In this document: piece after piece, positions 1 through 64,000 of the stretch | How the letters are laid out: every line of letters begins with the position of its first letter | How positions within the stretch are numbered: the first letter of the stretch is position 1 | Assembly (NCBI RefSeq): GCF_000194945.1 | Contig: NZ_GL878511.1 | Location: forward strand, 186,001 to 250,000 | Direction of reading: 5' to 3' | Source: Streptococcus sanguinis SK1 = NCTC 7863 | GTDB taxonomy: Bacteria; Bacillota; Bacilli; Lactobacillales; Streptococcaceae | DNA length: 64,000 nucleotides | Made by a program: the position numbers and the translations under genes | Notes under the pieces: generated by a model | Told to the model about the DNA's origin: nothing | The model's database searches: none | What the model saw: the letters and a program-made list of their open reading frames with translations, nothing else

Positions 1-423
1 AGACTGCCGCACAGTCTGATAAATCCGGTCAATCTCTACTCCCTGAGGATTATACATGTCGTTAAAAGTCGTTGTGCCTGACAGCATCATTTCAGCTAGA
101 GCCAGCTGGACAGCCTCGGTCGTTAGATCCGCTGTGAACTGACTTTCTGCCGGCCAGATATAGTCCTCTAGCCATTCATGCAGATTACTGTCATCACGAA
201 TCCCGCGCAGCAAGGTCATGGCCGAGTGAGTATGGCAGTTGACCAGCCCTGGCATGATCCAAGCCCCTTCATAATCCACTGTTTCACTGCATTTCCCTGG
301 CCAGCTTTCTTCATAGGGACCGCAGTAGACAATGCGGTCATCTTCCACGACCAGCAGCCCTTCTCGGTAAACATGAAATACGCTGTCACAGGTCACCAGA
401 TTGACATTTGTATAAGCTTTCAT
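1..423 (-). CDS. Amidohydrolase, chlorohydrolase/MTA-SAH deaminase-like (partial, N-terminal 141 residues)
   Basis: Reading from the ATG at 421-423 towards the left edge gives 141 codons without a stop; the rest of the gene lies outside the window. The N-terminus is the small beta-sandwich part of the composite amidohydrolase fold. A metal-binding motif NCHTHSAMT follows at residues 62-70 (His64, His66), then a MTLLRG..DD..L..WL stretch and a GTTTFNDMY strand. This pattern is typical of the TRZ/ATZ and MtaD family, cytosolic enzymes that hydrolytically deaminate S-adenosylhomocysteine, methylthioadenosine or related purines. The adjacent methionine importer fits a role in the methionine/SAM cycle, but that is inference. 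The substrate cannot be settled from half a gene; guanine or cytosine deaminase-like activity is possible. Confidence 0.85.
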   Translation of the reverse strand, partial: MKAYTNVNLVTCDSVFHVYREGLLVVEDDRIVYCGPYEESWPGKCSETVDYEGAWIMPGLVNCHTHSAMTLLRGIRDDSNLHEWLEDYIWPAESQFTADLTTEAVQLALAEMMLSGTTTFNDMYNPQGVEIDRIYQTVRQS

Positions 424-523
424 CCGCCATATCCTCACTTTCCCAATACTTGGCTTCAAGAGATTTTAGCTATTATAACAAGCCTAATCTAATTGTGCAA
501 GTCTTTTTATAAAATTATGGCAT

Positions 524-548
524 AAAAAAGAGCCCCAGCTAAGGCCCT
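524..548 (-). terminator. Intrinsic terminator after metP
   Basis: On the minus strand AGGGCC pairs with GGCTCT (one G-U pair) around an 8-nt loop and is followed directly by a T-run. It lies just after the metP stop and before the amidohydrolase start. Confidence 0.7.
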
Positions 549-560
549 AGTTGTCAATCA

Positions 561-1253
561 TTATCTATGACTAATCTTCCGTGTCAGGAAATCCCCAACA
601 AACTGAATAAAGAAGATGAGCAGCAAAATAAGAATAGTCGCAAGAATGGTCACATCATGGTTGAAACGCTGATAACCATAAGTCAGGGCAACATTTCCCA
701 GTCCACCAGCTCCAATCGCTCCGGCCATAGCGGTCTCACCAACCAGAGAGATCAGCGTAACAGTCGTCACCCGAATCAAGTCCGGCAGACCTTCCCGCAG
801 GTAAACACCGACAATGTCCCAGAAGGTTGCTCCACTAGCCTGCGCCGCTTCAATGACTCCTCGGTCTAGCTCGGATAAGACCACCTGAACCTGACGGGCA
901 AAGAAAGGAAAAACAGCCAGCGAAAGAGGCACCAAGGCCGCAGTCGGTCCAATCCCAGTTCCCACAATAATACGAGTAAAAGGATTGATGAGGGCTAGGA
1001 GAATGATGAAAGGAATCGCCCGGAAGATAGAGGTAACCTTGTCCAAGACGAAAAAGACAAGTCTATTTTCCAAAATACCTCTCGGCCCTGTCAAGACGAG
1101 CAAGAGACCAGCGATAAAGCCTAGAATCCCTCCGATAAAGAAAGGAATGATGGTCATATACAGGGTCAGGTAAATAGCTGTTCCCCAGCCAGCCTGCCCA
1201 GACCAGCCCATTCTATAAACATTGGGCATAAATTGTTGAATCAGCTGTAGCAT
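561..1253 (-). CDS. metP: Methionine ABC transporter permease MetP (MetI family)
   Basis: A 230-residue inner-membrane permease of the methionine uptake transporter family, with about five hydrophobic segments. The EAA loop that contacts the ATPase is visible near residues 135-160 (EAAQASGATFWDIV..). Length and sequence match MetI/MetP. The ATG shares one base with the TAA of the upstream metN frame (TAATG), so the two are translationally coupled. It is the last gene of metQ-metN-metP and is followed by an intrinsic terminator. Because the upstream ATPase frame carries a nonsense codon, this permease may have no partner in this strain unless readthrough occurs or another ATPase substitutes. 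Confidence 0.93.
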   Translation of the reverse strand: MLQLIQQFMPNVYRMGWSGQAGWGTAIYLTLYMTIIPFFIGGILGFIAGLLLVLTGPRGILENRLVFFVLDKVTSIFRAIPFIILLALINPFTRIIVGTGIGPTAALVPLSLAVFPFFARQVQVVLSELDRGVIEAAQASGATFWDIVGVYLREGLPDLIRVTTVTLISLVGETAMAGAIGAGGLGNVALTYGYQRFNHDVTILATILILLLIFFIQFVGDFLTRKISHR

Positions 1254-2320
1254 TAGTTACTCCCTTCTTTCAGAACATGCAGCTCTACTCCTGCTTCGCG
1301 CAGACTTTCCTGCACCGCCGCCAGTTGCTTGGTCTCTCCAGATAAGATAACGACCATTTCTCCGACTGGTACATGGTCTAAAATCTCAATATTGGCGTGA
1401 AGAATATTGGCCGATATTTGATACTGCTTGTAAATGTCGTTTATAATGGCTGTGTCCGTTACCACACCTGAGTATTTCAGGTGGGCCAGAATGGAATTTT
1501 CCGGCAGGTTTTGCACAATCTTTTGCTGGTTGATTTTGATCATAGCCTCATTGATACCCGTTGCGGTCGTAATGAAGTCTTGAGTCAGCTCATTATTGGG
1601 ATTAGAGAAAATATCCAGAACTGAGCCTTCCTCAATCAGCCGACCGTTCTGCATAACTGCTACCCGGTTAGCAATGTCCTTGACAATCTGCATTTCGTGG
1701 GTAATGAGGACAATAGTCAGACCCAATTTTTGATTCAAATCCTGCAATAGAGCCAAAATCTACTTGGTGGTCTTAGGATCCAGAGCGGATGTGGACTCGT
1801 CCGAGATTAGGATTTTGGGATCATTGGCCAAGGCCCGCGCAATAGCCACCCGCTGCTTCTGACCGCCAGACAGCTGGGCAGGATAATTGTCCGCCCGATC
1901 TGCTAAGCCTACCAAGTCTAAAAGCGTATGAACTTTCTTCTCTTTTTCAGCAGCTGATAAAGGTGAATGCTTAAGCGCAAAAGCAACATTTTCCTTGGCT
2001 GTCATCTGAGCCATGAGGTTAAAATGCTGGAAAATCATCCCGATATCCTTACGCTTTTGGCGTAGCTGAGCTGCAGTAAGCTGAACCTGATGATGATCAT
2101 AGAAAACCGTATCATCCACCGTAATCTTACCGGCAGACGGCACCTGCAGCAAGTTAATGACACGAACCAGAGTAGATTTCCCGGCACCAGAATAGCCTAC
2201 AATTCCATAAATATCTCCCTGATTAATATGAATGGTCACATCTTCTACGGCCTTAATGTCTTGCTTTTTTTGATTAAAAACGACATCAATGTGATCCAAT
2301 TTGATAATTTCTTTGCCCAT
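1253..2320 (-). pseudogene. metN: metN, methionine importer ATPase, interrupted by an in-frame TAG at codon 187
   Basis: This is the ATPase of the methionine importer. Codons 1-186 hold Walker A (GYSGAGKST, 42-50), the signature LSGGQ (150-154) and Walker B (ILISDE, 170-175). Codon 187 is TAG (plus-strand CTA at 1760-1762). The same frame then runs open with ILALLQDLN, the H-loop (VLITHEM) and the C-terminal ligand-sensing NIL/ACT domain to 1253, giving the family's usual length of about 355 codons. One base change (CAG Gln to TAG) explains the break; there is no frameshift. The ATG at 2318-2320 is chosen because AAGGAG lies just upstream. A product stopping at 186 would lack the switch histidine and should not hydrolyse ATP productively. 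A sequencing error is the main alternative. Confidence 0.9.
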
Positions 2321-2487
2321 AATTTCCGATTCACTCCTTGATTTGTCCAATATGTGATGTATCCTCTGTAACCTTTTAGTTTGATTTCCGCCTGTCATTT
2401 GACCAAAGATAGTGATAAGTTGTGTGCTGCAATCTGTACCAACCTAGCTCAAAGCTAGATAATGATCAAACTAAATGACCCTAATAG

Positions 2488-2530
2488 CAGATAAAGGGCT
2501 GGAGAAGCTAATCTCCGCCCTTCTTAATCA
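2488..2530 (-). terminator. Hairpin between metQ and metN
   Basis: GGGCGGAGA pairs with TCTCCAGCCC (one bulge) around a 6-nt loop, in the gap of about 250 bases between metQ and metN, with only a short T-tract. It may partly terminate, giving more binding protein than ATPase and permease. The rest of the gap (2321-2569) shows no supported gene. Confidence 0.45.
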
Positions 2531-2569
2531 TTTCATTTATTCAATACAATGACCTTCTGCCGGTAAAAA

Positions 2570-3442
2570 TTACCACACTGGCTGATCCATACCATCTGAT
2601 GATTCTTCGATAACTTTTTTCACTTCATCAGTGTGGTAAGCCTTGATAATTTTTTCAATTGCGTCAGCCTTGTCTGATTTCTTCCAGTCTGGTTTCGCTG
2701 CAATCAGGTTATACCATTGTTTTGAGTTTTCATTGGCTTCTTCTTTGAAGAGGGCCTTCTTGTAGTCAATGCCTGCTTCGCGGACGAAAGTATTATTGAC
2801 AACTGCAGCATCTGCTGAAGTCAGAGAAGCTGGTGTTTGAGAAGCATCCAACTCAGAAATTGTCAGATTCTTCTTGTTTTCTTTGATATTGGCAACAGTC
2901 GCAAGTTCCTTACCTTTAACATCAAGCTTGATCAAGCCAGCTGATTCAAGAAGATAAAGAGCGCGGCTCTCATTTGTCGCATCATTTGGAACAGCAATCG
3001 TACCATTTTCTGGGATGTCTTTCACATCTGTATATTTATTTTTGCCGTCCTTTGTACCAGAGTAGAGACGAATAGGTGCGATATAGGTATCCGCAACAGA
3101 CACAAGGTCTGCTCCCTTCTCTTTGTTCCAGTTTTCAAGGAAATTGTAATGTTGGAAAGCGTTGATATCCACATCACCGTCAAGCAGAGCTTGGTTAGGC
3201 TGAGAGTAGTCAGTAAACTGCGTATACTCTAATTTAACACCTGCATTTTCTTTGTCAAGAATCTCTTGAACCTTGTTCCAGCGCGCTTCTTCTGTATCAC
3301 TCAGACTCATCACCCCAACCTTGACGGTTACAGGTCCGTCTGCTGATTTGTTCTCCTTACTAGAAGAACCGCCGCAAGCTGCCAAACCCAAGGCTGCAAG
3401 GCCAACTAAGCCTACTGAAAAGATTTTTTTCAAATTCATCAT
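2570..3442 (-). CDS. metQ: Methionine-binding lipoprotein MetQ (NlpA family)
   Basis: A 290-residue substrate-binding lipoprotein. The signal peptide has a Lys-rich start, a hydrophobic core and a lipobox LAAC at about residues 20-23, so the mature protein is lipid-anchored on Cys23. The body has NlpA features: a VTVKVGVMSLSDT strand, a DYSQPNQAL..GDVDINAFQH ligand loop and a DASQTPASL segment near residue 200. In this family it captures L- or D-methionine and delivers it to MetNP. Two ATGs in tandem (3440-3442 and 3437-3439) follow an AAAGGAG site; either could be the start. It is the first gene of the metQNP unit, and a LysR-like inverted repeat lies about 95 bp upstream. Confidence 0.93.
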   Translation of the reverse strand: MMNLKKIFSVGLVGLAALGLAACGGSSSKENKSADGPVTVKVGVMSLSDTEEARWNKVQEILDKENAGVKLEYTQFTDYSQPNQALLDGDVDINAFQHYNFLENWNKEKGADLVSVADTYIAPIRLYSGTKDGKNKYTDVKDIPENGTIAVPNDATNESRALYLLESAGLIKLDVKGKELATVANIKENKKNLTISELDASQTPASLTSADAAVVNNTFVREAGIDYKKALFKEEANENSKQWYNLIAAKPDWKKSDKADAIEKIIKAYHTDEVKKVIEESSDGMDQPVW

Positions 3443-3537
3443 TTATTCTCCTTTAATGGATAAAATTCTAAATCTTCTATTTTATAAGATTACTTCTCAT
3501 TTTACCATGTTAAAGGAGACTTGGCTTATATAAATAA

Positions 3538-3554
3538 TTTATCGCCGTGATAAA
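3538..3554. promoter_or_regulatory. Candidate LysR-type operator upstream of metQ
   Basis: TTTATC-GCCGT-GATAAA is a 6-bp inverted repeat with a 5-bp centre, flanked by AT-rich arms, about 95 bp upstream of metQ. LysR-type regulators (MtaR/MetR, CmbR) control methionine uptake in streptococci. The site is not the published MET-box, so the assignment is tentative. Confidence 0.35.
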
Positions 3555-3600
3555 AAAATTATATGACTGTTTGAAGCATTTGAGTTGATTTTATGCCCTT

Positions 3601-4536
3601 TTACTGCATGAAGGTCAGCAGATAGCCGTATCCTTCTGCTTCCATTTTCTCTTTTGGAATAAATCGCAGAGCTGCTGAGTTGATACAGTAGCGCAAGCCG
3701 CCTGCTGCTTCTGGACCGTCAGTGAAGACATGGCCCAGATGGGCATTACCAGAACGGCTGCGCACTTCAATCCGCTCCATGCCATGACTCTTGTCTTCAT
3801 AGTATTTTAGAACATCTCTGGCAATCGGCCGGCTAAAGCTAGGCCAGCCGCAGCCAGATTCAAACTTGTCTCCAGCAAAAAAGAGGGGCTCACCAGTCGT
3901 CACATCTACATAAATTCCTTCTTCAAAAGTGGCATTGTAGGCATTATGGAAAGGGCGCTCTGTCGCACTATGCTGGGTCACCTGATACTGCTCTTCCGTC
4001 AGCTGCTCTTTTAGTTCCACATCTGTAGGCTTCTCGTATTGGCCTGGATCGACCAAGGGCTGATAGGCATCATTGACATTGATATGGCAGTAGCCACCAG
4101 GATTTTTCTTGAGATAATCCTGATGATAGTCCTCAGCTAGAACATAATGGCGCAAAGGCTCTAGCTCAACAGCAATCTTTTGTCCCAGTTGTTTTTCCTG
4201 CTCAGCAAAGACCTGCTCAATGACCGCCTTATCGGCTTGATCCGTATAGTAAACGCCCGTCCGATACTGACGTCCTACATCATTTCCCTGCTTATTGACC
4301 GACAGAGGATCAATGACTCGGAAAAAATAGAGCAGGATTTCCCGTAGGCTGACCCGCTTTTCGTCATAGACTAGATGAACTGTCTCTGCATGATCCGTCT
4401 GATGAATCAGCTGGTAGTTGGTTGATTCTACTTGCCCATTGGCGTAGCCCACTGTCGTTTCCTCAACCCCCTCAATGCGGGAAAAGTACTCTTCCAAGCC
4501 CCAGAAGCATCCGCCTGCTAAATAAATTTCTGCCAT
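3601..4536 (-). CDS. msrAB: Fused peptide methionine sulfoxide reductase MsrA-MsrB
   Basis: A 311-residue repair enzyme reducing both S- and R-methionine sulfoxide. The MsrA domain fills residues 1 to about 155, with catalytic GCFWG at 9-13. The MsrB domain fills about 170-311, with SGCGWPSF near 230 and the catalytic Cys in [11 protein letters not shown] near 285. The MsrB part lacks the two CxxC zinc pairs of many MsrBs (it reads [11 protein letters not shown] at the first), so it is the zinc-free form. There is no signal peptide or thioredoxin-like domain, so I expect a cytosolic enzyme recycled by thioredoxin. It lies directly upstream of metQ but with its own spacing; methionine salvage and uptake are thematically linked. 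Confidence 0.95.
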
Positions 4537-4696
4537 AAAAGCACCTCATTTCTTTGCGTCTATTTTCTCATAAAAGGAGTAAATTTTATAGTGATTCAAC
4601 TCAAAAATGATTTCTGCTACTGACTATAACTACTATTATACAGGCAGAATCTCATCATATTTATTTTTTTGCTCGCCGACAACCGGTCTCATTTTT

Positions 4697-4795
4697 TTAG
4701 CCATATTGATCTTTTACTTCACGATTAAGAGAATTATCGTTATATTCAGTCATAGCCGTCTGAAGATTTTGTTCATTCACATATTTTTTGCTCAT
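4697..4795 (-). CDS. Possible small ORF of 32 codons, overlapping the DUF1310 stop
   Basis: Its ATG overlaps the stop of the upstream DUF1310 gene as ATGA, an arrangement typical of translational coupling. The product starts MSKKYVNEQNLQ and ends at TAA 4697-4699. A second short frame (starting MAKKMRPVV) overlaps its end. I do not recognise either. They could be the decayed start of a second gene of this little operon or chance frames. The rest of 4537-4700 shows nothing else. Confidence 0.25.
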   Translation of the reverse strand: MSKKYVNEQNLQTAMTEYNDNSLNREVKDQYG

Positions 4796-5181
4796 TTAAC
4801 ATTTTCCTTTAACAAAGCTGATAATTTAGGTGATACGGTATATCCATATGTTTCATACTCTCCATTGTCATTTTTTATCAATCCAAAATGAAAGTCCAAT
4901 TCTTTATTGTTATTAAAATACAATCGAACCATCAGTCCTCCCATCGGATTATATTCTAATGTCTCAGTATCAATTTCATAAGATTGAATAACTCCTTCTC
5001 TTGTTAAAGCATTAGGATCATTCGCTCTCATATGTTCTTCATAAACCTTTCTTGCTTCTTTACTAGTCGCAATGCGTATCATCTTTTGCTTCTTCTGGTT
5101 TTGATACATACTAAATCCTATGATAATCAGTCCCGTAACTACTAGAATACTAAGCCCACTCCATAAGAATGTTTTATTCAT
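4792..5181 (-). CDS. DUF1310 family membrane-anchored protein
   Basis: A 129-residue protein with one N-terminal transmembrane helix (about 7-25) and a small outer domain. The body carries the core EARKVYEEHMRANDP..LT..GVIQSYEID...YNPMGG, followed by beta-strands ending in YTVSP. I recognise this as DUF1310, a family found in streptococci and often in several tandem paralogues; its function is unknown. The helix without a lipobox suggests a membrane-anchored extracellular protein. No operon partner is convincing on its upstream side. Confidence 0.75.
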   Translation of the reverse strand: MNKTFLWSGLSILVVTGLIIIGFSMYQNQKKQKMIRIATSKEARKVYEEHMRANDPNALTREGVIQSYEIDTETLEYNPMGGLMVRLYFNNNKELDFHFGLIKNDNGEYETYGYTVSPKLSALLKENVK

Positions 5182-5350
5182 CGTAATTTCCCCTTCAAAT
5201 ATCTTATCAATTTATTTTATTTGTAGTATAACACAATTTTAGGATATTCTTTAAATGGTGGAGGTCAGTAGTTCTCAGATATTATCATCGCTTTCAAAAA
5301 AAATTGAAGAAAGATGCATCTTTCTTCAATCTGAAACAGCCGTATTTTAA

Positions 5351-6289
5351 TTACTCCTCAATATACTTCAATTTTCCTCGAAAATCTTCTAAGCTTTCAT
5401 AGCCTTTTTCTTCCATAATAGTCTTGAGTTCTGTGGTAATGCGCTCGAAGGCTACGACCCCTTCCTTATAAAGGGTTGTTCCTACCTGCACCATACTGGC
5501 ACCACAGAGGATATGCTCAAAGGCATCGCGCCCCGTCAGGACACCACCAGTTCCAATGATTTGGATTTCTGGTTTAAGGCGTTGGTAAAAAGCATGGACA
5601 TTGGCCAAAGCTGTCGGCTTGATGTACTGACCTCCGATACCTCCAAAACCATTTTTCGGACGAATGACCACTGACTCATCTTCTATATAAAGACCATTTC
5701 CGATAGAGTTTACACAATTGACAAACTTGAGCGGATATTTGTTAAAAATCGCAGCGGCTTGATCAAAATGCACGATGTCAAAATAAGGAGGCAGCTTGAT
5801 ACCCAGCGGCTTGGTGAAATAAGCAAAAACTTCTGACAAGATTTTTTCCGTCGTTTCAAAGTCATAGGCAATCTGTGGCTTGCCAGGAACATTGGGGCAG
5901 GAGAGATTGAGCTCAGTAATGCCTTTAAAGTCACTTGCCTGCACTTTTTGGAGAATGGCGTGGGTTTCTTCTGGCGACATACCGACCAAAGAGAGGAAGA
6001 AAGTGCGATTTGGTTCACTTTCCTGGAGTTCCAGCAGGTAGTCGAGATAGTAGTCTAAGCCATTGTTGGGCAGGCCCATGGAGTTGATAGACCCCAGCGG
6101 AACATCCTGATAGCGCGGTTCTGGGTTTCCTTGACGAAATTCCAGTGTCGCTGTCTTGGTCACAAATGTTCCCGCAGCAGAATCTTTGACTTCCTCCAGT
6201 TCCTCTTTTGTCATACAGGCAACCCCAGCTGCATTCATCAGGCAGTTGTCAAATGCAAAACCAGCAATCTGTGTCGATGTCGAAACCAT
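5351..6289 (-). CDS. pyrDA: Dihydroorotate dehydrogenase, class 1A
   Basis: A 312-residue cytosolic flavoenzyme of de novo pyrimidine synthesis; class 1A enzymes use fumarate as electron acceptor. Seen are the N-terminal NAAGVACMT substrate/FMN region, the [13 protein letters not shown] loop, the catalytic-base Cys131 in [12 protein letters not shown] (class 1 uses Cys, class 2 uses Ser), and the FMN-phosphate motifs TGGV and GASMVQVGT near the C-terminus. Length and the lack of an N-terminal membrane extension also fit class 1A. The gene is monocistronic here, away from other pyr genes. AAAGGAG precedes the ATG, and a TATAAT at 6344-6349 (minus) probably belongs to its promoter; the leader between them folds a small AAGGC/GCCTT hairpin. 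Confidence 0.95.
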
Positions 6290-6435
6290 AGTAAAACGCT
6301 CCTTTTTCTTCTGAAGGCGAGTGCCTTTAGCTCATTTCCTCTATTATATCACCAAAGCCCGCTTTTTCGTTTTTTAAACCAGCAATTCCTGACTAACGTT
6401 CGGAAAACATGCAGTTCGCTCAGCTATTTTCTGGA

Positions 6436-6474
6436 ATATTTCAGAAAATAAATTGTGGAAATTTTTAGAAAATT
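6436..6474. promoter_or_regulatory. Two CodY-like boxes upstream of gdhA
   Basis: Positions 6460-6474 read AATTTTTAGAAAATT, 14 of 15 matches to the CodY consensus AATTTTCWGAAAATT. Positions 6436-6450 read ATATTTCAGAAAATA, 12 of 15. They end about 11 bp before the -35 box. CodY senses branched-chain amino acids, and control of gdhA by CodY is known in streptococci. Confidence 0.7.
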
Positions 6475-6485
6475 CAACTTTTTTC

Positions 6486-6514
6486 TTTACAAGATAAAAA
6501 AAGTCTGCTATAAT
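6486..6514 (+). promoter_or_regulatory. gdhA promoter
   Basis: TTTACA at 6486-6491, 17-bp spacer, TATAAT at 6509-6514. A leader of about 120 nt follows before the gdhA ATG. Confidence 0.8.
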
Positions 6515-6569
6515 GTTCCATGTAATAAAATATGACATCTAAAAGATGCCTGTTTTTAAAATTTAAACA

Positions 6570-6610
6570 CATCCTCGTCACACAAGCTGCAGGCAGCTCC
6601 CGACAGGATG
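6570..6610 (+). promoter_or_regulatory. Structured gdhA leader
   Basis: The outer arms CATCCT.GTC (6570-6579) and GACAGGATG (6602-6610) enclose an inner hairpin AGCTG-CAGG-CAGCT (6585-6598). There is no T-run, so it is not an intrinsic terminator. It could stabilise the mRNA or bind a regulator; I know of no named RNA family that matches. Confidence 0.5.
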
Positions 6611-6638
6611 GTTTACTATTTTATTTAAAGGAGAATAA

Positions 6639-7988
<1,350 letters not shown>

Positions 7989-8019
7989 CTAGTCGATACA
8001 TCCTATCGGAGGACAAATC

Positions 8020-8505
8020 ATGAACTTACGGCCAATGGAAGTGAGAGACAATCCAGCTGTAGCGCAGCTCATTCGAGCCAGCCTAGAAGAATTCGGGCTT
8101 GATAAACCAGGAACTGTCTACTTTGATTCTCATCTAGATCATTTGGCCGACTATTATCAACATCAAGAGAGGGCGGCTTACTTTATTCTGGAAGATGAAG
8201 GCCATCTCGTTGGCTGTGGTGGCTTTGCACCTGTGTCTGATAAGATTGCTGAATTACAAAAACTGTATGTCACTAAAAACTGTCGTGGCAAAGGTTATTC
8301 CAGTCGGCTGATAAAGCAGATTTTCCAAGAAGCCCGCCTAGCAGGTTATGAACAGCTTTATCTAGAAACCACTACTGAACTGGCTACAGCCGTGGCCATC
8401 TATCAGCACTATGGTTTCACATCACTGCAACAACCACTTTCTAACGCTGCCGGCCACCCAGCTATGAATATCTGGATGATAAAATCACTCTCATCAGATG
8501 AATAG
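8020..8505 (+). CDS. GNAT family N-acetyltransferase
   Basis: A 161-residue GNAT-fold protein. Motif A, the acetyl-CoA pyrophosphate loop, is LQKLYVTKNCRGKGYSSRLI at about residues 85-105; motif B is near YLETTTELATAVAIYQHYGF. The N-terminal part (MEVRDNPAVAQLIRASLEEF) resembles small PhnO/RimI-like acetyltransferases; the substrate cannot be predicted. GGAGG precedes the ATG. It sits between gdhA and a duplicated gdhA 3' fragment and so looks like cargo brought in with a foreign gdhA allele. It probably shares the gdhA transcript. Confidence 0.85.
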   Translation: MNLRPMEVRDNPAVAQLIRASLEEFGLDKPGTVYFDSHLDHLADYYQHQERAAYFILEDEGHLVGCGGFAPVSDKIAELQKLYVTKNCRGKGYSSRLIKQIFQEARLAGYEQLYLETTTELATAVAIYQHYGFTSLQQPLSNAAGHPAMNIWMIKSLSSDE

Positions 8506-8520
8506 ATGTCAGTATACTCT

Positions 8521-8670
8521 GGCCGTCTCAAGGACATCATGACCAACATCCTTAACAGAGCTAAAACTACCGCTGAAACTTACGGACTTAGCAAAGACTA
8601 TCTGGCTAGTGCTAACATTGCTGCCTTTGAAAACACAGCCAAAGCTATGATTGCCCAAGGTATTGTTTAG
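8521..8670 (+). pseudogene. Duplicated gdhA 3' end (last 49 codons plus stop)
   Basis: This stretch translates in frame to GRLKDIMTN...AMIAQGIV and a stop, matching the C-terminus of GdhA at 7839-7988 over its whole length with no indels. By my hand alignment roughly four fifths of the bases are identical, and most differences are silent. It has no start codon and no upstream coding region, so it is a remnant. The homology begins abruptly at 8519-8521, right after the GNAT gene. A terminator follows it and presumably ended the original gdhA transcript. Confidence 0.93.
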
Positions 8671-8683
8671 AATTTATTTTTTC

Positions 8684-8715
8684 AATCCTCAATCACTCCG
8701 ATTGGGGATTTTTAT
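8684..8715 (+). terminator. Terminator of the gdhA unit
   Basis: AATCCTCAATC pairs with GATTGGGGATT around a 5-nt loop and is followed by a T-run. It now serves the gdhA-GNAT transcript. Confidence 0.8.
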
Positions 8716-8724
8716 GTTGGTCTC

Positions 8725-8754
8725 AAAAAAGCTTACTATTTAAATAGTAAGCTT
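8725..8754 (-). terminator. Terminator of the TetR/MDR operon
   Basis: A perfect palindrome of 26 bases centred at 8741/8742 (AAGCTTACTATT arms) is followed on the minus strand by TTTTTTG. Confidence 0.75.
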
Positions 8755-8766
8755 AAAAATCAAGAT

Positions 8767-9420
8767 TTATTTTACTTCTACTAAGGCAGAAGATAGGCAG
8801 TCAACAATTTCGTTTACTGCTTCATCTATGTTCACATCTTCCTTATCATTCAACATCATTGGAATAACATAAGAAAGACTCAAGGCTAGAATATAACGAA
8901 CGATTCTTTCATTTGACCAATCTCGGATAACACCATTTTCTTTAAACTGATTCAGAACTGGACTAATTGGCTTAATAATAGAGTGAACAATAACATTCCC
9001 TAACTGGTCAGAAATATTTTTATCAATAAAACAACGACTCAAGAGAATTTTAACTTGCATTTGATTCTCCTGAACGAAAACTAGTCTATCTCGAACAATG
9101 CTTCTCAAAAACACTGGAAAAGATTCTTGGTTTGCTGTAAATTTCTTCTCAGAAAAATCAGCAATCACATCTGGAATAACCTGTTCGAGAAAAGTCGACA
9201 GAATAGCTTCTAATATTCCTTCCTTGGTTTTAAAGTAACTAAAAACGGTCCCTTCTGAAACTCCAGCCTCCTTAGCAATAAGGCTTGCTGTTGTATTCTC
9301 AAAACCAATTTCTGAAAATAACTTTAGACTTGATAATAATACTTGACGTTGTTTTATACTCAAGTTGCTATTTTCTAATGTCTGTGCATACTTTTGTTCT
9401 AAACTATCCATTGCTAGCAC
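8767..9420 (-). CDS. TetR family transcriptional regulator
   Basis: A 217-residue regulator with the TetR DNA-binding region at about residues 20-70: SSLKLFSEIGFENTTASLIAKEAGVSEGTVFSYFKTKEGIL, ending in the recognition helix TVFSYF. The C-terminal ligand domain is not recognisable. It starts 7 bases after the stop of the MDR reductase gene and forms a two-gene operon with it. A palindrome of TetR type lies over the operon's start of transcription, so it very likely represses itself and the reductase and is released by the reductase's substrate or a related compound. The ATG at 9418-9420 (MLAMDSLEQ) could be replaced by the ATG three codons on. Confidence 0.88.
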   Translation of the reverse strand: MLAMDSLEQKYAQTLENSNLSIKQRQVLLSSLKLFSEIGFENTTASLIAKEAGVSEGTVFSYFKTKEGILEAILSTFLEQVIPDVIADFSEKKFTANQESFPVFLRSIVRDRLVFVQENQMQVKILLSRCFIDKNISDQLGNVIVHSIIKPISPVLNQFKENGVIRDWSNERIVRYILALSLSYVIPMMLNDKEDVNIDEAVNEIVDCLSSALVEVK

Positions 9421-9427
9421 CTCTCTT

Positions 9428-10432
9428 CTACTCTCTTACTTTTACGACTTTTTTACCTCGAGTGTGCCCCAACTTCAGACTACGATATGCCTCTCTAACT
9501 GACTTTAGAGAAAAATCATAAACCTGATCAATATTCAGCCAAACCTTCCCATCTGAGACCATTTCCGCCAGAGTGTTCAAATCATCATATGTGGAATGTC
9601 TCGGACCCGTGAACTGAGCTCCTCTTATCATAACATATGGTGAAGGTACTAGCGTTCCAATATCCGTGCCCTTCAATCCCAAATTGAAAGCTAATTTAAC
9701 ATAATCACTTCCATAGCAATCCAAGAATTTTGTAATCGGCTTTGGACTTGCTGATAGAAGAGCATTCTGGATGTTCTCTTCGTAAGCAACTGGTATAGCA
9801 CCTAAAGACTTCAGATATTCTGAATTCTTCTTACTTGCAATTCCGATAACTGTTGCACCCTTAGCAACTGCATACTGTACTGCAATACTTCCAATACCAC
9901 CTGCCGCTGCTGAAATAACCACAATATCTTTAGAACTTAACTCAATTTTTCTAAAAGCACCTCCCACTGTTAGAGAAGCTACCCCCATAGTAGCAGCATG
10001 ATTCATATCAATCATATCTGGTTTCGATACGATTTCCGATTCATTGACACAAATTTCTGTTGCCAAAGCTCCCCTCTTGGTTCCCAATCCAGGGTCACTG
10101 ATCATTGTACCAAAAACCTTGTCCCCTACTGCAAACCGACTTACTCCTTCACCGATTTCTGTGATAACTCCAGCAAAATCCCGACCAACACCTCTTGGAA
10201 AAAGAGATGATTTTGACTCAAAACAACGACTTGGCTTCCTTAGTTTCGTCATAAAAGATAGAAAACGAAGTGGCTTTGCACCCTCAAAAGTCTTATAATC
10301 AATAGGATTTAAACCAACTGCATAAACTTCTACCCTAACTTGATTCACTTCCAAAACATCAGATTTAATGTTCACCAAATCTAGTACTTCTTCATCACCG
10401 AAACGACTATACTGTATTGCTTGAACAACCAT
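9428..10432 (-). CDS. Zinc-independent MDR oxidoreductase, NADPH:quinone reductase-like
   Basis: A 334-residue medium-chain dehydrogenase/reductase. The N-terminal GroES-like domain includes VYAVGLNPIDYKTFEGA and GRDFAGVITEIGEGVSRFAVGDKVFG. The nucleotide-binding domain has VVISAAAGGIGSIAVQYAVAKGATVIGIAS near residues 170-200. The zinc-ligand residues of alcohol dehydrogenases are absent, which places it with quinone and enone reductases. It probably reduces an electrophilic or quinone-like compound with NADPH. It is first in an operon with a TetR repressor; AAAGGAG precedes the ATG, and the promoter and operator just upstream are very clear. This is a typical small detoxification unit with an unknown inducer. 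Confidence 0.88.
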   Translation of the reverse strand: MVVQAIQYSRFGDEEVLDLVNIKSDVLEVNQVRVEVYAVGLNPIDYKTFEGAKPLRFLSFMTKLRKPSRCFESKSSLFPRGVGRDFAGVITEIGEGVSRFAVGDKVFGTMISDPGLGTKRGALATEICVNESEIVSKPDMIDMNHAATMGVASLTVGGAFRKIELSSKDIVVISAAAGGIGSIAVQYAVAKGATVIGIASKKNSEYLKSLGAIPVAYEENIQNALLSASPKPITKFLDCYGSDYVKLAFNLGLKGTDIGTLVPSPYVMIRGAQFTGPRHSTYDDLNTLAEMVSDGKVWLNIDQVYDFSLKSVREAYRSLKLGHTRGKKVVKVRE

Positions 10433-10460
10433 TTCATAAGCTCCTTTGTTTATCTATAAA

Positions 10461-10476
10461 TTGAGTGAGCACTCAA
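10461..10476. promoter_or_regulatory. TetR-type operator of the MDR/TetR operon
   Basis: TTGAGTG-AG-CACTCAA is an inverted repeat with 7-bp arms, starting 12 bp after the -10 box and so covering or closely following the transcription start. Repressor binding here would block the operon. Confidence 0.8.
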
Positions 10477-10488
10477 TCATTTTTCTTG

Positions 10489-10517
10489 ATTATACGCTCA
10501 TTTTTCAAAGATGTCAA
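10489..10517 (-). promoter_or_regulatory. Consensus sigma-A promoter of the MDR/TetR operon
   Basis: On the minus strand TTGACA (10512-10517), 17-bp spacer, TATAAT (10489-10494): both hexamers are perfect. A promoter this strong fits a unit held off by a repressor. From about 10518 to 10648 I see no gene. Confidence 0.9.
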
Positions 10518-10648
10518 CATAGACGACGTGGCACAGTTATCTCAATTTTTGTTTAGTTATCATCTTTTGATGAAAGTTGTCCTGTTTTATCGACTTCAAA
10601 GAAACTTAAAAAGAGAGAAGATTCAATTATCGTTTAATACGAATCTAA

Positions 10649-10684
10649 AGAAATCCGACTGCTTATCAAAGCAGCCGGATTTTT
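10649..10684 (-). terminator. Terminator after the EXLDI gene
   Basis: AAATCCGGCTGCTT pairs with AAGCAGTCGGATTT around a short loop on the minus strand, beginning directly after the stop codon of the EXLDI gene. Its plus-strand copy ends in a T-run, so it may act in both directions. Confidence 0.75.
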
Positions 10685-11051
10685 ATATATCTAATTTTTC
10701 AAAAAATTTGCCTGCTGACTGCTTTTCTTTTAGCTTCTCAAGCAGCTCAGTCTCCAGAAAAGGACTTAGTTCGTCAAAATCTTGGCAAACCTTAAAGACA
10801 GTTTCTCTGTCCAACTGGCCATAAGCTAGTTCGTAATAATCCTTCTTATGATACCAGTTCTGGTGATAGTTGACATCTGCCCGTTGATAGTAAACAATGT
10901 TTTGCTTCGGTGTCAGATAAACCTTCTGCGTCAGAATGCTTTTCTGATCTTTGGACAGCTTGCTGCGGCTGAAAATTTTAACACCTTGAAAAATCTTGCG
11001 CTCATGGATACCTTGATTTGTGACTTTTAATTCAATTCTTTTATAATGCAT
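10683..11051 (-). CDS. EXLDI family protein
   Basis: A 122-residue soluble protein ending in FFEKLDI, the C-terminal signature that names the EXLDI family (function unknown). The N-terminal half is beta-rich with alternating basic residues (MHYKRIELKVTNQGIHERKIF), and the middle has a Tyr/His-rich stretch (YHQNWYHKKDYYELAYG). GGAGG sits seven bases before the ATG at 11049-11051, so the open frame upstream of it is not used. It is monocistronic with its own terminator. I cannot assign a function. Confidence 0.75.
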   Translation of the reverse strand: MHYKRIELKVTNQGIHERKIFQGVKIFSRSKLSKDQKSILTQKVYLTPKQNIVYYQRADVNYHQNWYHKKDYYELAYGQLDRETVFKVCQDFDELSPFLETELLEKLKEKQSAGKFFEKLDI

Positions 11052-11113
11052 ACTGATACCTCCAGAAATCACCTACATTATATCAAGTTTTGACAGATTT
11101 TCAAGTAAAAGTG

Positions 11114-12016
11114 TCATTTCCAAAAGTCTTTAGTCGCCTCTAAAATTTCTTCTGTCGGTGTTACTGTGGCCTCAATAATGCTCTTGCCAGTCTTTTTCAG
11201 ATAGGCTTGTATCAGATGATAGCCATAAGCATAGCCTGCAGCATAAGGCATACCGACTGGTATTTGCCCCTGTATTTCTGCAATTTCATCACCGTAGAGA
11301 TAGGGAGCCATTTCCGCCATCCCTGTTAGCTGAAGCTGACTGGAGATGATGGGCTTAATCTCTTCTAACTGCTCGGAACTAGTTGAAGTGACCCAAGGTC
11401 CAATGAGCTCCTTGCCATAGAGCTCAGCAGCAAAAGACTCTGCCAATCCTTCACTAACTACCCAATCTGCTAATGTCGTCTGCTGGTTCCATTTGATAAA
11501 TTGGAAGCGGACATTATGATTGCACTCGTGGGCCAGCGCCGCCTGTACACGTGGCAAAGTGTAGTCATTCGGTAACAGACTAAGCATGAGGTAGCCTGGA
11601 ATTCCACCATCTCCGCTATAACCCTTATTGAGCTGTAACATAGGCTTTTCTGGATTGCCTAACAAAATAGTAAAATAGTAATCCTCAACCTCTAAATCAT
11701 ATCCAGCTTGCTCAAAAAGACTTATACTCCTCTTGATGGTATTCTGGCAATCTTGCCAAAGCTGATCTGAACTGAGAGCATCAATAGCCGGTCTATCCTT
11801 TTCTGATAGAGTTGCAGGGAGCTGATTCATAAAACCAAGCAGGAACAGAGCATCAAATCCTCCGGGATACTTCGCTTCCAGAGGAATGTGTTGTGTTCGA
11901 TATTTTGTTGCAAAAGGTGCTAGTATCTTAGCCCGAAAACAGCCTTCTCTCTTTTCTAAAGGCATCTCTAGCATCTCTTGATAAACTTTATCTGAACGAA
12001 TGATATTGATTTTCAT
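11114..12016 (-). CDS. DUF2268 predicted zinc-dependent protease
   Basis: A 300-residue soluble protein. The zinc motif HECNH (an HExxH form) lies in ALAHECNHNVRF near residue 163, and a probable third ligand, Glu, follows in VVSEGLAESFAAELYG about 25 residues later, as in gluzincin-like peptidases. The downstream GYAYGYHLIQAYL segment is typical of DUF2268. There is no signal peptide, so it is probably cytosolic. The ATG follows AAGGAG. No partner gene is evident: the genes on both sides have their own terminators. Substrate and role are unknown. Confidence 0.8.
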   Translation of the reverse strand: MKINIIRSDKVYQEMLEMPLEKREGCFRAKILAPFATKYRTQHIPLEAKYPGGFDALFLLGFMNQLPATLSEKDRPAIDALSSDQLWQDCQNTIKRSISLFEQAGYDLEVEDYYFTILLGNPEKPMLQLNKGYSGDGGIPGYLMLSLLPNDYTLPRVQAALAHECNHNVRFQFIKWNQQTTLADWVVSEGLAESFAAELYGKELIGPWVTSTSSEQLEEIKPIISSQLQLTGMAEMAPYLYGDEIAEIQGQIPVGMPYAAGYAYGYHLIQAYLKKTGKSIIEATVTPTEEILEATKDFWK

Positions 12017-12071
12017 TGTAATCTCCTTTTCTAATTTTCACCAGTATACACCCTCCTCTAAGGTCAGAGTC

Positions 12072-12105
12072 AAGAAAAAGATTTGAAACTTTCGTCTCAA
12101 ATCTT
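12072..12105 (-). terminator. Terminator of the mscS/DUF4352 unit
   Basis: On the minus strand a 12-bp stem (one G-U pair) starting AAGATTTGA closes a GAAA tetraloop and is followed by TTTTTC. Confidence 0.8.
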
Positions 12106-12112
12106 CTTTTAT

Positions 12113-12190
12113 CTATAGCATTTGCTGCCGCCACTTTCGAATCTGGGTACGGAAAGTAGCAAAGGCATTAGGGTAATAGGATAATTTTCC
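12113..12190 (-). pseudogene. 25-codon tail in frame after the DUF4352 stop
   Basis: Directly after the TAG of the DUF4352 gene the same frame runs for 25 codons (GKLSYYPNAFATFRTQIRKW and on) to TAG at 12113-12115, just before the terminator. The stretch reads like a natural protein C-terminus and not like an untranslated trailer. I do not recognise the family. It could be the 3' remnant of a lost gene, or the DUF4352 gene could once have been longer. Confidence 0.4.
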
Positions 12191-12820
12191 CTATTGCTCC
12201 TTCTTTTTCTCTTGCTTTGTCTTGTTTTTCTCCTTTTGCCACTTAGCATTTTCGTAGGTCACGGTATAGGTATCCTCATCGCCGCCTTCCCCGTCAAAGA
12301 TTAGGTCAAAGCGGATAGACTTGCCCGGCGCCAGATTGGTGCCGATTTGTGTATTGTCAAAGGTTGAGCCATCCAAAATATAGACATTCTCCTTCTTGTC
12401 ATAGAGTCCAAAGTCATAAGGACTGACCAGAATGGACTTTTTCGAAGTATTTTCAACCGTGATTGTCGCAACGACAGCTACACCTGTTGACTCATCGCTC
12501 ATGACTTTCTTTCTATCTTCCACTGCCGAATGAACGGTCACCTTGAGTCCACTGGAAAATTCAACTGTTTTTCCAAAAGCATGGCTGTTATAGGACTCTA
12601 AAGGCGAGTTATGGTAGCCTGTGAGGGACTTGAGATGGTCATTTTCCTCCATAAGGCCAATCGTGGTGATGACGAGAAGAATGCTGAGCAAGACCAGAAG
12701 AAAGATAATAATCCCAGACACCAGAGCCGCCCAAAAGAGCCCCTGCTTGTGGAGAGGACGTTTTAAACGGTAAACATGATTGTCCTCACTGACAATCTCC
12801 TGCTGAATTCGCTGATTCAT
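12191..12820 (-). CDS. Membrane-anchored DUF4352-type protein
   Basis: A 209-residue protein counting from the ATG at 12818-12820, which is preceded by AAAGG. A cytosolic N-terminus of about 28 residues is followed by one strong transmembrane helix (about 30-55). The outer domain from about residue 80 is a beta-sandwich of DUF4352 type: TVEFSSGLKVTVHSA, then VVATITVENTSKKSILVSPYDFGLYD, then NLAPGKSIRFDLIFDG. The C-terminus is a Lys/Gln/Glu-rich tail. Such domains occur in surface proteins of Gram-positives without a known activity. It follows mscS by about 20 bases and probably shares its transcript. Confidence 0.75.
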   Translation of the reverse strand: MNQRIQQEIVSEDNHVYRLKRPLHKQGLFWAALVSGIIIFLLVLLSILLVITTIGLMEENDHLKSLTGYHNSPLESYNSHAFGKTVEFSSGLKVTVHSAVEDRKKVMSDESTGVAVVATITVENTSKKSILVSPYDFGLYDKKENVYILDGSTFDNTQIGTNLAPGKSIRFDLIFDGEGGDEDTYTVTYENAKWQKEKNKTKQEKKKEQ

Positions 12821-12841
12821 ATGGACCTTTCTAATCAATAA

Positions 12842-13705
12842 TTACATGCCTTTTGAAAGAGGTCCAAGCGTCGGAAGCTCAATCCCTTCTCGCAAAAGCG
12901 CCTCATGGTAAAGGCGGTAGAAGATATGGTAAATGGAAACCTGCATGCCACCTTGTACGATCATGCTGATACGGAAGTTGAACTGGCCATTTGAAGCCAT
13001 CTGCGGCCCCAAGACATCCGGTTCCTTGAGAATCTCTGGATGTTCTGGCACTGCTTCTTCATTAACCTTTGAAATAATGCGGTAAATCTCGTCCAAATCC
13101 GTCTGGGCATAAAGCGGAATGTCAATCAGAACCCGCATATCTCCACGAGACAGATTACTGACAACCATGATATTGCGGTTTGGCACAAAATGAAGCGTTC
13201 CGTCCGCGTCCCGTACCTGCGTCGTCCGAATCCCGACACTGATTACTGTTCCAGCGATGTTGATAGAGCCGTTAGTCAGGCGAACATTGTCACCAACATC
13301 TAACTGGCGCTCGAGAAGAATAAAGAAACCATTGACTAGATCCGACAGGAAGCCCTGAGCTCCCATCCCGATGGCCACGCCGGCAATCCCTGCACCAGCC
13401 AAAAGACTGGAAACTGGCAGTCCCAAGATGGATAAAACCCAGTAAATCAAGAGGAAATACAAGACATAATTAAGCAGATTCTCAATCAGACGGGTAATAG
13501 TTTTCTGTCTGGCTACATCCTGCTTGGATAGCTTGAGAGAGGGGGCAATGATCTTGGTCACTGACAAATGCAGGATTTTCTTAACGATGTAAAATAAGAT
13601 AAAAAGCAGAAGTAAAGAGACCAGCTTGGAAAAAAGGTCATCTGCAATTTTGGACCAGTCAAACTGCTGGATATAACGGGAAAAGACATTTCCGGTCTTA
13701 GACAT
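12842..13705 (-). CDS. mscS: Small-conductance mechanosensitive channel, MscS family
   Basis: A 287-residue membrane channel. Two or three transmembrane helices occupy about residues 25-140. The pore-lining helix is rich in Gly and Ala (SLLAGAGIAGVAIGMGAQGFLSDLVNGFFIL), followed by the beta domain (VGDNVRLTNGSINIAGTVISVGIRTTQVRDADG..HFVPNRNI) and an alpha/beta C-terminal domain. Channels of this family open under membrane tension and release solutes on hypo-osmotic shock. It is first in a unit with the DUF4352 membrane protein. Confidence 0.93.
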   Translation of the reverse strand: MSKTGNVFSRYIQQFDWSKIADDLFSKLVSLLLLFILFYIVKKILHLSVTKIIAPSLKLSKQDVARQKTITRLIENLLNYVLYFLLIYWVLSILGLPVSSLLAGAGIAGVAIGMGAQGFLSDLVNGFFILLERQLDVGDNVRLTNGSINIAGTVISVGIRTTQVRDADGTLHFVPNRNIMVVSNLSRGDMRVLIDIPLYAQTDLDEIYRIISKVNEEAVPEHPEILKEPDVLGPQMASNGQFNFRISMIVQGGMQVSIYHIFYRLYHEALLREGIELPTLGPLSKGM

Positions 13706-13786
13706 AGGCTACCTCCAAAAAGATTACTACCATTATACCACAAAGACCAATCAGCGCGGACATAGAATGGTTAGCATGACCTAGCG

Positions 13787-13815
13787 TTGCTTTCACCCCC
13801 TTTCTATCGTATAAT
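13787..13815 (+). promoter_or_regulatory. sstT promoter
   Basis: TTGCTT at 13787-13792, 17-bp spacer, TATAAT at 13810-13815, about 33 bp before the ATG. Confidence 0.7.
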
Positions 13816-13848
13816 AAAATAAGTATCTAAGACAAGAAAGGAACTTAC

Positions 13849-15066
13849 ATGGTCCATCGCTTCATCACTATTTGGAACAGAACCAATCTAATCAAGCGGA
13901 TTTCCATCGGGATTGGCATTGGTGTCCTGCTGGCTATCACCTTTCCCCAAGCACAAGCCATAGGACTCCTGGGCCAAATCTTCGTTGGCGGCCTCAAGGC
14001 CATCGCTCCGCTCCTAGTCTTCGCTCTGGTGGCAAACGCCCTGTCTCAACAGCAGAAAGGGCAAAAGAGCAATATGAAGACAGTCATCTTGCTCTATCTT
14101 CTAGGGACCTTTGCGGCGGCCTTGGTAGCGGTTCTGGTCAACTTTTTCTTTCCCATTAGTATAGAGTTGGCTTCGTCCTCCCAAAAGGTTTCTCCGCCAG
14201 ACGGAATCGGACAAGTCCTCAGCAATCTTCTGCTTCAGCTGGTGGACAATCCCGTCAACGCACTCATCACCGCTAACTATATCGGTATCCTTTCCTGGGC
14301 TGTCATCTTTGGGATTGCCATGCGAGAAGCTAGCCACCACAGCAAGGAACTGCTGCAGACCTTGGCAGATATCACTTCTAAGATTGTCGAGTGGATTATC
14401 AATCTAGCCCCTCTCGGTATTCTAGGCCTGGTCTACACGACCATTTCCGGGAAAGGCTTCCAGGCTCTAAAAAGCTATGGCATCCTATTGCTGGTCCTGA
14501 TAGCCAGCATGCTGATTGTCGCTCTGATTATCAATCCTTTGATTACCTTTATCATGCTGCGGAAAAATCCTTATCCCTTGGTCTGGCGCTGCTTGCGAGT
14601 CAGTGGTGTGACTGCTTTTTTCACGCGCAGCTCAGCGGCTAACATCCCCGTCAACATGAAACTCTGTCGGGATCTGGGGCTCAATCCAGAGACCTACTCA
14701 GTCTCTATTCCTCTAGGCGCTACTATCAATATGGCAGGGGCCGCCATCACTATCAACACCCTGACCTTGGCTGCTGTCAACACGCTGGGTATCAGGGTTG
14801 ACTTTGGAACGGCTCTCGTTCTCAGTGTCGTAGCGGCAATTTCTGCTTGCGGGGCTTCCGGCGTAGCTGGCGGTTCTCTTTTGCTCATTCCAGTCGCCTG
14901 CAGCCTCTTTGGGATTTCCAATGATTTGGCCATGCAGGTAGTCAGCGTCGGCTTCGTTATCGGTGTCATTCAGGACTCCTGCGAGACCGCCCTCAACTCT
15001 TCTACTGACGTTCTCTTTACAGCTGTGGCCGAGATGAGCAGCTGGCCAAAAGAAAAACGCTATTAA
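13849..15066 (+). CDS. sstT: Sodium:serine/threonine symporter SstT
   Basis: A 405-residue transporter of the dicarboxylate/amino acid:cation symporter family. About eight helices plus re-entrant loops are expected. The second half carries family signatures: [22 protein letters not shown] (serine-rich hairpin 1), [17 protein letters not shown] (the NMAG/NMxGT sodium-binding motif), and [21 protein letters not shown]. Length and these motifs match SstT more closely than glutamate carriers. It imports Ser and Thr with Na+. The gene is monocistronic, with a promoter 33 bp upstream and a terminator downstream. Confidence 0.92.
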
Positions 15067-15073
15067 TTTCGAC

Positions 15074-15120
15074 AAAAAACCTCTAGACTTCCATCATTAC
15101 AGAAAACTAGAGGCTTTTTT
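15074..15120 (+). terminator. Terminator between convergent sstT and AGCS symporter genes
   Basis: CCTCTAG pairs with CTAGAGG across a 20-nt loop, with an A-run before and a T-run after, so it may work in both directions. Confidence 0.75.
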
Positions 15121-15131
15121 ATGTGCGAAAA

Positions 15132-16469
15132 TTAGTTCTTTCGATGCTTGTCAAAGTATTTCTTTGTTTCCCCGATGACAATAGGAGAGAGTGCTAGAAG
15201 AGCGATTAAGTTCGGCAAGGCCATGAGGGCATTGACAATATCTGCAAGAATCCAGACCGCCTCTAGACCTACAAAACCACCGAGAACAATCATCAGGACA
15301 AATAGCAGGCGATAAACGCGGATATAGCGAACCCCAAAGAGAAATTCAAAACAGCGCTCACCATAGTAGTTCCAGCCCAAGATAGTCGTAAAGGCAAACA
15401 GAACTAGAAAGACTGAAAGCAGAACCGGACCAAAATTAGCAAAAACACTCGCAAAGGCTGCCTGAGTCAAGGACACACCGTTAAGATTGCCATCCCAGAC
15501 CCCTGTGATTAAAATCGTCAAGCCTGTCAGACTACAGATAATCAGGGTGTCGATGAAGGTTCCGGTCATAGAAATCAAGCCTTGTTCTACCGGTTCCTTG
15601 GTCCGAGCTGCCGCCGCTGCAATGGGTGCTGACCCCAAACCAGATTCATTGGAAAAAACTCCACGCGCGACCCCGTTTTGAATCGCCATCTGGATGGTCG
15701 CACCGGCAAAGCCACCGACAGCAGCCGTCTGACTAAAAGCTGAGCTAAAGACCAGCTGGAGTGTGGGCAGCAATCGATCGAGATTGACCGCTAAGACAGT
15801 CACAGTCCCCAAGATATAAATAGCTGCCATAAAGGGCACAACCTTGGTCGATACTCGAGCGATAGACTGGATGCCGCTGAAAATAACCAGAGCCACCAAA
15901 ATAGCCAAGATAGAAGCTGTCACAGCTGGAGGCAGCTGAATGGTATTCTGCATGGCCTCTGTGATGGAATTGACCTGCGTAAAGGTCCCAATCCCCAAGA
16001 GAGCCACCAAGATACCAGCTATTGCAAAAAAGATAGCCAGCGGGCGCCACTTCTCGCCCATCCCTAATAGGATATAGTGCATGGGACCGCCCGCCATAGC
16101 ACCATGAGCATCCTTGCGGCGGTACTTGATAGCTAAGAGGCCCTCGGCATACTTCGTCGCCATCCCAAAGAAAGCAGCCACCCACATCCAGAAGAGCGCC
16201 CCCGGTCCACCGGTTTTAATGGCAGTTGCCACTCCGATGATATTTCCCGTTCCCACAGTCGCGGCTAGAGCCGTACAGAGAGCCGCAAAGCTAGAGACAT
16301 CGCCCTGATGCTCCTCGTCCGATACAAAGATTAGCCGAAAGGCACGAGGAAGTCGAAAAATCTGCAGCAAGCCCAGACGCAGACTGAGATAGATACCAGT
16401 ACCAACCAGCAAAATGAGCAGGGGCGGACCCCAAACAAAAGAATCCAGACGATTCAATATTTCCAACAT
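15132..16469 (-). CDS. Alanine/glycine:cation symporter, AGCS family
   Basis: A 445-residue inner-membrane symporter with about 11 helices. AGCS signatures are clear: ALAATVGTGNIIGVATAIKTGGPGALFWMW near residues 68-97, AMAGGPMHYI, and NGVARGVFSNESGLGSAPIAAAAA followed by EPVEQGLISMTGTFIDT near 265-310. It imports Ala or Gly with Na+. The glycine riboswitch and terminator in its leader indicate glycine as the physiological substrate, with import shut down when glycine is plentiful. A homologous riboswitch-symporter pair is known from S. pyogenes. The gene is monocistronic. Confidence 0.93.
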   Translation of the reverse strand: MLEILNRLDSFVWGPPLLILLVGTGIYLSLRLGLLQIFRLPRAFRLIFVSDEEHQGDVSSFAALCTALAATVGTGNIIGVATAIKTGGPGALFWMWVAAFFGMATKYAEGLLAIKYRRKDAHGAMAGGPMHYILLGMGEKWRPLAIFFAIAGILVALLGIGTFTQVNSITEAMQNTIQLPPAVTASILAILVALVIFSGIQSIARVSTKVVPFMAAIYILGTVTVLAVNLDRLLPTLQLVFSSAFSQTAAVGGFAGATIQMAIQNGVARGVFSNESGLGSAPIAAAAARTKEPVEQGLISMTGTFIDTLIICSLTGLTILITGVWDGNLNGVSLTQAAFASVFANFGPVLLSVFLVLFAFTTILGWNYYGERCFEFLFGVRYIRVYRLLFVLMIVLGGFVGLEAVWILADIVNALMALPNLIALLALSPIVIGETKKYFDKHRKN

Positions 16470-16503
16470 GATATAAGCTCCTTTTCACACCGAGAAAAAG
16501 AAA

Positions 16504-16526
16504 GAGCACATGCAAAACATGTACTC
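16504..16526 (-). terminator. Riboswitch expression-platform terminator
   Basis: On the minus strand GAGTACATGT pairs with ACATGTGCTC-like sequence (one mismatch, short loop) and is followed by TTTCTTTTTC, about 35 bases before the symporter ATG. This is the likely off-state terminator of the glycine riboswitch. Confidence 0.75.
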
Positions 16527-16554
16527 TGGATGTGCTGGAGTAGGGAAATCCCTG

Positions 16555-16690
16555 CCTCTTCGCTCTGTCCTTTTACCTGAGAGTTTGAGCGGTTCTAAAC
16601 CGCCTTGCCCCTTCGGTGCCATTCATGGTCTCTCCAGAGTTCCGTCCATTTCACAGTCAGAGGTGCCCGCCTCTTTCTGAAAAACTTCGT
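16555..16690 (-). promoter_or_regulatory. Glycine riboswitch (one clear aptamer)
   Basis: The minus strand carries the conserved glycine-aptamer elements in order: CTCTGGAGAGACC, then GGCACCGAAGGGGCAA, a GGCGG..CCGC helix, and ACTCTCAGGTAAAAGGACAG. P1 closes between about 16563 and 16640. Only one full aptamer is visible; the sequence on the 5' side (16641-16690) shows partial pairing that could be a ghost aptamer. Confidence 0.93.
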
Positions 16691-16716
16691 TCGGTGTTGA
16701 TTATTAATTTTCTATT

Positions 16717-16745
16717 ATTCTAAAAGAACATTCGCCTTTTGTCAA
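16717..16745 (-). promoter_or_regulatory. Promoter of the riboswitch-symporter transcript
   Basis: TTGACA (16740-16745), 17-bp spacer, TAGAAT (16717-16722) on the minus strand, about 30 bp before the aptamer. Confidence 0.8.
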
Positions 16746-16787
16746 TATTTTGTGAAAATTTTTGAGCATGTAAACGTTTTTTGATGC

Positions 16788-16813
16788 AAAAAAGAAGCCC
16801 AGAGGCTTCTTGC
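16788..16813 (-). terminator. Terminator after trxA
   Basis: AAGAAGCC pairs with GGCTTCTT around a 4-nt loop, followed by a T-run on the minus strand. Confidence 0.85.
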
Positions 16814-17128
16814 TTAGCTTAATTCCGCGATAATAGCCTTGAGCTGGTCTTTGGTGTGAACACCTGCGACTTGCTTAACGACTTGACCTTCTTTCTTGAA
16901 CAGAAGGGTCGGAATGGACATAATGCCAAATTCACGGGCAGTATTTGGATTTTCATCCACATCCATCTTAAGGATTTTTAATTCGTTCTCATGAACTTCC
17001 CCTGCCAACTGCTCCAAGATAGGCGCCTGCATACGGCATGGACCGCACCAAGTTGCCCAAAAGTCAATCAGAACCAATCCGTCTTTTGTTTCTTCTGCGA
17101 ATGTTGCATCTGTAACGGCTGCTACCAT
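16814..17128 (-). CDS. trxA: Thioredoxin
   Basis: A 104-residue cytosolic thioredoxin with the active-site WCGPC (Cys28, Cys31), the buried Asp in VLIDFWATW, the cis-Pro in MSIPTLLFKKEG near residue 75, and a GVHTKDQL C-terminal helix. All are canonical. It serves as dithiol donor for ribonucleotide reductase, peroxidases and methionine sulfoxide reductases, so it can recycle the MsrAB encoded 12 kb away. The gene is monocistronic with a good terminator; AAAGGAG precedes the ATG. Confidence 0.96.
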   Translation of the reverse strand: MVAAVTDATFAEETKDGLVLIDFWATWCGPCRMQAPILEQLAGEVHENELKILKMDVDENPNTAREFGIMSIPTLLFKKEGQVVKQVAGVHTKDQLKAIIAELS

Positions 17129-17212
17129 AAATCTTCTCCTTTAAATAGCTTACTTTTGATAACATTTTACACCAAAAGCAACAGAAAGAAAAATATTTGC
17201 TACGGGTAGACC

Positions 17213-18631
17213 TTAGTCACTCAGTGAGAAATGGTTGGTCATGAGATTGCTGGCATCCAAGAGAACTTTCTCCAAGAGCTGGTCTGTCGCTTCTTGCACC
17301 TTGTCGCTCATAGCTTGATTTTCAGCTTCAAAGTCCACATCCTCGCCCTTAGTCAGAGCTCGGTCTACCCGACCAATCATTTCATGACCCCAGGCCATGG
17401 TCTTTTCCTGATAATCATCCAAATCTCCGACATGACTGCTAAAATGAGCATCAGCCAACCCAGCAATGATCCGATTAGCCCAGTAGAAGGAATCCGTCGA
17501 AACCTTGTCTGTCGTGTTGGCAAAGTAGTCTGGCGTTGTTGAGACTTGAGTAAAGAAAGGAACAGCTGTATTGTAAGGCATGGAGCCGTAGGATAGCCAC
17601 TGGATCCCAGTCGTTTCCTGCGGTTGATTAGGGCGCAGCTGCAAGATGGCTGTCTGACTGGTCCGATTAATCCCAATAGTCCGAAAGGCCCGTCTGCTGT
17701 GGTGGTCCCCCTCTGCTCCGTAAGGATCATAAGGCGAATCCTGATAGTGGCTGCTCAGGACATACTTGACATCTTCGATCGTGATTTTGCGGTAAGGCTT
17801 GCGACACCATGGAATGAAGAAACTCCTTGGTTCTTGCTCCACTTCTGGATTGAGAAAACGCTGGATATCCCAAGCTCGCGGTGTATTGTAATGGCGATCC
17901 TTATCCTTCTGGCTACCAAAAGCATAGCGCGGATTGAAGCCCTCGTCCGAGTAATTCAAATTGAGATAGTTTTCCTCGATAAAGTTTTTGAGATTTGGAT
18001 GACAGAGGAAATGCTCTGGATTGTCAAATTCAAAATAATCGCTGCCCAGCTGATTGGGATTGGTCACATAGGCATCGTCTGGTACGCGTCGCGCCATCCA
18101 ATGGTGGCCGCCAATGGTTTCCAGCCACCAGATTTCATTAATATCTGAAATAGCAATCCCATTGGACTCATAAGTGCCGTACTCTTCTAGGATTTTCCCT
18201 AAGCGTAGAACCCCTTCGCGAGCTGTTTTGATATAGGGAAGAACCAGCGTAAGGATATCTTCCTCGCTGATACCTGACTCTACCAAAGGATCTGCCCCCA
18301 GTACGCGGCTGTTGGTCGTAATCGTTTCCGTTGCGCTGACAGCAACATTGTAGCTGTTAATTCCAGCAGCTCCCCAAATCCCATCTTTGGGAACTGCATC
18401 TGGCACTGCCGTATAGCGGACTGGATTGTCCGGCAAATCCATCTCAAAGGACGTTAAAACTGACTGATAATGGCGTGGCTGGTCTTGCGGCTCCACTACA
18501 ACAAATTTCTTGGGCGTAAAGACCCCATTTTGTGAATCCTCTGTACGAGCCACAATGGTTGAACCGTCGTAACTGGCCTCCTTGCCCACCAAAATAGTCG
18601 TGCAAGAATCTGATGCATGCTTTAGTCTCAT
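17213..18631 (-). CDS. pepD: Dipeptidase PepD, peptidase family C69/U34
   Basis: A 472-residue N-terminal-nucleophile peptidase. The conserved start [24 protein letters not shown] is present, with Cys10 as the likely nucleophile; in this family it becomes the N-terminus after self-processing. Further family features are [24 protein letters not shown]-like and [20 protein letters not shown] segments. Here nine residues (MRLKHASDS) precede the Cys, so a short propeptide must be removed. It hydrolyses dipeptides, supplying amino acids to this proteolytic lifestyle. No signal peptide is visible. It is separated from the upstream GNAT gene by a terminator. Confidence 0.9.
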
Positions 18632-18675
18632 TATTTTCCCTCCGAAACACTTTATGCTGCTTACATTATAGCAAA

Positions 18676-18703
18676 AAGCAGGCCCTCATAAAAGAACCTG
18701 CTG
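18676..18703 (-). terminator. Terminator after the GNAT gene
   Basis: AGCAGG pairs with CCTGCT across a 14-nt loop on the minus strand, followed by TTTTTGC. Confidence 0.6.
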
Positions 18704-18731
18704 TTATCTCTTCGCTGAAACTTCTAATACC

Positions 18732-19376
18732 CTATTCGATTTTCAAGACATAGGTATGTTCCTTGTAAAGCTCATCAATCTCAAAATGCTCCAAATCTTC
18801 TTTCCTTGAGACAATATAATGTCCTTCTCTTTGATAATAGCCTAAAGGATTTCCTGACTTATCTGTCAGACAGATTATCTGTTTCTTAGTATCAACGCTG
18901 AAAGAAAACGGTCTTTGATCTTTGGGGCGTCCGACAACTAAATAATCTTGACAAATCAGCTTGCCGCCCCACTTCTGATAGAGGTGATTTGCCTGCTCTC
19001 CGTCTCTGGTAAAGATGACCAAGGCCTCAACTTTCTTTTCATGCAGCTGCTCTCGAGCAGTTTGAAAGAGTTGACTGGCTATCCCTTGATTCTGAAAATC
19101 AGGATGGACAGCCAGATTAGCGAAGTAAGCTATCTTTTCTCCCGGATAATATGCATAAGAATGACTTGCTTCTTCGGTGTAAATCCCAATATCTAGAAGC
19201 CCCACAACCTGATCATCTTCCACTGCTATGAGCTCAATCGAATCTTGGTAAGGCTCTTCAGTAAACTCATCCTTGCTGCGGCTCATATCATCAAAGAAAG
19301 GCGAAAAGAGATAACTCAAAGCCTTTGTATAAATCCAACTTTTCTCATAAGTCGAGTCATAGATTTGTATTTTCAT
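18732..19376 (-). CDS. GNAT family N-acetyltransferase
   Basis: A 214-residue protein. The GNAT core lies at about residues 45-145, with motif A FANLAVHPDFQNQGIASQLFQTA (Q/RxxGxA acetyl-CoA loop) near 90-112. A further 60 residues at the C-terminus form a small beta-rich extension (YLVVGRPKDQRPFSFSVD..) not found in minimal GNATs. The substrate is unknown. It begins 10 bases after the mutS2 stop and is probably read from the zapA-cvpA-mutS2 transcript, ending at its own terminator. Confidence 0.85.
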   Translation of the reverse strand: MKIQIYDSTYEKSWIYTKALSYLFSPFFDDMSRSKDEFTEEPYQDSIELIAVEDDQVVGLLDIGIYTEEASHSYAYYPGEKIAYFANLAVHPDFQNQGIASQLFQTAREQLHEKKVEALVIFTRDGEQANHLYQKWGGKLICQDYLVVGRPKDQRPFSFSVDTKKQIICLTDKSGNPLGYYQREGHYIVSRKEDLEHFEIDELYKEHTYVLKIE

Positions 19377-19386
19377 TTCTGGCCTC

Positions 19387-21720
19387 TTACTTAAATATCA
19401 CAATCGTTGCACCGCTGCCGCCAGCATTTTGCGGAGCATAGCCAAAAGACTTAACATGCTTGTTGCGGCGGAGGTATTTTGTCACTCCTTCACGGATGAC
19501 GCCGGTCCCGATACCGTGGATAATATCCACCTGAGCCATGTTATTGAGGAGGGCCTGATCGATAAAGGCATCAAGCTCTTCCATAGCCTCTTCGTAGCGT
19601 TTACCGCGCAAATCCAGCCTGGCTTTCGGTCCAGCAGTATTGGCTCGCTTGACTACATTGACCTGCTTGCGCTTAGGCTGCTGCTCCTTTTCAGCCTTGA
19701 GTAAGTTAAACTCCTGCTCTTCTAGAGTCATCTTGATAAGACCGACCTGAGCTTCCCAACGGCCGTCCTTGAGCTGCTTGACCAAGGTTCCCCGCTGACC
19801 ATAGCTGGTGACTAGAATATCATCTCCCACCTTGGGCGCCCGATTTTTCTTAGCCTGCTTGAGCACCTTATTCTTTGATAAATCAACGGTTTCTGGTGCC
19901 AACTTTTTAAGCTGAGCCTTGGCTTCAATAATCTCATGTGGTTTAAGGCTGGACTTATCATGGAGATTTTTGAGAATGCTCTCACTCTCTGACAAAGCCA
20001 AATCAACGATTTTCTGGGCTTCCAACCGTGCCTTATTGAGCTCGGTTTCCTTTTCTCGGTTAAACTCATTGTAAAGTTTTTTGAGGGCTCGGTTAAATTT
20101 GAGATTTTCCTGCTCCACCTCGCGGATATTATCCAAGCGCTTGCGGCTTTCTAGCGTCTGCTCCTCTAGGCGCTCAATAATCCGATTGACATCACTGTCT
20201 GTGTCGGTCTGCTCTTGGGCATGGCCAACGATAACTTCCGACAAGCCCAAACGCCGAGCGATTTCAAAGGCATTGGAACGGCCAGGCACTCCCTGCATAA
20301 AGCGATAGGTCGGCCTTAAACTATCTGTATCAAACTCCATGCTGGCATTTTCCACCCAGTCCGTCTCAATCCCATAGGCTTTGAGCTCAGGATAGTGGGT
20401 CGTCGCCATTGTTTTAATCTGTCTCAGCCGCAAATCTTCCAAGATAGCAATGGCCAGAGCTGCACCCTCTTGCGGGTCAGTTCCAGCTCCCAGCTCATCC
20501 AGCAGAACCAGACTCTCGCTATCAACTTGCTCTAAAATAGAGACGATATTGGTCATGTGACTGGAGAAAGTTGACAGACTCTGCTCAATGGACTGCTCAT
20601 CACCAATGTCTGCAAAAATCTGACTGAAAATCCCGACGCGGCTCCCCTTGTCCGCCAGAATCGGCAGACCTGACTGGGCCATGATCTGAGCCAAACCCAA
20701 GGTCTTCAGCATGATGGTCTTACCACCGGTATTAGGCCCGGTAATGACAATCTCTGTCAAGTCTGGCCCGAAATGCAAATCATTAGCCACTGCATTTTCA
20801 ATCAGGGGATGGCGGACACTAAGCAGTTGGATATCCTGCTCTTCCGACAGGTCTGGCACCACCGCTCCCGTCTCCTGCATGAAGCGGATCTTGGCACGCA
20901 CTAGGTCCAGATGTCCGATAATCCAAGCATTGTTGGCAATTTCAGCTGCATGGGGACGGAATAGGTCCGATAATTCCTGCAAAATCCGCTGAATTTCATA
21001 ACGCTCGTCCGCTCGACTGCTGGCAATTTCTTCGTTTAGATTGACAACTGCTCTAGGCTCGATATAGACGGTATTACCGCTGGCTGAAATATCGTGAACC
21101 ACACCAGAAATGCGGTTGCGGTAGGTATTTTTTACAGGCAGCACATTGCGGCCATTCCGGCTGGCCACTACCTGATCCGCCAGCATCTCTCCCTTATTTT
21201 TGAGAATCTCTTGCAGAATTTCCCGCACCTGATTTTCATTTTCTTGAATTTTTCGGCGAATGCGGCTCAAACTTTCGCTAGCAAAGCTTTCGATAAAGCC
21301 GCCATCATTCACAGCCTGCAGACTTCCTTGCAGCTTAGGGAAAACAACTAGGTTCTCAAACAGACGGTCCAGCTTTTCCAAGTGCACATTTTCCAAGTCA
21401 TCATAAAAGGACTTGAGCTCCTGAGTCACTGCCAAAACGCGCTTGAGAGCTAAAAACTCCTCAATATTCAAGTCGCTTTCCAGCTCCAACCGCTTGGTCA
21501 AGGCAGTGATATCCTGAGTCGCAGCCAGACTAAAGTGGGGATGCTGCACAAAAATCTGCTGCATATCTCTCATTTCCAGAAAAGCCGAGGCCACTGTCTC
21601 CTTCTTGCTGGTCGGCAAGAGCAGACCCAGCTCCAGCTGCCCCTGCTCGGTCAAAAGATAGGGAGCAAAAAGTTCTTTAATCTTTTTAAATTCTAAGGTT
21701 TCTAAAATTTTTGTGTTCAT
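19387..21720 (-). CDS. mutS2: MutS2 (RqcU) ATPase/nuclease
   Basis: A 777-residue MutS-type ATPase without the mismatch-binding domain. The lever and clamp regions cover about 1-300, then Walker [25 protein letters not shown] near 327 and Walker [21 protein letters not shown] near 405. A long coiled coil spans 510-600, a KOW/SH3-like segment 630-680, and the C-terminal Smr domain ([30 protein letters not shown]) runs from about 700. MutS2 suppresses recombination in some bacteria and in Bacillus splits collided ribosomes for quality control. The order zapA-cvpA-mutS2 is kept from Bacillus (there with polX between), which supports the assignments. Confidence 0.96.
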
Positions 21721-21774
21721 AATTTTCTTTTCTAGTAAAAAAGAACCCAGCTAGCAGGCCAACTGAGTCGTCTT

Positions 21775-22326
21775 TTATCCGATAACTTGATTCACCCAGA
21801 GATCTTTGAGGATATTGGATGTGATAGGGGTATACTTGACAATAAAGCGAATCATAAAGCTGCTGTTGAGCCGCTCCTGAACCATCTCCATCGGCACCGT
21901 CGCTAAAATAGTCAGGCACATTCCCAAAACAAAAATAGAGATGCAAACAGCGATGGCTCCGCTGGTCACATTGTACCATTTGGTATCCAGCTTATTGGGG
22001 TAGGGAATCAGATTCGCAAAAATCCCGAAAAAGCGCCCAAGGATGTAGACAGCTGTAAAAATAATAAGATAGGCCAAACCAGCATAAAAAACCTGATCCA
22101 AGTGAAAAAGTTGGGAGCTAGGGAAAAAGTAGGTCGAAGAGCCCTGAGTCGCGCTGGCATAAGGCACCCAAAGACTGATAAACTTGGCCAAGCTCTTATA
22201 AAAAGCTCCAGCTACCAGCATGGAAACCATGGTTGCAGCAGCATAATAGCCCTGCAGAACAATACCACGCGAGTAGCCAATATAAAAGCTCCAGGCCAAT
22301 ATTAGTAAAATAATAATAGAAAGCAT
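21775..22326 (-). CDS. CvpA family membrane protein
   Basis: A 183-residue protein with four predicted transmembrane helices and the family's N-terminal IILLILAWSFYIGYSRGIVLQGYY followed by a Gly-rich AGAFY turn. A YLIIFTAVYILGRFFG helix and a conserved C-terminal IVKYTPI region follow. CvpA was named for colicin V production in E. coli; its role in Firmicutes is not established. It lies 10 bases after zapA and 54 bases before mutS2, in the conserved Bacillus-like order. Confidence 0.88.
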   Translation of the reverse strand: MLSIIILLILAWSFYIGYSRGIVLQGYYAAATMVSMLVAGAFYKSLAKFISLWVPYASATQGSSTYFFPSSQLFHLDQVFYAGLAYLIIFTAVYILGRFFGIFANLIPYPNKLDTKWYNVTSGAIAVCISIFVLGMCLTILATVPMEMVQERLNSSFMIRFIVKYTPITSNILKDLWVNQVIG

Positions 22327-22336
22327 TATTTCTCCT

Positions 22337-22627
22337 CTATTTACCCGACTTTTCTCTCAAATCACTGAGCATTTTGTGACGAAAATCTTCTAGTTCTTTT
22401 TCCTTGTCGTCAAACTCAATCTCGCGGCTGAGCTGGGTAGACAGGCTATTGACAGCCAGCAAAATCGCCAGGACTTCATCATCTGCCGCAGGCATCTGCT
22501 CTTTGATAGCCTTGTATTTTTCCTTTGCTACCCGTTCTACTTCTTCCATAAAGAGATTATCGTGTTCTGTTGTTAGAGTTAAGGTCTTGTTTCCAAATGT
22601 AAATTTATATCGATTCAAATTTGCCAT
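22337..22627 (-). CDS. zapA: ZapA-like cell division protein
   Basis: A 96-residue protein. The N-terminal RYKFTFGNKTLTLTTEHDNLFMEEVERVAKEKY matches the ZapA head domain, and the C-terminal half is a helical coiled coil, as in ZapA, which bundles FtsZ at the division site. Sequence identity alone is weak, but its position between rnhC and cvpA-mutS2 is the same as that of zapA in Bacillus subtilis. It is first in its operon, behind a good promoter. Confidence 0.75.
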   Translation of the reverse strand: MANLNRYKFTFGNKTLTLTTEHDNLFMEEVERVAKEKYKAIKEQMPAADDEVLAILLAVNSLSTQLSREIEFDDKEKELEDFRHKMLSDLREKSGK

Positions 22628-22643
22628 AAAATCACCTCATTGT

Positions 22644-22672
22644 ATTATATCAAAAAAGAAGCCCTTTGTCAG
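22644..22672 (-). promoter_or_regulatory. zapA-cvpA-mutS2 promoter
   Basis: CTGACA (22667-22672), 17-bp spacer, TATAAT (22644-22649) on the minus strand, about 16 bp before the zapA ATG, with GAGGTGA as ribosome binding site. Confidence 0.8.
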
Positions 22673-22742
22673 TTATAAAAACACTTGGAACTAGACAGGG
22701 ACTTTCTTTTTCATCTTTTTTGACATTGCAAGCAGCGGTGCT

Positions 22743-22768
22743 ATCCTACAAAATTTTTGTAGGATTTT
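22743..22768. terminator. Terminator-like hairpin between divergent zapA and rnhC
   Basis: ATCCTACAAA pairs perfectly with TTTGTAGGAT around a 3-nt loop, followed by TTTTC on the plus strand. It stands only 35 bp before the rnhC -10 box, between two divergent genes, where no obvious transcript needs ending. Confidence 0.5.
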
Positions 22769-22802
22769 CAATCTTATGACTTTCGACTTTTCCTTTTTAT
22801 GG

Positions 22803-22808
22803 TACAAT
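22803..22808 (+). promoter_or_regulatory. rnhC extended -10 box, very close to the start codon
   Basis: TATGGTACAAT (extended -10, TACAAT at 22803-22808) ends only 7 bases before the rnhC ATG at 22816. Normal spacing would place the transcription start at or within two bases of the ATG. Confidence 0.6.
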
Positions 22809-22815
22809 AGGGGGT

Positions 22816-23706
22816 ATGGAAAGTATCACACTCAGTCCCAAACAGCAAGAAATTCAGGCTTTTGTTGAGAAATATCAGAGCAAGCTGGCTCCCAGCAAGA
22901 ACCCTCATATTCAATATTTCTTCCGGCTGGATCAGGCGACGGTCAGTGTCTTTAGCTCCGGAAAAGTTCTCTTTCAAGGGGCAAAAGCTGCTCACTACGC
23001 TGGCTTTTTTGGCCATCAAGCAGGCAAATCCAGTTATAGTCCTGCTTCTCAGAATTTTGCCCTCATTGGGACAGATGAGGTCGGCAACGGCTCCTACTTT
23101 GGAGGTCTAGCCGTCGTAGCTTCTTTCGTTACTCCAGACCAGCACGACTTTCTGAGAAAACTGGGCGTTGGTGATTCTAAAACCTTGAACGATAGCAAGA
23201 TTCGCCAACTGGCACCGGTCTTGAAAGAAAAAATTGCTCATCAAGCTCTGCTCCTATCGCCAGAGAAGTACAACGAAGTCATCGCTTCTGGCTACAATGC
23301 CGTCTCTGTCAAGGTAGCTCTGCACAATCAAGCTATCTACCTACTGCTGCAGAAAGGCATCAATCCCGAAAAAATCGTCATCGATGCCTTTACCAGCCAG
23401 CAAAACTATAATAAATACCTAAAGCAGGAAAAAAATCATTTTCCAAATCCGGTAAGTCTGATTGAAAAGGCTGAAGGAAAGTTCCTAGCTGTTGCGGTCA
23501 GCTCTATTATCGCTCGTGACCTCTTTCTGGAAAATCTAGAAAATCTCAGTCAAGAGTTAGGCTATACCCTGCCTAGCGGAGCCGGAAGCAAGAGCGATCA
23601 CGTTGCCAGCCAGATTCTTCAAGCCTATGGAATGGCCGGTCTGCAGCATTCTGCTAAACTCCACTTTAAAAATACTGAAAAAGCACAAAAACTTTTAGAA
23701 AGGTAA
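22816..23706 (+). CDS. rnhC: Ribonuclease HIII
   Basis: A 296-residue cytosolic nuclease that cleaves RNA in RNA-DNA hybrids. The N-terminal 80 residues form the TBP-like substrate-binding domain typical of HIII. The catalytic domain starts at [20 protein letters not shown] (Asp and Glu of the active site), followed by VGDSKTL, VIDAF and [14 protein letters not shown]. The start at 22816 keeps the family's MxSITLxP N-terminus, yet it lies just 7 bases after the -10 box. lepB follows 3 bases after the stop. The divergent rnhC/zapA arrangement replaces the Bacillus head-to-tail one. Confidence 0.95.
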
Positions 23707-23709
23707 CCT

Positions 23710-24339
23710 ATGAAAAAATCAAATACTGCCGTTGTCATTCTCAAAGAATGGGGGCTCTTTATCATCTTTATCTCTATCATTATCCTATCACGGCTCTATC
23801 TCTGGTCCCCTGTAAAGGTAGATGGCCACTCTATGGACCCTACGCTGGCCAATGGGGAATATCTACTTGTGCTTAAATATCAGTCAATTGACCGATTTGA
23901 TATCGTTGTCGCCACTGAGACAGATAATGACGGAACGACCAAGGAGATTGTCAAGCGGGTTATCGGTATGCCGGGTGATACTATTCAGTATGAAAATGAT
24001 ACTCTTTACATCAACGGCAAAAAAACAGACGAGCCTTACCTGACAGACTACATCAAAAAATTCAAAGAAGACAAGCTCCAATCCACTTATACTGGGGATG
24101 ATTATGATGACAATGGTGTGTTTTTCAGAAAACTCGCAGCTCAGGCTCAAGCCTTCACTGTTGATAGTGAAGGCAGCCCTGTCTTCACCATCAAGCTTCT
24201 GGATGATGAATACCTGCTTCTGGGTGACGACCGGATTGTTTCCAAGGATAGTCGCCAAGTCGGCACCTTCCAAAAAGAACAAATCCAGGGCGAAGCTAAG
24301 TTCCGCTTCTGGCCGCTGCTGCCTTTTAAGACCTATTAA
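23710..24339 (+). CDS. lepB: Signal peptidase I
   Basis: A 209-residue membrane protease that removes signal peptides from secreted proteins. One N-terminal transmembrane helix (about 12-30) anchors it, with the catalytic domain outside. The nucleophile Ser41 lies in GHSMDPT, and the general base Lys82 in IVKRVIGMPGD. Box E (LLLGDDRIVSKDSR) holds the conserved GDDR..SxDSR. Length and a single helix are typical for streptococcal Lep. It is cotranscribed with rnhC (3-base gap). Confidence 0.95.
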   Translation: MKKSNTAVVILKEWGLFIIFISIIILSRLYLWSPVKVDGHSMDPTLANGEYLLVLKYQSIDRFDIVVATETDNDGTTKEIVKRVIGMPGDTIQYENDTLYINGKKTDEPYLTDYIKKFKEDKLQSTYTGDDYDDNGVFFRKLAAQAQAFTVDSEGSPVFTIKLLDDEYLLLGDDRIVSKDSRQVGTFQKEQIQGEAKFRFWPLLPFKTY

Positions 24340-24345
24340 GCATAT

Positions 24346-24378
24346 CGAACTCAGTTGAACGTCAACTGGGTTCGTTTT
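24346..24378 (+). terminator. Terminator after lepB
   Basis: CGAACTCAGTTGA pairs with TCAACTGGGTTCG around a 3-nt loop, followed by TTTT. Confidence 0.8.
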
Positions 24379-24398
24379 AAAAGAAGAACCTATAAACT

Positions 24399-26762
24399 AT
24401 GGAATTTTACTTTTCAGGAACGATTGAACGCATTATTTTTGAAAATCCCAGCAACTTTTTCCGCATCCTGCTCTTAGATATTGAGAATACAGATGCTGAG
24501 GATTTTGAAGATTTTGAAATCATTGTCACCGGCTCCATGGCAGATGTTATGGAAGGCGAAGACTACAGCTTCTGGGGCAGTCTCGTCCAGCACCCCAAAT
24601 ATGGCCAGCAACTTAAAATTTCTCGCTATGAGCGAGCCAAACCCAGTAGCAAAGGCCTAGTAAAATACTTCTCTAGTGACCATTTCAAGGGAATCGGAGT
24701 CAAGACTGCTCAAAAAATCGTCCAACTCTACGGAGAAGATACCGAGGACACCATTGACAAGATTTTAGCAGATCCGGAAAAGCTAACCCAGATAAACGGC
24801 TTAGCAGCTAAGAACCGCGAGGCCTTTGTCGCCAAGCTCAGACTCAACTACGGAACGGAGATGGTACTAGCCAAGCTGGCAGCCTACGGCATTCCCAATA
24901 AGCTAGCTTTTCAAATCCAGGATACCTACAAGGAAGAAACGCTGGATATTGTCGAAAAATATCCCTATCAGCTAGTAGAGGATATTCAGGGAATCGGCTT
25001 TAAAATTGCTGACCATCTGGCAGAAGAGCTGGGCATCCAAAGTGATGCCCCTGAGCGTTTTCGGGCTGGCCTTGTCCATACCTTGCTGACCCAGTCCATG
25101 GAGCGGGGAGATACCTATGTCGAAGCTCGTGATTTACTAGAGCATACCATCGAGCTCTTAGAAAGCTCACGTCAAGTGGAGCTGAACCCTAGTCTAGTCG
25201 CTGATGAGCTGGCCCATCTGATTGAGGAAGATAAGGTCCAAAATGTAGAGACCAAGATCTTTGAAAACAGCCTATTTTTTGCTGAAGAAGGGATTAAGAG
25301 CAATCTGGTCCGTCTACTGGAAAAAGGAGAGCAAGACTGCTTTGACGCAGATAACATTACTGCGGCTATCCAGCAAGTGGAGGAAAGCTCCGGCATCTCC
25401 TATGACAGTATCCAAAAAGAAGCCATCCGTCAGGCTATCAATCAGAAGGTCTTTATTCTAACCGGCGGACCGGGTACTGGAAAAACTACCGTTATCAACT
25501 GTATCATCGCAGTCTACGCCCAACTTCGTGGTTTGGATCTGCGAAAGGTCAATGATCTGCCTATTCTGCTAGCGGCTCCCACTGGACGTGCTGCTCGTCG
25601 CATGAACGAATTGACCGGTCTTCCTAGCGCCACTATCCACCGCCACTTGGGGATGACTGGAGATGATGACACCAGTCATTTGGATGATTATCTGGATGCT
25701 GATTTTATCATTGTGGATGAATTTTCCATGGTGGATACTTGGTTGGCTAATCAGCTCCTCAGCAATATCTCCTCTCAGACCAAACTCTTGATTGTCGGAG
25801 ATGCCGACCAGCTGCCCTCTGTCAGTCCGGGTCAGGTTCTGGCAGATTTGCTGCAGATACCGACTATTCCACAGACCAAGCTGGAAACCATCTATCGGCA
25901 GAGCGAAGAGTCTACAATCGTCACACTGGCTAGCCAGATTCAGAAGGGCATTCTACCAGCAGATTTTACAGACAAAAAAGCGGACCGCTCATATTTTGAA
26001 GCTAGAAATGAGCATATCCCACCTATGATTGAAAAAATCGCTAGCGCTGCCATTCGCAGCGGTATCCCAGCTCAAGATGTTCAGGTATTAGCACCTATGT
26101 ATCGGGGGCCAGCCGGTATCGACCAGATTAACAATCTCATGCAAAATCTCATCAATCCTGTCGAGAAAGAGGAATTGACCTTTGAAGCTCCCGACTGCCA
26201 GTACCGCCAGGGCGACCGGGTCATTCATCTGGTCAACGATGCCGAAAGCAATGTCTTTAACGGCGATCTGGGCTATATCACCGACCTCTTGCCTGGCAAA
26301 TACACCGACTCCAAGCAGGACGAGCTGACCATTGACTTTGATGGCAATGAACTTGTTTATCAGCGCAGCGAGTGGTACAAGATTCGCCTGGCCTACGCCA
26401 TGAGCATTCACAAGTCTCAGGGCAGTGAATTTCCGGTAGTTATTTTGCCCATCACCAAGAGCAGTCACCGGATGCTGCAGCGCAACCTCATCTACACTGC
26501 TATCACCCGCGCCAAGAGCAAGTTGATCTTACTTGGGGAAAAAGTAGCCTTTGACTATGCCGTCAAAAACACCGGTACCGCCCGCAAAACCTATCTCATC
26601 GAGCGCTTTGGCGACTTTCCGCAAGCTGAGAGTAATATTCACAATACTGTGGATAAAATGAAAGCGCCTGTGGAAAACTATGTCCTAACTGAGGAAAACT
26701 TCCAGAAAATTGACCCTATGATTGGGATAAGAGAAGAAGATATAAAGGGAATTTTTAAGTAA
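24399..26762 (+). CDS. recD2: RecD2 helicase
   Basis: A 787-residue SF1B 5'-3' DNA helicase of the RecD2 type, not part of a RecBCD complex. The N-terminal OB-like domain is followed by helix-hairpin-helix repeats (GIGVKTAQKIV, INGLAAKNREAFV, IQGIGFKIADHLAEELGI at about 95-205). The helicase core has Walker A GGPGTGKTTVI near 354, DEFSMVD (motif II) near 440, GDADQLPSVSPG (motif III) and the C-terminal YAMSIHKSQGSEF and YTAITRAKSKL motifs. It acts in replication-fork repair. The gene's last ~20 codons recur, diverged, at 28004-28063. Confidence 0.95.
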   Translation: MEFYFSGTIERIIFENPSNFFRILLLDIENTDAEDFEDFEIIVTGSMADVMEGEDYSFWGSLVQHPKYGQQLKISRYERAKPSSKGLVKYFSSDHFKGIGVKTAQKIVQLYGEDTEDTIDKILADPEKLTQINGLAAKNREAFVAKLRLNYGTEMVLAKLAAYGIPNKLAFQIQDTYKEETLDIVEKYPYQLVEDIQGIGFKIADHLAEELGIQSDAPERFRAGLVHTLLTQSMERGDTYVEARDLLEHTIELLESSRQVELNPSLVADELAHLIEEDKVQNVETKIFENSLFFAEEGIKSNLVRLLEKGEQDCFDADNITAAIQQVEESSGISYDSIQKEAIRQAINQKVFILTGGPGTGKTTVINCIIAVYAQLRGLDLRKVNDLPILLAAPTGRAARRMNELTGLPSATIHRHLGMTGDDDTSHLDDYLDADFIIVDEFSMVDTWLANQLLSNISSQTKLLIVGDADQLPSVSPGQVLADLLQIPTIPQTKLETIYRQSEESTIVTLASQIQKGILPADFTDKKADRSYFEARNEHIPPMIEKIASAAIRSGIPAQDVQVLAPMYRGPAGIDQINNLMQNLINPVEKEELTFEAPDCQYRQGDRVIHLVNDAESNVFNGDLGYITDLLPGKYTDSKQDELTIDFDGNELVYQRSEWYKIRLAYAMSIHKSQGSEFPVVILPITKSSHRMLQRNLIYTAITRAKSKLILLGEKVAFDYAVKNTGTARKTYLIERFGDFPQAESNIHNTVDKMKAPVENYVLTEENFQKIDPMIGIREEDIKGIFK

Positions 26763-26765
26763 GCC

Positions 26766-26794
26766 TTGACTCCCTTCTTTGCTCTGTGTATAAT
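26766..26794 (+). promoter_or_regulatory. Promoter of the gene at 26856
   Basis: TTGACT (26766-26771), 17-bp spacer, TATAAT (26789-26794). AAAGGAG stands before the ATG. It begins only three bases after the recD2 stop codon. Confidence 0.8.
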
Positions 26795-26855
26795 GCTAAA
26801 ATGTGGCTATACGACCAGACAAAACAACAATTAACTTTCTTCAAAGGAGATATTA

Positions 26856-27800
26856 ATGAAATACAATAAATATGCCTCTCTAATAAAATGGGTGCTTGTA
26901 GGATGCTGTCTCATTTTATTTGGTACCCGTTCATCAACAAGAATTAAGGATATCAGTGTGGAAACCTTGCGAAAAGAAGGAAAAATTCTTTCTGCAAAAA
27001 TCTCTGACACCTCTTACAGCCAAGCAATACAAATTACTCATATTGATGGACCGGTTGCTGAGTTAAAAGAAGAGCATGACTCAACCTATTTCTACAAAGT
27101 ATCTTATATAGATAAAAATGGTAGGAAAAGCGATATTGGCCTGCGCAATGATTCTTCAACTAGCCGCTTCGTAGATGAACTAGAAAAAGCGAATACTTTA
27201 GGAGGAGAGCCAAAATGGTTGATTGCCTCAGTACACTCAGCTTCAGATATTCCTGATTACGCTAAAATCATGAAATCGTATCTATTTAATGATGAAAATA
27301 ACCAACAACTGAAATACTACATCACTCTCTCTGATGACAAAGAATTCCAAAAAGGTGGAACAACTTCCTTCACTTTCTTCACCTATATTGCTATATTCTG
27401 CATTTTGATCGGGTTCATTCGTTATTACTTAAACCATAAAAGATTGAATGATTTTTTCAAACTCTATCCCGAGTTGAATGAAACGCTGGATCAGATTGAA
27501 AACAATGGTGGTTATGTTGACCCAGATATTCGTGTCTTCTTTTACAAGAATCATCTGGTCAGTTACAAATCTAGCTTTAAAACATGTGACATACATGACG
27601 CGCTAACAATTTATCATCATAGCAATTCATTCATGATTTCTATCTTTCCCATCATCAGAAAAAATGAGATTCGGGTTGTCCTTTCTGATGGCAACGAAGA
27701 GAAACTGCCTCTAAGACATCAAAACGTTTCTAAAACAGATCTTGCTTTAACTCGTTTAAAAAATCAAATCCATGACAAATTTCCAAATATTGAATTATAA
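26856..27800 (+). CDS. Unidentified membrane protein, two predicted helices
   Basis: A 314-residue protein of no family I recognise. It has an N-terminal helix (about 10-25), an outer domain of about 140 residues with alternating polar strands (EGKILSAKISDTSYS.., YFYKVSYIDKNGRKS), a second helix at about 170-188 (FTFFTYIAIFCILIGFI), and a cytosolic C-terminal part of about 120 residues containing RVFFYKNHLVSYKSSFKTCDIHDALTI. The last part resembles the PH-like domain layout of some membrane proteins, but only by impression. It has its own promoter and terminator. It lies between intact recD2 and remnants of tetR and recD2 and is probably acquired DNA. Confidence 0.8.
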   Translation: MKYNKYASLIKWVLVGCCLILFGTRSSTRIKDISVETLRKEGKILSAKISDTSYSQAIQITHIDGPVAELKEEHDSTYFYKVSYIDKNGRKSDIGLRNDSSTSRFVDELEKANTLGGEPKWLIASVHSASDIPDYAKIMKSYLFNDENNQQLKYYITLSDDKEFQKGGTTSFTFFTYIAIFCILIGFIRYYLNHKRLNDFFKLYPELNETLDQIENNGGYVDPDIRVFFYKNHLVSYKSSFKTCDIHDALTIYHHSNSFMISIFPIIRKNEIRVVLSDGNEEKLPLRHQNVSKTDLALTRLKNQIHDKFPNIEL

Positions 27801-27828
27801 AGAGGACAGTTTGCTGTCCTCTTTATAT
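27800..27828 (+). terminator. Terminator after the gene at 26856
   Basis: AAAGAGGACAG pairs with CTGTCCTCTTT around a short loop. The T-run is partly provided by the right arm. Confidence 0.7.
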
Positions 27829-27875
27829 TAACTTTCTACAATTGAAGTTGGAAAATTCGGTGTGCCAATCATCGC

Positions 27876-27995
27876 TTAGCTTCGTTTTAAGTATGTCAAA
27901 GTCTGCTCCATCAGCTCGTCACTAAGAATATCAATGCCAATGGATTCCAGCATAAAGCGGAGAAAGCGGAGACGCTCAGCCTGCTTTTCAAAACT
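27876..27995 (-). pseudogene. C-terminal remnant of a second tetR gene
   Basis: On the minus strand this reads EKQAERLRFLRFMLESIGID and on to ILSDEL..., ending at TAA 27876-27878. It aligns without gaps to the C-terminus of the intact TetR at 28115 (RLPERFHFLQFMMTSVGLDI), about 60 percent identical over 25 residues by hand. It has no N-terminal part: the homology stops near 27995, where a recD2 fragment on the other strand begins. It is therefore the truncated end of a related tetR from another allele. Confidence 0.85.
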
Positions 27996-28000
27996 TTTCT

Positions 28001-28063
28001 CTGAAAATCGACCCCCTAATCGGCCTGACCGAGGAAGATATCCACAGTATATTCAGCACATAA
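28001..28063 (+). pseudogene. Duplicated recD2 3' end
   Basis: In frame this reads LKIDPLIGLTEEDIHSIFST and stop (TAA 28061-28063), matching the RecD2 C-terminus KIDPMIGIREEDIKGIFK. Only about 20 codons remain. They lie right before the bidirectional terminator and the intact tetR, which is the order expected for the original recD2-terminator-tetR locus. Confidence 0.85.
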
Positions 28064-28065
28064 AT

Positions 28066-28117
28066 AAAAAGGCTGGGACAGAATTAAATTTTTTAGTTCT
28101 GTCCCAGCCTTTTTTTA
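28066..28117. terminator. Bidirectional terminator between the recD2 remnant and tetR
   Basis: An 18-bp perfect stem (AAAAAGGCTGGGACAGAA and its complement) closes a loop of about 13 bases and is bounded by A- and T-runs, so it can work on both strands. Confidence 0.9.
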
Positions 28118-28753
28118 TGTCTTATTTTTCTGGCTAAAGAGCTGCAGGAGCTCGTCAGTAAAGATATCCAGACCGACCGAGGTCATCATAAACTGCAGAA
28201 AGTGGAAGCGTTCCGGCAGTCTTTCGGGCTCACTTTCAAAAACGGTCCCATGCATCCAAAAATTCACCAGCAGCAGAAAAACTTCTGCAGCCTGGTCCGG
28301 ACACTGGGTCTGAAGGGAGCCATCTGCCATCCCTTTTTTGATAATGTCACTGACCAGAGGGGCGCCTATCCGCAGATTGTCCCGCATCATGGTCAAAATA
28401 AAACCTGCATCCTTCTCATACTCACCCACAATGCCGTCCGTAGCTCGGGCTGTCTGACTTTCCAGATTAGACTTGAGGATGGTCTGCAGCTGCTCTCTGC
28501 CAGTCAGATTTTCCGTAGCCTTGAGCCACTGCTTCATCTCTTCTTCCATCAGCTCCTGCCGGCTCCTAATCACCGCAAAGACAATCTCATCTTTTGACTT
28601 GAAATGATGATAGATAGCCCCCTTGGAGATGCCCGCCGTCTGAGCAATATCCTGCATACTGGTCTTTTCGGACCCCTTTTGGATAAAGAGCTGGGTTGCT
28701 GTATTTAAAATTTTTTCTCTCATGGCCTGGGATTTGTCTTTTCGCTGCGCCAT
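28115..28753 (-). CDS. TetR family transcriptional regulator
   Basis: A 212-residue regulator with the DNA-binding domain at residues 8-60 (ILNTATQLFIQKGSEKTSMQDIAQTAGISKGAIYHHFKSKDEI). The ligand domain is of the type seen in TetR_C/YcdC-like multidrug regulators. It lies 75 bases after two CPBP-family genes on the same strand, with its own weak -10 (TAGAAT) in the gap. Related inverted repeats stand at the promoters of the CPBP pair and of the 108-residue membrane protein gene, making them candidate targets. The C-terminal 25 residues have a diverged copy at 27876-27995. Confidence 0.9.
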   Translation of the reverse strand: MAQRKDKSQAMREKILNTATQLFIQKGSEKTSMQDIAQTAGISKGAIYHHFKSKDEIVFAVIRSRQELMEEEMKQWLKATENLTGREQLQTILKSNLESQTARATDGIVGEYEKDAGFILTMMRDNLRIGAPLVSDIIKKGMADGSLQTQCPDQAAEVFLLLVNFWMHGTVFESEPERLPERFHFLQFMMTSVGLDIFTDELLQLFSQKNKT

Positions 28754-28828
28754 TCTGTTCCCCTTTGTTTCTAGTATAGCTTTATTCTACCAAAAAAGCC
28801 GGAGAAATACAAAATCATAAAAATATCT

Positions 28829-29536
28829 TTAAGCCTTGTCTTGCTGATCCCTTTGATACCAAAGATAGATACTGTAAGCCGCCATCAAGATATAGCCTAG
28901 GAAAAAGAGGGGATTTTCCGTCCCCTTGCCCAGGAAAATGCCTTCACCAATGGTATTGATGGCCCCGTGGAAAAGAACACAGTAAAGGATGGACTGACTG
29001 ACCTTGTAAAGAGCCGCCAGCCAGAAACGGGCGAGCAGGCAGGCGGCAGTAAAGAAGAGGGGCAGATGCCAGACAGCCCAGATTAACCCAGTTGTTACAG
29101 TTGCTAAGGGAAAGGGCAGGATCTTCTCCAGACTTGGCTGCAGGAAGCCCTGCCAGCCAATCTCTTCATTGCCGCCTGTCAGAAGAGTCGTCATGAGAAA
29201 AAGCAGAGCAATCCTGAGGGGGCTAAAACCAGGCAGGAGCGGACTCCAAAAGACTATGGAAAGGGTATAAAGAATTGTCAAAATCAAGAGATGGACCCAA
29301 GTCCTTTTTCGGGCCGATCCGATAGAAGCCAAGAGCTCCTTGAACGATTTTCCTAAGACCAGTTTGGCTCCAATGGCCGGGCCAAAAACACCAGCGATGG
29401 TTAGGACCTGGGAAATAATAGGAATCCTCAGGAAAGCCGAAGCCAGCCAGGCAGACCAGCTGATACCAAAGGTCCAAAGCAGAAACATTAGAATTTGCTT
29501 AACAGATGAGGAATCTTTATAGTTTCTAGCTTGCAT
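28829..29536 (-). CDS. CPBP family intramembrane protein with altered motif 1
   Basis: A 235-residue protein with about seven helices. CPBP (Abi) motifs are seen: NEEIGWQGFLQPSLE as motif 1, WAVWHLPLFF as motif 2 and FHGAINT as motif 3. The usual EExxxR of motif 1 reads EEIGWQ here, so the arginine is replaced by glutamine while the catalytic glutamates and histidines remain. Family members are membrane metalloproteases acting, for example, on prenylated proteins or in bacteriocin self-immunity. Its start overlaps the end of the paralogous gene upstream by 11 bases. AAGGAGTT supports the ATG at 29534-29536. Confidence 0.85.
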   Translation of the reverse strand: MQARNYKDSSSVKQILMFLLWTFGISWSAWLASAFLRIPIISQVLTIAGVFGPAIGAKLVLGKSFKELLASIGSARKRTWVHLLILTILYTLSIVFWSPLLPGFSPLRIALLFLMTTLLTGGNEEIGWQGFLQPSLEKILPFPLATVTTGLIWAVWHLPLFFTAACLLARFWLAALYKVSQSILYCVLFHGAINTIGEGIFLGKGTENPLFFLGYILMAAYSIYLWYQRDQQDKA

Positions 29537-30320
29537 CTTTCTGAACTCCTTTCCGGTTGCCCTTCCAATACCACCAGCCGACCAGCAGGGCGGTCATGAC
29601 CAGATTAGCAGCCTGGAAGCTGAGATACCTTCCGCCATTTGTAGCACTGCCGACAATCGTCGCCTGAGCAAAGTTAATGCAGCCGTGAAAGACCATGCAG
29701 GCAAAGACAGAGGCCGTCTGCTTGTAGAGAACCGCCTGACAGAAACAGAGCAAGATACCAAAGGAGAGATAGAAGGGCAAAGAAATCTGACTTTGACTCG
29801 TTCCCGGAATCAGCCAGAGGGGCAGATGCCAGGCCACCCAGACCAGAGCCGTGATGACAGTTGCCAGAGGGAAGGAGAATTTTTTCTCCAGAGCCGGCTG
29901 CAGGAGGCCCCGCCAGCCCAGCTCTTCATTCCCGCCCCCAGCAAAGGTGACAAAGGTACAGCCCAGAGGAAACATCAGAATGGCATTGAGCGGCGGTAAT
30001 ACAGGATTGGCGATAAAAAGGGTCAAAACCCGAACCAGACAGAAGACCAGCATGTAAATCCACCAGCCCTTAGCATGAGAAAAGATAAAGTCCAGCATCT
30101 TCTTAGGATGAGAAATTTTGAGGCTGATAAAAGTTCCCAAGGTCGGTCCGAAGCCCCCGATGAAATTGAGAGCAAAGCCCAAAGGATCAGCCCCGCTGGT
30201 CAGCTTCAGGGCGGTTAAAATATACTGAAGCAGCCAGGATCCCCAGGTAATGCCAAAAGTCCAGGCCAGAAAGGGCAGGATATGCCTTGTCTCTGGCTCT
30301 ACATGTGTTTGTGTGTTCAT
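29526..30320 (-). CDS. CPBP family intramembrane metalloprotease
   Basis: A 264-residue membrane protein, paralogous to the next gene. All CPBP motifs are intact: NEELGWRGLLQPALEKKF (EExxxR), WVAWHLPLWL (FxxxH-like) and FHGCINFAQA (HxxxN). It probably acts as a membrane-embedded protease; substrates are unknown. The start at 30318-30320 is taken because AAGGAGTT lies seven bases upstream, leaving the six upstream codons unused. It heads a unit of two CPBP genes and perhaps tetR. TATAAT at 30458-30463 with an inverted repeat just downstream suggests repressor control. Confidence 0.88.
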   Translation of the reverse strand: MNTQTHVEPETRHILPFLAWTFGITWGSWLLQYILTALKLTSGADPLGFALNFIGGFGPTLGTFISLKISHPKKMLDFIFSHAKGWWIYMLVFCLVRVLTLFIANPVLPPLNAILMFPLGCTFVTFAGGGNEELGWRGLLQPALEKKFSFPLATVITALVWVAWHLPLWLIPGTSQSQISLPFYLSFGILLCFCQAVLYKQTASVFACMVFHGCINFAQATIVGSATNGGRYLSFQAANLVMTALLVGWWYWKGNRKGVQKDAS

Positions 30321-30437
30321 ACGATAACTCCTTATCAAATGTAGAATAGTGAAAAGTCATCCGAAAACTGGTCAAAAGCATCCTTTACTTTCAGTCTTTC
30401 AGATGATTGCCTGTTTTGAAACGCAGATTTTTAAAAT

Positions 30438-30463
30438 CCGACCATTCGGTTTGTTTTATTATA
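30438..30463 (-). promoter_or_regulatory. CPBP operon promoter (-10) with inverted-repeat operator
   Basis: TATAAT (30458-30463, minus) is followed 8 bp downstream by CCGA-CCAT-TCGG (30438-30449), an inverted repeat that resembles the one at 30976-30993. The -35 is weak (TTTGGC-like). Confidence 0.6.
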
Positions 30464-30628
30464 AAAAATAAAGACCTGCGCCAAATAGAAAACATAGTCT
30501 TTTAGTCCTTGCCTAAAATAAAAAGCAAAGATAGACTAAATGATGCTAAAAGCTACGCCAGCACCGTCTAGCTGCTTTTAGTTTCTAAGTTGTCCTGACT
30601 CTGATGCTTAAAACAGGTCATCTCTCTG

Positions 30629-30955
30629 CTACTTGCTCCTTTCTTGATTTTGCAATCGCCGGATATGCCAGAGATTGGAGGCAAGACTCAGACCCCCTAC
30701 TGCCATAATACCCAGTCCTCGCCAAGGGCTAAAGACAGAAGTCAGCAAGCCACCAGCAAGGACAGCATATCCAGCTTTGACTCCCCACTTAGAATAGCGT
30801 ATGCCATTCTCACCCTGTGTTATCTTTTCTAGCCACACCTTACGTTTTTCTGCCTGCTGCTGCAAAAACTCTTTCTGACCTTCCCGCTGTCGATCCAGCT
30901 CCTGATTCAACTTGAGGATGTGCTCGCTTGTTTTTTCTACTACAGATTTCTTCAT
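30629..30955 (-). CDS. Small membrane protein, coiled coil plus two helices
   Basis: A 108-residue protein. Residues 1-50 form a charged helical coiled coil (HILKLNQELDRQREGQKEFLQQQAEK). Two short transmembrane helices (about 60-75 and 80-97) follow, joined by SPWRGLG, with a basic tail. No family is recognised. It has its own promoter (TGGACA, 17 bp, TATACT) and, between promoter and gene, an inverted repeat shared with the CPBP promoter, so the three genes may form one small regulon. AAAGGAG precedes the ATG. Confidence 0.7.
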   Translation of the reverse strand: MKKSVVEKTSEHILKLNQELDRQREGQKEFLQQQAEKRKVWLEKITQGENGIRYSKWGVKAGYAVLAGGLLTSVFSPWRGLGIMAVGGLSLASNLWHIRRLQNQERSK

Positions 30956-30975
30956 TTCTGCTCCTTTCTTTTTAA

Positions 30976-31038
30976 AAACCGACCGGACGGTTTTTTATTT
31001 TATAGACACAGTATAACAGACACAGAAAACTTTGTCCA
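30976..31038 (-). promoter_or_regulatory. Promoter and operator of the gene at 30955
   Basis: TGGACA (31033-31038), 17-bp spacer, TATACT (31010-31015) on the minus strand. About 17 bp downstream lies AAACCG-ACCGGA-CGGTTT (30976-30993, plus strand), an inverted repeat with 6-bp arms. It has the same CCGAcC...CGG core as the site at 30438. Confidence 0.65.
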
Positions 31039-31167
31039 GTATTTTTTCAAAAAAGATTATTTTTAGTCAATGAAAATCATCAGACAACTTAGAAGCTCGT
31101 CACAAGCAACTCTCTCATACTAAAAGCTATATCTAAAAAAGCCCGGTAACGAACCAAGCTTTTATCT

Positions 31168-32232
31168 TTATTCAAACCCCGTCACTGTCAGTCCTAGCAG
31201 TCGGATACCTCGTGGTTGTTCTTCCAAGCTATCGTATATCTCATGCGCAGTTCGCTCGATTTGCTCCTTGTCTCGAGTGGCTAGATTCAAACTTTTCCTT
31301 TTAGTCAAGGTGGAGAAATCGGCATAGCGGATTTTCAGAACGATGGTTCGTCCTTTCTTATCATGCTTAGTCAAGCTATTTTCTACCTTCTGCGCCAGCA
31401 AGGTCAGCTCTTTCTTGATATCCTCCTCACTATAGAGCAGTTTGGCATAGGTCCGCTCTTTCCCAATCGACTTACGGATGCGATTGGATTTGACCGGACT
31501 ATTGCTGATGCCACGCGCTTTCCGGTAGAGATCAAAACCAAAGCGGCCAAACTTATCAATTAAAGTCATTTCCGGTATCTTGAGTAGATCTGCACCAGTA
31601 TAAACTCCCATTTCATGCAGTTTTTCAACGCCCTTCTTACCAACTCCATGAAACTTGGCAATGTCCATAGGCGCCAGAAAGGCCTCAGCCTCTTCGGGTA
31701 GAATAACAGTCAGACCATGAGGCTTCTCATAGTCACTGGCAATCTTGGCCAGAAACTTATTATAAGAAACGCCTGCCGAAGCTGTCAGATGGAGTTCATT
31801 CCAGATATCGTGCTGAATCAGCTTGGCTATTTTGACTGCGGATTTAATCTCTAGCTTGTTTTCCGTTACATCCAGATAAGCCTCGTCGATACTCATTGGC
31901 TCAATCAAGTCCGTATAGCGTTTGAAAATCTCTCGGATCTGCAAGCCGACCGCCTGATATTTTTCGTAATTCCCCGAGATAAAAATGCCCTGCGGGCAAC
32001 GCTCATAGGCTTCCTTGGAACTCATAGCCGAATGAACTCCGAACTTTCTGGCCTCATAATTGCAGGTGGAGACGACACCACGACCGCCAGTCAAGCGTGG
32101 GTCGCTGCCGATGATGACCGGATGCCCCTTTAACTTAGGATTATCCCGCTCTTCCACCGAAGCGAAAAAAGCGTCCATATCAATGTGGATAATCTTCCGA
32201 GATGTATCGTTAATCAGTGGAAAAATCAGCAT
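31168..32232 (-). CDS. dinB: DNA polymerase IV (Y family)
   Basis: A 354-residue translesion polymerase. Catalytic motifs are intact: [12 protein letters not shown] near residue 16 and [10 protein letters not shown] near 115. The palm [14 protein letters not shown], the helix-hairpin-helix thumb ([17 protein letters not shown]) and the little-finger domain follow. It copies past DNA lesions with low fidelity. There is no C-terminal beta-clamp pentapeptide that I can identify with certainty. It faces away from pflB, a neighbour arrangement also found in the pneumococcus. The start at 32230-32232 (MLIFPLIND) follows AAGGAGG. Confidence 0.95.
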
Positions 32233-32521
32233 GCCTCCTCCTTTCTCCTACCATAAATTTCAGCTTATGAGCTTTCACAAAGTCGGCCCTTTTTGCTCAA
32301 ATAAATCTGAAACAGTTTTTTGTTCTTGTAAAAAGTATTTTAAAAGTAAGATTCTTTGTCAGTAATTTTTATATGACATTTTAATTACTTTTATTATAAC
32401 TTTTTTACCCATTTTTCCAAAATATTTGAAAAGAGTTGTGTTTTTCAAATCTATAGTACACATCCGCGACTTTTTACTTTCTGTATTATAAAAGAAAGTC
32501 TTTCTTTCTGCCGAAAATGGT

Positions 32522-32550
32522 TTGTGAAACCGATTACCGTATGATATACT
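32522..32550 (+). promoter_or_regulatory. pflB promoter with overlapping cre site
   Basis: TTGTGA (32522-32527), 17-bp spacer, TATACT (32545-32550). TGAAACCGATTACC at 32525-32538 matches the CcpA cre consensus TGWAANCGNTNWCA at 13 of 14 positions and overlaps the -35. TTTGTGAAA also resembles a Rex half-site. The rest of 32233-32600 shows AT-rich DNA with no gene. Confidence 0.7.
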
Positions 32551-32600
32551 TTACTTATAAATGTAACAGTTTATGTTGCTAGAATAAAGAGGAAAATCAA

Positions 32601-34916
32601 ATGGTTGTAAAAACAGTTGTTGAAGCTCAAGATATTTTTGACAAAGCTTGGGAAGGCTTCAAAGGTGAAGACTGGAAAGAGAAAGCAAGTGTTTCTCGCT
32701 TCGTTCAAGCTAACTACACACCTTATGATGGAGATGAAAGCTTCTTGGCAGGTCCTACTGAGCGCTCACTCCACATCAAGAAAATCGTAGAAGAAACAAA
32801 AGCTCACTACGAAGAAACTCGTTTCCCAATGGACACTCGTCCAGCATCTATCGCTGATATCGACGCTGGTTACATTGACAAGGACAACGAACTGATTTAC
32901 GGTATCCAAAATGACGAACTCTTCAAATTGAACTTCATGCCAAAAGGCGGTATCCGCATGGCTGAAACTACTTTGAAAGAAAATGGATACGAACCAGATC
33001 CTGCTGTTCATGAAATCTTTACTAAGTATGTTACAACAGTAAACGACGGTATCTTCCGTGCTTACACTTCTAACATCCGCCGTGCTCGTCACGCCCACAC
33101 TGTAACTGGTCTTCCAGATGCTTACTCACGCGGACGTATCATCGGGGTTTACGCACGTCTTGCTCTTTATGGAGCTGACTACCTCATGGCTGAAAAAGTT
33201 CGCGACTGGAATGGTTTGACTGATATTGACGAAGAAACAATCCGTCTGCGCGAAGAAATCAACCTGCAATACCAAGCACTTGGTGAAGTTGTAAAACTTG
33301 GTGACCTTTACGGAGTTGATGTTCGCCGTCCTGCTTTTGACGTTAAAGAAGCTATCCAATGGACTAACATCGCCTTCATGGCTGTCTGCCGTGTTATCAA
33401 CGGTGCTGCTACTTCTCTTGGACGTGTGCCTATCGTTCTTGACATCTATGCTGAACGTGACTTGGCTCGCGGTACTTACACTGAATCAGAAATCCAAGAA
33501 TTTGTTGATGATTTCGTTATGAAACTTCGTACAGTGAAGTTTGCTCGTACGAAAGCTTACGACCAACTTTACTCTGGTGACCCAACCTTCATCACTACTT
33601 CTATGGCAGGTATGGGTAACGACGGCCGTCACCGTGTTACAAAGATGGACTACCGTTTCCTTAACACACTTGACAACATTGGTAACTCTCCAGAGCCAAA
33701 CTTGACCGTTCTCTGGACTGACAAACTTCCATACTCATTCCGTCGCTACTGTATGCACATGAGCCACAAGCACTCTTCTATCCAATACGAAGGTGTAACA
33801 ACAATGGCTAGAGATGGTTACGGTGAAATGAGCTGTATCTCATGTTGTGTATCTCCACTTGACCCTGAAAATGAAGAACAACGCCACAACATCCAATACT
33901 TCGGTGCTCGTGTAAACGTTCTGAAAGCCCTTCTGACAGGTCTCAATGGCGGTTACGACGATGTTCATAAAGACTACAAAGTATTTGACATCGAGCCTAT
34001 CCGGGACGAAGTTCTTGACTTCGAATCAGTTAAAGCGAACTTTGAAAAATCTCTGGACTGGTTGACCGACACTTACGTAGATGCTTTGAACATCATCCAC
34101 TACATGACTGACAAGTACAACTACGAAGCTGTTCAAATGGCCTTCTTGCCAACTTACCAACGTGCTAACATGGGATTCGGTATCTGTGGATTTGCCAACA
34201 CTGTTGATACCTTGTCTGCTATCAAGTATGCAACTGTTAAGCCAATCCGCGACGAAAACGGCTATATCTACGATTACGAAACAATCGGTGATTACCCACG
34301 TTGGGGTGAAGATGATCCTCGTTCAAACGAACTGGCTGAATGGTTGGTTGAAGCTTACACAACTCGTCTGCGCAGCCACAAACTGTATAAGAATGCAGAA
34401 GCTACTGTGTCTCTTCTGACTATCACATCTAACGTTGCTTACTCTAAACAAACTGGTAACTCACCAGTTCACAAAGGAGTTTACCTCAACGAAGATGGCA
34501 GCGTGAACTTGTCTAAATTGGAATTCTTCTCACCAGGTGCTAACCCATCTAACAAGGCAAAAGGTGGCTGGTTGCAAAACCTTAACTCTCTTGCTAGCTT
34601 GGACTTCAGTTACGCAGCTGACGGTATCTCATTGACAACTCAAGTATCACCTCGTGCGCTTGGTAAGACTCACGACGAACAAGTAGACAACTTAGTTACT
34701 ATCCTGGATGGCTACTTCGAAAACGGTGGTCAGCACGTTAACTTGAACGTTATGGACTTGAAGGATGTTTACGACAAGATTATGTCTGGTGAAGACGTTA
34801 TCGTTCGTATCTCAGGTTACTGTGTAAATACTAAGTACCTCACTCCAGAGCAAAAAACTGAATTGACTCAACGTGTCTTCCACGAAGTGCTCTCTATGGA
34901 CGATGCTTTGAGCTAA
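32601..34916 (+). CDS. pflB: Pyruvate formate-lyase
   Basis: A 771-residue glycyl-radical enzyme converting pyruvate and CoA to acetyl-CoA and formate, central to mixed-acid fermentation. The catalytic Cys pair is seen in [14 protein letters not shown] near residue 415. The radical glycine lies in [19 protein letters not shown] near the C-terminus. The codon use is strongly biased to the codons of highly expressed genes (GTT, GGT, AAC, CGT), unlike most neighbours. The promoter overlaps a cre site, which fits carbon catabolite control. It needs the activating enzyme PflA, which is not in this window. An intrinsic terminator follows. Confidence 0.97.
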
Positions 34917-34944
34917 TAAACGACTAAGGACTTACAAACCATTT

Positions 34945-34978
34945 GAAAGAAGATTGGAAATCTCCAATCTTCTTTTTT
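34945..34978 (+). terminator. Terminator after pflB
   Basis: AGAAGATTGG pairs with CCAATCTTCT around a short loop, followed by a T-run. Confidence 0.88.
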
Positions 34979-35075
34979 GTATTTCAGACTTCAAATGGCT
35001 GCTAACTTGATGAAATTTTTAAGAGTCTTTATGGTATAATGGTTCTATTGCTATACTAGGAAAAGGACTGGGGAA

Positions 35076-35852
35076 ATGACAGAGAAAGGTATCAGGGAAG
35101 AAGCCAAAGATTTCAATCTGGCGGTAGATGTCATCATGCTGGCTGGGACACTGCTGCTACAGAGCGGATCCGAGACTTATCGGGTGGAAGACACCATGAT
35201 TCGTATCGCTCATTCGCAAGGGATTATCGACTGCAATGCCTTAGCAATGCCAGTAGCTATTTTCTTTTCGATTGAAAATACAAATGTCTCACGTATGAAG
35301 CGCAATCTCAAGACCAACTACAATATCGAGAAGGTCTGCGATGTCAATCAGGTCTCCCGTCAGTTGGTAACAGGAGAAATCAGCCTTCAGGAGGCTTTTG
35401 ATGAGCTGAATCGCCTCAAAGTCAAGGAACTGCCCTATAACAACAAGCAGCTGATCGCTGCCGCAACGCTCAGTGCTCCCTTCTTCTCCATCATGTTTGG
35501 CGGAAACTTCTACGATGCTTTGGGGGCTGCCATTGCCACCTTCTTTGGCTTTGCTTTCTCTTTGTATGTGGACAAATATATCCGCATTCCTTTTGTGACA
35601 GCTTTTGCCGGAGCCTTTGTCTTTGGACTGCTGGCTCATATCTGGACGCGCTATTCCGGTTTTAACTCCACAGATGATTTGATTATTGCGGGCTCTGTCA
35701 TGCCTTTTGTGCCCGGCATTGCTCTGACCAACTCTGTGCGTGACATCATGACCAACCATATCAACTCTGGGATGAGCAAGCTCTTTGAATCGCTCCTCAT
35801 CACTCTTGCTCTCGGTGCAGGTACCTCTGTCGCCCTCCTTATTATGAAATAA
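35076..35852 (+). CDS. ThrE-type threonine/serine exporter, large subunit (DUF1212)
   Basis: A 258-residue protein. The N-terminal soluble half has LLQSGSETYRVEDTMIRIA and an IFFSIEN strand; the C-terminal half has about five helices with the family signature MPFVPGIALTNSVRDIMTNHINSG. In actinobacterial ThrE this and the next domain form one protein; in Firmicutes they are split in two genes, as here. It should export threonine or serine, using the proton gradient. The second subunit follows after four bases. An extended -10 (TGGTATAAT) lies upstream. Confidence 0.85.
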   Translation: MTEKGIREEAKDFNLAVDVIMLAGTLLLQSGSETYRVEDTMIRIAHSQGIIDCNALAMPVAIFFSIENTNVSRMKRNLKTNYNIEKVCDVNQVSRQLVTGEISLQEAFDELNRLKVKELPYNNKQLIAAATLSAPFFSIMFGGNFYDALGAAIATFFGFAFSLYVDKYIRIPFVTAFAGAFVFGLLAHIWTRYSGFNSTDDLIIAGSVMPFVPGIALTNSVRDIMTNHINSGMSKLFESLLITLALGAGTSVALLIMK

Positions 35853-35856
35853 GCCT

Positions 35857-36324
35857 ATGACAATCTTGACTTTCTTACTGCAAGCCGTTGCCAGCCTGCT
35901 GGCCATCATTACCTTTTTAATCGTTCTAAACGTCCAGCGTAGTATGCTGATTCCTGGCGGAGTGCTGGGCATGGCTATTTGGCTGCTCTATCTCCTGCTC
36001 AAAGGACCGACCAACGTCATTATAGCAACCTTTGTGGCTGCTATCATTGGTTCCTGCGTCAGCCAAATTCTCAGCATCATCTATAAAACGCCCGCTGTTG
36101 TTTTTATTTTGGCTATTCTAGCGCCTCTGGTCCCAGGCTACATTTCCTATCGGACGACTGCCTTCTTTGTCACTGGTGATTACAGCCAGGCCATGATTCA
36201 CGCCACTCTGGTGGTCATTCTAGCCTTGGTCATCTCAATTGGCATGGCCAGCGGCACCGTCGTACTCAAGATCTATCACTACTTAAAAAAGCGCCAAACC
36301 AAACTCACAGCAAATAAACAGTAG
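35857..36324 (+). CDS. ThrE-type exporter, small subunit (DUF3815)
   Basis: A 155-residue protein with four or five helices covering nearly its whole length. The pattern NVQRSMLIPGGVLGMAIWLLY, then FVAAIIGSCVSQILSIIYKTPAVVFILAILAPLVPGY, is typical of the second ThrE domain. The basic tail (LKKRQTKLTANKQ) is cytosolic. It is cotranscribed with the large subunit and presumably forms a complex with it. Confidence 0.85.
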   Translation: MTILTFLLQAVASLLAIITFLIVLNVQRSMLIPGGVLGMAIWLLYLLLKGPTNVIIATFVAAIIGSCVSQILSIIYKTPAVVFILAILAPLVPGYISYRTTAFFVTGDYSQAMIHATLVVILALVISIGMASGTVVLKIYHYLKKRQTKLTANKQ

Positions 36325-36468
36325 AGCCATCTGCTGTTTTTCTTTTGGAAAATACATCTTAAGCCTGATTTAGCTGAGATTAGATGTTTTTGTAAGAGTT
36401 TTATTCCTAAGTATGGTAAAATAGTTTTCGGAATATACTAGAATAAAAGGATTTAAAGAGGTCTTATA

Positions 36469-37647
36469 ATGACAATCGGAATCGACAAAATCGGTTTTGC
36501 GACCAGTAATTATGTTTTAAAATTAAATGATTTAGCGGCAGCCCGTGGAACTGACCCAGACAAGCTTAGCAAGGGGCTCTTACTCAAGGAACTAAGCATT
36601 GCTCCTCTGACTGAGGATATTGTTACCTTGGGAGCGGCGGCAGCAGAACCCATCCTGACAATAGAGGACAAAGAAAAGATTGATATGGTCATCGTGGCTA
36701 CTGAGTCAGGGATCGACCAGAGCAAGGCGGCAGCCGTTTTTGTCCACGGCCTTTTGGGCATCCAGCCTTTTGCCCGCAGCTTTGAAATTAAGGAAGCCTG
36801 CTATGGAGCTACTGCTGCACTGGACTATGCCAAGCTCCATATCGAAAAACACCCAGACAGCAAAGTTTTGGTATTAGCTAGCGACATTGCCAAGTATGGA
36901 ATCAATACACCGGGCGAGCCAACTCAGGGAGCGGGAGCTATTTCTATGCTGATTAGCAGCAATCCCCGTATCCTCGCTTTCAATGATGATAATGTGGCCC
37001 AGACACGCGATGTCATGGATTTTTGGCGCCCAAATTACTCGACAACTCCTTATGTCAACGGGCTCTATTCAACCCAGCAGTATCTGGATAGCTTAAAGAC
37101 AACTTGGACAGAGTACCAGAAACGCCACAAGCTAGCTCTCAAAGATTTTGCAGCCTACTGCTTCCACCTGCCTTATCCAAAACTGGCCCTTAAAGGCCTC
37201 AATAAAATCATGGATAAAAGCCTACCTCAAGAGCAGCAAGATCAGCTTAGAAAGAACTTTGAAGCCTCCATTCTTTACAGTCAAAAGGTTGGAAATATCT
37301 ATACAGGCTCTCTCTTCTTAGGTCTTCTGTCTCTTTTAGAAAACTCTGACAACCTCAAGGCTGGTGAACGGATTGCTCTTTTCGGCTATGGCAGCGGGGC
37401 TGTCTCTGAAATCTTTAGTGCCAATTTGGTAGAGGGCTATGAAAAGCATCTATCCAAGACACGCCTAGAGGAATTAGACCAGCGTCAGACTCTTTCCATC
37501 TCAGACTACGAGCGCATCTTTTTTGAAGAAGCTGAGCTGGATGCGGAAGGCAATGCCCGCTTCTCTGGCTATGAAGACCAAAGCTTTGCTCTGGCGGAAA
37601 TTGCAGAGCACCAGCGTAAGTACATCAAAGTTGAGAAATCATCATGA
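36469..37647 (+). CDS. mvaS: HMG-CoA synthase
   Basis: A 392-residue thiolase-fold enzyme condensing acetyl-CoA with acetoacetyl-CoA, the committed carbon step of the mevalonate pathway. The catalytic Cys is in SFEIKEACYGATAAL near residue 110, the general acid Glu in VATESGIDQSKAAA near 78, and the His in YCFHLPYPKL near 232. It overlaps mvaA by four bases (ATGA), so translation is coupled. No acetoacetyl-CoA thiolase is present in this window. Its operon converges on the mvaK1-mvaD-mvaK2-fni operon. Confidence 0.96.
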   Translation: MTIGIDKIGFATSNYVLKLNDLAAARGTDPDKLSKGLLLKELSIAPLTEDIVTLGAAAAEPILTIEDKEKIDMVIVATESGIDQSKAAAVFVHGLLGIQPFARSFEIKEACYGATAALDYAKLHIEKHPDSKVLVLASDIAKYGINTPGEPTQGAGAISMLISSNPRILAFNDDNVAQTRDVMDFWRPNYSTTPYVNGLYSTQQYLDSLKTTWTEYQKRHKLALKDFAAYCFHLPYPKLALKGLNKIMDKSLPQEQQDQLRKNFEASILYSQKVGNIYTGSLFLGLLSLLENSDNLKAGERIALFGYGSGAVSEIFSANLVEGYEKHLSKTRLEELDQRQTLSISDYERIFFEEAELDAEGNARFSGYEDQSFALAEIAEHQRKYIKVEKSS

Positions 37648-38918
37648 AAGTAAACTGGACTGGATTTTCCAAAAAAACTCCTGCTGAGCGGCTGCAGATG
37701 CTGAAAGAAAAGGAACTTTTACAAGATGAACATTGGCAACTGCTAGACAGTCAGCAGACTTTGCCTTTGGAAACAGCCAACCAGATGAGTGAAAATGTGC
37801 TGGCCACTCTAGCCCTACCCTACTCTCTGGTGCCAGACTTTCTGGTGGATAGTAAGACCTATCAAGTTCCTTTTGTGACAGAAGAGCCATCTGTGGTAGC
37901 AGCGGCTAGCTTTGCCGCTAAGATTATCAAACGTTCAGGCGGATTTGAAACCGAGGTTCACAAACGCCAGATGATTGGGCAAATTGCCCTCTATCAGGTC
38001 GAAAAGGTCGACCAAGCCATCAAAGATATTCTCAAAAAAAAGAAAGAGTTGCTGGAGCAGGCCAACCAAGCCTATCCATCGATCGTTGCCCGTGGTGGCG
38101 GTGCTAGAGATCTTTGGCTGGAGCAAAAGGATGACTTCCTCATTTTTTATCTGTCTGTAGATACGCAGGAAGCTATGGGAGCCAATATGCTCAACACCAT
38201 GCTAGAGGCTCTCACCCTTTCTCTGGAAGAGCTGACTGGCGGTAAGAGCCTGATGGCTATTCTGTCAAACTATGCAACAGATAGCCTTGTAACAGCCCGC
38301 TGTGTCATCGACTATCGCTTTCTCAGCCGGGATAAGGCTGAGGCGGAACTTCTTGCGGATAAAATGCAGCTGGCTAGCAAGCTAGCCCAGATTGACCCTT
38401 ATCGAGCGGCTACCCACAATAAAGGTATCTTTAATGGTATTGATGCTTTGGTGCTAGCTACTGGAAATGACTGGAGGGCTGTAGAAGCTGGTGCACATGC
38501 CTATGCCAGCCGAGAAGGAAGCTACCGTGGCCTCTCTACTTGGACGGCGGACCCAGACAAACGCCAGCTTCATGGTCAGATGACCCTGCCCATGCCCATT
38601 GCAACTAAGGGAGGCTCCATCGGCCTCAATCCCACAGTGACAGCCAGCTTTGACTTGCTGGGGCAGCCTCAGGCTAAGGAATTGGCTTCCCTCATCGTAT
38701 CAGTCGGATTGGCACAAAACTTCGCTGCCCTCAAAGCTCTAGTCAGCACTGGCATCCAAGCAGGACATATGAAATTGCAAGCCAAATCTTTAGCATTGCA
38801 GGCTGGAGCTCAAGGCGAAGAAATTGCTGCTGTAGCCAATCGCTTAACAGCCATGAAGACTTTCAACCTCGCTGCTGCTCAAGAAATACTAACTGACTTA
38901 CGAAAACAGGACAAGTAA
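37644..38918 (+). CDS. mvaA: HMG-CoA reductase, class II
   Basis: A 424-residue enzyme reducing HMG-CoA to mevalonate. Class II features are seen: MSENVLATLALPYSLVPDF (ENV variant of the substrate motif) near residue 50, VAARGGGARDL-like segment near 150, the catalytic Lys/Asp region ATHNKGIFNGIDALVLATGNDWRAVEAGAHAYA near 255-285, and MPIATKGGSIGLNPT. Bacterial class II enzymes differ from the human class I enzyme in cofactor contacts and statin sensitivity. It is the second gene of the mvaS-mvaA operon and ends at a terminator shared with fni. Confidence 0.95.
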   Translation: MKVNWTGFSKKTPAERLQMLKEKELLQDEHWQLLDSQQTLPLETANQMSENVLATLALPYSLVPDFLVDSKTYQVPFVTEEPSVVAAASFAAKIIKRSGGFETEVHKRQMIGQIALYQVEKVDQAIKDILKKKKELLEQANQAYPSIVARGGGARDLWLEQKDDFLIFYLSVDTQEAMGANMLNTMLEALTLSLEELTGGKSLMAILSNYATDSLVTARCVIDYRFLSRDKAEAELLADKMQLASKLAQIDPYRAATHNKGIFNGIDALVLATGNDWRAVEAGAHAYASREGSYRGLSTWTADPDKRQLHGQMTLPMPIATKGGSIGLNPTVTASFDLLGQPQAKELASLIVSVGLAQNFAALKALVSTGIQAGHMKLQAKSLALQAGAQGEEIAAVANRLTAMKTFNLAAAQEILTDLRKQDK

Positions 38919-38942
38919 AAAGGCCTTAATGGCCTTTTTTTA
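38917..38942. terminator. Shared terminator between mvaA and fni
   Basis: AAAAGGCC-TTAAT-GGCCTTTT with flanking A- and T-runs, placed between convergent operons. Confidence 0.88.
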
Positions 38943-38956
38943 TGTCTTTATGCTAT

Positions 38957-40953
<1,997 letters not shown>

Positions 40954-40964
<11 letters not shown>

Positions 40965-41901
40965 CTGACAAGTCCTTTGTTTTGGAGACGATAAGCCGAT
41001 AGTCCTTCTCAAAAATAGCAACCAGATGATCTAGGTCTTCCTCCAAGCAGAGCACCTTGACATTTGGCCCCGCGTCCATGGTAAAGTAGCAACGTTCGCC
41101 TTGCTCCCGCAGCTTTCTGACAGCATCCATAGCTTGGTAAGACTCATCTGTCAGATAAGAGAATGGTGGATAAGCTTTTTCTGTCGTGGCATGCATCCGA
41201 AGAGCATTTTCTTCCGTCAGCTGACCAACCTTTGCAAAATCATTGTCTCGTAAATAACCCAGCATGGCCTGATAATCCAGGGCAGACTGGGTAATCCAAT
41301 CTGGGAAAATGGTGGAAGTTTTAGCACAGAGCTCCATACCGTCGCGGCTGGAAATGGGCTTTTTCTCATCGTGAAGAACCAGCATAATCATGGCTAGCTT
41401 CAAATCCGTCTTGACTGGATAAATGGCCCCACTGTCCTTATCCCAGGCCGCTAGCGGACCAAAGAAAGAGCGAGCTGACGACCCTGAAGCAAACTTGGCC
41501 AGCTGAGCCAGCTCTTCCGTCTGATAGCCCGTCTGAAAATAAGCATTGCAGGCCTTGACGAGGGCTGACAGACCACTGGAGCTGGAAGAAAGACCCGCAG
41601 CTGTTGGCATATTGTTGCTGGTATCAACACGGACAAAACCATCTTCTGGAGAGCGGAAACGGTCAATTATCTTACTGATTTTGGCATGTTCTGCCGGACT
41701 TTGCAGCTGACCGTCAATATAAAACTCATCTCCAGTCGCTGTATCCGGCAAAGGACTTAGTTGCGTCTTGGTGTACATATTTTCCAATGTCAGTGAGATA
41801 CTGCTGGTAGACGGAATCATCTTTTCTGCATCTTTCTTCCCCCAATATTTGACAATTGCAATATTGGCATAGGATTTGACACTTACAGGCTTTCGATCCA
41901 T
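40954..41901 (-). CDS. mvaD: Diphosphomevalonate decarboxylase
   Basis: A 315-residue GHMP-family enzyme that makes isopentenyl diphosphate from mevalonate diphosphate with ATP. The N-terminal SVKSYANIAIVKYWGKKDAEKMIPSTSSISLTL is diagnostic, and the phosphate loop PTAAGLSSSSSGLSALV lies near residue 100. The catalytic Asp region is FTMDAGPNVKVLC near 275. It overlaps mvaK1 by 19 bases and mvaK2 by 11, a tight operon. Confidence 0.96.
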
Positions 41902-42761
41902 GTGTTAATGGCCCCTTTCTCTCTCAATAAGGCGGCTAAGGCCTCCGCCTGACTTTTTTCTCCTACAAGAGCAATGACACAGCCACCCAGACCACCGCCG
42001 CTCATTTTAGCTCCCAAAGCTCCGTTTTCAAGAGCTGCCGATACCAGCTCATCTGCTTTCTGGCAAGACACTCCTAGCTTGGCTAGCTTCTCGTGAGCCT
42101 TGGTCATAGCTTGCCCCATTGTCATCAAGTCCTTGATAGAAATGGCTTTCTCAAGGATTTTCGTTAAATTCCCTAATTCCTGAAGCAAGGGCAGAGCCTT
42201 TTGACCCTGACTTTCTACAGCACGGATAGCTTCGCGGGTATGACCGTGAATGCCAGTATCTGCAATGACTAAAAAGGCATCCAAATCCAGCTCAATTTCA
42301 CTGAAACCAAAATTGCGGATGAATTTAATAGCCACATCGCTAAGGCAAGTCTTGGCATCAAGGCCGCTGGGATTCATATGGGCAATCATCTCTGCCCGAT
42401 TGGCTAGAATCTCCAGTGTCTGGTCATCCAGTTCTTCCTCAAAGTAGTCGAAGACCGCCCGAATAGCCGCAATACTGACCGCTGCTGAAGACCCCATCCC
42501 CCTCTTCTCAGGGACCATGGACTCCACCTGACAGCGAATCTTAGCTCCCTGACGACCGAGATGTTCTAGACAGGCAAAAACAGCCATAGACAGCGTATCC
42601 TCGGCGTAGAGGGTCCAGGCCCGCTCAGACGGAAAGACCTGACAGGTCACTTCAATGCGATTAAGAGGCAGAGAAATGGCTGGATAGCCGTAGACCACCG
42701 AATGCTCTCCCATTAAAATAATTTTACTGTGTGCCTTGCCGACACCGATTTCTTTTGTCAT
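41883..42761 (-). CDS. mvaK1: Mevalonate kinase
   Basis: A 292-residue GHMP kinase that makes mevalonate 5-phosphate. It has the N-terminal GKAHSKIILMGEHSVVYGYPAISLPL, the ATP loop PEKRGMGSSAAVSIAAIRAVF near residue 90, and the C-terminal GAKMSGGGLGGCVIALV. Streptococcal mevalonate kinases are feedback-inhibited by diphosphomevalonate. It is first in the operon with mvaD, mvaK2 and fni. The 42762-42880 gap upstream contains no gene. Confidence 0.96.
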   Translation of the reverse strand: MTKEIGVGKAHSKIILMGEHSVVYGYPAISLPLNRIEVTCQVFPSERAWTLYAEDTLSMAVFACLEHLGRQGAKIRCQVESMVPEKRGMGSSAAVSIAAIRAVFDYFEEELDDQTLEILANRAEMIAHMNPSGLDAKTCLSDVAIKFIRNFGFSEIELDLDAFLVIADTGIHGHTREAIRAVESQGQKALPLLQELGNLTKILEKAISIKDLMTMGQAMTKAHEKLAKLGVSCQKADELVSAALENGALGAKMSGGGLGGCVIALVGEKSQAEALAALLREKGAINTWIESL

Positions 42762-42885
42762 ATTCTTCTCTTGTCTGTAGATTCTCTCTATCTTATTTTA
42801 ATATACTTTGGCAAAAAAAGCGATTTTTATTAAGAGAAAATCACTGGGGCTAGAGACCGATATTTATATAGGCAGACATGATAAA

Positions 42886-42914
42886 ACCCCGGGGCTTGCA
42901 GCCGGAGTCTTTTA
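42886..42914 (-). terminator. Terminator after the beta-lactamase-like gene
   Basis: ACTCCGG pairs with CCGGGGT (one G-U pair) on the minus strand, followed by a TTTTAT tract. Confidence 0.65.
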
Positions 42915-43847
42915 AAGTTCTATTCTTATCAGGTCCATCAGCTGGTTACGATCCAAGATCCACTGAGCCCGCTCGTCTTTTTCATAGGTCCGGTTGGATA
43001 GGAAAATAGCCGCCTTTTGCTCCTTGCGATTATACATGATAAAGATTCCCGTGTAGCCAGTATGGTCCAGCCAGCCGCTTTCTAGATTCCAAGCTAGACT
43101 GCGTCTTTTGCCAGGCTCTTTGGAAAAATTCTGGGTCAGATTGGCCGCAAAGTCATCCTGCAGATAATGCTCCAGAAATATTTCCAAATCCTTGAGAGTT
43201 GAAAATAAGCCAGCACTGCCAGCATGGATGCCTAGAACACGCGCCTTGGGATCATGAACCTGACCATCCTGGACACCGCGAACGGTCGGCACAGCTACTG
43301 GAACTGGCCCAAAACCTGTCTCAGTCAAACCCCAAGGCTGGAAAATCTGACTTTGAAAAATCTGATCCAAGGACTGACCGTAGATCTCTTCCAACATAAA
43401 GCCCAAGAGCAGAAAATTCACATCCGTATAGCGGAAGGTCTTATCTTCAAGCACGGTCAAATGATTGAGCGCTGATTTCAACTCAGGAGCTGTCAGCTGG
43501 TCACGATTGGGAATAAAGGGATCCAGCCCAGATGTGTGGGTCAAGAGCTGACGCAAGGTCACATCTTCTTGATGGAAGGCCGGATAATAGTGTTGCAAGG
43601 GTAAATCCAGCTCCAGCTTGCCTTGCTCATACAAAAAGGCTGCCAGAGTACCAACTCCGACCACCTTGCTGACGCTAGCCAAGTCATAGACCAAACCTGC
43701 TTGAGTGGCCTTTTTTTCTTGCGGATCAGCTAAACCAAAGTAGAATTCCTGCCACTGGCCAGCTTGATACAAGGCCAGACTAGCACCGGGATAGATACCG
43801 TCTTTTAGCTGTTCTTTGATTTTATTGGTGATTTTTTCTAGAGTCAT
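42912..43847 (-). CDS. Serine hydrolase of the beta-lactamase/PBP-like family
   Basis: A 311-residue protein with the class C beta-lactamase/esterase fold. The nucleophile motif SxxK is SVSK in YDLASVSKVVG near residue 60. The YxN motif appears as YTDVNFLLLG near 142, and the KTG-equivalent as HTG in LDHTGYTGI near 268. There is no signal peptide, so it is cytosolic and unlikely to confer antibiotic resistance; esterase or peptidase activity is more likely. It overlaps the cppA stop by four bases and is coupled to it. Confidence 0.85.
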   Translation of the reverse strand: MTLEKITNKIKEQLKDGIYPGASLALYQAGQWQEFYFGLADPQEKKATQAGLVYDLASVSKVVGVGTLAAFLYEQGKLELDLPLQHYYPAFHQEDVTLRQLLTHTSGLDPFIPNRDQLTAPELKSALNHLTVLEDKTFRYTDVNFLLLGFMLEEIYGQSLDQIFQSQIFQPWGLTETGFGPVPVAVPTVRGVQDGQVHDPKARVLGIHAGSAGLFSTLKDLEIFLEHYLQDDFAANLTQNFSKEPGKRRSLAWNLESGWLDHTGYTGIFIMYNRKEQKAAIFLSNRTYEKDERAQWILDRNQLMDLIRIEL

Positions 43848-44578
43848 GCTTCAAACCACAATTCAATCTTACTAAAATCCTGACTCAGCAGGAACTTATC
43901 TGACTTGGGTACAAAGACCTCGTGTCCTTCAAAGATAGGACGCAGCGCAGCGGTTTCTAAACGATTGACTTGAGCTTTGAGCATAGTCAAGTCCCAAGTT
44001 AGGGCATTGTCTGCCTTCAAGTCTTGACCCTCTGCTTCTATAAAGGTCAGAAAGTCCAGCGCATTTTCAATCTTGCTATAAAATTCTTGGGCTGCATTGG
44101 CATCAGGCACACGAATTTCTACTGTCTCTATCTCAAATTGACTAAGACCGATGAAGTCCTCTTGCTTTTCAAATTCAGGCGCCTCCGCCACTTCTTGAAG
44201 ATTTGTTCTATTCTCTTCTGCATGCAGGAGAACTAGGTCACCCTCTGGTGACAGAGCTTCAAAAGCATAGCCTTTCTCTCCTTGATACAGCTTAGTCCAA
44301 GCAGGCTTTTGGGCCAATAGAGACTCGATTTCTTTAGCATCTGCAACCTTGACAACGATTCTGGCTAATTTTTTAAGGCCTTTGACTCGCCGCGACCGCA
44401 TACTGGGTGATTCTTCCAGCTGCAGTTTCTCTGTCTTGGTCTGATCTCCTAAGGACAGAAAAGCAGCTTCCTCTAAAAGAGCCTTCATGCCCAGCTGATT
44501 TACAAAAAACTCTTGGTTTAAATGACGATTATTGATTTTTAATACAGGGATAATTCTAATAATATGATTCGCGCTCAT
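43844..44578 (-). CDS. cppA: CppA family protein
   Basis: A 244-residue protein of the streptococcal CppA family. The N-terminal domain (about 1-120) has a glyoxalase/VOC-like pattern (IRIIPVLKINNRHLNQEFFVNQLGMKALLEEAAFLSLGD), and a similar C-terminal domain follows (ETVEIRVPDANAAQEFYSKI). CppA was described as a C3-degrading proteinase, but the sequence shows no protease motif and no secretion signal. The VOC fold is my inference from the pattern. It is cotranscribed with the serine hydrolase gene downstream. Confidence 0.85.
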   Translation of the reverse strand: MSANHIIRIIPVLKINNRHLNQEFFVNQLGMKALLEEAAFLSLGDQTKTEKLQLEESPSMRSRRVKGLKKLARIVVKVADAKEIESLLAQKPAWTKLYQGEKGYAFEALSPEGDLVLLHAEENRTNLQEVAEAPEFEKQEDFIGLSQFEIETVEIRVPDANAAQEFYSKIENALDFLTFIEAEGQDLKADNALTWDLTMLKAQVNRLETAALRPIFEGHEVFVPKSDKFLLSQDFSKIELWFEA

Positions 44579-44673
44579 AATTCCTCCAAACCATTTTATT
44601 GTAATGGATTTTCATCTTTTTGACAAGAAATTATGCGCAAATAAACAATTTTTAAAACAAGAAAGCCTTGGAT

Positions 44674-45957
44674 TTATTGGTAAACGGTCTGAGCAATGAC
44701 CAAACCCCTAGCGGACTCAAACTCGTACTGCAGATAGGACTGGTAGGTACCGGGCGCGATAATACCACGAATATCCAGAATATCTGTCCCAGCCTGTCCA
44801 ATAATCGAATCTGCTAGCAGGCAACAGTTGGTCGACAGGACAAAATACGTCTTGAAACGACTGGTTTTAAACTTATATAGCTGCGCTCCTAGTTCATGCT
44901 TCAACTTGTAGGAGTATGTTGGCTGCCCATTTTTCAGTTCTGCTGGCGGCTCCCATTCCACCAACAGCTGATCAATTTCAGCCAGGCGCTTCTCAACTGC
45001 TTCCTTCTCCTTATCCGTCAAAGCCAAAGAATAACCAAAGAGTGTTTTCTTGCTTTCTTTTTTGCAAAGCTCAATATAAGCGTCTTTAGGAACCTTGAAG
45101 AGCACACCATCTCCAATCATACCCTTGCATCGCTCAGAAAAAACATCATAGCTGCCATAAGAAATCACTTGTCCCTGATAGCAAATATCTACATGACCAA
45201 TGGCCCCTAATAAACTTGTCTTTGAAGTATGAACCAAAACCTCTAAGTCCGACTTTTTCTCTCCACTCTTAACAAGACTATAAACATTTTTACGATCAGA
45301 AGCTGCATCCCCCTGAATCAGTCGATTAAAGTGTTCCAGATTTTCTACCGGAATAAAGGCTGCAAAAATAATAGGGAGGTTAATACGAATTTGCCTACGC
45401 AGCCGATGTTTTTCACGGTCATTGTCAAAAAAGAGACCATCCCGGATATTGGACATTCCCAGCATCATCAAATAGATTCCCAAAATCAAAAACTGCAAGT
45501 GTCCGTCAGTCGCAGGCGAAAGAATACTGGTCAGCCCAATTCCACCATAGAGAACGGTATCAAATAGATAGCGCAAGCCGCCCTTGACATGATTTTGCCG
45601 ATAAAGCAGATAGGTCACTCCGTAAATAGTGGCAGTCAAGATCTGGTAGCTACCCAAACTGATAATCACAATATTGACAGGCACATCACTGATTCGGTTG
45701 AGCCAGCTGATACCCATAGCGACTGCAATCTGAAGCAGACTATGCCAGACAGCCCCTTCTTTCTTATGCGTAAAAACATGAAGAACAATATTTACCAAGC
45801 CAACAACCGTCAGATAAAACGAAATAAAATCGAAGGCCAGCTTGGTAAATCTGAAGCCATTGACAATGATAATCAGGCCTAAGACAAGGGCTAAAAGACC
45901 AAAGAGTAAGGTTCTGCGGCCACTAATCTTATGATATTTTGATACATGCATCTCCAT
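44674..45957 (-). CDS. DUF308-like membrane protein with C-terminal thiol-hydrolase-like domain
   Basis: A 427-residue protein. Residues 15-175 hold about six helices arranged as in HdeD/DUF308 proteins. Residues 215-427 form a soluble domain: VLVHTSKTSLLGAIGHVDICYQGQVISYGSYD (His255) and later YFVLSTNCCLLADSIIG (Cys378, Cys379). A His in a GHVD strand followed by a Cys in an NC.xxAD helix is the order seen in circularly permuted papain-like (DUF4105/YiiX-type) hydrolases. That would make it a membrane-anchored thiol hydrolase of unknown substrate. The domain call is inference. It is monocistronic. Confidence 0.65.
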   Translation of the reverse strand: MEMHVSKYHKISGRRTLLFGLLALVLGLIIIVNGFRFTKLAFDFISFYLTVVGLVNIVLHVFTHKKEGAVWHSLLQIAVAMGISWLNRISDVPVNIVIISLGSYQILTATIYGVTYLLYRQNHVKGGLRYLFDTVLYGGIGLTSILSPATDGHLQFLILGIYLMMLGMSNIRDGLFFDNDREKHRLRRQIRINLPIIFAAFIPVENLEHFNRLIQGDAASDRKNVYSLVKSGEKKSDLEVLVHTSKTSLLGAIGHVDICYQGQVISYGSYDVFSERCKGMIGDGVLFKVPKDAYIELCKKESKKTLFGYSLALTDKEKEAVEKRLAEIDQLLVEWEPPAELKNGQPTYSYKLKHELGAQLYKFKTSRFKTYFVLSTNCCLLADSIIGQAGTDILDIRGIIAPGTYQSYLQYEFESARGLVIAQTVYQ

Positions 45958-46020
45958 CTTTACCTTCTCTATCGTTCGAAAAAAGAGTTGAGGAAATCCC
46001 CCAACTCTAATCTTATGTGC

Positions 46021-46884
46021 TTATCCATAGATTGTTTTAAACAAGAGGACCGCTGTGATACCTGCAAGAATCGGTGCCACAACTGGAACCCAAGAATACC
46101 ACCATTTTGAATCACCCTTGTGTTTGCCCAAAACAGATTCTGGCAGGATGAAGTGGAGGATACGAGGTCCAAGGTCACGAGCTGGGTTCAGTCCTGGTCC
46201 AGTAGGGCCTCCTAGAGAGGTTACCAAAGCCATTACTAAGAAACCAAGTGCCAAGTGAGCGACTGAAAGACCAGCTGCAGTATGCGGAGCCACTTGTGCT
46301 TTCACAGCTGCATCAGTCAACTGCTGACCAGATTGCTCAATAAATGGTTTCAAATATTGTAACGCTTCTGCCCCAAAGAAATTCTTTGTCAAGCCTAGAG
46401 CGGCAAAGAAAAGAACAAAAGAACCAACAAATTCATTGATAAAACCATTGAACAAGGCAGCTTTACGTGATTCAGGTGTGCCATGATCTAGGCTAGAGAT
46501 AGTAGAGAAAGTACCTAAGATATTGTTAGGATTTTCTGTTTTCAGATAGTAAGGACGGTGGGTCGCAACGACCAAGGCCTGTCCGAAGATAGCTCCCAAA
46601 ATCTGCGCTGCAATGTATGGCGCAACCTGTGCCCAAGGGAAATACCCGCTGACAGCAAGTCCCAAAGTAAAGGCAGGGTTGATATGGTTACCGGACACAT
46701 TACCAAACATCAAAGCTGGAATCATAACCCCCATACCGTAACCGACAGCGATGACTAACCAACCGCTCTGATGTCCCTTAGTTCCTTTTAATTCAACGTT
46801 GGCAACAGCTCCGTTCCCCAAGACAATGAGGATAGCTGTTCCTAAAAATTCTGTGGCGTATTTAACGACCCATTCGAAATCCAT
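46021..46884 (-). CDS. gla: Aquaglyceroporin (GlpF/Gla type)
   Basis: A 287-residue channel of the MIP family with six helices and the two NPA half-helices: NHINPAFTLG near residue 68 and GLNPARDLGPRI near 232. A long insert between helices 4 and 5 (FIEQSGQQLTDAAVKAQ) is like the lactococcal Gla channel, which passes both water and glycerol. Asp after the second NPAR fits a glycerol facilitator. No glpK or glpO is adjacent. Its promoter overlaps that of the divergent pepX. Confidence 0.9.
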   Translation of the reverse strand: MDFEWVVKYATEFLGTAILIVLGNGAVANVELKGTKGHQSGWLVIAVGYGMGVMIPALMFGNVSGNHINPAFTLGLAVSGYFPWAQVAPYIAAQILGAIFGQALVVATHRPYYLKTENPNNILGTFSTISSLDHGTPESRKAALFNGFINEFVGSFVLFFAALGLTKNFFGAEALQYLKPFIEQSGQQLTDAAVKAQVAPHTAAGLSVAHLALGFLVMALVTSLGGPTGPGLNPARDLGPRILHFILPESVLGKHKGDSKWWYSWVPVVAPILAGITAVLLFKTIYG

Positions 46885-46909
46885 TTAGTGATACTCCTTA
46901 AATATTTTT

Positions 46910-46950
46910 TAGACAAAGTCTATTTTATCAAGTATAATGGATAATGTAAA
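46910..46950. promoter_or_regulatory. Overlapping divergent promoters of gla and pepX
   Basis: Plus strand (pepX): TAGACA 46910-46915, 17 bp, TATAAT 46933-46938. Minus strand (gla): TTTACA 46945-46950, 17 bp, TAAAAT 46922-46927. The two occupy the same 41 bp, so polymerases would compete. Confidence 0.7.
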
Positions 46951-46988
46951 GGTCATTTTTTATAAAAATAAGAAAAAGAGGGAAGAAT

Positions 46989-49277
46989 ATGCGTTTTAAT
47001 CAGTATAGTTATGCAAAAACGAAACGGGAAAATATGTTGATAGAATTAGCTGAATTAGGCTTTTTTTATGACAGCAATCGCTCTGATAAGGAAAATCTTG
47101 AAGATTTTCTTCGCACCAGCTTTTTCACTTATAAAAATACAGATTATCCCTTGAAATCCTGGGCTGCTGACAGCCAAACAGACCTGCTGAGCTTTTTCCA
47201 GTCTGACAGAGAACTAACGGCGTCTGTCTTTTACACTGTAGCCTTTCAGCTACTTGAGTTCTCGCCCTTTATTGATTTTACAGATGTTGAGGCCTTTCGC
47301 AAAGAAACGGGCTTTCCCATTACCTTTGGAGACTTGTTGGAAAATCTCTACCAGCTGCTCAACACTCGGACAAAAAATGGTAACCTCTTAGTTGATAAGC
47401 TAGTCAGCGAGGGGTTAATTCCTGAGGACAATACCCACCACTACTTCAACGGCAAGAGTCTGGCAACCTTTTCCAGCCATGATGCCATCCGTGAAGTGGT
47501 TTATGTGGAATCACGTGTGGACACTGATCGAGACGGTCGTCCGGATCTCATCAAGGTCAGCATTATCCGACCCCGCTATCAAGGACAAGTCCCTGCTGTC
47601 ATGACTGCTTCTCCTTATCATCAAGGAACCAATGACCCTGCCAGCGACAAGGCTCTCCATGATATGAATGTGGACTTAGCAAAAAAAGAGCCCCATCAAA
47701 TCACAGTACAAGATCCTAAGCTCAAATTGCTCCAGCTGGATTCGCCAGCTCCTGCCCAAGAAGTCTCTGAAGCCGAGGAAAAATTAGGTCATATCGGCAC
47801 CTACACGCTCAATGATTACTTGCTGCCCCGTGGCTTTGCCAATCTCTATGTGTCTGGCGTAGGAACTAAAGACTCTGAAGGACTGATGACCAGCGGCGAC
47901 TATCAGCAGATCGAAGCCTATAAGAACGTTATTGATTGGCTCAACGGCCGCTGCAGAGCCTTCACCGACCACACACGCCAGCGGGAAATCAAGGCTAGTT
48001 GGTCCAACGGAAAAGTGGCTACGACCGGTATCTCCTATCTAGGCACTATGTCCAACGGGCTGGCTACGACTGGCGTAGACGGATTGGAAGTCATTATCGC
48101 CGAAGCTGGGATTTCTTCTTGGTACAACTACTACCGCGAAAACGGCCTTGTCACAAGCCCTGGCGGCTATCCAGGAGAGGATTTTGAATCCCTGACCGAA
48201 CTGACCTACTCCCGCAACCTGAGGGCTGGTGACTACCTGCGTCATAATGATACTTATCAGCGAAGCCTAGAGCAACAGCGCAAAGACCTAGACCGGCAAA
48301 CCGGAGATTACAATCAATTTTGGCATGACCGCAACTACCTGCTCCATGCAGATAAGGTCAAGGCTGAAGTCGTCTTCACCCATGGTTCTCAAGACTGGAA
48401 TGTCAAGCCCCTTCATGTCTATAATATGTTTCGAGCCTTACCGCCCCACATCAAAAAACATCTCTTCTTCCATAACGGCGCCCATGTTTACATGAACAAC
48501 TGGCAGTCCGTTGACTTTCGTGAGTCTATCAATGCTCTGCTGAGCAAAAAACTGCTGGGTTGTGAATCAGACTTCGAGCTGCCAACAGTCATCTGGCAGG
48601 ACAACAGTCAAACTCAAAACTGGCTGACCTTGGAAGACTTCGGCGGACAAGAGCAGAAACTTCAGCTCCAACTAGGCCAAGACTGCCAATCTATCCAAAA
48701 TCAATATCCAGAAGAAGACTATAATCGTTTTGCTAAAAATTACCAAAGCTTTAAGACTGAGCTTTTTGAAGGTAAGGTCAACCAGATTACTCTGGACTGG
48801 ACCTTGGAAAAGGACCTCTTTCTCAACGGAGCGACCCAGCTCAATCTTCGCCTCAAATCCAGCACCGATAAGGGATTGATTTCTGCTCAATTGCTGGACT
48901 TCGGACTAGCTAAACGACACACACCAATTCCTACGCCTATTGAACCTAGAGTCATGGACAACGGCCGCTACTATATGCTGGACAATCTGGTTGAACTCCC
49001 CCATACTGAAACGCCTCATCGCGTCATCACCAAAGGTTTTCTCAATCTGCAAAATCGAACCAATCTACTGACAGTCGAAGAAGTCACTCCTGACCAATGG
49101 CTGGAATTTTCCTTTGAACTGCAACCAACTATCTATAAGATGAAAAAAGGAGACCAACTGCGCCTCGTCCTCTACACTACAGACTTTGAACATACCGTCC
49201 GTGATAAGACCGACTATAAGCTGACTGTAGATTTGAAGCAATCTAGTCTGGATTTGCCAACCATGACATCACATTAA
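46989..49277 (+). CDS. pepX: X-prolyl dipeptidyl aminopeptidase
   Basis: A 762-residue cytosolic serine peptidase (family S15) releasing X-Pro dipeptides from peptides. The nucleophile Ser is in [17 protein letters not shown] near residue 348. The Asp lies in [14 protein letters not shown] near 468 and the His in [15 protein letters not shown] near 499. The C-terminal jelly-roll domain covers about 550-762. Length is standard for streptococci. The gene supplies proline-containing peptides after import. It ends at a strong shared terminator. Confidence 0.96.
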
Positions 49278-49280
49278 TAA

Positions 49281-49316
49281 AAGAAAAAGGCGCTGAAATT
49301 CAGCGCCTTTTCTTTT
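49281..49316. terminator. Shared terminator between pepX and the lipoprotein gene
   Basis: AAAAGGCGCTGAA pairs with TTCAGCGCCTTTT around a 2- or 3-nt loop, between convergent genes. Confidence 0.9.
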
Positions 49317-49728
49317 ATCGTAGATTGAGATATTCCTCTGCATATTTTTTATAATCTGGCTTTTCCTTGCGGTTCATAGCAAAGAGCATACTGCCTGTGA
49401 GATAGTCATCGTCTGAATCAGGAATTAGCATAATAGCAATGTTTTTATCTTTCTCAGGAAAGACGATAGAAAATGTTCCGCCATTATCTTTCCGAGTCAG
49501 GCCGTAATAACTCACTCCATTCTTAAAACCAACTGCATTTTGAGTATACTCATACTCTTCTTCGTTGACAATAATGGTCTTGTCTTTTATTTCAATGGTC
49601 TTTTGTTCACCGCTAGCATCCTGTACATTCCATTTTCCCTGAATTTTGGGACTGCTACTGCAGCCAATTAGGATGAAGAGGGATGAGAGCACTACTAACA
49701 GCAAAGCTTTTATCTTCTTGTTTTTCAA
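49315..49728 (-). CDS. Small lipoprotein of unknown function
   Basis: A 137-residue protein. The signal peptide is Lys-rich, with a hydrophobic core and lipobox LIGC (Cys23). The mature part begins with GKWNVQDASGEQKTIEIKDKTIIVNEEEYEYTQNAV, a short beta-barrel-like pattern seen in small streptococcal lipoproteins (lipocalin-like META/DUF type). The gene is monocistronic and convergent with pepX. I cannot assign a function. Confidence 0.8.
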   Translation of the reverse strand: MKNKKIKALLLVVLSSLFILIGCSSSPKIQGKWNVQDASGEQKTIEIKDKTIIVNEEEYEYTQNAVGFKNGVSYYGLTRKDNGGTFSIVFPEKDKNIAIMLIPDSDDDYLTGSMLFAMNRKEKPDYKKYAEEYLNLR

Positions 49729-49811
49729 GTTGTCTTCTCCTTGGTATATAGATTCATGACCATTCTACTATAAAGGCTAAATTTTTGTCAAACCTCTTAG
49801 AAATCTTCTTC

Positions 49812-49874
49812 TTGCCACTTTTCCAAAAAATGATATAATTTGAAGAGTGAAGATTACCAAGGGCTCAGCCCTTG
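49812..49874 (+). promoter_or_regulatory. ebfC promoter and leader palindrome
   Basis: TTGCCA (49812-49817), 16-bp spacer, TATAAT (49834-49839). In the leader, CAAGGGCTCAGCCCTTG (49858-49874) is a perfect palindrome around a central C, about 12 bp after the expected start. It could be an operator or a small hairpin. Confidence 0.65.
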
Positions 49875-49897
49875 CGAGAGAAAGGAAAGAAAATCTT

Positions 49898-50197
49898 ATG
49901 ATGAACATGCAAAGCATGATGAAGCAAGCACAAAAGCTTCAAAAACAAATGGAAAAAGGACAGGCAGAACTAGCTGCAACAGAATTCACCGGCAAATCAG
50001 CCCAAGATTTAGTCGTCGCTAAACTGACAGGCGATAAAAAGGTAGTCAGCATTGACTTCAATCCAGCCGTTGTGGATCCTGAAGATTTGGAAACTCTGTC
50101 AGAGATGACTGCGCAGGCCCTGAATCACGCGCTGGCTCAGATTGATGATGCTACTCAGAAGAAAATGGGCGCTTTCGCAGGCAAATTGCCATTTTAA
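49898..50197 (+). CDS. ebfC: YbaB/EbfC nucleoid-associated protein
   Basis: A 99-residue DNA-binding protein. It opens with [26 protein letters not shown], the family's Met-rich coiled-coil start, then [32 protein letters not shown] and a C-terminal helix. It binds DNA as a dimer and affects nucleoid organisation. I begin at 49898 (after AAAGGAAAG), not at the upstream in-frame codon at 49847, since the family starts at the Met-rich stretch. In many bacteria it is next to dnaX or recR; here it stands alone. Confidence 0.9.
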
Positions 50198-50313
50198 GCA
50201 AGATAAATAACCTTCCAACTTGACTAAACATAAGTCAAGCAATACTCGAACCAGCAAAAAAGACTGAAGAATCTCAGTCTTTTTTGATTTATAGTCATTT
50301 TCTCACTAGTCCA

Positions 50314-52068
50314 CTACACAAAATTAAGCAAATCCGCTGCCTTGCTCATCAAAAGCAGGGCATAGTCAGGTTTGTTTTGCAGTTCCTTAATGGAGCTCTG
50401 AACCAGCTCTAAATCATCAGTTATCATGCCATCAACACCCAAGCGGAAGGATTTGCCGATACTATCTGCATCATTAATGGTCCAGTCATAAAGCTGCTTA
50501 TCCGTCGTCCATAGCTTATCGACAAAGTTTTCATCGAGGGTCGAGTACTCCATCGTATAGCCAGAAGCCTGTGTCCGTGGGAAAATAGTATTGTAGGGCA
50601 GGATAAAGAAGGTCGGTATGCTCTTATCATACTGGACTGTCTTGTCAATAACCTGATAGTCCAAAGACTGAATCTGGTGGCCATAAACCTTGATATTGGC
50701 TCCGTATTGGCTCAGGAAACGGTCCATCATATCAGCTGAGTCCAAGCTGCTGGTCTTGATTTCTATCAAGAGTCTCTGCCCCATCTGATTGGCTCGTTTG
50801 AGATAAGCATCAAAACTGGAAATTTTGGCAGTGTGTCCATTTTCTGAAATATCTAAAGCCGTCAGCTCTTGCAGAGTCAGCTCTTGCGGTCTGGCATCAA
50901 CGCCAGCCAAGGCTTTTAGATTGGCATCGTGCATCATGACAAACTGACCATCCTTAGTCTCCTGAACATCCATTTCGATATAGTCTGGCTTGAGCAGGGC
51001 GGTTTTCTCTAGCGACTCAACTGTATTCTGGACACCATTTCCCTGCGAAACCCCACGATGCGAGATGGTCAGAGGGACATTTTCCAAGGGCAGATTGAGA
51101 TAGACAAAGCCTTCAAGGGCAAAGACAGAGCTAGTGACCAAAAGGATAAACCAGCGCATGAGAGGCAGGCCTTTCCTGTAGCGGTATTCAGACAGCTTAC
51201 TGTCTGTCAGAAAAGCCACAAACTTAATCAGAAAGTAGGCTACCATGAAGTAATAAGCCAGCTTTATGAGGCAGTAATTGACAACCGCTGCTGTCAAGGC
51301 TATCTGATTGGACTGGCCATCCGCATACTGCTGCAACACTAAAATCGGAATGCTGCTTAAAAGAAAGAAGAGAAAGCTCTTGGCCAGTATCCAAAAGAGC
51401 TGCCAAGTATAGCGAATCAAGTGCCCCTTGGTCTTCTCCAAACTATACCTAATCGCGTCTCGTAGGCGGAAATGCTCAAAAAAGAGCTTGGGCAGGGCAA
51501 ACATCAGACGGACAGCTATCAAAAAAAGCAGAAAACCTAAAGCATAGATTGATAATTTCATCCATAAGGCTGTCTTGAGATAGGTCACGATAAATTCTGG
51601 AATCAAAATTTTATTCAAATAGTAGATTTTGAGAATTTGCCGCAGAAAGGGAAAGATAAAGCCCATATACAGTGCAATAAAGAGGATCTTACTGGGCCGG
51701 GCGTAGCGAATCAGCGAGCCGCTGTCTTTGAAACTTTTCTTAATGAACTGAAAGGCGCTTCGTTCTTCCTCGTCCAGAAGATTGCGGAGCCCCATAAATA
51801 TCAGTCCAATCTGAAAATAAGCGATAAAGAGATTGGCCGCAAAAAGCGCTAGAAAGGCTAAGCCAACCCAGACATTTGAAGTCAGAACTTTAAAGGCATT
51901 CGTATAAGATAAGAAGAGGTAGCCTGTCTGCTTGAGCAGAGTCTCTGCTGCAAAGGAGTTGAAAGGCACCCAGGCCAGCTCCATGAGCATAAAGACTGTG
52001 AAAAAGAGCAACAAAATTTTATCAAGATTGCGATAGAGACGTAAAAGTCCCAGTCTTTGTGATTTCAT
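50314..52068 (-). CDS. Membrane-anchored glycerophosphodiester phosphodiesterase
   Basis: A 584-residue protein. The first 330 residues hold about seven or eight helices (GlpQ-associated membrane domain). The GDPD catalytic domain runs from about 335 to 575. Its motifs are TISHRGV (His), NTVESLEKTALLKPDYIEMDVQETKDGQFVMMHD (Glu, Asp, His), and LLIEIKTSS. It would cleave glycerophosphodiesters at the cell surface, perhaps from lipoteichoic or teichoic acid turnover. The gene is monocistronic. Confidence 0.92.
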   Translation of the reverse strand: MKSQRLGLLRLYRNLDKILLLFFTVFMLMELAWVPFNSFAAETLLKQTGYLFLSYTNAFKVLTSNVWVGLAFLALFAANLFIAYFQIGLIFMGLRNLLDEEERSAFQFIKKSFKDSGSLIRYARPSKILFIALYMGFIFPFLRQILKIYYLNKILIPEFIVTYLKTALWMKLSIYALGFLLFLIAVRLMFALPKLFFEHFRLRDAIRYSLEKTKGHLIRYTWQLFWILAKSFLFFLLSSIPILVLQQYADGQSNQIALTAAVVNYCLIKLAYYFMVAYFLIKFVAFLTDSKLSEYRYRKGLPLMRWFILLVTSSVFALEGFVYLNLPLENVPLTISHRGVSQGNGVQNTVESLEKTALLKPDYIEMDVQETKDGQFVMMHDANLKALAGVDARPQELTLQELTALDISENGHTAKISSFDAYLKRANQMGQRLLIEIKTSSLDSADMMDRFLSQYGANIKVYGHQIQSLDYQVIDKTVQYDKSIPTFFILPYNTIFPRTQASGYTMEYSTLDENFVDKLWTTDKQLYDWTINDADSIGKSFRLGVDGMITDDLELVQSSIKELQNKPDYALLLMSKAADLLNFV

Positions 52069-52128
52069 TTTCCTCCTTTATATTGTGAACGATACAAAAC
52101 TTGCTAAAAAGCAATTCTTATTTAAAAC

Positions 52129-52158
52129 AAGGTTGAGACAGATGTCCCAACCTTATTT
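52129..52158 (-). terminator. Terminator after rocS
   Basis: AAGGTTGGGACA pairs with TGTCTCAACCTT around a short loop (one G-U pair). The minus-strand tail is GTTTT. Confidence 0.75.
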
Positions 52159-52653
52159 TTATTTTCCAAATAAACGTGCCCAGAAGCCCTTGCTTTCCTG
52201 CTCCTGCACCTTTTCCTTGGCTTCATCCAACTCCAACAGCAAGGTTTCACGCTCATTCATAGCCTTGGCTGTCAGCTGCTGCTGCTGGTCCAGCTGCTTG
52301 TCCTTTTCAGCAATCTGGACATCCTTGATGCGCAACTGCTCATCTTTCTTAGCCAGCTGGCTATCCTTGGCTTTAAGCTGTTCATAGAGACGCACAATCT
52401 CAGCATTTTTTTCGTCCACCAAGATTTCCATCAGCTCGCGTTGCTTCACATCTTCGCTAACAGGTTCATCTTCAAAAATAGTTTTCTTATAAATCTCTTC
52501 CAGCTTAATCAAGCCGCTGCGGGTCACCACCGTGACTCCTTTTTCGTTCTTTTCCGTATCTTCTGGCGGCAGTGCCTTGACACGATTGTTAATCGCCTGG
52601 CGGCTAACTCCAAGAATCTCGGCTAACTCGCTGACTGTCTTTTCAATTGCCAT
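52159..52653 (-). CDS. rocS: RocS-like chromosome segregation regulator (DUF536)
   Basis: A 164-residue protein. An N-terminal helix-turn-helix (TVSELAEILGVSRQAINNRVKALP) is followed by the DUF536 middle region and a long coiled coil (about 75-150). It ends in a short amphipathic helix, KGFWARLFGK. The same layout defines RocS in the pneumococcus, which binds DNA at one end and the membrane at the other and links chromosome segregation with capsule and division control. The C-terminal amphipathic helix makes me prefer RocS over plasmid-type DUF536 proteins. Confidence 0.85.
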   Translation of the reverse strand: MAIEKTVSELAEILGVSRQAINNRVKALPPEDTEKNEKGVTVVTRSGLIKLEEIYKKTIFEDEPVSEDVKQRELMEILVDEKNAEIVRLYEQLKAKDSQLAKKDEQLRIKDVQIAEKDKQLDQQQQLTAKAMNERETLLLELDEAKEKVQEQESKGFWARLFGK

Positions 52654-52692
52654 AATTTCCTCAAAAACTTTTTCTAGTTTGTAGATACCTAA

Positions 52693-52721
52693 ATCTTATC
52701 ATATCAAGCCTTAACTGTCAA
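52693..52721 (-). promoter_or_regulatory. rocS promoter
   Basis: TTGACA (52716-52721), 17-bp spacer, TAAGAT (52693-52698) on the minus strand. In 52722-52954 I see only a plausible -10 (TACAAT 52775-52780) for the next gene and a leader without a convincing ORF. Confidence 0.7.
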
Positions 52722-52918
52722 ATTTCACAATATTTTTTGAGCCTGACTCCTATCTTTTTAGCACTTTTTTATGATACAATGAAACAGATTAGTCTAGTAA
52801 GAGAAATGAAAAAATTGAATGAATTTAGAAACCTAGAGATGTTCAGCTACAGCCTTCCAAGAGGATCTGCAAGACAACAAAAACCTGCTCACCAAGGAAG
52901 CACAAGATTTCTGACTAA

Positions 52919-54130
<1,212 letters not shown>

Positions 54131-54176
54131 TTAGAAAAATATTTTAAAGTAATTGAAAAAACTGGTCGAGGAACAT

Positions 54177-54220
54177 TGCACTGCACCCTAAAAGTTAACT
54201 AACTTTTGGGGTGCAGTGCA
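54177..54220. repeat. Long inverted repeat between convergent genes
   Basis: Two arms of 21 bases (54177-54197 and 54200-54220), 20 of 21 paired plus one T-G, surround just two bases. The arms start TGCACTGCACCC. No T-run follows on either strand. It could be a factor-dependent terminator or a cruciform-forming element. Confidence 0.85.
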
Positions 54221-54238
54221 GAATATTCTCACCAGTTT

Positions 54239-54979
54239 TTATTCTGCATTTGTCCGAACATAAGCAGCAATCACATCTGCTGTATACTGGGCAGTGCCTG
54301 GTCCAAATTGATCGATATTCTTCTTGAATTCTGGATTGTGGACATAGCCTTGACCGATGTGAGCAAAGACTTGCAGCGAGCAGTCAAAACCGTAAGTGCG
54401 AATGGCTTGTAAGAGACGCGCTGCCTGCTCCTGATTTTCTGCTGCTTCAATCGGCAAGCCTTGTTGCATATTCTCTGCCAGACTTTGAAAAACTTGATTG
54501 AAAGCTGCGGCAGATTCTTCTTCCCGTCCATTTTGACGAGCCAATGCTTCTGACATCACTTCTTGACCGTATTCTTCGACGGCTTCTTGATGGTATTTTT
54601 GATTGTCTTCGTAGGTAAAACCTGCGAATTTTTCTTTCATTGTCATCTTTCTTTCTCCCTTTTCATCTTGGATGGTTTTTTGCAAGGTGGAAATCAAGGT
54701 ATCCAAGCGGTCTCTTTCCTGCTTCAAATACTCTAATTGCCTAACCAGATGCGGCAATAAGGCCTGTTCATCCTGACTCAGCAGCTCTGCTATTTTCTCC
54801 AAAGAAAACCCCAGATACTTATAGTAAAGGATGACCTGCAGCCTCTCTAAATCAGCTTGGCTGTATATCCGATAGCCATTTTCTGATTTGGCGGGCACTA
54901 AAAGTCCTATTTTGTCATAATGGTGCAGGGTTTTTACAGAAACACCTGACAGTTGTGCCGCTTCTTTGATGTGGTACAT
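54239..54979 (-). CDS. MerR family regulator with TipAS ligand domain
   Basis: A 246-residue regulator. The MerR helix-turn-helix covers residues 1-70 (MYHIKEAAQLSGVSVKTLHHYDKIGLLVPAKSENGYRIYSQADLERLQ). A dimerisation coiled coil follows (about 75-115), then a TipAS domain from about 125 (FAGFTYEDNQKYHQEAVEEYG.., ending FKKNIDQFGPGTAQYTADVI). TipAS domains bind thiopeptide antibiotics in TipA; related streptococcal proteins may sense other peptides or drugs. GGAGG supports the ATG at 54977-54979. It stands behind a MerR-type promoter with a 19-bp spacer, so it probably controls itself. Confidence 0.9.
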   Translation of the reverse strand: MYHIKEAAQLSGVSVKTLHHYDKIGLLVPAKSENGYRIYSQADLERLQVILYYKYLGFSLEKIAELLSQDEQALLPHLVRQLEYLKQERDRLDTLISTLQKTIQDEKGERKMTMKEKFAGFTYEDNQKYHQEAVEEYGQEVMSEALARQNGREEESAAAFNQVFQSLAENMQQGLPIEAAENQEQAARLLQAIRTYGFDCSLQVFAHIGQGYVHNPEFKKNIDQFGPGTAQYTADVIAAYVRTNAE

Positions 54980-55001
54980 GTAATTGCCTCCTTGCCTAAC
55001 T

Positions 55002-55032
55002 AGTATATACCATGACCTAAGGGGAGGGTCAA
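55002..55032 (-). promoter_or_regulatory. MerR-type promoter with 19-bp spacer
   Basis: TTGACC (55027-55032), 19-bp spacer, TATACT (55002-55007) on the minus strand. The spacer region starts with GACC and continues to AGGTC, an inverted repeat where MerR dimers bind. Over-long spacers that need twisting by the regulator are the hallmark of this family. Confidence 0.8.
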
Positions 55033-55084
55033 GTTTTTTTAGAAATTTTTTTAACCGCCTTAGAGTTTCCAAAGCGGCTAGTAT

Positions 55085-55831
55085 TTATTTGCGAGAAACC
55101 ATAGCAATAAAGCCCAGTTTTTCCTGATTTTTTTGGAACATCTTAAACATCTTCATAAACTGGCCGTAGTTCTCTTTTTTAAGGGCATTGAAGCAGATTT
55201 TCAGAGTGCCACCCAGCCCTTCGTCATATATCATCCCTTGAAGGCTCATCAAGGTCATTTCGCCGACAAAGGTGTCCACACGGTCAAAAGCATGAGAACG
55301 TGCCAGCTGAATCCAAGAGCCCTCGGTTAGAGGCCCCACATTGACATTAATCGCACGAGATAGCTCTTCTCGGACATTCTCATCTTTTTGCTTGAGCATG
55401 ACGTCGTGGGTGAGGAGCACTCCACCTGGCTTCAGCACCCGGTAGTACTCATCCATACATTTGGCCTTCCCCTTATCCGTCTGCATGGTCAGCATGGCTT
55501 CATTGATAACGATATCAAAAGAATTGTCATCATAAGGCAGCTTCATAGCATTAGCCTGCTCAAATGTGACGAGTTCACTCACACCAGCCTTGTCTCCATT
55601 AAGCTTAGCCTGAGCCAGCGCAGCCTTATCCAAATCAACTGCAGTAATTTGGCAGCCATATTTTTTAGCTAGCTCGATTGTTGTGGTCCCCATATTGCAG
55701 GCAACCTCTAGAACTTTCTTATCGCTGGAAAAATGCCCCTGCTCAATCAGCCAGTCCGTTGCCAGCTTGCCACCGGGACGAAGGCGTTTCTTTCCTAATT
55801 TTGCTAAAAATTTATGACCTGCTTCTGCCAT
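55085..55831 (-). CDS. Class I SAM-dependent methyltransferase
   Basis: A 248-residue methyltransferase. Motif I is KVLEVACNMGTTTIELAKKYG near residue 40, with Asp in ITAVDLDKAAL (adenosine contact). MKLPYDDNSFDIVINEAMLTM is the post-II region, and the LKPGGVLLTHDV motif follows. The substrate is not predictable; the FDIVI..YRVLKPGG type acts on small molecules such as menaquinone precursors or sterol-like compounds. It lies upstream of the TipAS regulator on the same strand, with about 105 bases between them. Confidence 0.88.
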   Translation of the reverse strand: MAEAGHKFLAKLGKKRLRPGGKLATDWLIEQGHFSSDKKVLEVACNMGTTTIELAKKYGCQITAVDLDKAALAQAKLNGDKAGVSELVTFEQANAMKLPYDDNSFDIVINEAMLTMQTDKGKAKCMDEYYRVLKPGGVLLTHDVMLKQKDENVREELSRAINVNVGPLTEGSWIQLARSHAFDRVDTFVGEMTLMSLQGMIYDEGLGGTLKICFNALKKENYGQFMKMFKMFQKNQEKLGFIAMVSRK

Positions 55832-55944
55832 TTCCGAACCTCCATGATTTTTATTGCTTCCATTATAGCATAAAATATTATATTTTCAGATAATTCTTAG
55901 AATTTAACAAAAAAACAGACCGATTCAATCTGTCTTGTATCTCT

Positions 55945-56283
55945 TTACAGCCCAAGAAATCCAGCCAGATAGCGCAGCAAGGCCACCAAGACTACACCAA
56001 ATACAACAGTTGCAATTAAGTTTTTATACTTAAAAGCTACATAGCTAGTCGGAAAAACGGCTATTAAATCCAGCCATTTAAAGCTCGGCAGCTGACCTGT
56101 TTTAGCATTGGTAACACTAGACAGGATAAGGGCAAAGATAATGGAAACTGGCAGATATTTGAGAAAACGCTCTACCATGGGCGGAAGCCCCTTGTATTTA
56201 ACTAGGATAAAGGGCAAAATCCGCGGAATCCAAGTGACCAGGGCTGACAAAAGAATGGCCAGCAAAATATACTTACTTATCAT
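55945..56283 (-). CDS. azlD: Branched-chain amino acid exporter, small subunit AzlD
   Basis: A 112-residue membrane protein with four helices: ILLAILLSALVTWIPRILPFILV is the typical N-terminus with the TxxPR motif, then FLKYLPVSIIFALI. AzlD pairs with AzlC to export branched-chain amino acids. Its start overlaps azlC by 11 bases. It is the last gene of the apparent marR-tsaB-rimI-tsaD-azlC-azlD series. Confidence 0.9.
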   Translation of the reverse strand: MISKYILLAILLSALVTWIPRILPFILVKYKGLPPMVERFLKYLPVSIIFALILSSVTNAKTGQLPSFKWLDLIAVFPTSYVAFKYKNLIATVVFGVVLVALLRYLAGFLGL

Positions 56284-56968
56284 CCAAGATCACCCCCACC
56301 ATACAGCCTAGCAAGGTTGCAAAAAGCACCGCTAGCGAATTTTGAAGCAGCATGGTCAGGAGCAAGTAGGCAAGACCCACCACGCCCAAGACCAAAAAGA
56401 GTTTCTTTATCTTGACCCGGCGCAGCATGATTGTAAACTGAGAAGAGAAAATGCCAATAAACATGGCGACTAGGGCAAAGTCCAGGCCGAAGTTCTCAGG
56501 ATTGGTCAGAAGGGCACCGAGGGCAGTTCCTAAAATAGTACCCAAAATCCAAGCAGTATAACTCATGAAATTGTTACCCATCATCCAGCTAGCAGCGATT
56601 TCCTCTATATGTGCCCGCTCTCCCATCAAGACTCCATAAGATTCATCCGTCAAAAAAGAGCCAATGACAATATTCTGCATCAAGCTAGACTTACGAAAAA
56701 AAGTTGATGCATGCAGGCAGAGCAAAAGATGCCGGATATTAATAAGAAAAACAGTGAGTGCGATGGCCAAGACCGGCGCCTGCTGGGCAAATAAACCAAT
56801 CATGGCAAACTGAGCACTGCCGGCATAAACCAAAATACTCATCAGCCCCATCTCCAAGGGATTCATATAGGGTGCCGCCATGATGCCACAGGCTAGGCCA
56901 ATCCCAATATAGCCCAGAGCCGTTGGCACTGCCGCCTGTGCCCCCTGTTTAAATGTCTGCCCGCGCAT
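56273..56968 (-). CDS. azlC: Branched-chain amino acid exporter, large subunit AzlC
   Basis: A 231-residue membrane protein with about seven helices. AzlC hallmarks are AVPTALGYIGIGLACGIMA, SILVYAGSAQFAMIGL and NIRHLLLCLHASTFFRKSS, then FLTDESYGVLMGE. It begins 9 bases after the tsaD stop with a very close ribosome binding site (GGAG), so it may share the tsaD transcript. AzlCD exports valine, leucine and isoleucine or toxic analogues such as 4-azaleucine. Confidence 0.9.
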   Translation of the reverse strand: MRGQTFKQGAQAAVPTALGYIGIGLACGIMAAPYMNPLEMGLMSILVYAGSAQFAMIGLFAQQAPVLAIALTVFLINIRHLLLCLHASTFFRKSSLMQNIVIGSFLTDESYGVLMGERAHIEEIAASWMMGNNFMSYTAWILGTILGTALGALLTNPENFGLDFALVAMFIGIFSSQFTIMLRRVKIKKLFLVLGVVGLAYLLLTMLLQNSLAVLFATLLGCMVGVILDDK

Positions 56969-56977
56969 TCTTCTCCT

Positions 56978-57988
56978 TTACTCCATCGTTTCAAAAGCCA
57001 GACTTGGCTTAGCATTGAGGTCCAAACTGGCAAAATTCTTCTTATTCCACTCACTGACACTAGCATAAGCAATCATACCAGCATTGTCACCGCAGAGCCG
57101 CAGAGGCGGAATGATCACCTTAACATCCTGAATCTCAGCAGACAAGCGTTCTCTCAAGCCTTGATTAGCCGCAACACCGCCCGCCACGACTAGAGTCTTG
57201 ACTGGATATTTTTCCAAGGCTTTCTTAGTCTTGACCATGAGAATATCCATAACCGCTGCCTGAAAGCTAGCAGACAAGTCTTGATTAGACAAAACCTCTC
57301 CTTTTTGTTGGGAATTGTGGTGCAGATTGATAAAGGCTGACTTGAGACCGGAAAAAGAAAATTCCAGATTGTCTTCCTTGATCATTGCTCGCGGAAAATC
57401 ATAAATATCCTGTCCTTGATGAGCCAGCTGGTCAATCTCTCGACCTGCTGGATAGGTCAGCCCCATAACTCGACCGACCTTGTCATAGGCTTCACCGACC
57501 GCATCATCGCGAGTTTCCCCCACAATCTTATAGTCACCAGCCTGACTAACATAGACCAGCTCAGTATGGCCGCCACTGACCAAAAGAGCCAGCAAAGGAA
57601 ACTCTAAGGGCTCCACGCTCTGGGCTGCCATCAGATGTCCGGCCATATGATTGACTGGAATCAAGGGAATATCATGAGCCCAGGCAAAGGACTTGGCCGC
57701 CGCCAAGCCGACAAGAAGCGCTCCAACCAGACCAGGACCATAGGTAACGGCCACTGCTGTGACTTGCTCCTCGCTAATCCCTGCTTCTGCCAAGGCCTCC
57801 TCAATGCAAACCGTAATGACCTCCACATGGTGGCGACTGGCCACTTCCGGCACCACTCCGCCAAAGCGCTTGTGGCTCTCAATCTGGCTGGCAATGACAT
57901 TGCTCAAAAGCTCAGTCTCATTCTTCAGAACCGCCACACTGGTCTCGTCACAAGACGTCTCAAAAGCTAAAATATATCTATCTTTCAT
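56978..57988 (-). CDS. tsaD: tRNA t6A37 threonylcarbamoyltransferase subunit TsaD
   Basis: A 336-residue ASKHA-fold protein that, with TsaB and TsaE, transfers threonylcarbamoyl to A37 of ANN-decoding tRNAs. The metal ligands are His114 and His118 in NHMAGHLMA. Other motifs are [14 protein letters not shown] (phosphate 1), [14 protein letters not shown] and [14 protein letters not shown]. It overlaps rimI by 11 bases. TsaB is encoded two genes upstream. TsaC and TsaE are not in this window. Confidence 0.96.
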
Positions 57989-58430
57989 GGTCCTCTCTTT
58001 TCATGACAATCGCATCTTCTACCGGCGCATGGTAGTAGGCCTTCCGCCGCGCAATTTCTTCAAATTTTTCTTTTTTGTAAAATAGCAGAGCTGGCCTGTT
58101 CGACTCTCTCACTTCGAGGAATATTTCCTTGTCGGCAGGCAAAAAGTCAAACAAGGCTGTCGCGATTTTCTGTCCCTGATAGCTAGGCAATACAGCAATC
58201 TGCAGGACTTCCGCTTCAAAGTCTGTCTCCTGCCAGACTAAAAAGCCGACAAGCCGATTCTCATCTTCTGCCAGCGCACAACTGTTCACATCCGAATGCA
58301 GAACCTCTTCCAATTGACCCACAGTCCAAGGGCTGACCTCATAGACAGCAAATAAGAGCTGTTCCAGCTCTTCTGCGAGAGTTGCCGCGTCCATATCTGA
58401 GCTATCGCTCCATTTTCTCATCTTAATCAT
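57978..58430 (-). CDS. rimI: Ribosomal-protein-alanine-type N-acetyltransferase RimI
   Basis: A 150-residue GNAT protein. Motif A is [22 protein letters not shown] near residue 80, followed by [32 protein letters not shown], the RimI-typical end (FY...GF/KF...R..YY). RimI acetylates the N-terminus of ribosomal protein S18 in E. coli. The tsaB-rimI-tsaD order is common in Firmicutes. It overlaps tsaB by 4 bases (ATGA) and tsaD by 11. Confidence 0.92.
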
Positions 58431-59113
58431 AGGCGCTGAATGTAAGAATCACTGGATTCCTGATGGGTCTTGAGCCAATTTTCCTCAGCCTCTACCCGTT
58501 TGAGGTAGTTAGGAATAAAATCATGAATGGACTGGGCTGGCAGGTCTAAACCGAGACGACCAATAGCTGCCGCATCTGGTAAGGTCGGCTGAATGGCAGC
58601 CTGAGGAAGAGCAGCTTCAATTTGCTCCGCAAAAGCTGTTGTTTCTCCGACAAAGGTGACTGGCTGGTTAGCAGCGCCAGCTATTTCCAAAACCTCTGCC
58701 AATGGCAGATGAGCCTCCGGCCGTACAGACTGACCAGACTGATAAAAGCCAGCATAGACATTATTGCGGCGGGCATCCATGACAGGAATGACCAAACCTT
58801 CCACCTGCTCTGGGACTAAAGCCAGCAAACTAGACACACCGACCAGCTCAATCTTGAGGGTATGAGCCAGAGTCTTGGCTGTCGCCACCGCCATTCGCAG
58901 ACCTGTGTAGCTGCCCGGACCCTGAGCAACTACGATACGATCCAAATCTGTTGGCTTCATATCCAGACTATTCATCAGAAAATCGATAGCTGGCATAAGG
59001 GTAATGCTATGGTTTTTCTTTATATTTAAAGTCATCTGCGCCAGCAAGGTCTCGTCCTCTAAAATCGCGAGCGTCAGCGCCTTACTTGACGTATCAAAAG
59101 CTGCAATCTTCAT
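58427..59113 (-). CDS. tsaB: tRNA t6A37 biosynthesis protein TsaB
   Basis: A 228-residue ASKHA-fold partner of TsaD, without catalytic metal ligands. Motifs: KIAAFDTSSKALTLAIL at the N-terminus, VVAQGPGSYTGLRMAVATAKTLAHTL near residue 62, and VIPVMDARRNNVYAGFY near 108. It stabilises TsaD and is needed for t6A synthesis. It starts 9 bases after the marR stop, which suggests shared transcription with the regulator or an internal promoter in marR. Confidence 0.95.
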   Translation of the reverse strand: MKIAAFDTSSKALTLAILEDETLLAQMTLNIKKNHSITLMPAIDFLMNSLDMKPTDLDRIVVAQGPGSYTGLRMAVATAKTLAHTLKIELVGVSSLLALVPEQVEGLVIPVMDARRNNVYAGFYQSGQSVRPEAHLPLAEVLEIAGAANQPVTFVGETTAFAEQIEAALPQAAIQPTLPDAAAIGRLGLDLPAQSIHDFIPNYLKRVEAEENWLKTHQESSDSYIQRL

Positions 59114-59122
59114 GCTTATCCT

Positions 59123-59587
59123 CTATTTTTCCTCTTGCCGCCAAAGTGAGCGGCGTTTTAATTTGTCTTCGTAGAAACTATCTACCAAAAATTCCTCTAA
59201 AATCTGGCTAAAAGCCTCCAAATTAGGCACTTGCTGCGCCAAGTGTTTTCCAAAAATCGCTTCTTGCTCAGCAATCTTGGGCAGCAAATCCGCTCCAGCA
59301 GCAGTCAAGCTCAAGCGAGAACTGCGCTTGTCCTTGCTAGAAATTTCCTTCTTGACCAAGCCTTTTTTAATCAAAGCCTGCACCAAGCGACTAGGGCTTT
59401 TTTCCTCACAAATCAGGGATTCCCCCAAGCCCTTGAGAGACAGCGGAGCATGTTCGCCCAAAACGAGCAAGACCTCGCTTTGATTGGGCGTAATTCCCAA
59501 AGGCTCTAGCAACTTCCCATATTCTCTCGTCGCTAAGCTCTCTGCACTTCTAAACAAATAGCCAAATCGAATTCCTTCTGCTACCAC
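59123..59587 (-). CDS. MarR family transcriptional regulator
   Basis: A 154-residue regulator with the winged helix at about residues 35-105: LEPLGITPNQSEVLLVLGEHAPLSLKGLGESLICEEKSPSRLVQALIKKGLVKKEISSKDKRSSRLSLTAAG, including the conserved DxRxxxLxLT wing. The GTG at 59585-59587, preceded by GGAGAG, is the start. It is divergent from an epimerase gene, and a perfect 24-bp palindrome lies over that gene's transcription start, with a near copy before the second epimerase. A 5' remnant of a second marR lies before the second epimerase. Confidence 0.92.
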   Translation of the reverse strand: MVAEGIRFGYLFRSAESLATREYGKLLEPLGITPNQSEVLLVLGEHAPLSLKGLGESLICEEKSPSRLVQALIKKGLVKKEISSKDKRSSRLSLTAAGADLLPKIAEQEAIFGKHLAQQVPNLEAFSQILEEFLVDSFYEDKLKRRSLWRQEEK

Positions 59588-59644
59588 GCTGCTCTCCTTT
59601 CAAAAATCACTTCTATACTATTTTACACTAGATTAGGTAAATTG

Positions 59645-59673
59645 TTGACAATTTTAGTTAAAAAATATAAAAT
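59645..59673 (+). promoter_or_regulatory. Promoter of epimerase gene 1
   Basis: TTGACA (59645-59650), 17-bp spacer, TAAAAT (59668-59673). Confidence 0.8.
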
Positions 59674-59676
59674 CTT

Positions 59677-59700
59677 AAATAGATGATATATCATCTATTT
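59677..59700. promoter_or_regulatory. MarR operator 1 (perfect 24-bp palindrome)
   Basis: The palindrome centre is TAGATGATATATCATCTA, extended by AAA/TTT. It starts 4 bp after the -10 box and so covers the transcription start. Confidence 0.85.
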
Positions 59701-59719
59701 GCAAAAGGAGGAAAAACGG

Positions 59720-60772
59720 ATGACCCCAAACCCTACAAATCAAAAACCAGCTAGAACAATGACCCACGCTTTTGTGACTGGTGCGACCGGTCTTTTAGGA
59801 AATAATCTCGTGCGTGCTCTGCTAAAAGAAAACATTCAAGTGACCGCTCTCGTTCGCTCCGAGGAAAAAGCGCGCAAACAATTTGCCGACCTGCCTATCC
59901 AGATTGTCAAGGGGGATATTTTAGAGCCCGAAAGCTATCGTGACTATCTAGCAGGCTGTGACAGCCTCTTTCATACCGCTGCTTTTTTCCGCGATAATTA
60001 TAAAGGCGGCAAGCACTGGCAGGAGCTCTACGACACTAATATTATAGGCACAAATAACCTCCTAGAAGCTGCTTACGAGGCTGGTATCCGCCAATTTGTC
60101 CATACTTCCTCCTGTGTCGTACTGGAAGGTGAGGCCAATCAGCTAATCGATGAAAGCATGTCTCGCTCAAAAGATACTCCTTTTGATTACTATCGCAGCA
60201 AGATTTTGAGTGAAGAGGCCGTTCGTGATTTCTTGGACAAGCATTCAGATGTTTTCGGTTGCTTTATCTTGCCGAGTGTAATGTTGGGTCCTAGAGACCT
60301 TGGTCCGACCTCCAGTGGGCAGCTGATTATCAATTTTGTAGAGCAAAAACTTCCAGGTATCTTAAAGGCTAGCTATAATATGGTGGATGCTAGAGATGTA
60401 GCAGATATTCATCTCCGCGCCATGAAATACGGACGCTCAAAGGAGCGCTATCTGGCAGTTGGACGGCAAGTGACCATGACAGAATTGTACCAAATACTGG
60501 AAAAAATCACTGGCGTTCCCGCCCCCAAGCGCAAGATCTCCCCTCTTTTCGTCAAAATCTATGCCCAAGCAAGTGAGCTCTACCACCGGCTCACCAAAAA
60601 ACCAATTTTGGTTACCAATGAGCTCGCTCATCTCATGGCCGAAGAATATCTCAAAAGTAATTTTAGCTTTGCCAAAACCGAGAGCGAGCTAGGCGGACAG
60701 CATCGCCCTCTCGAAGAAAGCTTAGCTGACGTGGTAGATTGGTACCGCAAGCACGGCTATTTCGCCAAATAA
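59720..60772 (+). CDS. NAD-dependent epimerase/reductase (extended SDR), copy 1
   Basis: A 350-residue extended short-chain dehydrogenase. The cofactor loop [16 protein letters not shown] lies near residue 25, the Ser of the active site in FVHTSSCVV near 140, and YxxxK as [11 protein letters not shown] near 170. It is of the dihydroflavonol reductase-like type, which acts on sugar nucleotides, aldehydes or ketones. The start at 59720 follows AGGAGG by 8 bases. The second copy downstream is about two-thirds identical. Control by the divergent MarR is indicated by a palindrome at its promoter, hinting at a role in the response to phenolic or other aromatic compounds, which is inference only. 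Confidence 0.88.
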   Translation: MTPNPTNQKPARTMTHAFVTGATGLLGNNLVRALLKENIQVTALVRSEEKARKQFADLPIQIVKGDILEPESYRDYLAGCDSLFHTAAFFRDNYKGGKHWQELYDTNIIGTNNLLEAAYEAGIRQFVHTSSCVVLEGEANQLIDESMSRSKDTPFDYYRSKILSEEAVRDFLDKHSDVFGCFILPSVMLGPRDLGPTSSGQLIINFVEQKLPGILKASYNMVDARDVADIHLRAMKYGRSKERYLAVGRQVTMTELYQILEKITGVPAPKRKISPLFVKIYAQASELYHRLTKKPILVTNELAHLMAEEYLKSNFSFAKTESELGGQHRPLEESLADVVDWYRKHGYFAK

Positions 60773-60805
60773 GCAGCCCTCAAAATCAAGTGACCAAATG
60801 TTCAT

Positions 60806-60862
60806 CGCTAGATTTTCCGCACTTCTGAATAAATATCTAAAACGGTCTCCTAAAGATGACAT
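60806..60862 (-). pseudogene. 5' remnant of a second marR
   Basis: On the minus strand from an ATG at 60860-60862 the frame reads MSSLGDRFRYLFRSAENLA, which matches the MarR N-terminus RFGYLFRSAESLA at 59540-59575. After that point the homology stops and the sequence runs into the downstream end of epimerase 1. So the duplicated segment contained the start of marR, its intergenic region and the epimerase gene. Confidence 0.85.
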
Positions 60863-60921
60863 TCTATTCCCGTCCTTTGCAAATTTCTTCTGTATCTATT
60901 TTACACTAATTCCCTTAATTG

Positions 60922-60950
60922 TTGACAATTAATCTTGCAAAATATAAAAT
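60922..60950 (+). promoter_or_regulatory. Promoter of epimerase gene 2
   Basis: TTGACA (60922-60927), 17-bp spacer, TAAAAT (60945-60950); the same layout as at 59645. Confidence 0.8.
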
Positions 60951-60957
60951 AAGAGAA

Positions 60958-60975
60958 TAGATGACATGTCATCTA
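60958..60975. promoter_or_regulatory. MarR operator 2 (18-bp palindrome)
   Basis: TAGATGACATGTCATCTA is a perfect palindrome differing from operator 1 only at the two symmetric central positions. It starts 8 bp after the -10 box. Confidence 0.85.
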
Positions 60976-60998
60976 AATATAATTTAAGGAGAAGAGCC

Positions 60999-62036
60999 AT
61001 GCCCCCAAAACACCAAAGCCGAAGTATTCACCACGCCTTCGTTACTGGCGCAACAGGTTTACTAGGAAATAATCTAGTGCGATCCCTTCTAAAAAAAGGA
61101 ATTCAGGTGACTGCTTTAGTACGCTCTCGACAGAAAGCCTTAGAGCAGTTTGGCAATCTGCCGATCCATTTCATTGAAGGAGATATTTGCCAGCCAGACA
61201 GCTATCAAAATCATATGCAAGATTGTGATAGTCTTTTTCACACAGCTGCTTTCTTTCGAGATAGTTTGAAAGGCGGTCAGCACTGGCAAGAACTGTATAA
61301 TACCAATGTGAAGGGTAGTTTGGAACTTTTTGAAGCCGCTTATAAAGCTGGCATTCGTCAGGCGGTCCATACCTCATCGATTGCAGTTCTCTATGGTGAG
61401 CAAAATCAACTGATTGATGAAAGCATGTTACGCAGCAGGAATACAAGCAATGACTACTACCGCAGTAAGATATTAAGCGAAGAGGTTCTCTTAGATTTTT
61501 CAAAAAAACATCCTGATTTTTTTGTTAGTTTTGTCCTGCCTGGATTTATGTTTGGCCCAGGCGATATCGGTCCTACCTCTGCGGGACAGTTGATTTTCGA
61601 CTTCGTTCATAAAAAACTGCCTGGAATCATTCCCGGCAGCTACAGCGTCGTAGATGCCCGAGACGTCGCAGACTGCGAAATCCTAGCTATGCAGTATGGC
61701 CGACAAGGAGAACGATATTTAGCAGCTGGTAGGCATATGACGATGGAAGAATTATTGAAGAACCTAGAAGCGGTCAGCGGAGTTGCCGCTCCAACTAGAC
61801 GGATTCCTCTTTTTCTTCTAAAGATAATTGCTCAATACAATGAACTATATCATCGTCTAACAAAACGTCCTATTCTGTTGAGTAAGGCTGCTGTGACCTC
61901 TACTGAAGAGGAATATCTCCGAACACATTTCAATTCTGCAAAATCTCAAAATGAGTTGGGAGCCCATTTCCGTCCCTTTGAAGAAACTCTCAAAAATGTC
62001 ATAGCTTGGTACAAAGAGCACGGCTACCTATCATAA
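60999..62036 (+). CDS. NAD-dependent epimerase/reductase (extended SDR), copy 2
   Basis: A 345-residue paralogue of the gene before it. All key residues are kept: [28 protein letters not shown], and [11 protein letters not shown] (YxxxK). It starts at 60999 after AAGGAG; the upstream in-frame codons include the operator and are not used. The two proteins differ mostly in the C-terminal substrate domain, for example in [17 protein letters not shown] against SVMLGPRDLGPTSSGQL, so the substrates may differ. Its own promoter and operator copy suggest coregulation by the same MarR. Confidence 0.88.
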
Positions 62037-62125
62037 GATTAAAAGTATCCAGAACAGGCATTTCAGGAATATGGAATCCGAATGCTTTCAGACTAAATCA
62101 CTCTTACATTTTCTTATCTCCACCT

Positions 62126-62154
62126 TTTACTATTCCCTTATTTTATGTTATAAT
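62126..62154 (+). promoter_or_regulatory. rpoY-rnjA promoter
   Basis: TTTACT (62126-62131), 17-bp spacer, TATAAT (62149-62154), about 115 bp before rpoY. In the leader, AAAACAGCT pairs with AGCTGTTGTTTT (62209-62233), a hairpin with a T-rich 3' arm that could attenuate transcription. Confidence 0.7.
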
Positions 62155-62268
62155 CATTATAATTGTAACGAATCAGGATTAATCTACTACTCAGAATTGA
62201 ATAAAAGAAAACAGCTAATCAGCTGTTGTTTTCTGCAGGTTAATCATGAAAATATGAAAGGAAATGTA

Positions 62269-62499
62269 ATGATTTACAAAGTTTTTTATCAAGAAACAAA
62301 AGAGCGCAGTCCGCGCCGTGAAAAGACACGTGCCCTTTATTTAGATGTCGAAGCAGCTAATGAATTGGAAGGCCGCATTCAGGCTCGTAAGTTAGTCGAA
62401 GAAAATACCCCTTACAATATTGAATTTATCGAGCTCTTGTCTGACAAACACCTCGAATACGAAAAAGAGTCAGGCACTTTTGAATTGACGGAGTTCTAA
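62269..62499 (+). CDS. rpoY: RNA polymerase epsilon subunit
   Basis: A 76-residue protein: [29 protein letters not shown], then [28 protein letters not shown]. This is the DUF1447/RpoY (YkzG) family, a small RNA polymerase subunit of Firmicutes. AAAGGAAAT precedes the ATG at 62269-62271; the longer frame upstream is leader. rnjA starts 3 bases after its stop, the usual arrangement in Firmicutes. Confidence 0.94.
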
Positions 62500-62502
62500 C
62501 CC

Positions 62503-64000
62503 ATGGCATATACCTTAAAACCCAAAGAAGTTGGCGTTTTTGCGATTGGTGGGTTAGGCGAAATCGGTAAAAACACCTACGGGATTGAATACCAAAATGA
62601 AATTATCATCGTAGACGCCGGCATCAAGTTCCCAGAAGACGACCTGCTAGGAATTGACTATGTCATTCCTGACTACTCATATATCGTAGAAAATATTGAC
62701 CGCGTAAAAGCTGTCCTCATCACCCACGGGCACGAGGACCATATCGGCGGTATTCCTTTCCTGCTCAAGCAAGCCAATGTTCCTATCTATGCTGGTCCTT
62801 TGGCCTTGGCCCTCATTCGCGGCAAGCTAGAAGAGCATGGACTTTTGCGCGATGCCAAGCTCTATGAAATCAATCAAAACACAGAACTGCAGTTCAAGCA
62901 TCTGAAAGCTACTTTCTTCCGGACAACCCACTCTATTCCTGAGCCCTTGGGAATTGTCATCCATACGCCGCAAGGTAAGATTGTCTGTACAGGTGACTTC
63001 AAGTTTGACTTTACACCAGTTGGTGAGCCGGCAGACCTGCACCGCATGGCTGCTCTTGGCGAGGAAGGCGTTCTCTGCCTCCTATCTGACTCGACCAATG
63101 CTGAAGTTCCAACCTTTACCAATTCCGAAAAAGTGGTCGGACAGTCTATCATGAAGATTATCGAAGGCATTCATGGACGGATTATTTTCGCCTCTTTTGC
63201 TTCCAATATCTTCCGGCTCCAGCAGGCAGCCGATGCTGCCGTTAAGACCGGTCGTAAGATTGCGGTCTTTGGCCGATCCATGGAAAAGGCTATTGTTAAC
63301 GGTATTGAGCTGGGCTATATCAAGGTTCCTAAAGATACCTTCATCGAGCCAAATGAACTCAAGGACTATCCAGCTGGCGAAGTGCTGATTATGTGTACTG
63401 GAAGTCAGGGTGAGCCGATGGCAGCACTATCTCGGATTGCCAATGGTACCCACCGTCAGGTTCAGCTGCAACCTGGAGATACAGTCATCTTCTCATCCAG
63501 TCCTATCCCTGGTAATACGACCAGCGTTAACAAGCTGATTAACATCATTTCCGAGGCTGGTGTAGAAGTGATTCACGGTAAGATTAACAACATCCACACC
63601 TCTGGACACGGTGGCCAACAAGAGCAGAAGCTCATGCTTCGCTTGATCAAGCCTAAATATTTCATGCCAGTCCATGGTGAATACCGTATGCAGAAAGTCC
63701 ATGCAGGCCTAGCCGTTGATACTGGAGTACCAAAAGACAATATCTTCATCATGAGCAATGGTGATGTGCTGGCTCTGACAGCTGACTCAGCTCGTATTGC
63801 CGGCAGCTTCAATGCTCAGGATATTTATGTTGATGGGAACCGCATTGGTGAAATCGGAGCTGCAGTCCTGCGCGACCGTAAAGACCTGTCAGAGGACGGT
63901 GTTGTTCTGGCTGTCGCAACGGTTGATTTTGAGTCCAAGATGATTTTAGCCGGTCCAGATATTCTCAGCCGTGGCTTTATCTACATGCGCGAATCAGGTG
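62503..64000 (+). CDS. rnjA: Ribonuclease J1 (partial, cut by window end)
   Basis: The first 499 codons of a metallo-beta-lactamase/beta-CASP RNase, about nine tenths of the usual 560. The metal site HGHEDH is at residues 75-80. Further motifs are CTGDFKFD (motif 3), SDSTNAEVP (beta-CASP motif A), [11 protein letters not shown], and [19 protein letters not shown] with [10 protein letters not shown]. It is an essential endo- and 5'-3' exoribonuclease in mRNA decay and rRNA maturation. It is translated right after rpoY. Confidence 0.96.

Follow-up and report, generated by a model that had tools for sequence, protein, structure and literature searches.

Between an intact recD2 and an intact tetR regulator, this locus carries a membrane-protein gene followed, back to back, by the end of a second tetR and the end of a second recD2, which raises the question of how such an arrangement arose. 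The window analyzed here is a stretch of 64,000 nucleotides that belongs to a Streptococcus genome (G000) with a size of 2.28 Mb. An earlier, sequence-only reading had proposed that a donor segment with the order recD2-accessory gene-tetR' was joined, inside tetR', to the 3' end of the resident recD2. Our comparisons support this proposal, with the two halves of the structure matching different groups of genomes, and we regard homology-facilitated (or homology-directed) illegitimate recombination (HFIR) during natural transformation, followed by the spread of one scar through homologous recombination, as quite likely the best account. The parts of the locus are as follows.

24399-26762, plus strand: open reading frame of the intact recD2
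24399-26716, plus strand: recD2 body of S. sanguinis-type sequence, with Pfam domains HHH_RecD2, AAA_30 and UvrD_C_2 and 95-97% protein identity to eight residents
26712-26716: GACCC, directly after which the left heterology border falls
26717-26762, plus strand: foreign 3' end of recD2 by ungapped identity counts, the last 46 nt with the stop codon
26766-26794, plus strand: promoter-like site ahead of the membrane gene (TTGACT-17-TATAAT, 11/12 consensus matches)
26856-27800, plus strand: open reading frame of the foreign membrane-protein gene, 314 aa
27796-27827, plus strand: terminator hairpin of the membrane gene, with a 14-pair stem
27828-27885: 58-nt spacer from that terminator to the start of tetR similarity, containing the tetR' stop codon
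27876-28000, minus strand: C-terminal remnant of a foreign tetR, with its stop codon at 27876-27878 and similarity over 27886-28000
28001-28004: the join, CTGA, common to the foreign tetR and the resident recD2 and forming the leftmost bases of a 21-bp stretch of 17/21 identity
28005-28063, plus strand: 3' remnant of the resident recD2, ending in a stop codon (28001-28063, or 63 nt, with CTGA)
28066-28114: resident terminator hairpin between recD2 and tetR, with arms of 23 nt that are 96% complementary, at the same place in eight aligned residents
28115-28753, minus strand: intact resident tetR regulator (TetR_N, 3.4e-19), 91-98% identical to those of eight residents and 93% to that of G046

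The genomes that carry weight in the comparison are 12 that we label S. sanguinis-type (G000 and G185-G195), which differ by 4.2-6.2% over three core loci. Four of these (G000, G188, G189 and G194) contain the scar, while the eight without the insert, together with G046, serve as residents; two genomes outside the S. sanguinis group, G025 and G026, have a tetR that directly follows recD2. The gene recD2 itself is present in 284/284 genomes of the genus, and its neighborhood was compared in 20 regions out of these. The four scar genomes are separate assemblies with the same structure, in one case as a single contig, and this argues against an assembly error as its cause. The sequence-only reading had called this locus a second scar of the same kind as another place in the window. 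This label holds only in part: the one other place we identified (a 3' remnant at 8389-8667) is found in 12/12 genomes and is therefore older or of other origin.

On the resident side, the order recD2 to tetR is uninterrupted in all eight S. sanguinis-type genomes without the insert (8/8) and in G046, with a tetR 91-98% identical to that of the window. The expected resident arrangement of recD2, terminator and tetR was thus found in each of the eight residents aligned, and the window has its last two members after the remnants, at 28066-28114 and 28115-28753, as had been described. The second recD2 3' end that had been read on the plus strand at 28001-28063 also holds up: it ends in a stop codon, and its DNA is identical to four of nine resident recD2 ends (63/63 in G185, G186, G192 and G195), with 62, 62, 62, 61 and 56 of 63 positions matching in the other five. 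Its peptide shares 71% identity with the end of the intact recD2 but 100% with seven resident recD2 ends (tblastn). The body of the intact recD2 is mostly 90-99% identical to residents in windowed DNA comparisons, with the exception of one window, 450-600 nt from the end, which reaches only 81-85% and is nearest to G046 (90%); with one window so much less resident-like than the rest, we read the body as a mosaic. The resident recD2 end, terminator and tetR are all retained, and a net loss of resident sequence is not visible.

The foreign side begins within recD2, where the intact gene runs unbroken into a foreign 3' end and the left border falls at a homologous recD2 position. In ungapped comparison, the last 46 nt match G026 and G022 at 36/46 and G025 and G021 at 35/46, but the eight residents at only 25-26/46, and 45-46 of the 46 are common to the four scar genomes. 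A longer donor tract upstream in G194 was looked for and is not apparent; the 93 nt before its border are nearest to G046 (82/93) and G187 (78/93), followed by G025 (76/93). At the other end of the insert, the claim of a second tetR C-terminus on the minus strand is confirmed by its stop codon, by a tblastn match of its peptide to the C-terminus of the intact tetR (44% over residues 169-204, E 1.5e-5), and by its DNA: positions 27886-28000 are identical at 110/115 to both G026 and G025 versus 63/115 to the adjoining intact tetR. The corresponding peptide identities to the tetR beside recD2 are 97.5% in G026 and 92.5% in G025. When 27790-28010 was searched against the 284 genus genomes, with two candidates scored per genome, matches at E <= 4.4e-51 were returned from six genomes, namely the four scar genomes and G025/G026, and all other listed matches were short, with E >= 2e-8. 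The similarity of the remnant is more than chance. For the spacer at 27828-27885, none of the matches listed outside the four scar genomes has an E below 1e-4.

The two halves meet without a gap, as had been anticipated (little or no gap), and the join can be placed almost to the base. It had been predicted at 27995-28003; we locate it a few bases away, inside CTGA at 28001-28004, where the scar changes from the donor-like sequence of G026 (CTTTTCTCTGAGAATTGACCCACTAACC) to the resident recD2 sequence of G195 (ATTTCCTGAAAATCGACCCCCTAATC). The same join is present in 4/12 S. sanguinis-type genomes. G026 stands in for the true donor allele, and the switch may therefore lie a few bases off. A search for short homology here, also suggested by the earlier reading, shows that CTGA opens a longer imperfect match in which, rightward, the two parents are identical at 17/21 bases. 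As an antisense tetR is joined to a sense recD2, the join lies in sequence that is not homologous by descent. Among 400,200 ungapped pairs of 21-mers, drawn from the interval of G026 between recD2 and the tetR start and from the last 600 nt of the G195 recD2, this patch ranks first and alone, the next five being the same patch shifted. When two donors were combined with six residents, it was the best patch in 11/12 combinations; in the remaining one (G025 with G190) it is absent from the two best matches listed, a point against our account. A tandem duplication by alternative pairing would be bounded by long repeats, but no direct repeats of at least 20 nt are listed at the scar borders within 18000-34000.

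The sequence-only reading had named the lack of any genome with the uninterrupted donor order recD2-membrane gene-tetR as grounds for its refutation, and taken literally this is the outcome. The complete order did not turn up among the 284 genus genomes, by protein search or by search with the remnant DNA, or in a pattern scan of genome contigs, which returned two loci (S. sanguinis BCC04 and BCC31). That scan, based on an alignment of four proteins and two short peptide patterns, may not be exhaustive, as the corresponding places of G194 and G021 were not returned. We infer the donor order instead from two halves, which appear to survive in G021 (recD2-membrane gene) and in G026/G025 (recD2-tetR). 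In G021, the membrane gene follows recD2 and is followed by dinB, with no tetR. The intergenic sequence between recD2 and the membrane gene is conserved there at 80/93 positions, and the similarity ends inside the terminator hairpin, with different sequence beyond.

On this basis, the scar may have formed as follows. A fragment from a related Streptococcus, with the order recD2, membrane-protein gene and antisense tetR, would have reached an S. sanguinis cell, with natural transformation as the most likely route. Homologous recombination would have joined its recD2 end to the resident recD2, while its other end, inside tetR, would have paired with the final portion of that resident gene through the chance 17/21 match and switched within CTGA. 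The product would contain a recD2 that is complete but foreign over its last 46 nt, followed by the membrane gene, which brings a promoter-like site and a terminator of its own; of the former resident sequence it would retain 63 nt of the recD2 end, together with the terminator and tetR. In all, about 1.3 kb was gained, with no net resident loss visible because the match happened to fall in the recD2 end itself. The route and the order of these steps are our reconstruction. S. sanguinis is naturally competent, and the genome has genes of the families Competence and DNA_processg_A, which we take to be ComEC and DprA. These families say little about the route, however, because they also match 10 and 11 of 14 control genomes, including E. 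coli and Corynebacterium, which are not known to be competent.

One point against this account is that recD2 shows no long homologous anchor, with only 46 nt of the gene visibly foreign. Such a short part places the left crossover, or later trimming, close to the gene end: it can mean that the crossover itself occurred very near the end of the gene or that resident alleles later trimmed the donor flank. Two observations appear to favor trimming, though not to the point of proof. The upstream recD2 alleles differ among the four scar genomes, and the scar genome G189 is identical to the resident G193 over 3,072 nt ending exactly at the left border, although the genomes are 4.2% apart in core; the next 200 nt past the join differ by 7.1%. 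Further close patches (200-nt windows with 0-1.5% difference) lie 4.8-5.0 kb upstream and 2.2-2.6 and 4.6-5.8 kb downstream, and so these two genomes exchanged, or inherited, more than the 3,072-nt tract. We tentatively suggest, at somewhat less than even confidence, that the insert border halts later recombination, such that resident alleles strip the donor flank back to the last stretch that is too different to pair. This would explain both the shortness of the foreign recD2 part (46 nt) in four genomes whose upstream alleles differ and the exact end point of the tract shared by G189 and G193.

The left border also bears on a different explanation, which we consider unlikely, in which the recD2 end and tetR of the donor share a short direct repeat (GARAATTGAYCC), recombination between its copies released a circle, and one crossover then inserted this circle at the matching motif of the resident recD2. 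Both visible borders indeed lie at the same recD2 motif, and net loss is not seen, but a border that may have been trimmed need not mark the first crossover. Moreover, a circle requires two rare events rather than one, and it is established that transformation takes in DNA as linear single strands. In favor of a circle, passages of PMC3240628 describe such molecules in E. coli conjugation, with integration by a single crossover that duplicates part of the target.

Returning to HFIR as the preferred reading, the nature of the insert separates it from the insertion of a mobile cassette. With a putative promoter directly past the recD2 stop codon and a terminator of its own, the membrane gene would form a self-contained unit, although promoter-like sites overall, including the TTGACT-17-TATAAT site, occur at the level of shuffled sequence (5 found, 4.9 expected). 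Family matches to the membrane protein occur in 63/284 genus genomes, but close relatives among the 284 are limited to G188, G189 and G194 (96-97%) and G021 (84%), whose copy has one stop, at codon 201. The remaining 58/63 matching genomes hold distant members of the family, 17 of which were aligned and share 19-25% identity with the protein. Pfam gives three weak rows for it, none above the cut-off, and NCBIfam none at E <= 0.01. A structural model of moderate quality (pLDDT 79, pTM 0.51) places one helix at the N-terminus (7-28) and a second, long one at 161-203; the part between them and the C-terminal domain are both rich in strands. This predicted layout may be that of a small membrane protein with two helices, an outer domain and an inner domain. 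Searched against PDB, the model gave no hit at E <= 0.001, with TM-scores by query length of <=0.21 among the 50 rows listed. Among the four scar genomes, dN/dS of the gene is 0.26-0.64, which suggests weak constraint at best; compared with recD2, the gene has the higher dN (0.011-0.023) but the lower dS.

A site-specific insertion at the recD2 3' end that supplies a new gene end, like that of some integrative elements, would fit an insert that rebuilds recD2 and an interval between recD2 and dinB that differs between genomes. Unlike such elements, however, the insert has no integrase or recombinase of its own: its one gene-length open reading frame has no recombinase domain in Pfam or NCBIfam, and the only other listed frame of at least 60 aa between 26763 and the join is one of 67 aa across the join. 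In addition, tetR' is a piece of an ordinary neighboring gene in other species, and the four copies share one join and the same kind of resident remnant even though the upstream recD2 of G189 is of the G193 type (the G193 recD2 end is only 56/63 like the remnant in the window). A mobile cassette is thus highly improbable.

The distribution of the scar indicates that it arose once and then traveled. On a core tree built from three loci away from the window (11,881 columns), in a recombining species and with 2/9 inner branches open, the four scar genomes do not form a clade, requiring 3 changes, a number as low in 232/500 label shuffles. Forcing them together lowers the log-likelihood by 92.4 (p-AU 0.00225), and G189 is sister to the resident G193 with support of 100/100. 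For the same six pairs of scar genomes, the p-distance of the insert is 1.2-2.9% versus 4.7-5.5% for the core. Likewise, dS of the membrane gene (0.026-0.053) is lower in 24/24 pair-by-gene comparisons with rnhC (0.13-0.20), lepB (0.07-0.36), the first 1,650 nt of recD2 (0.20-0.25) and pfl (0.085-0.153), the narrowest margin being that with lepB in G000-G188 (0.047 versus 0.068). This lower divergence implies that the insert is younger than the surrounding sequence and moved between backgrounds. From the identical join in four genomes, their non-monophyly over the three core loci and the less diverged insert, we conclude that the scar had a single origin and then spread among S. sanguinis backgrounds via homologous recombination, which would have proceeded through the flanking genes.

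The opposite polarity, in which the scar (or an internal duplication) is ancestral in S. sanguinis and the resident order results from loss, gains something from the tree, as the four scar genomes and three residents form one larger group (branch support 80/99), and from the fact that local loss is possible, with G193 as a potential case. It is nonetheless very improbable in light of the membrane-gene dS, which falls below that of all four flanking genes in every comparison, of remnants that belong to different species groups, and of the uninterrupted order in G046 and the 8/8 other S. sanguinis-type genomes.

A single HFIR event with later spread also places the scar among known processes. 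HFIR occurs in naturally competent bacteria, including S. pneumoniae, where its mechanism was reportedly the subject of a 2002 study by Prudhomme, and like the scar it joins one side by homology and the other at a few shared bases. RecA dependence belongs to the known system, while the scar is known here from its sequence. In the reported cases covered by passages of PMC3240628, most joins have micro-homology of 3-10 bp with about 1 kb gained, compared to 4 exact bp and about 1.3 kb here. The scar differs in that its join lies within a longer imperfect match (17/21), in that it is an inherited allele rather than a laboratory event, and in that it shows no net resident loss; the laboratory events described in those passages mostly come with the loss of a comparably long resident stretch, a general observation that does not define HFIR. 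In merodiploids of S. pneumoniae formed by alternative pairing, the donor likewise pairs with another, "wrong" site, and part of the sequence ends up duplicated, but there, as portions of PMC3784515 describe, chromosomal repeats (incomplete IS861 copies) lead to tandem duplications about 100 to 900 kb long, whereas the scar duplicates 63 nt around a foreign gene. The locus further resembles the dimorphic loci of E. coli, S. aureus and S. pyogenes, small variable segments flanked by conserved sequence, whose proposed origin is homology-assisted illegitimate recombination; in the sections of PMC2884548 concerned, these are described over whole alignments, with 62 to 73% under 500 bp, whereas here the donor half, the resident half and the join are identified individually. 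No paper containing both "Streptococcus sanguinis" and "recD2" was found in the literature searched.

The scar therefore exemplifies a known process, in nature and with unusual clarity, rather than a new kind of process. A complete foreign gene was gained without a visible mobile element and without damage to its neighbors, in an event that can be read almost to the base in natural genomes, and such an insertion can afterwards travel through the species. The HFIR work considered here consists of laboratory crosses; a locus where the donor half, the resident half, the join and the spread can all be recognized allows the subsequent fate of HFIR events to be tested.

Between the terminator of its membrane gene and the onset of tetR similarity, the recD2 scar carries a 58-nt stretch for which, among the matches listed in a search of 284 genus genomes, there was no strong match outside the four genomes that carry the scar. 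This stretch is presumably donor sequence.

27828-27885: 58-nt stretch between the membrane-gene terminator and the start of the tetR similarity

In one scar genome (G194, region L064), 9 nt are deleted within the tetR remnant, a change to be expected if the fragment is decaying. Another scar genome, G189 (L065), and G193 (L077), which has the uninterrupted order, are identical over a 3,072-nt tract that stops where the scar begins on its left side, with further close patches farther out; their core difference is 4.2%.

Across species, the interval between recD2 and dinB differs in the 20 regions fetched (L063-L082): the two genes lie within about 230 nt in G004, G020, and G076 and about 5.3 kb apart in G022 and G023, while tetR-type genes occupy the interval in G025 and G026. 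The CPBP-type protease genes of the window have counterparts whose number and completeness vary among the genomes fetched.

28829-30338: two genes for CPBP-type membrane proteases that follow tetR

A second scar-like place lies at 6642-9411, where the C-terminus of the ORF at 6642-7985 recurs as a repeat copy (55%) at 8389-8667, adjoined by a tetR-like ORF.

8770-9411: tetR-like ORF

Elsewhere in the window, 59720-62033 holds a tandem pair of adjacent ORFs of about 350 aa each that are 60% identical. Because the 6642-9411 place is matched up to about 8661-8672 in 12/12 S. sanguinis-type genomes, with the remainder (to 9460) matched only in the window's genome and G192, the scar there predates the recD2 scar or has a different origin.
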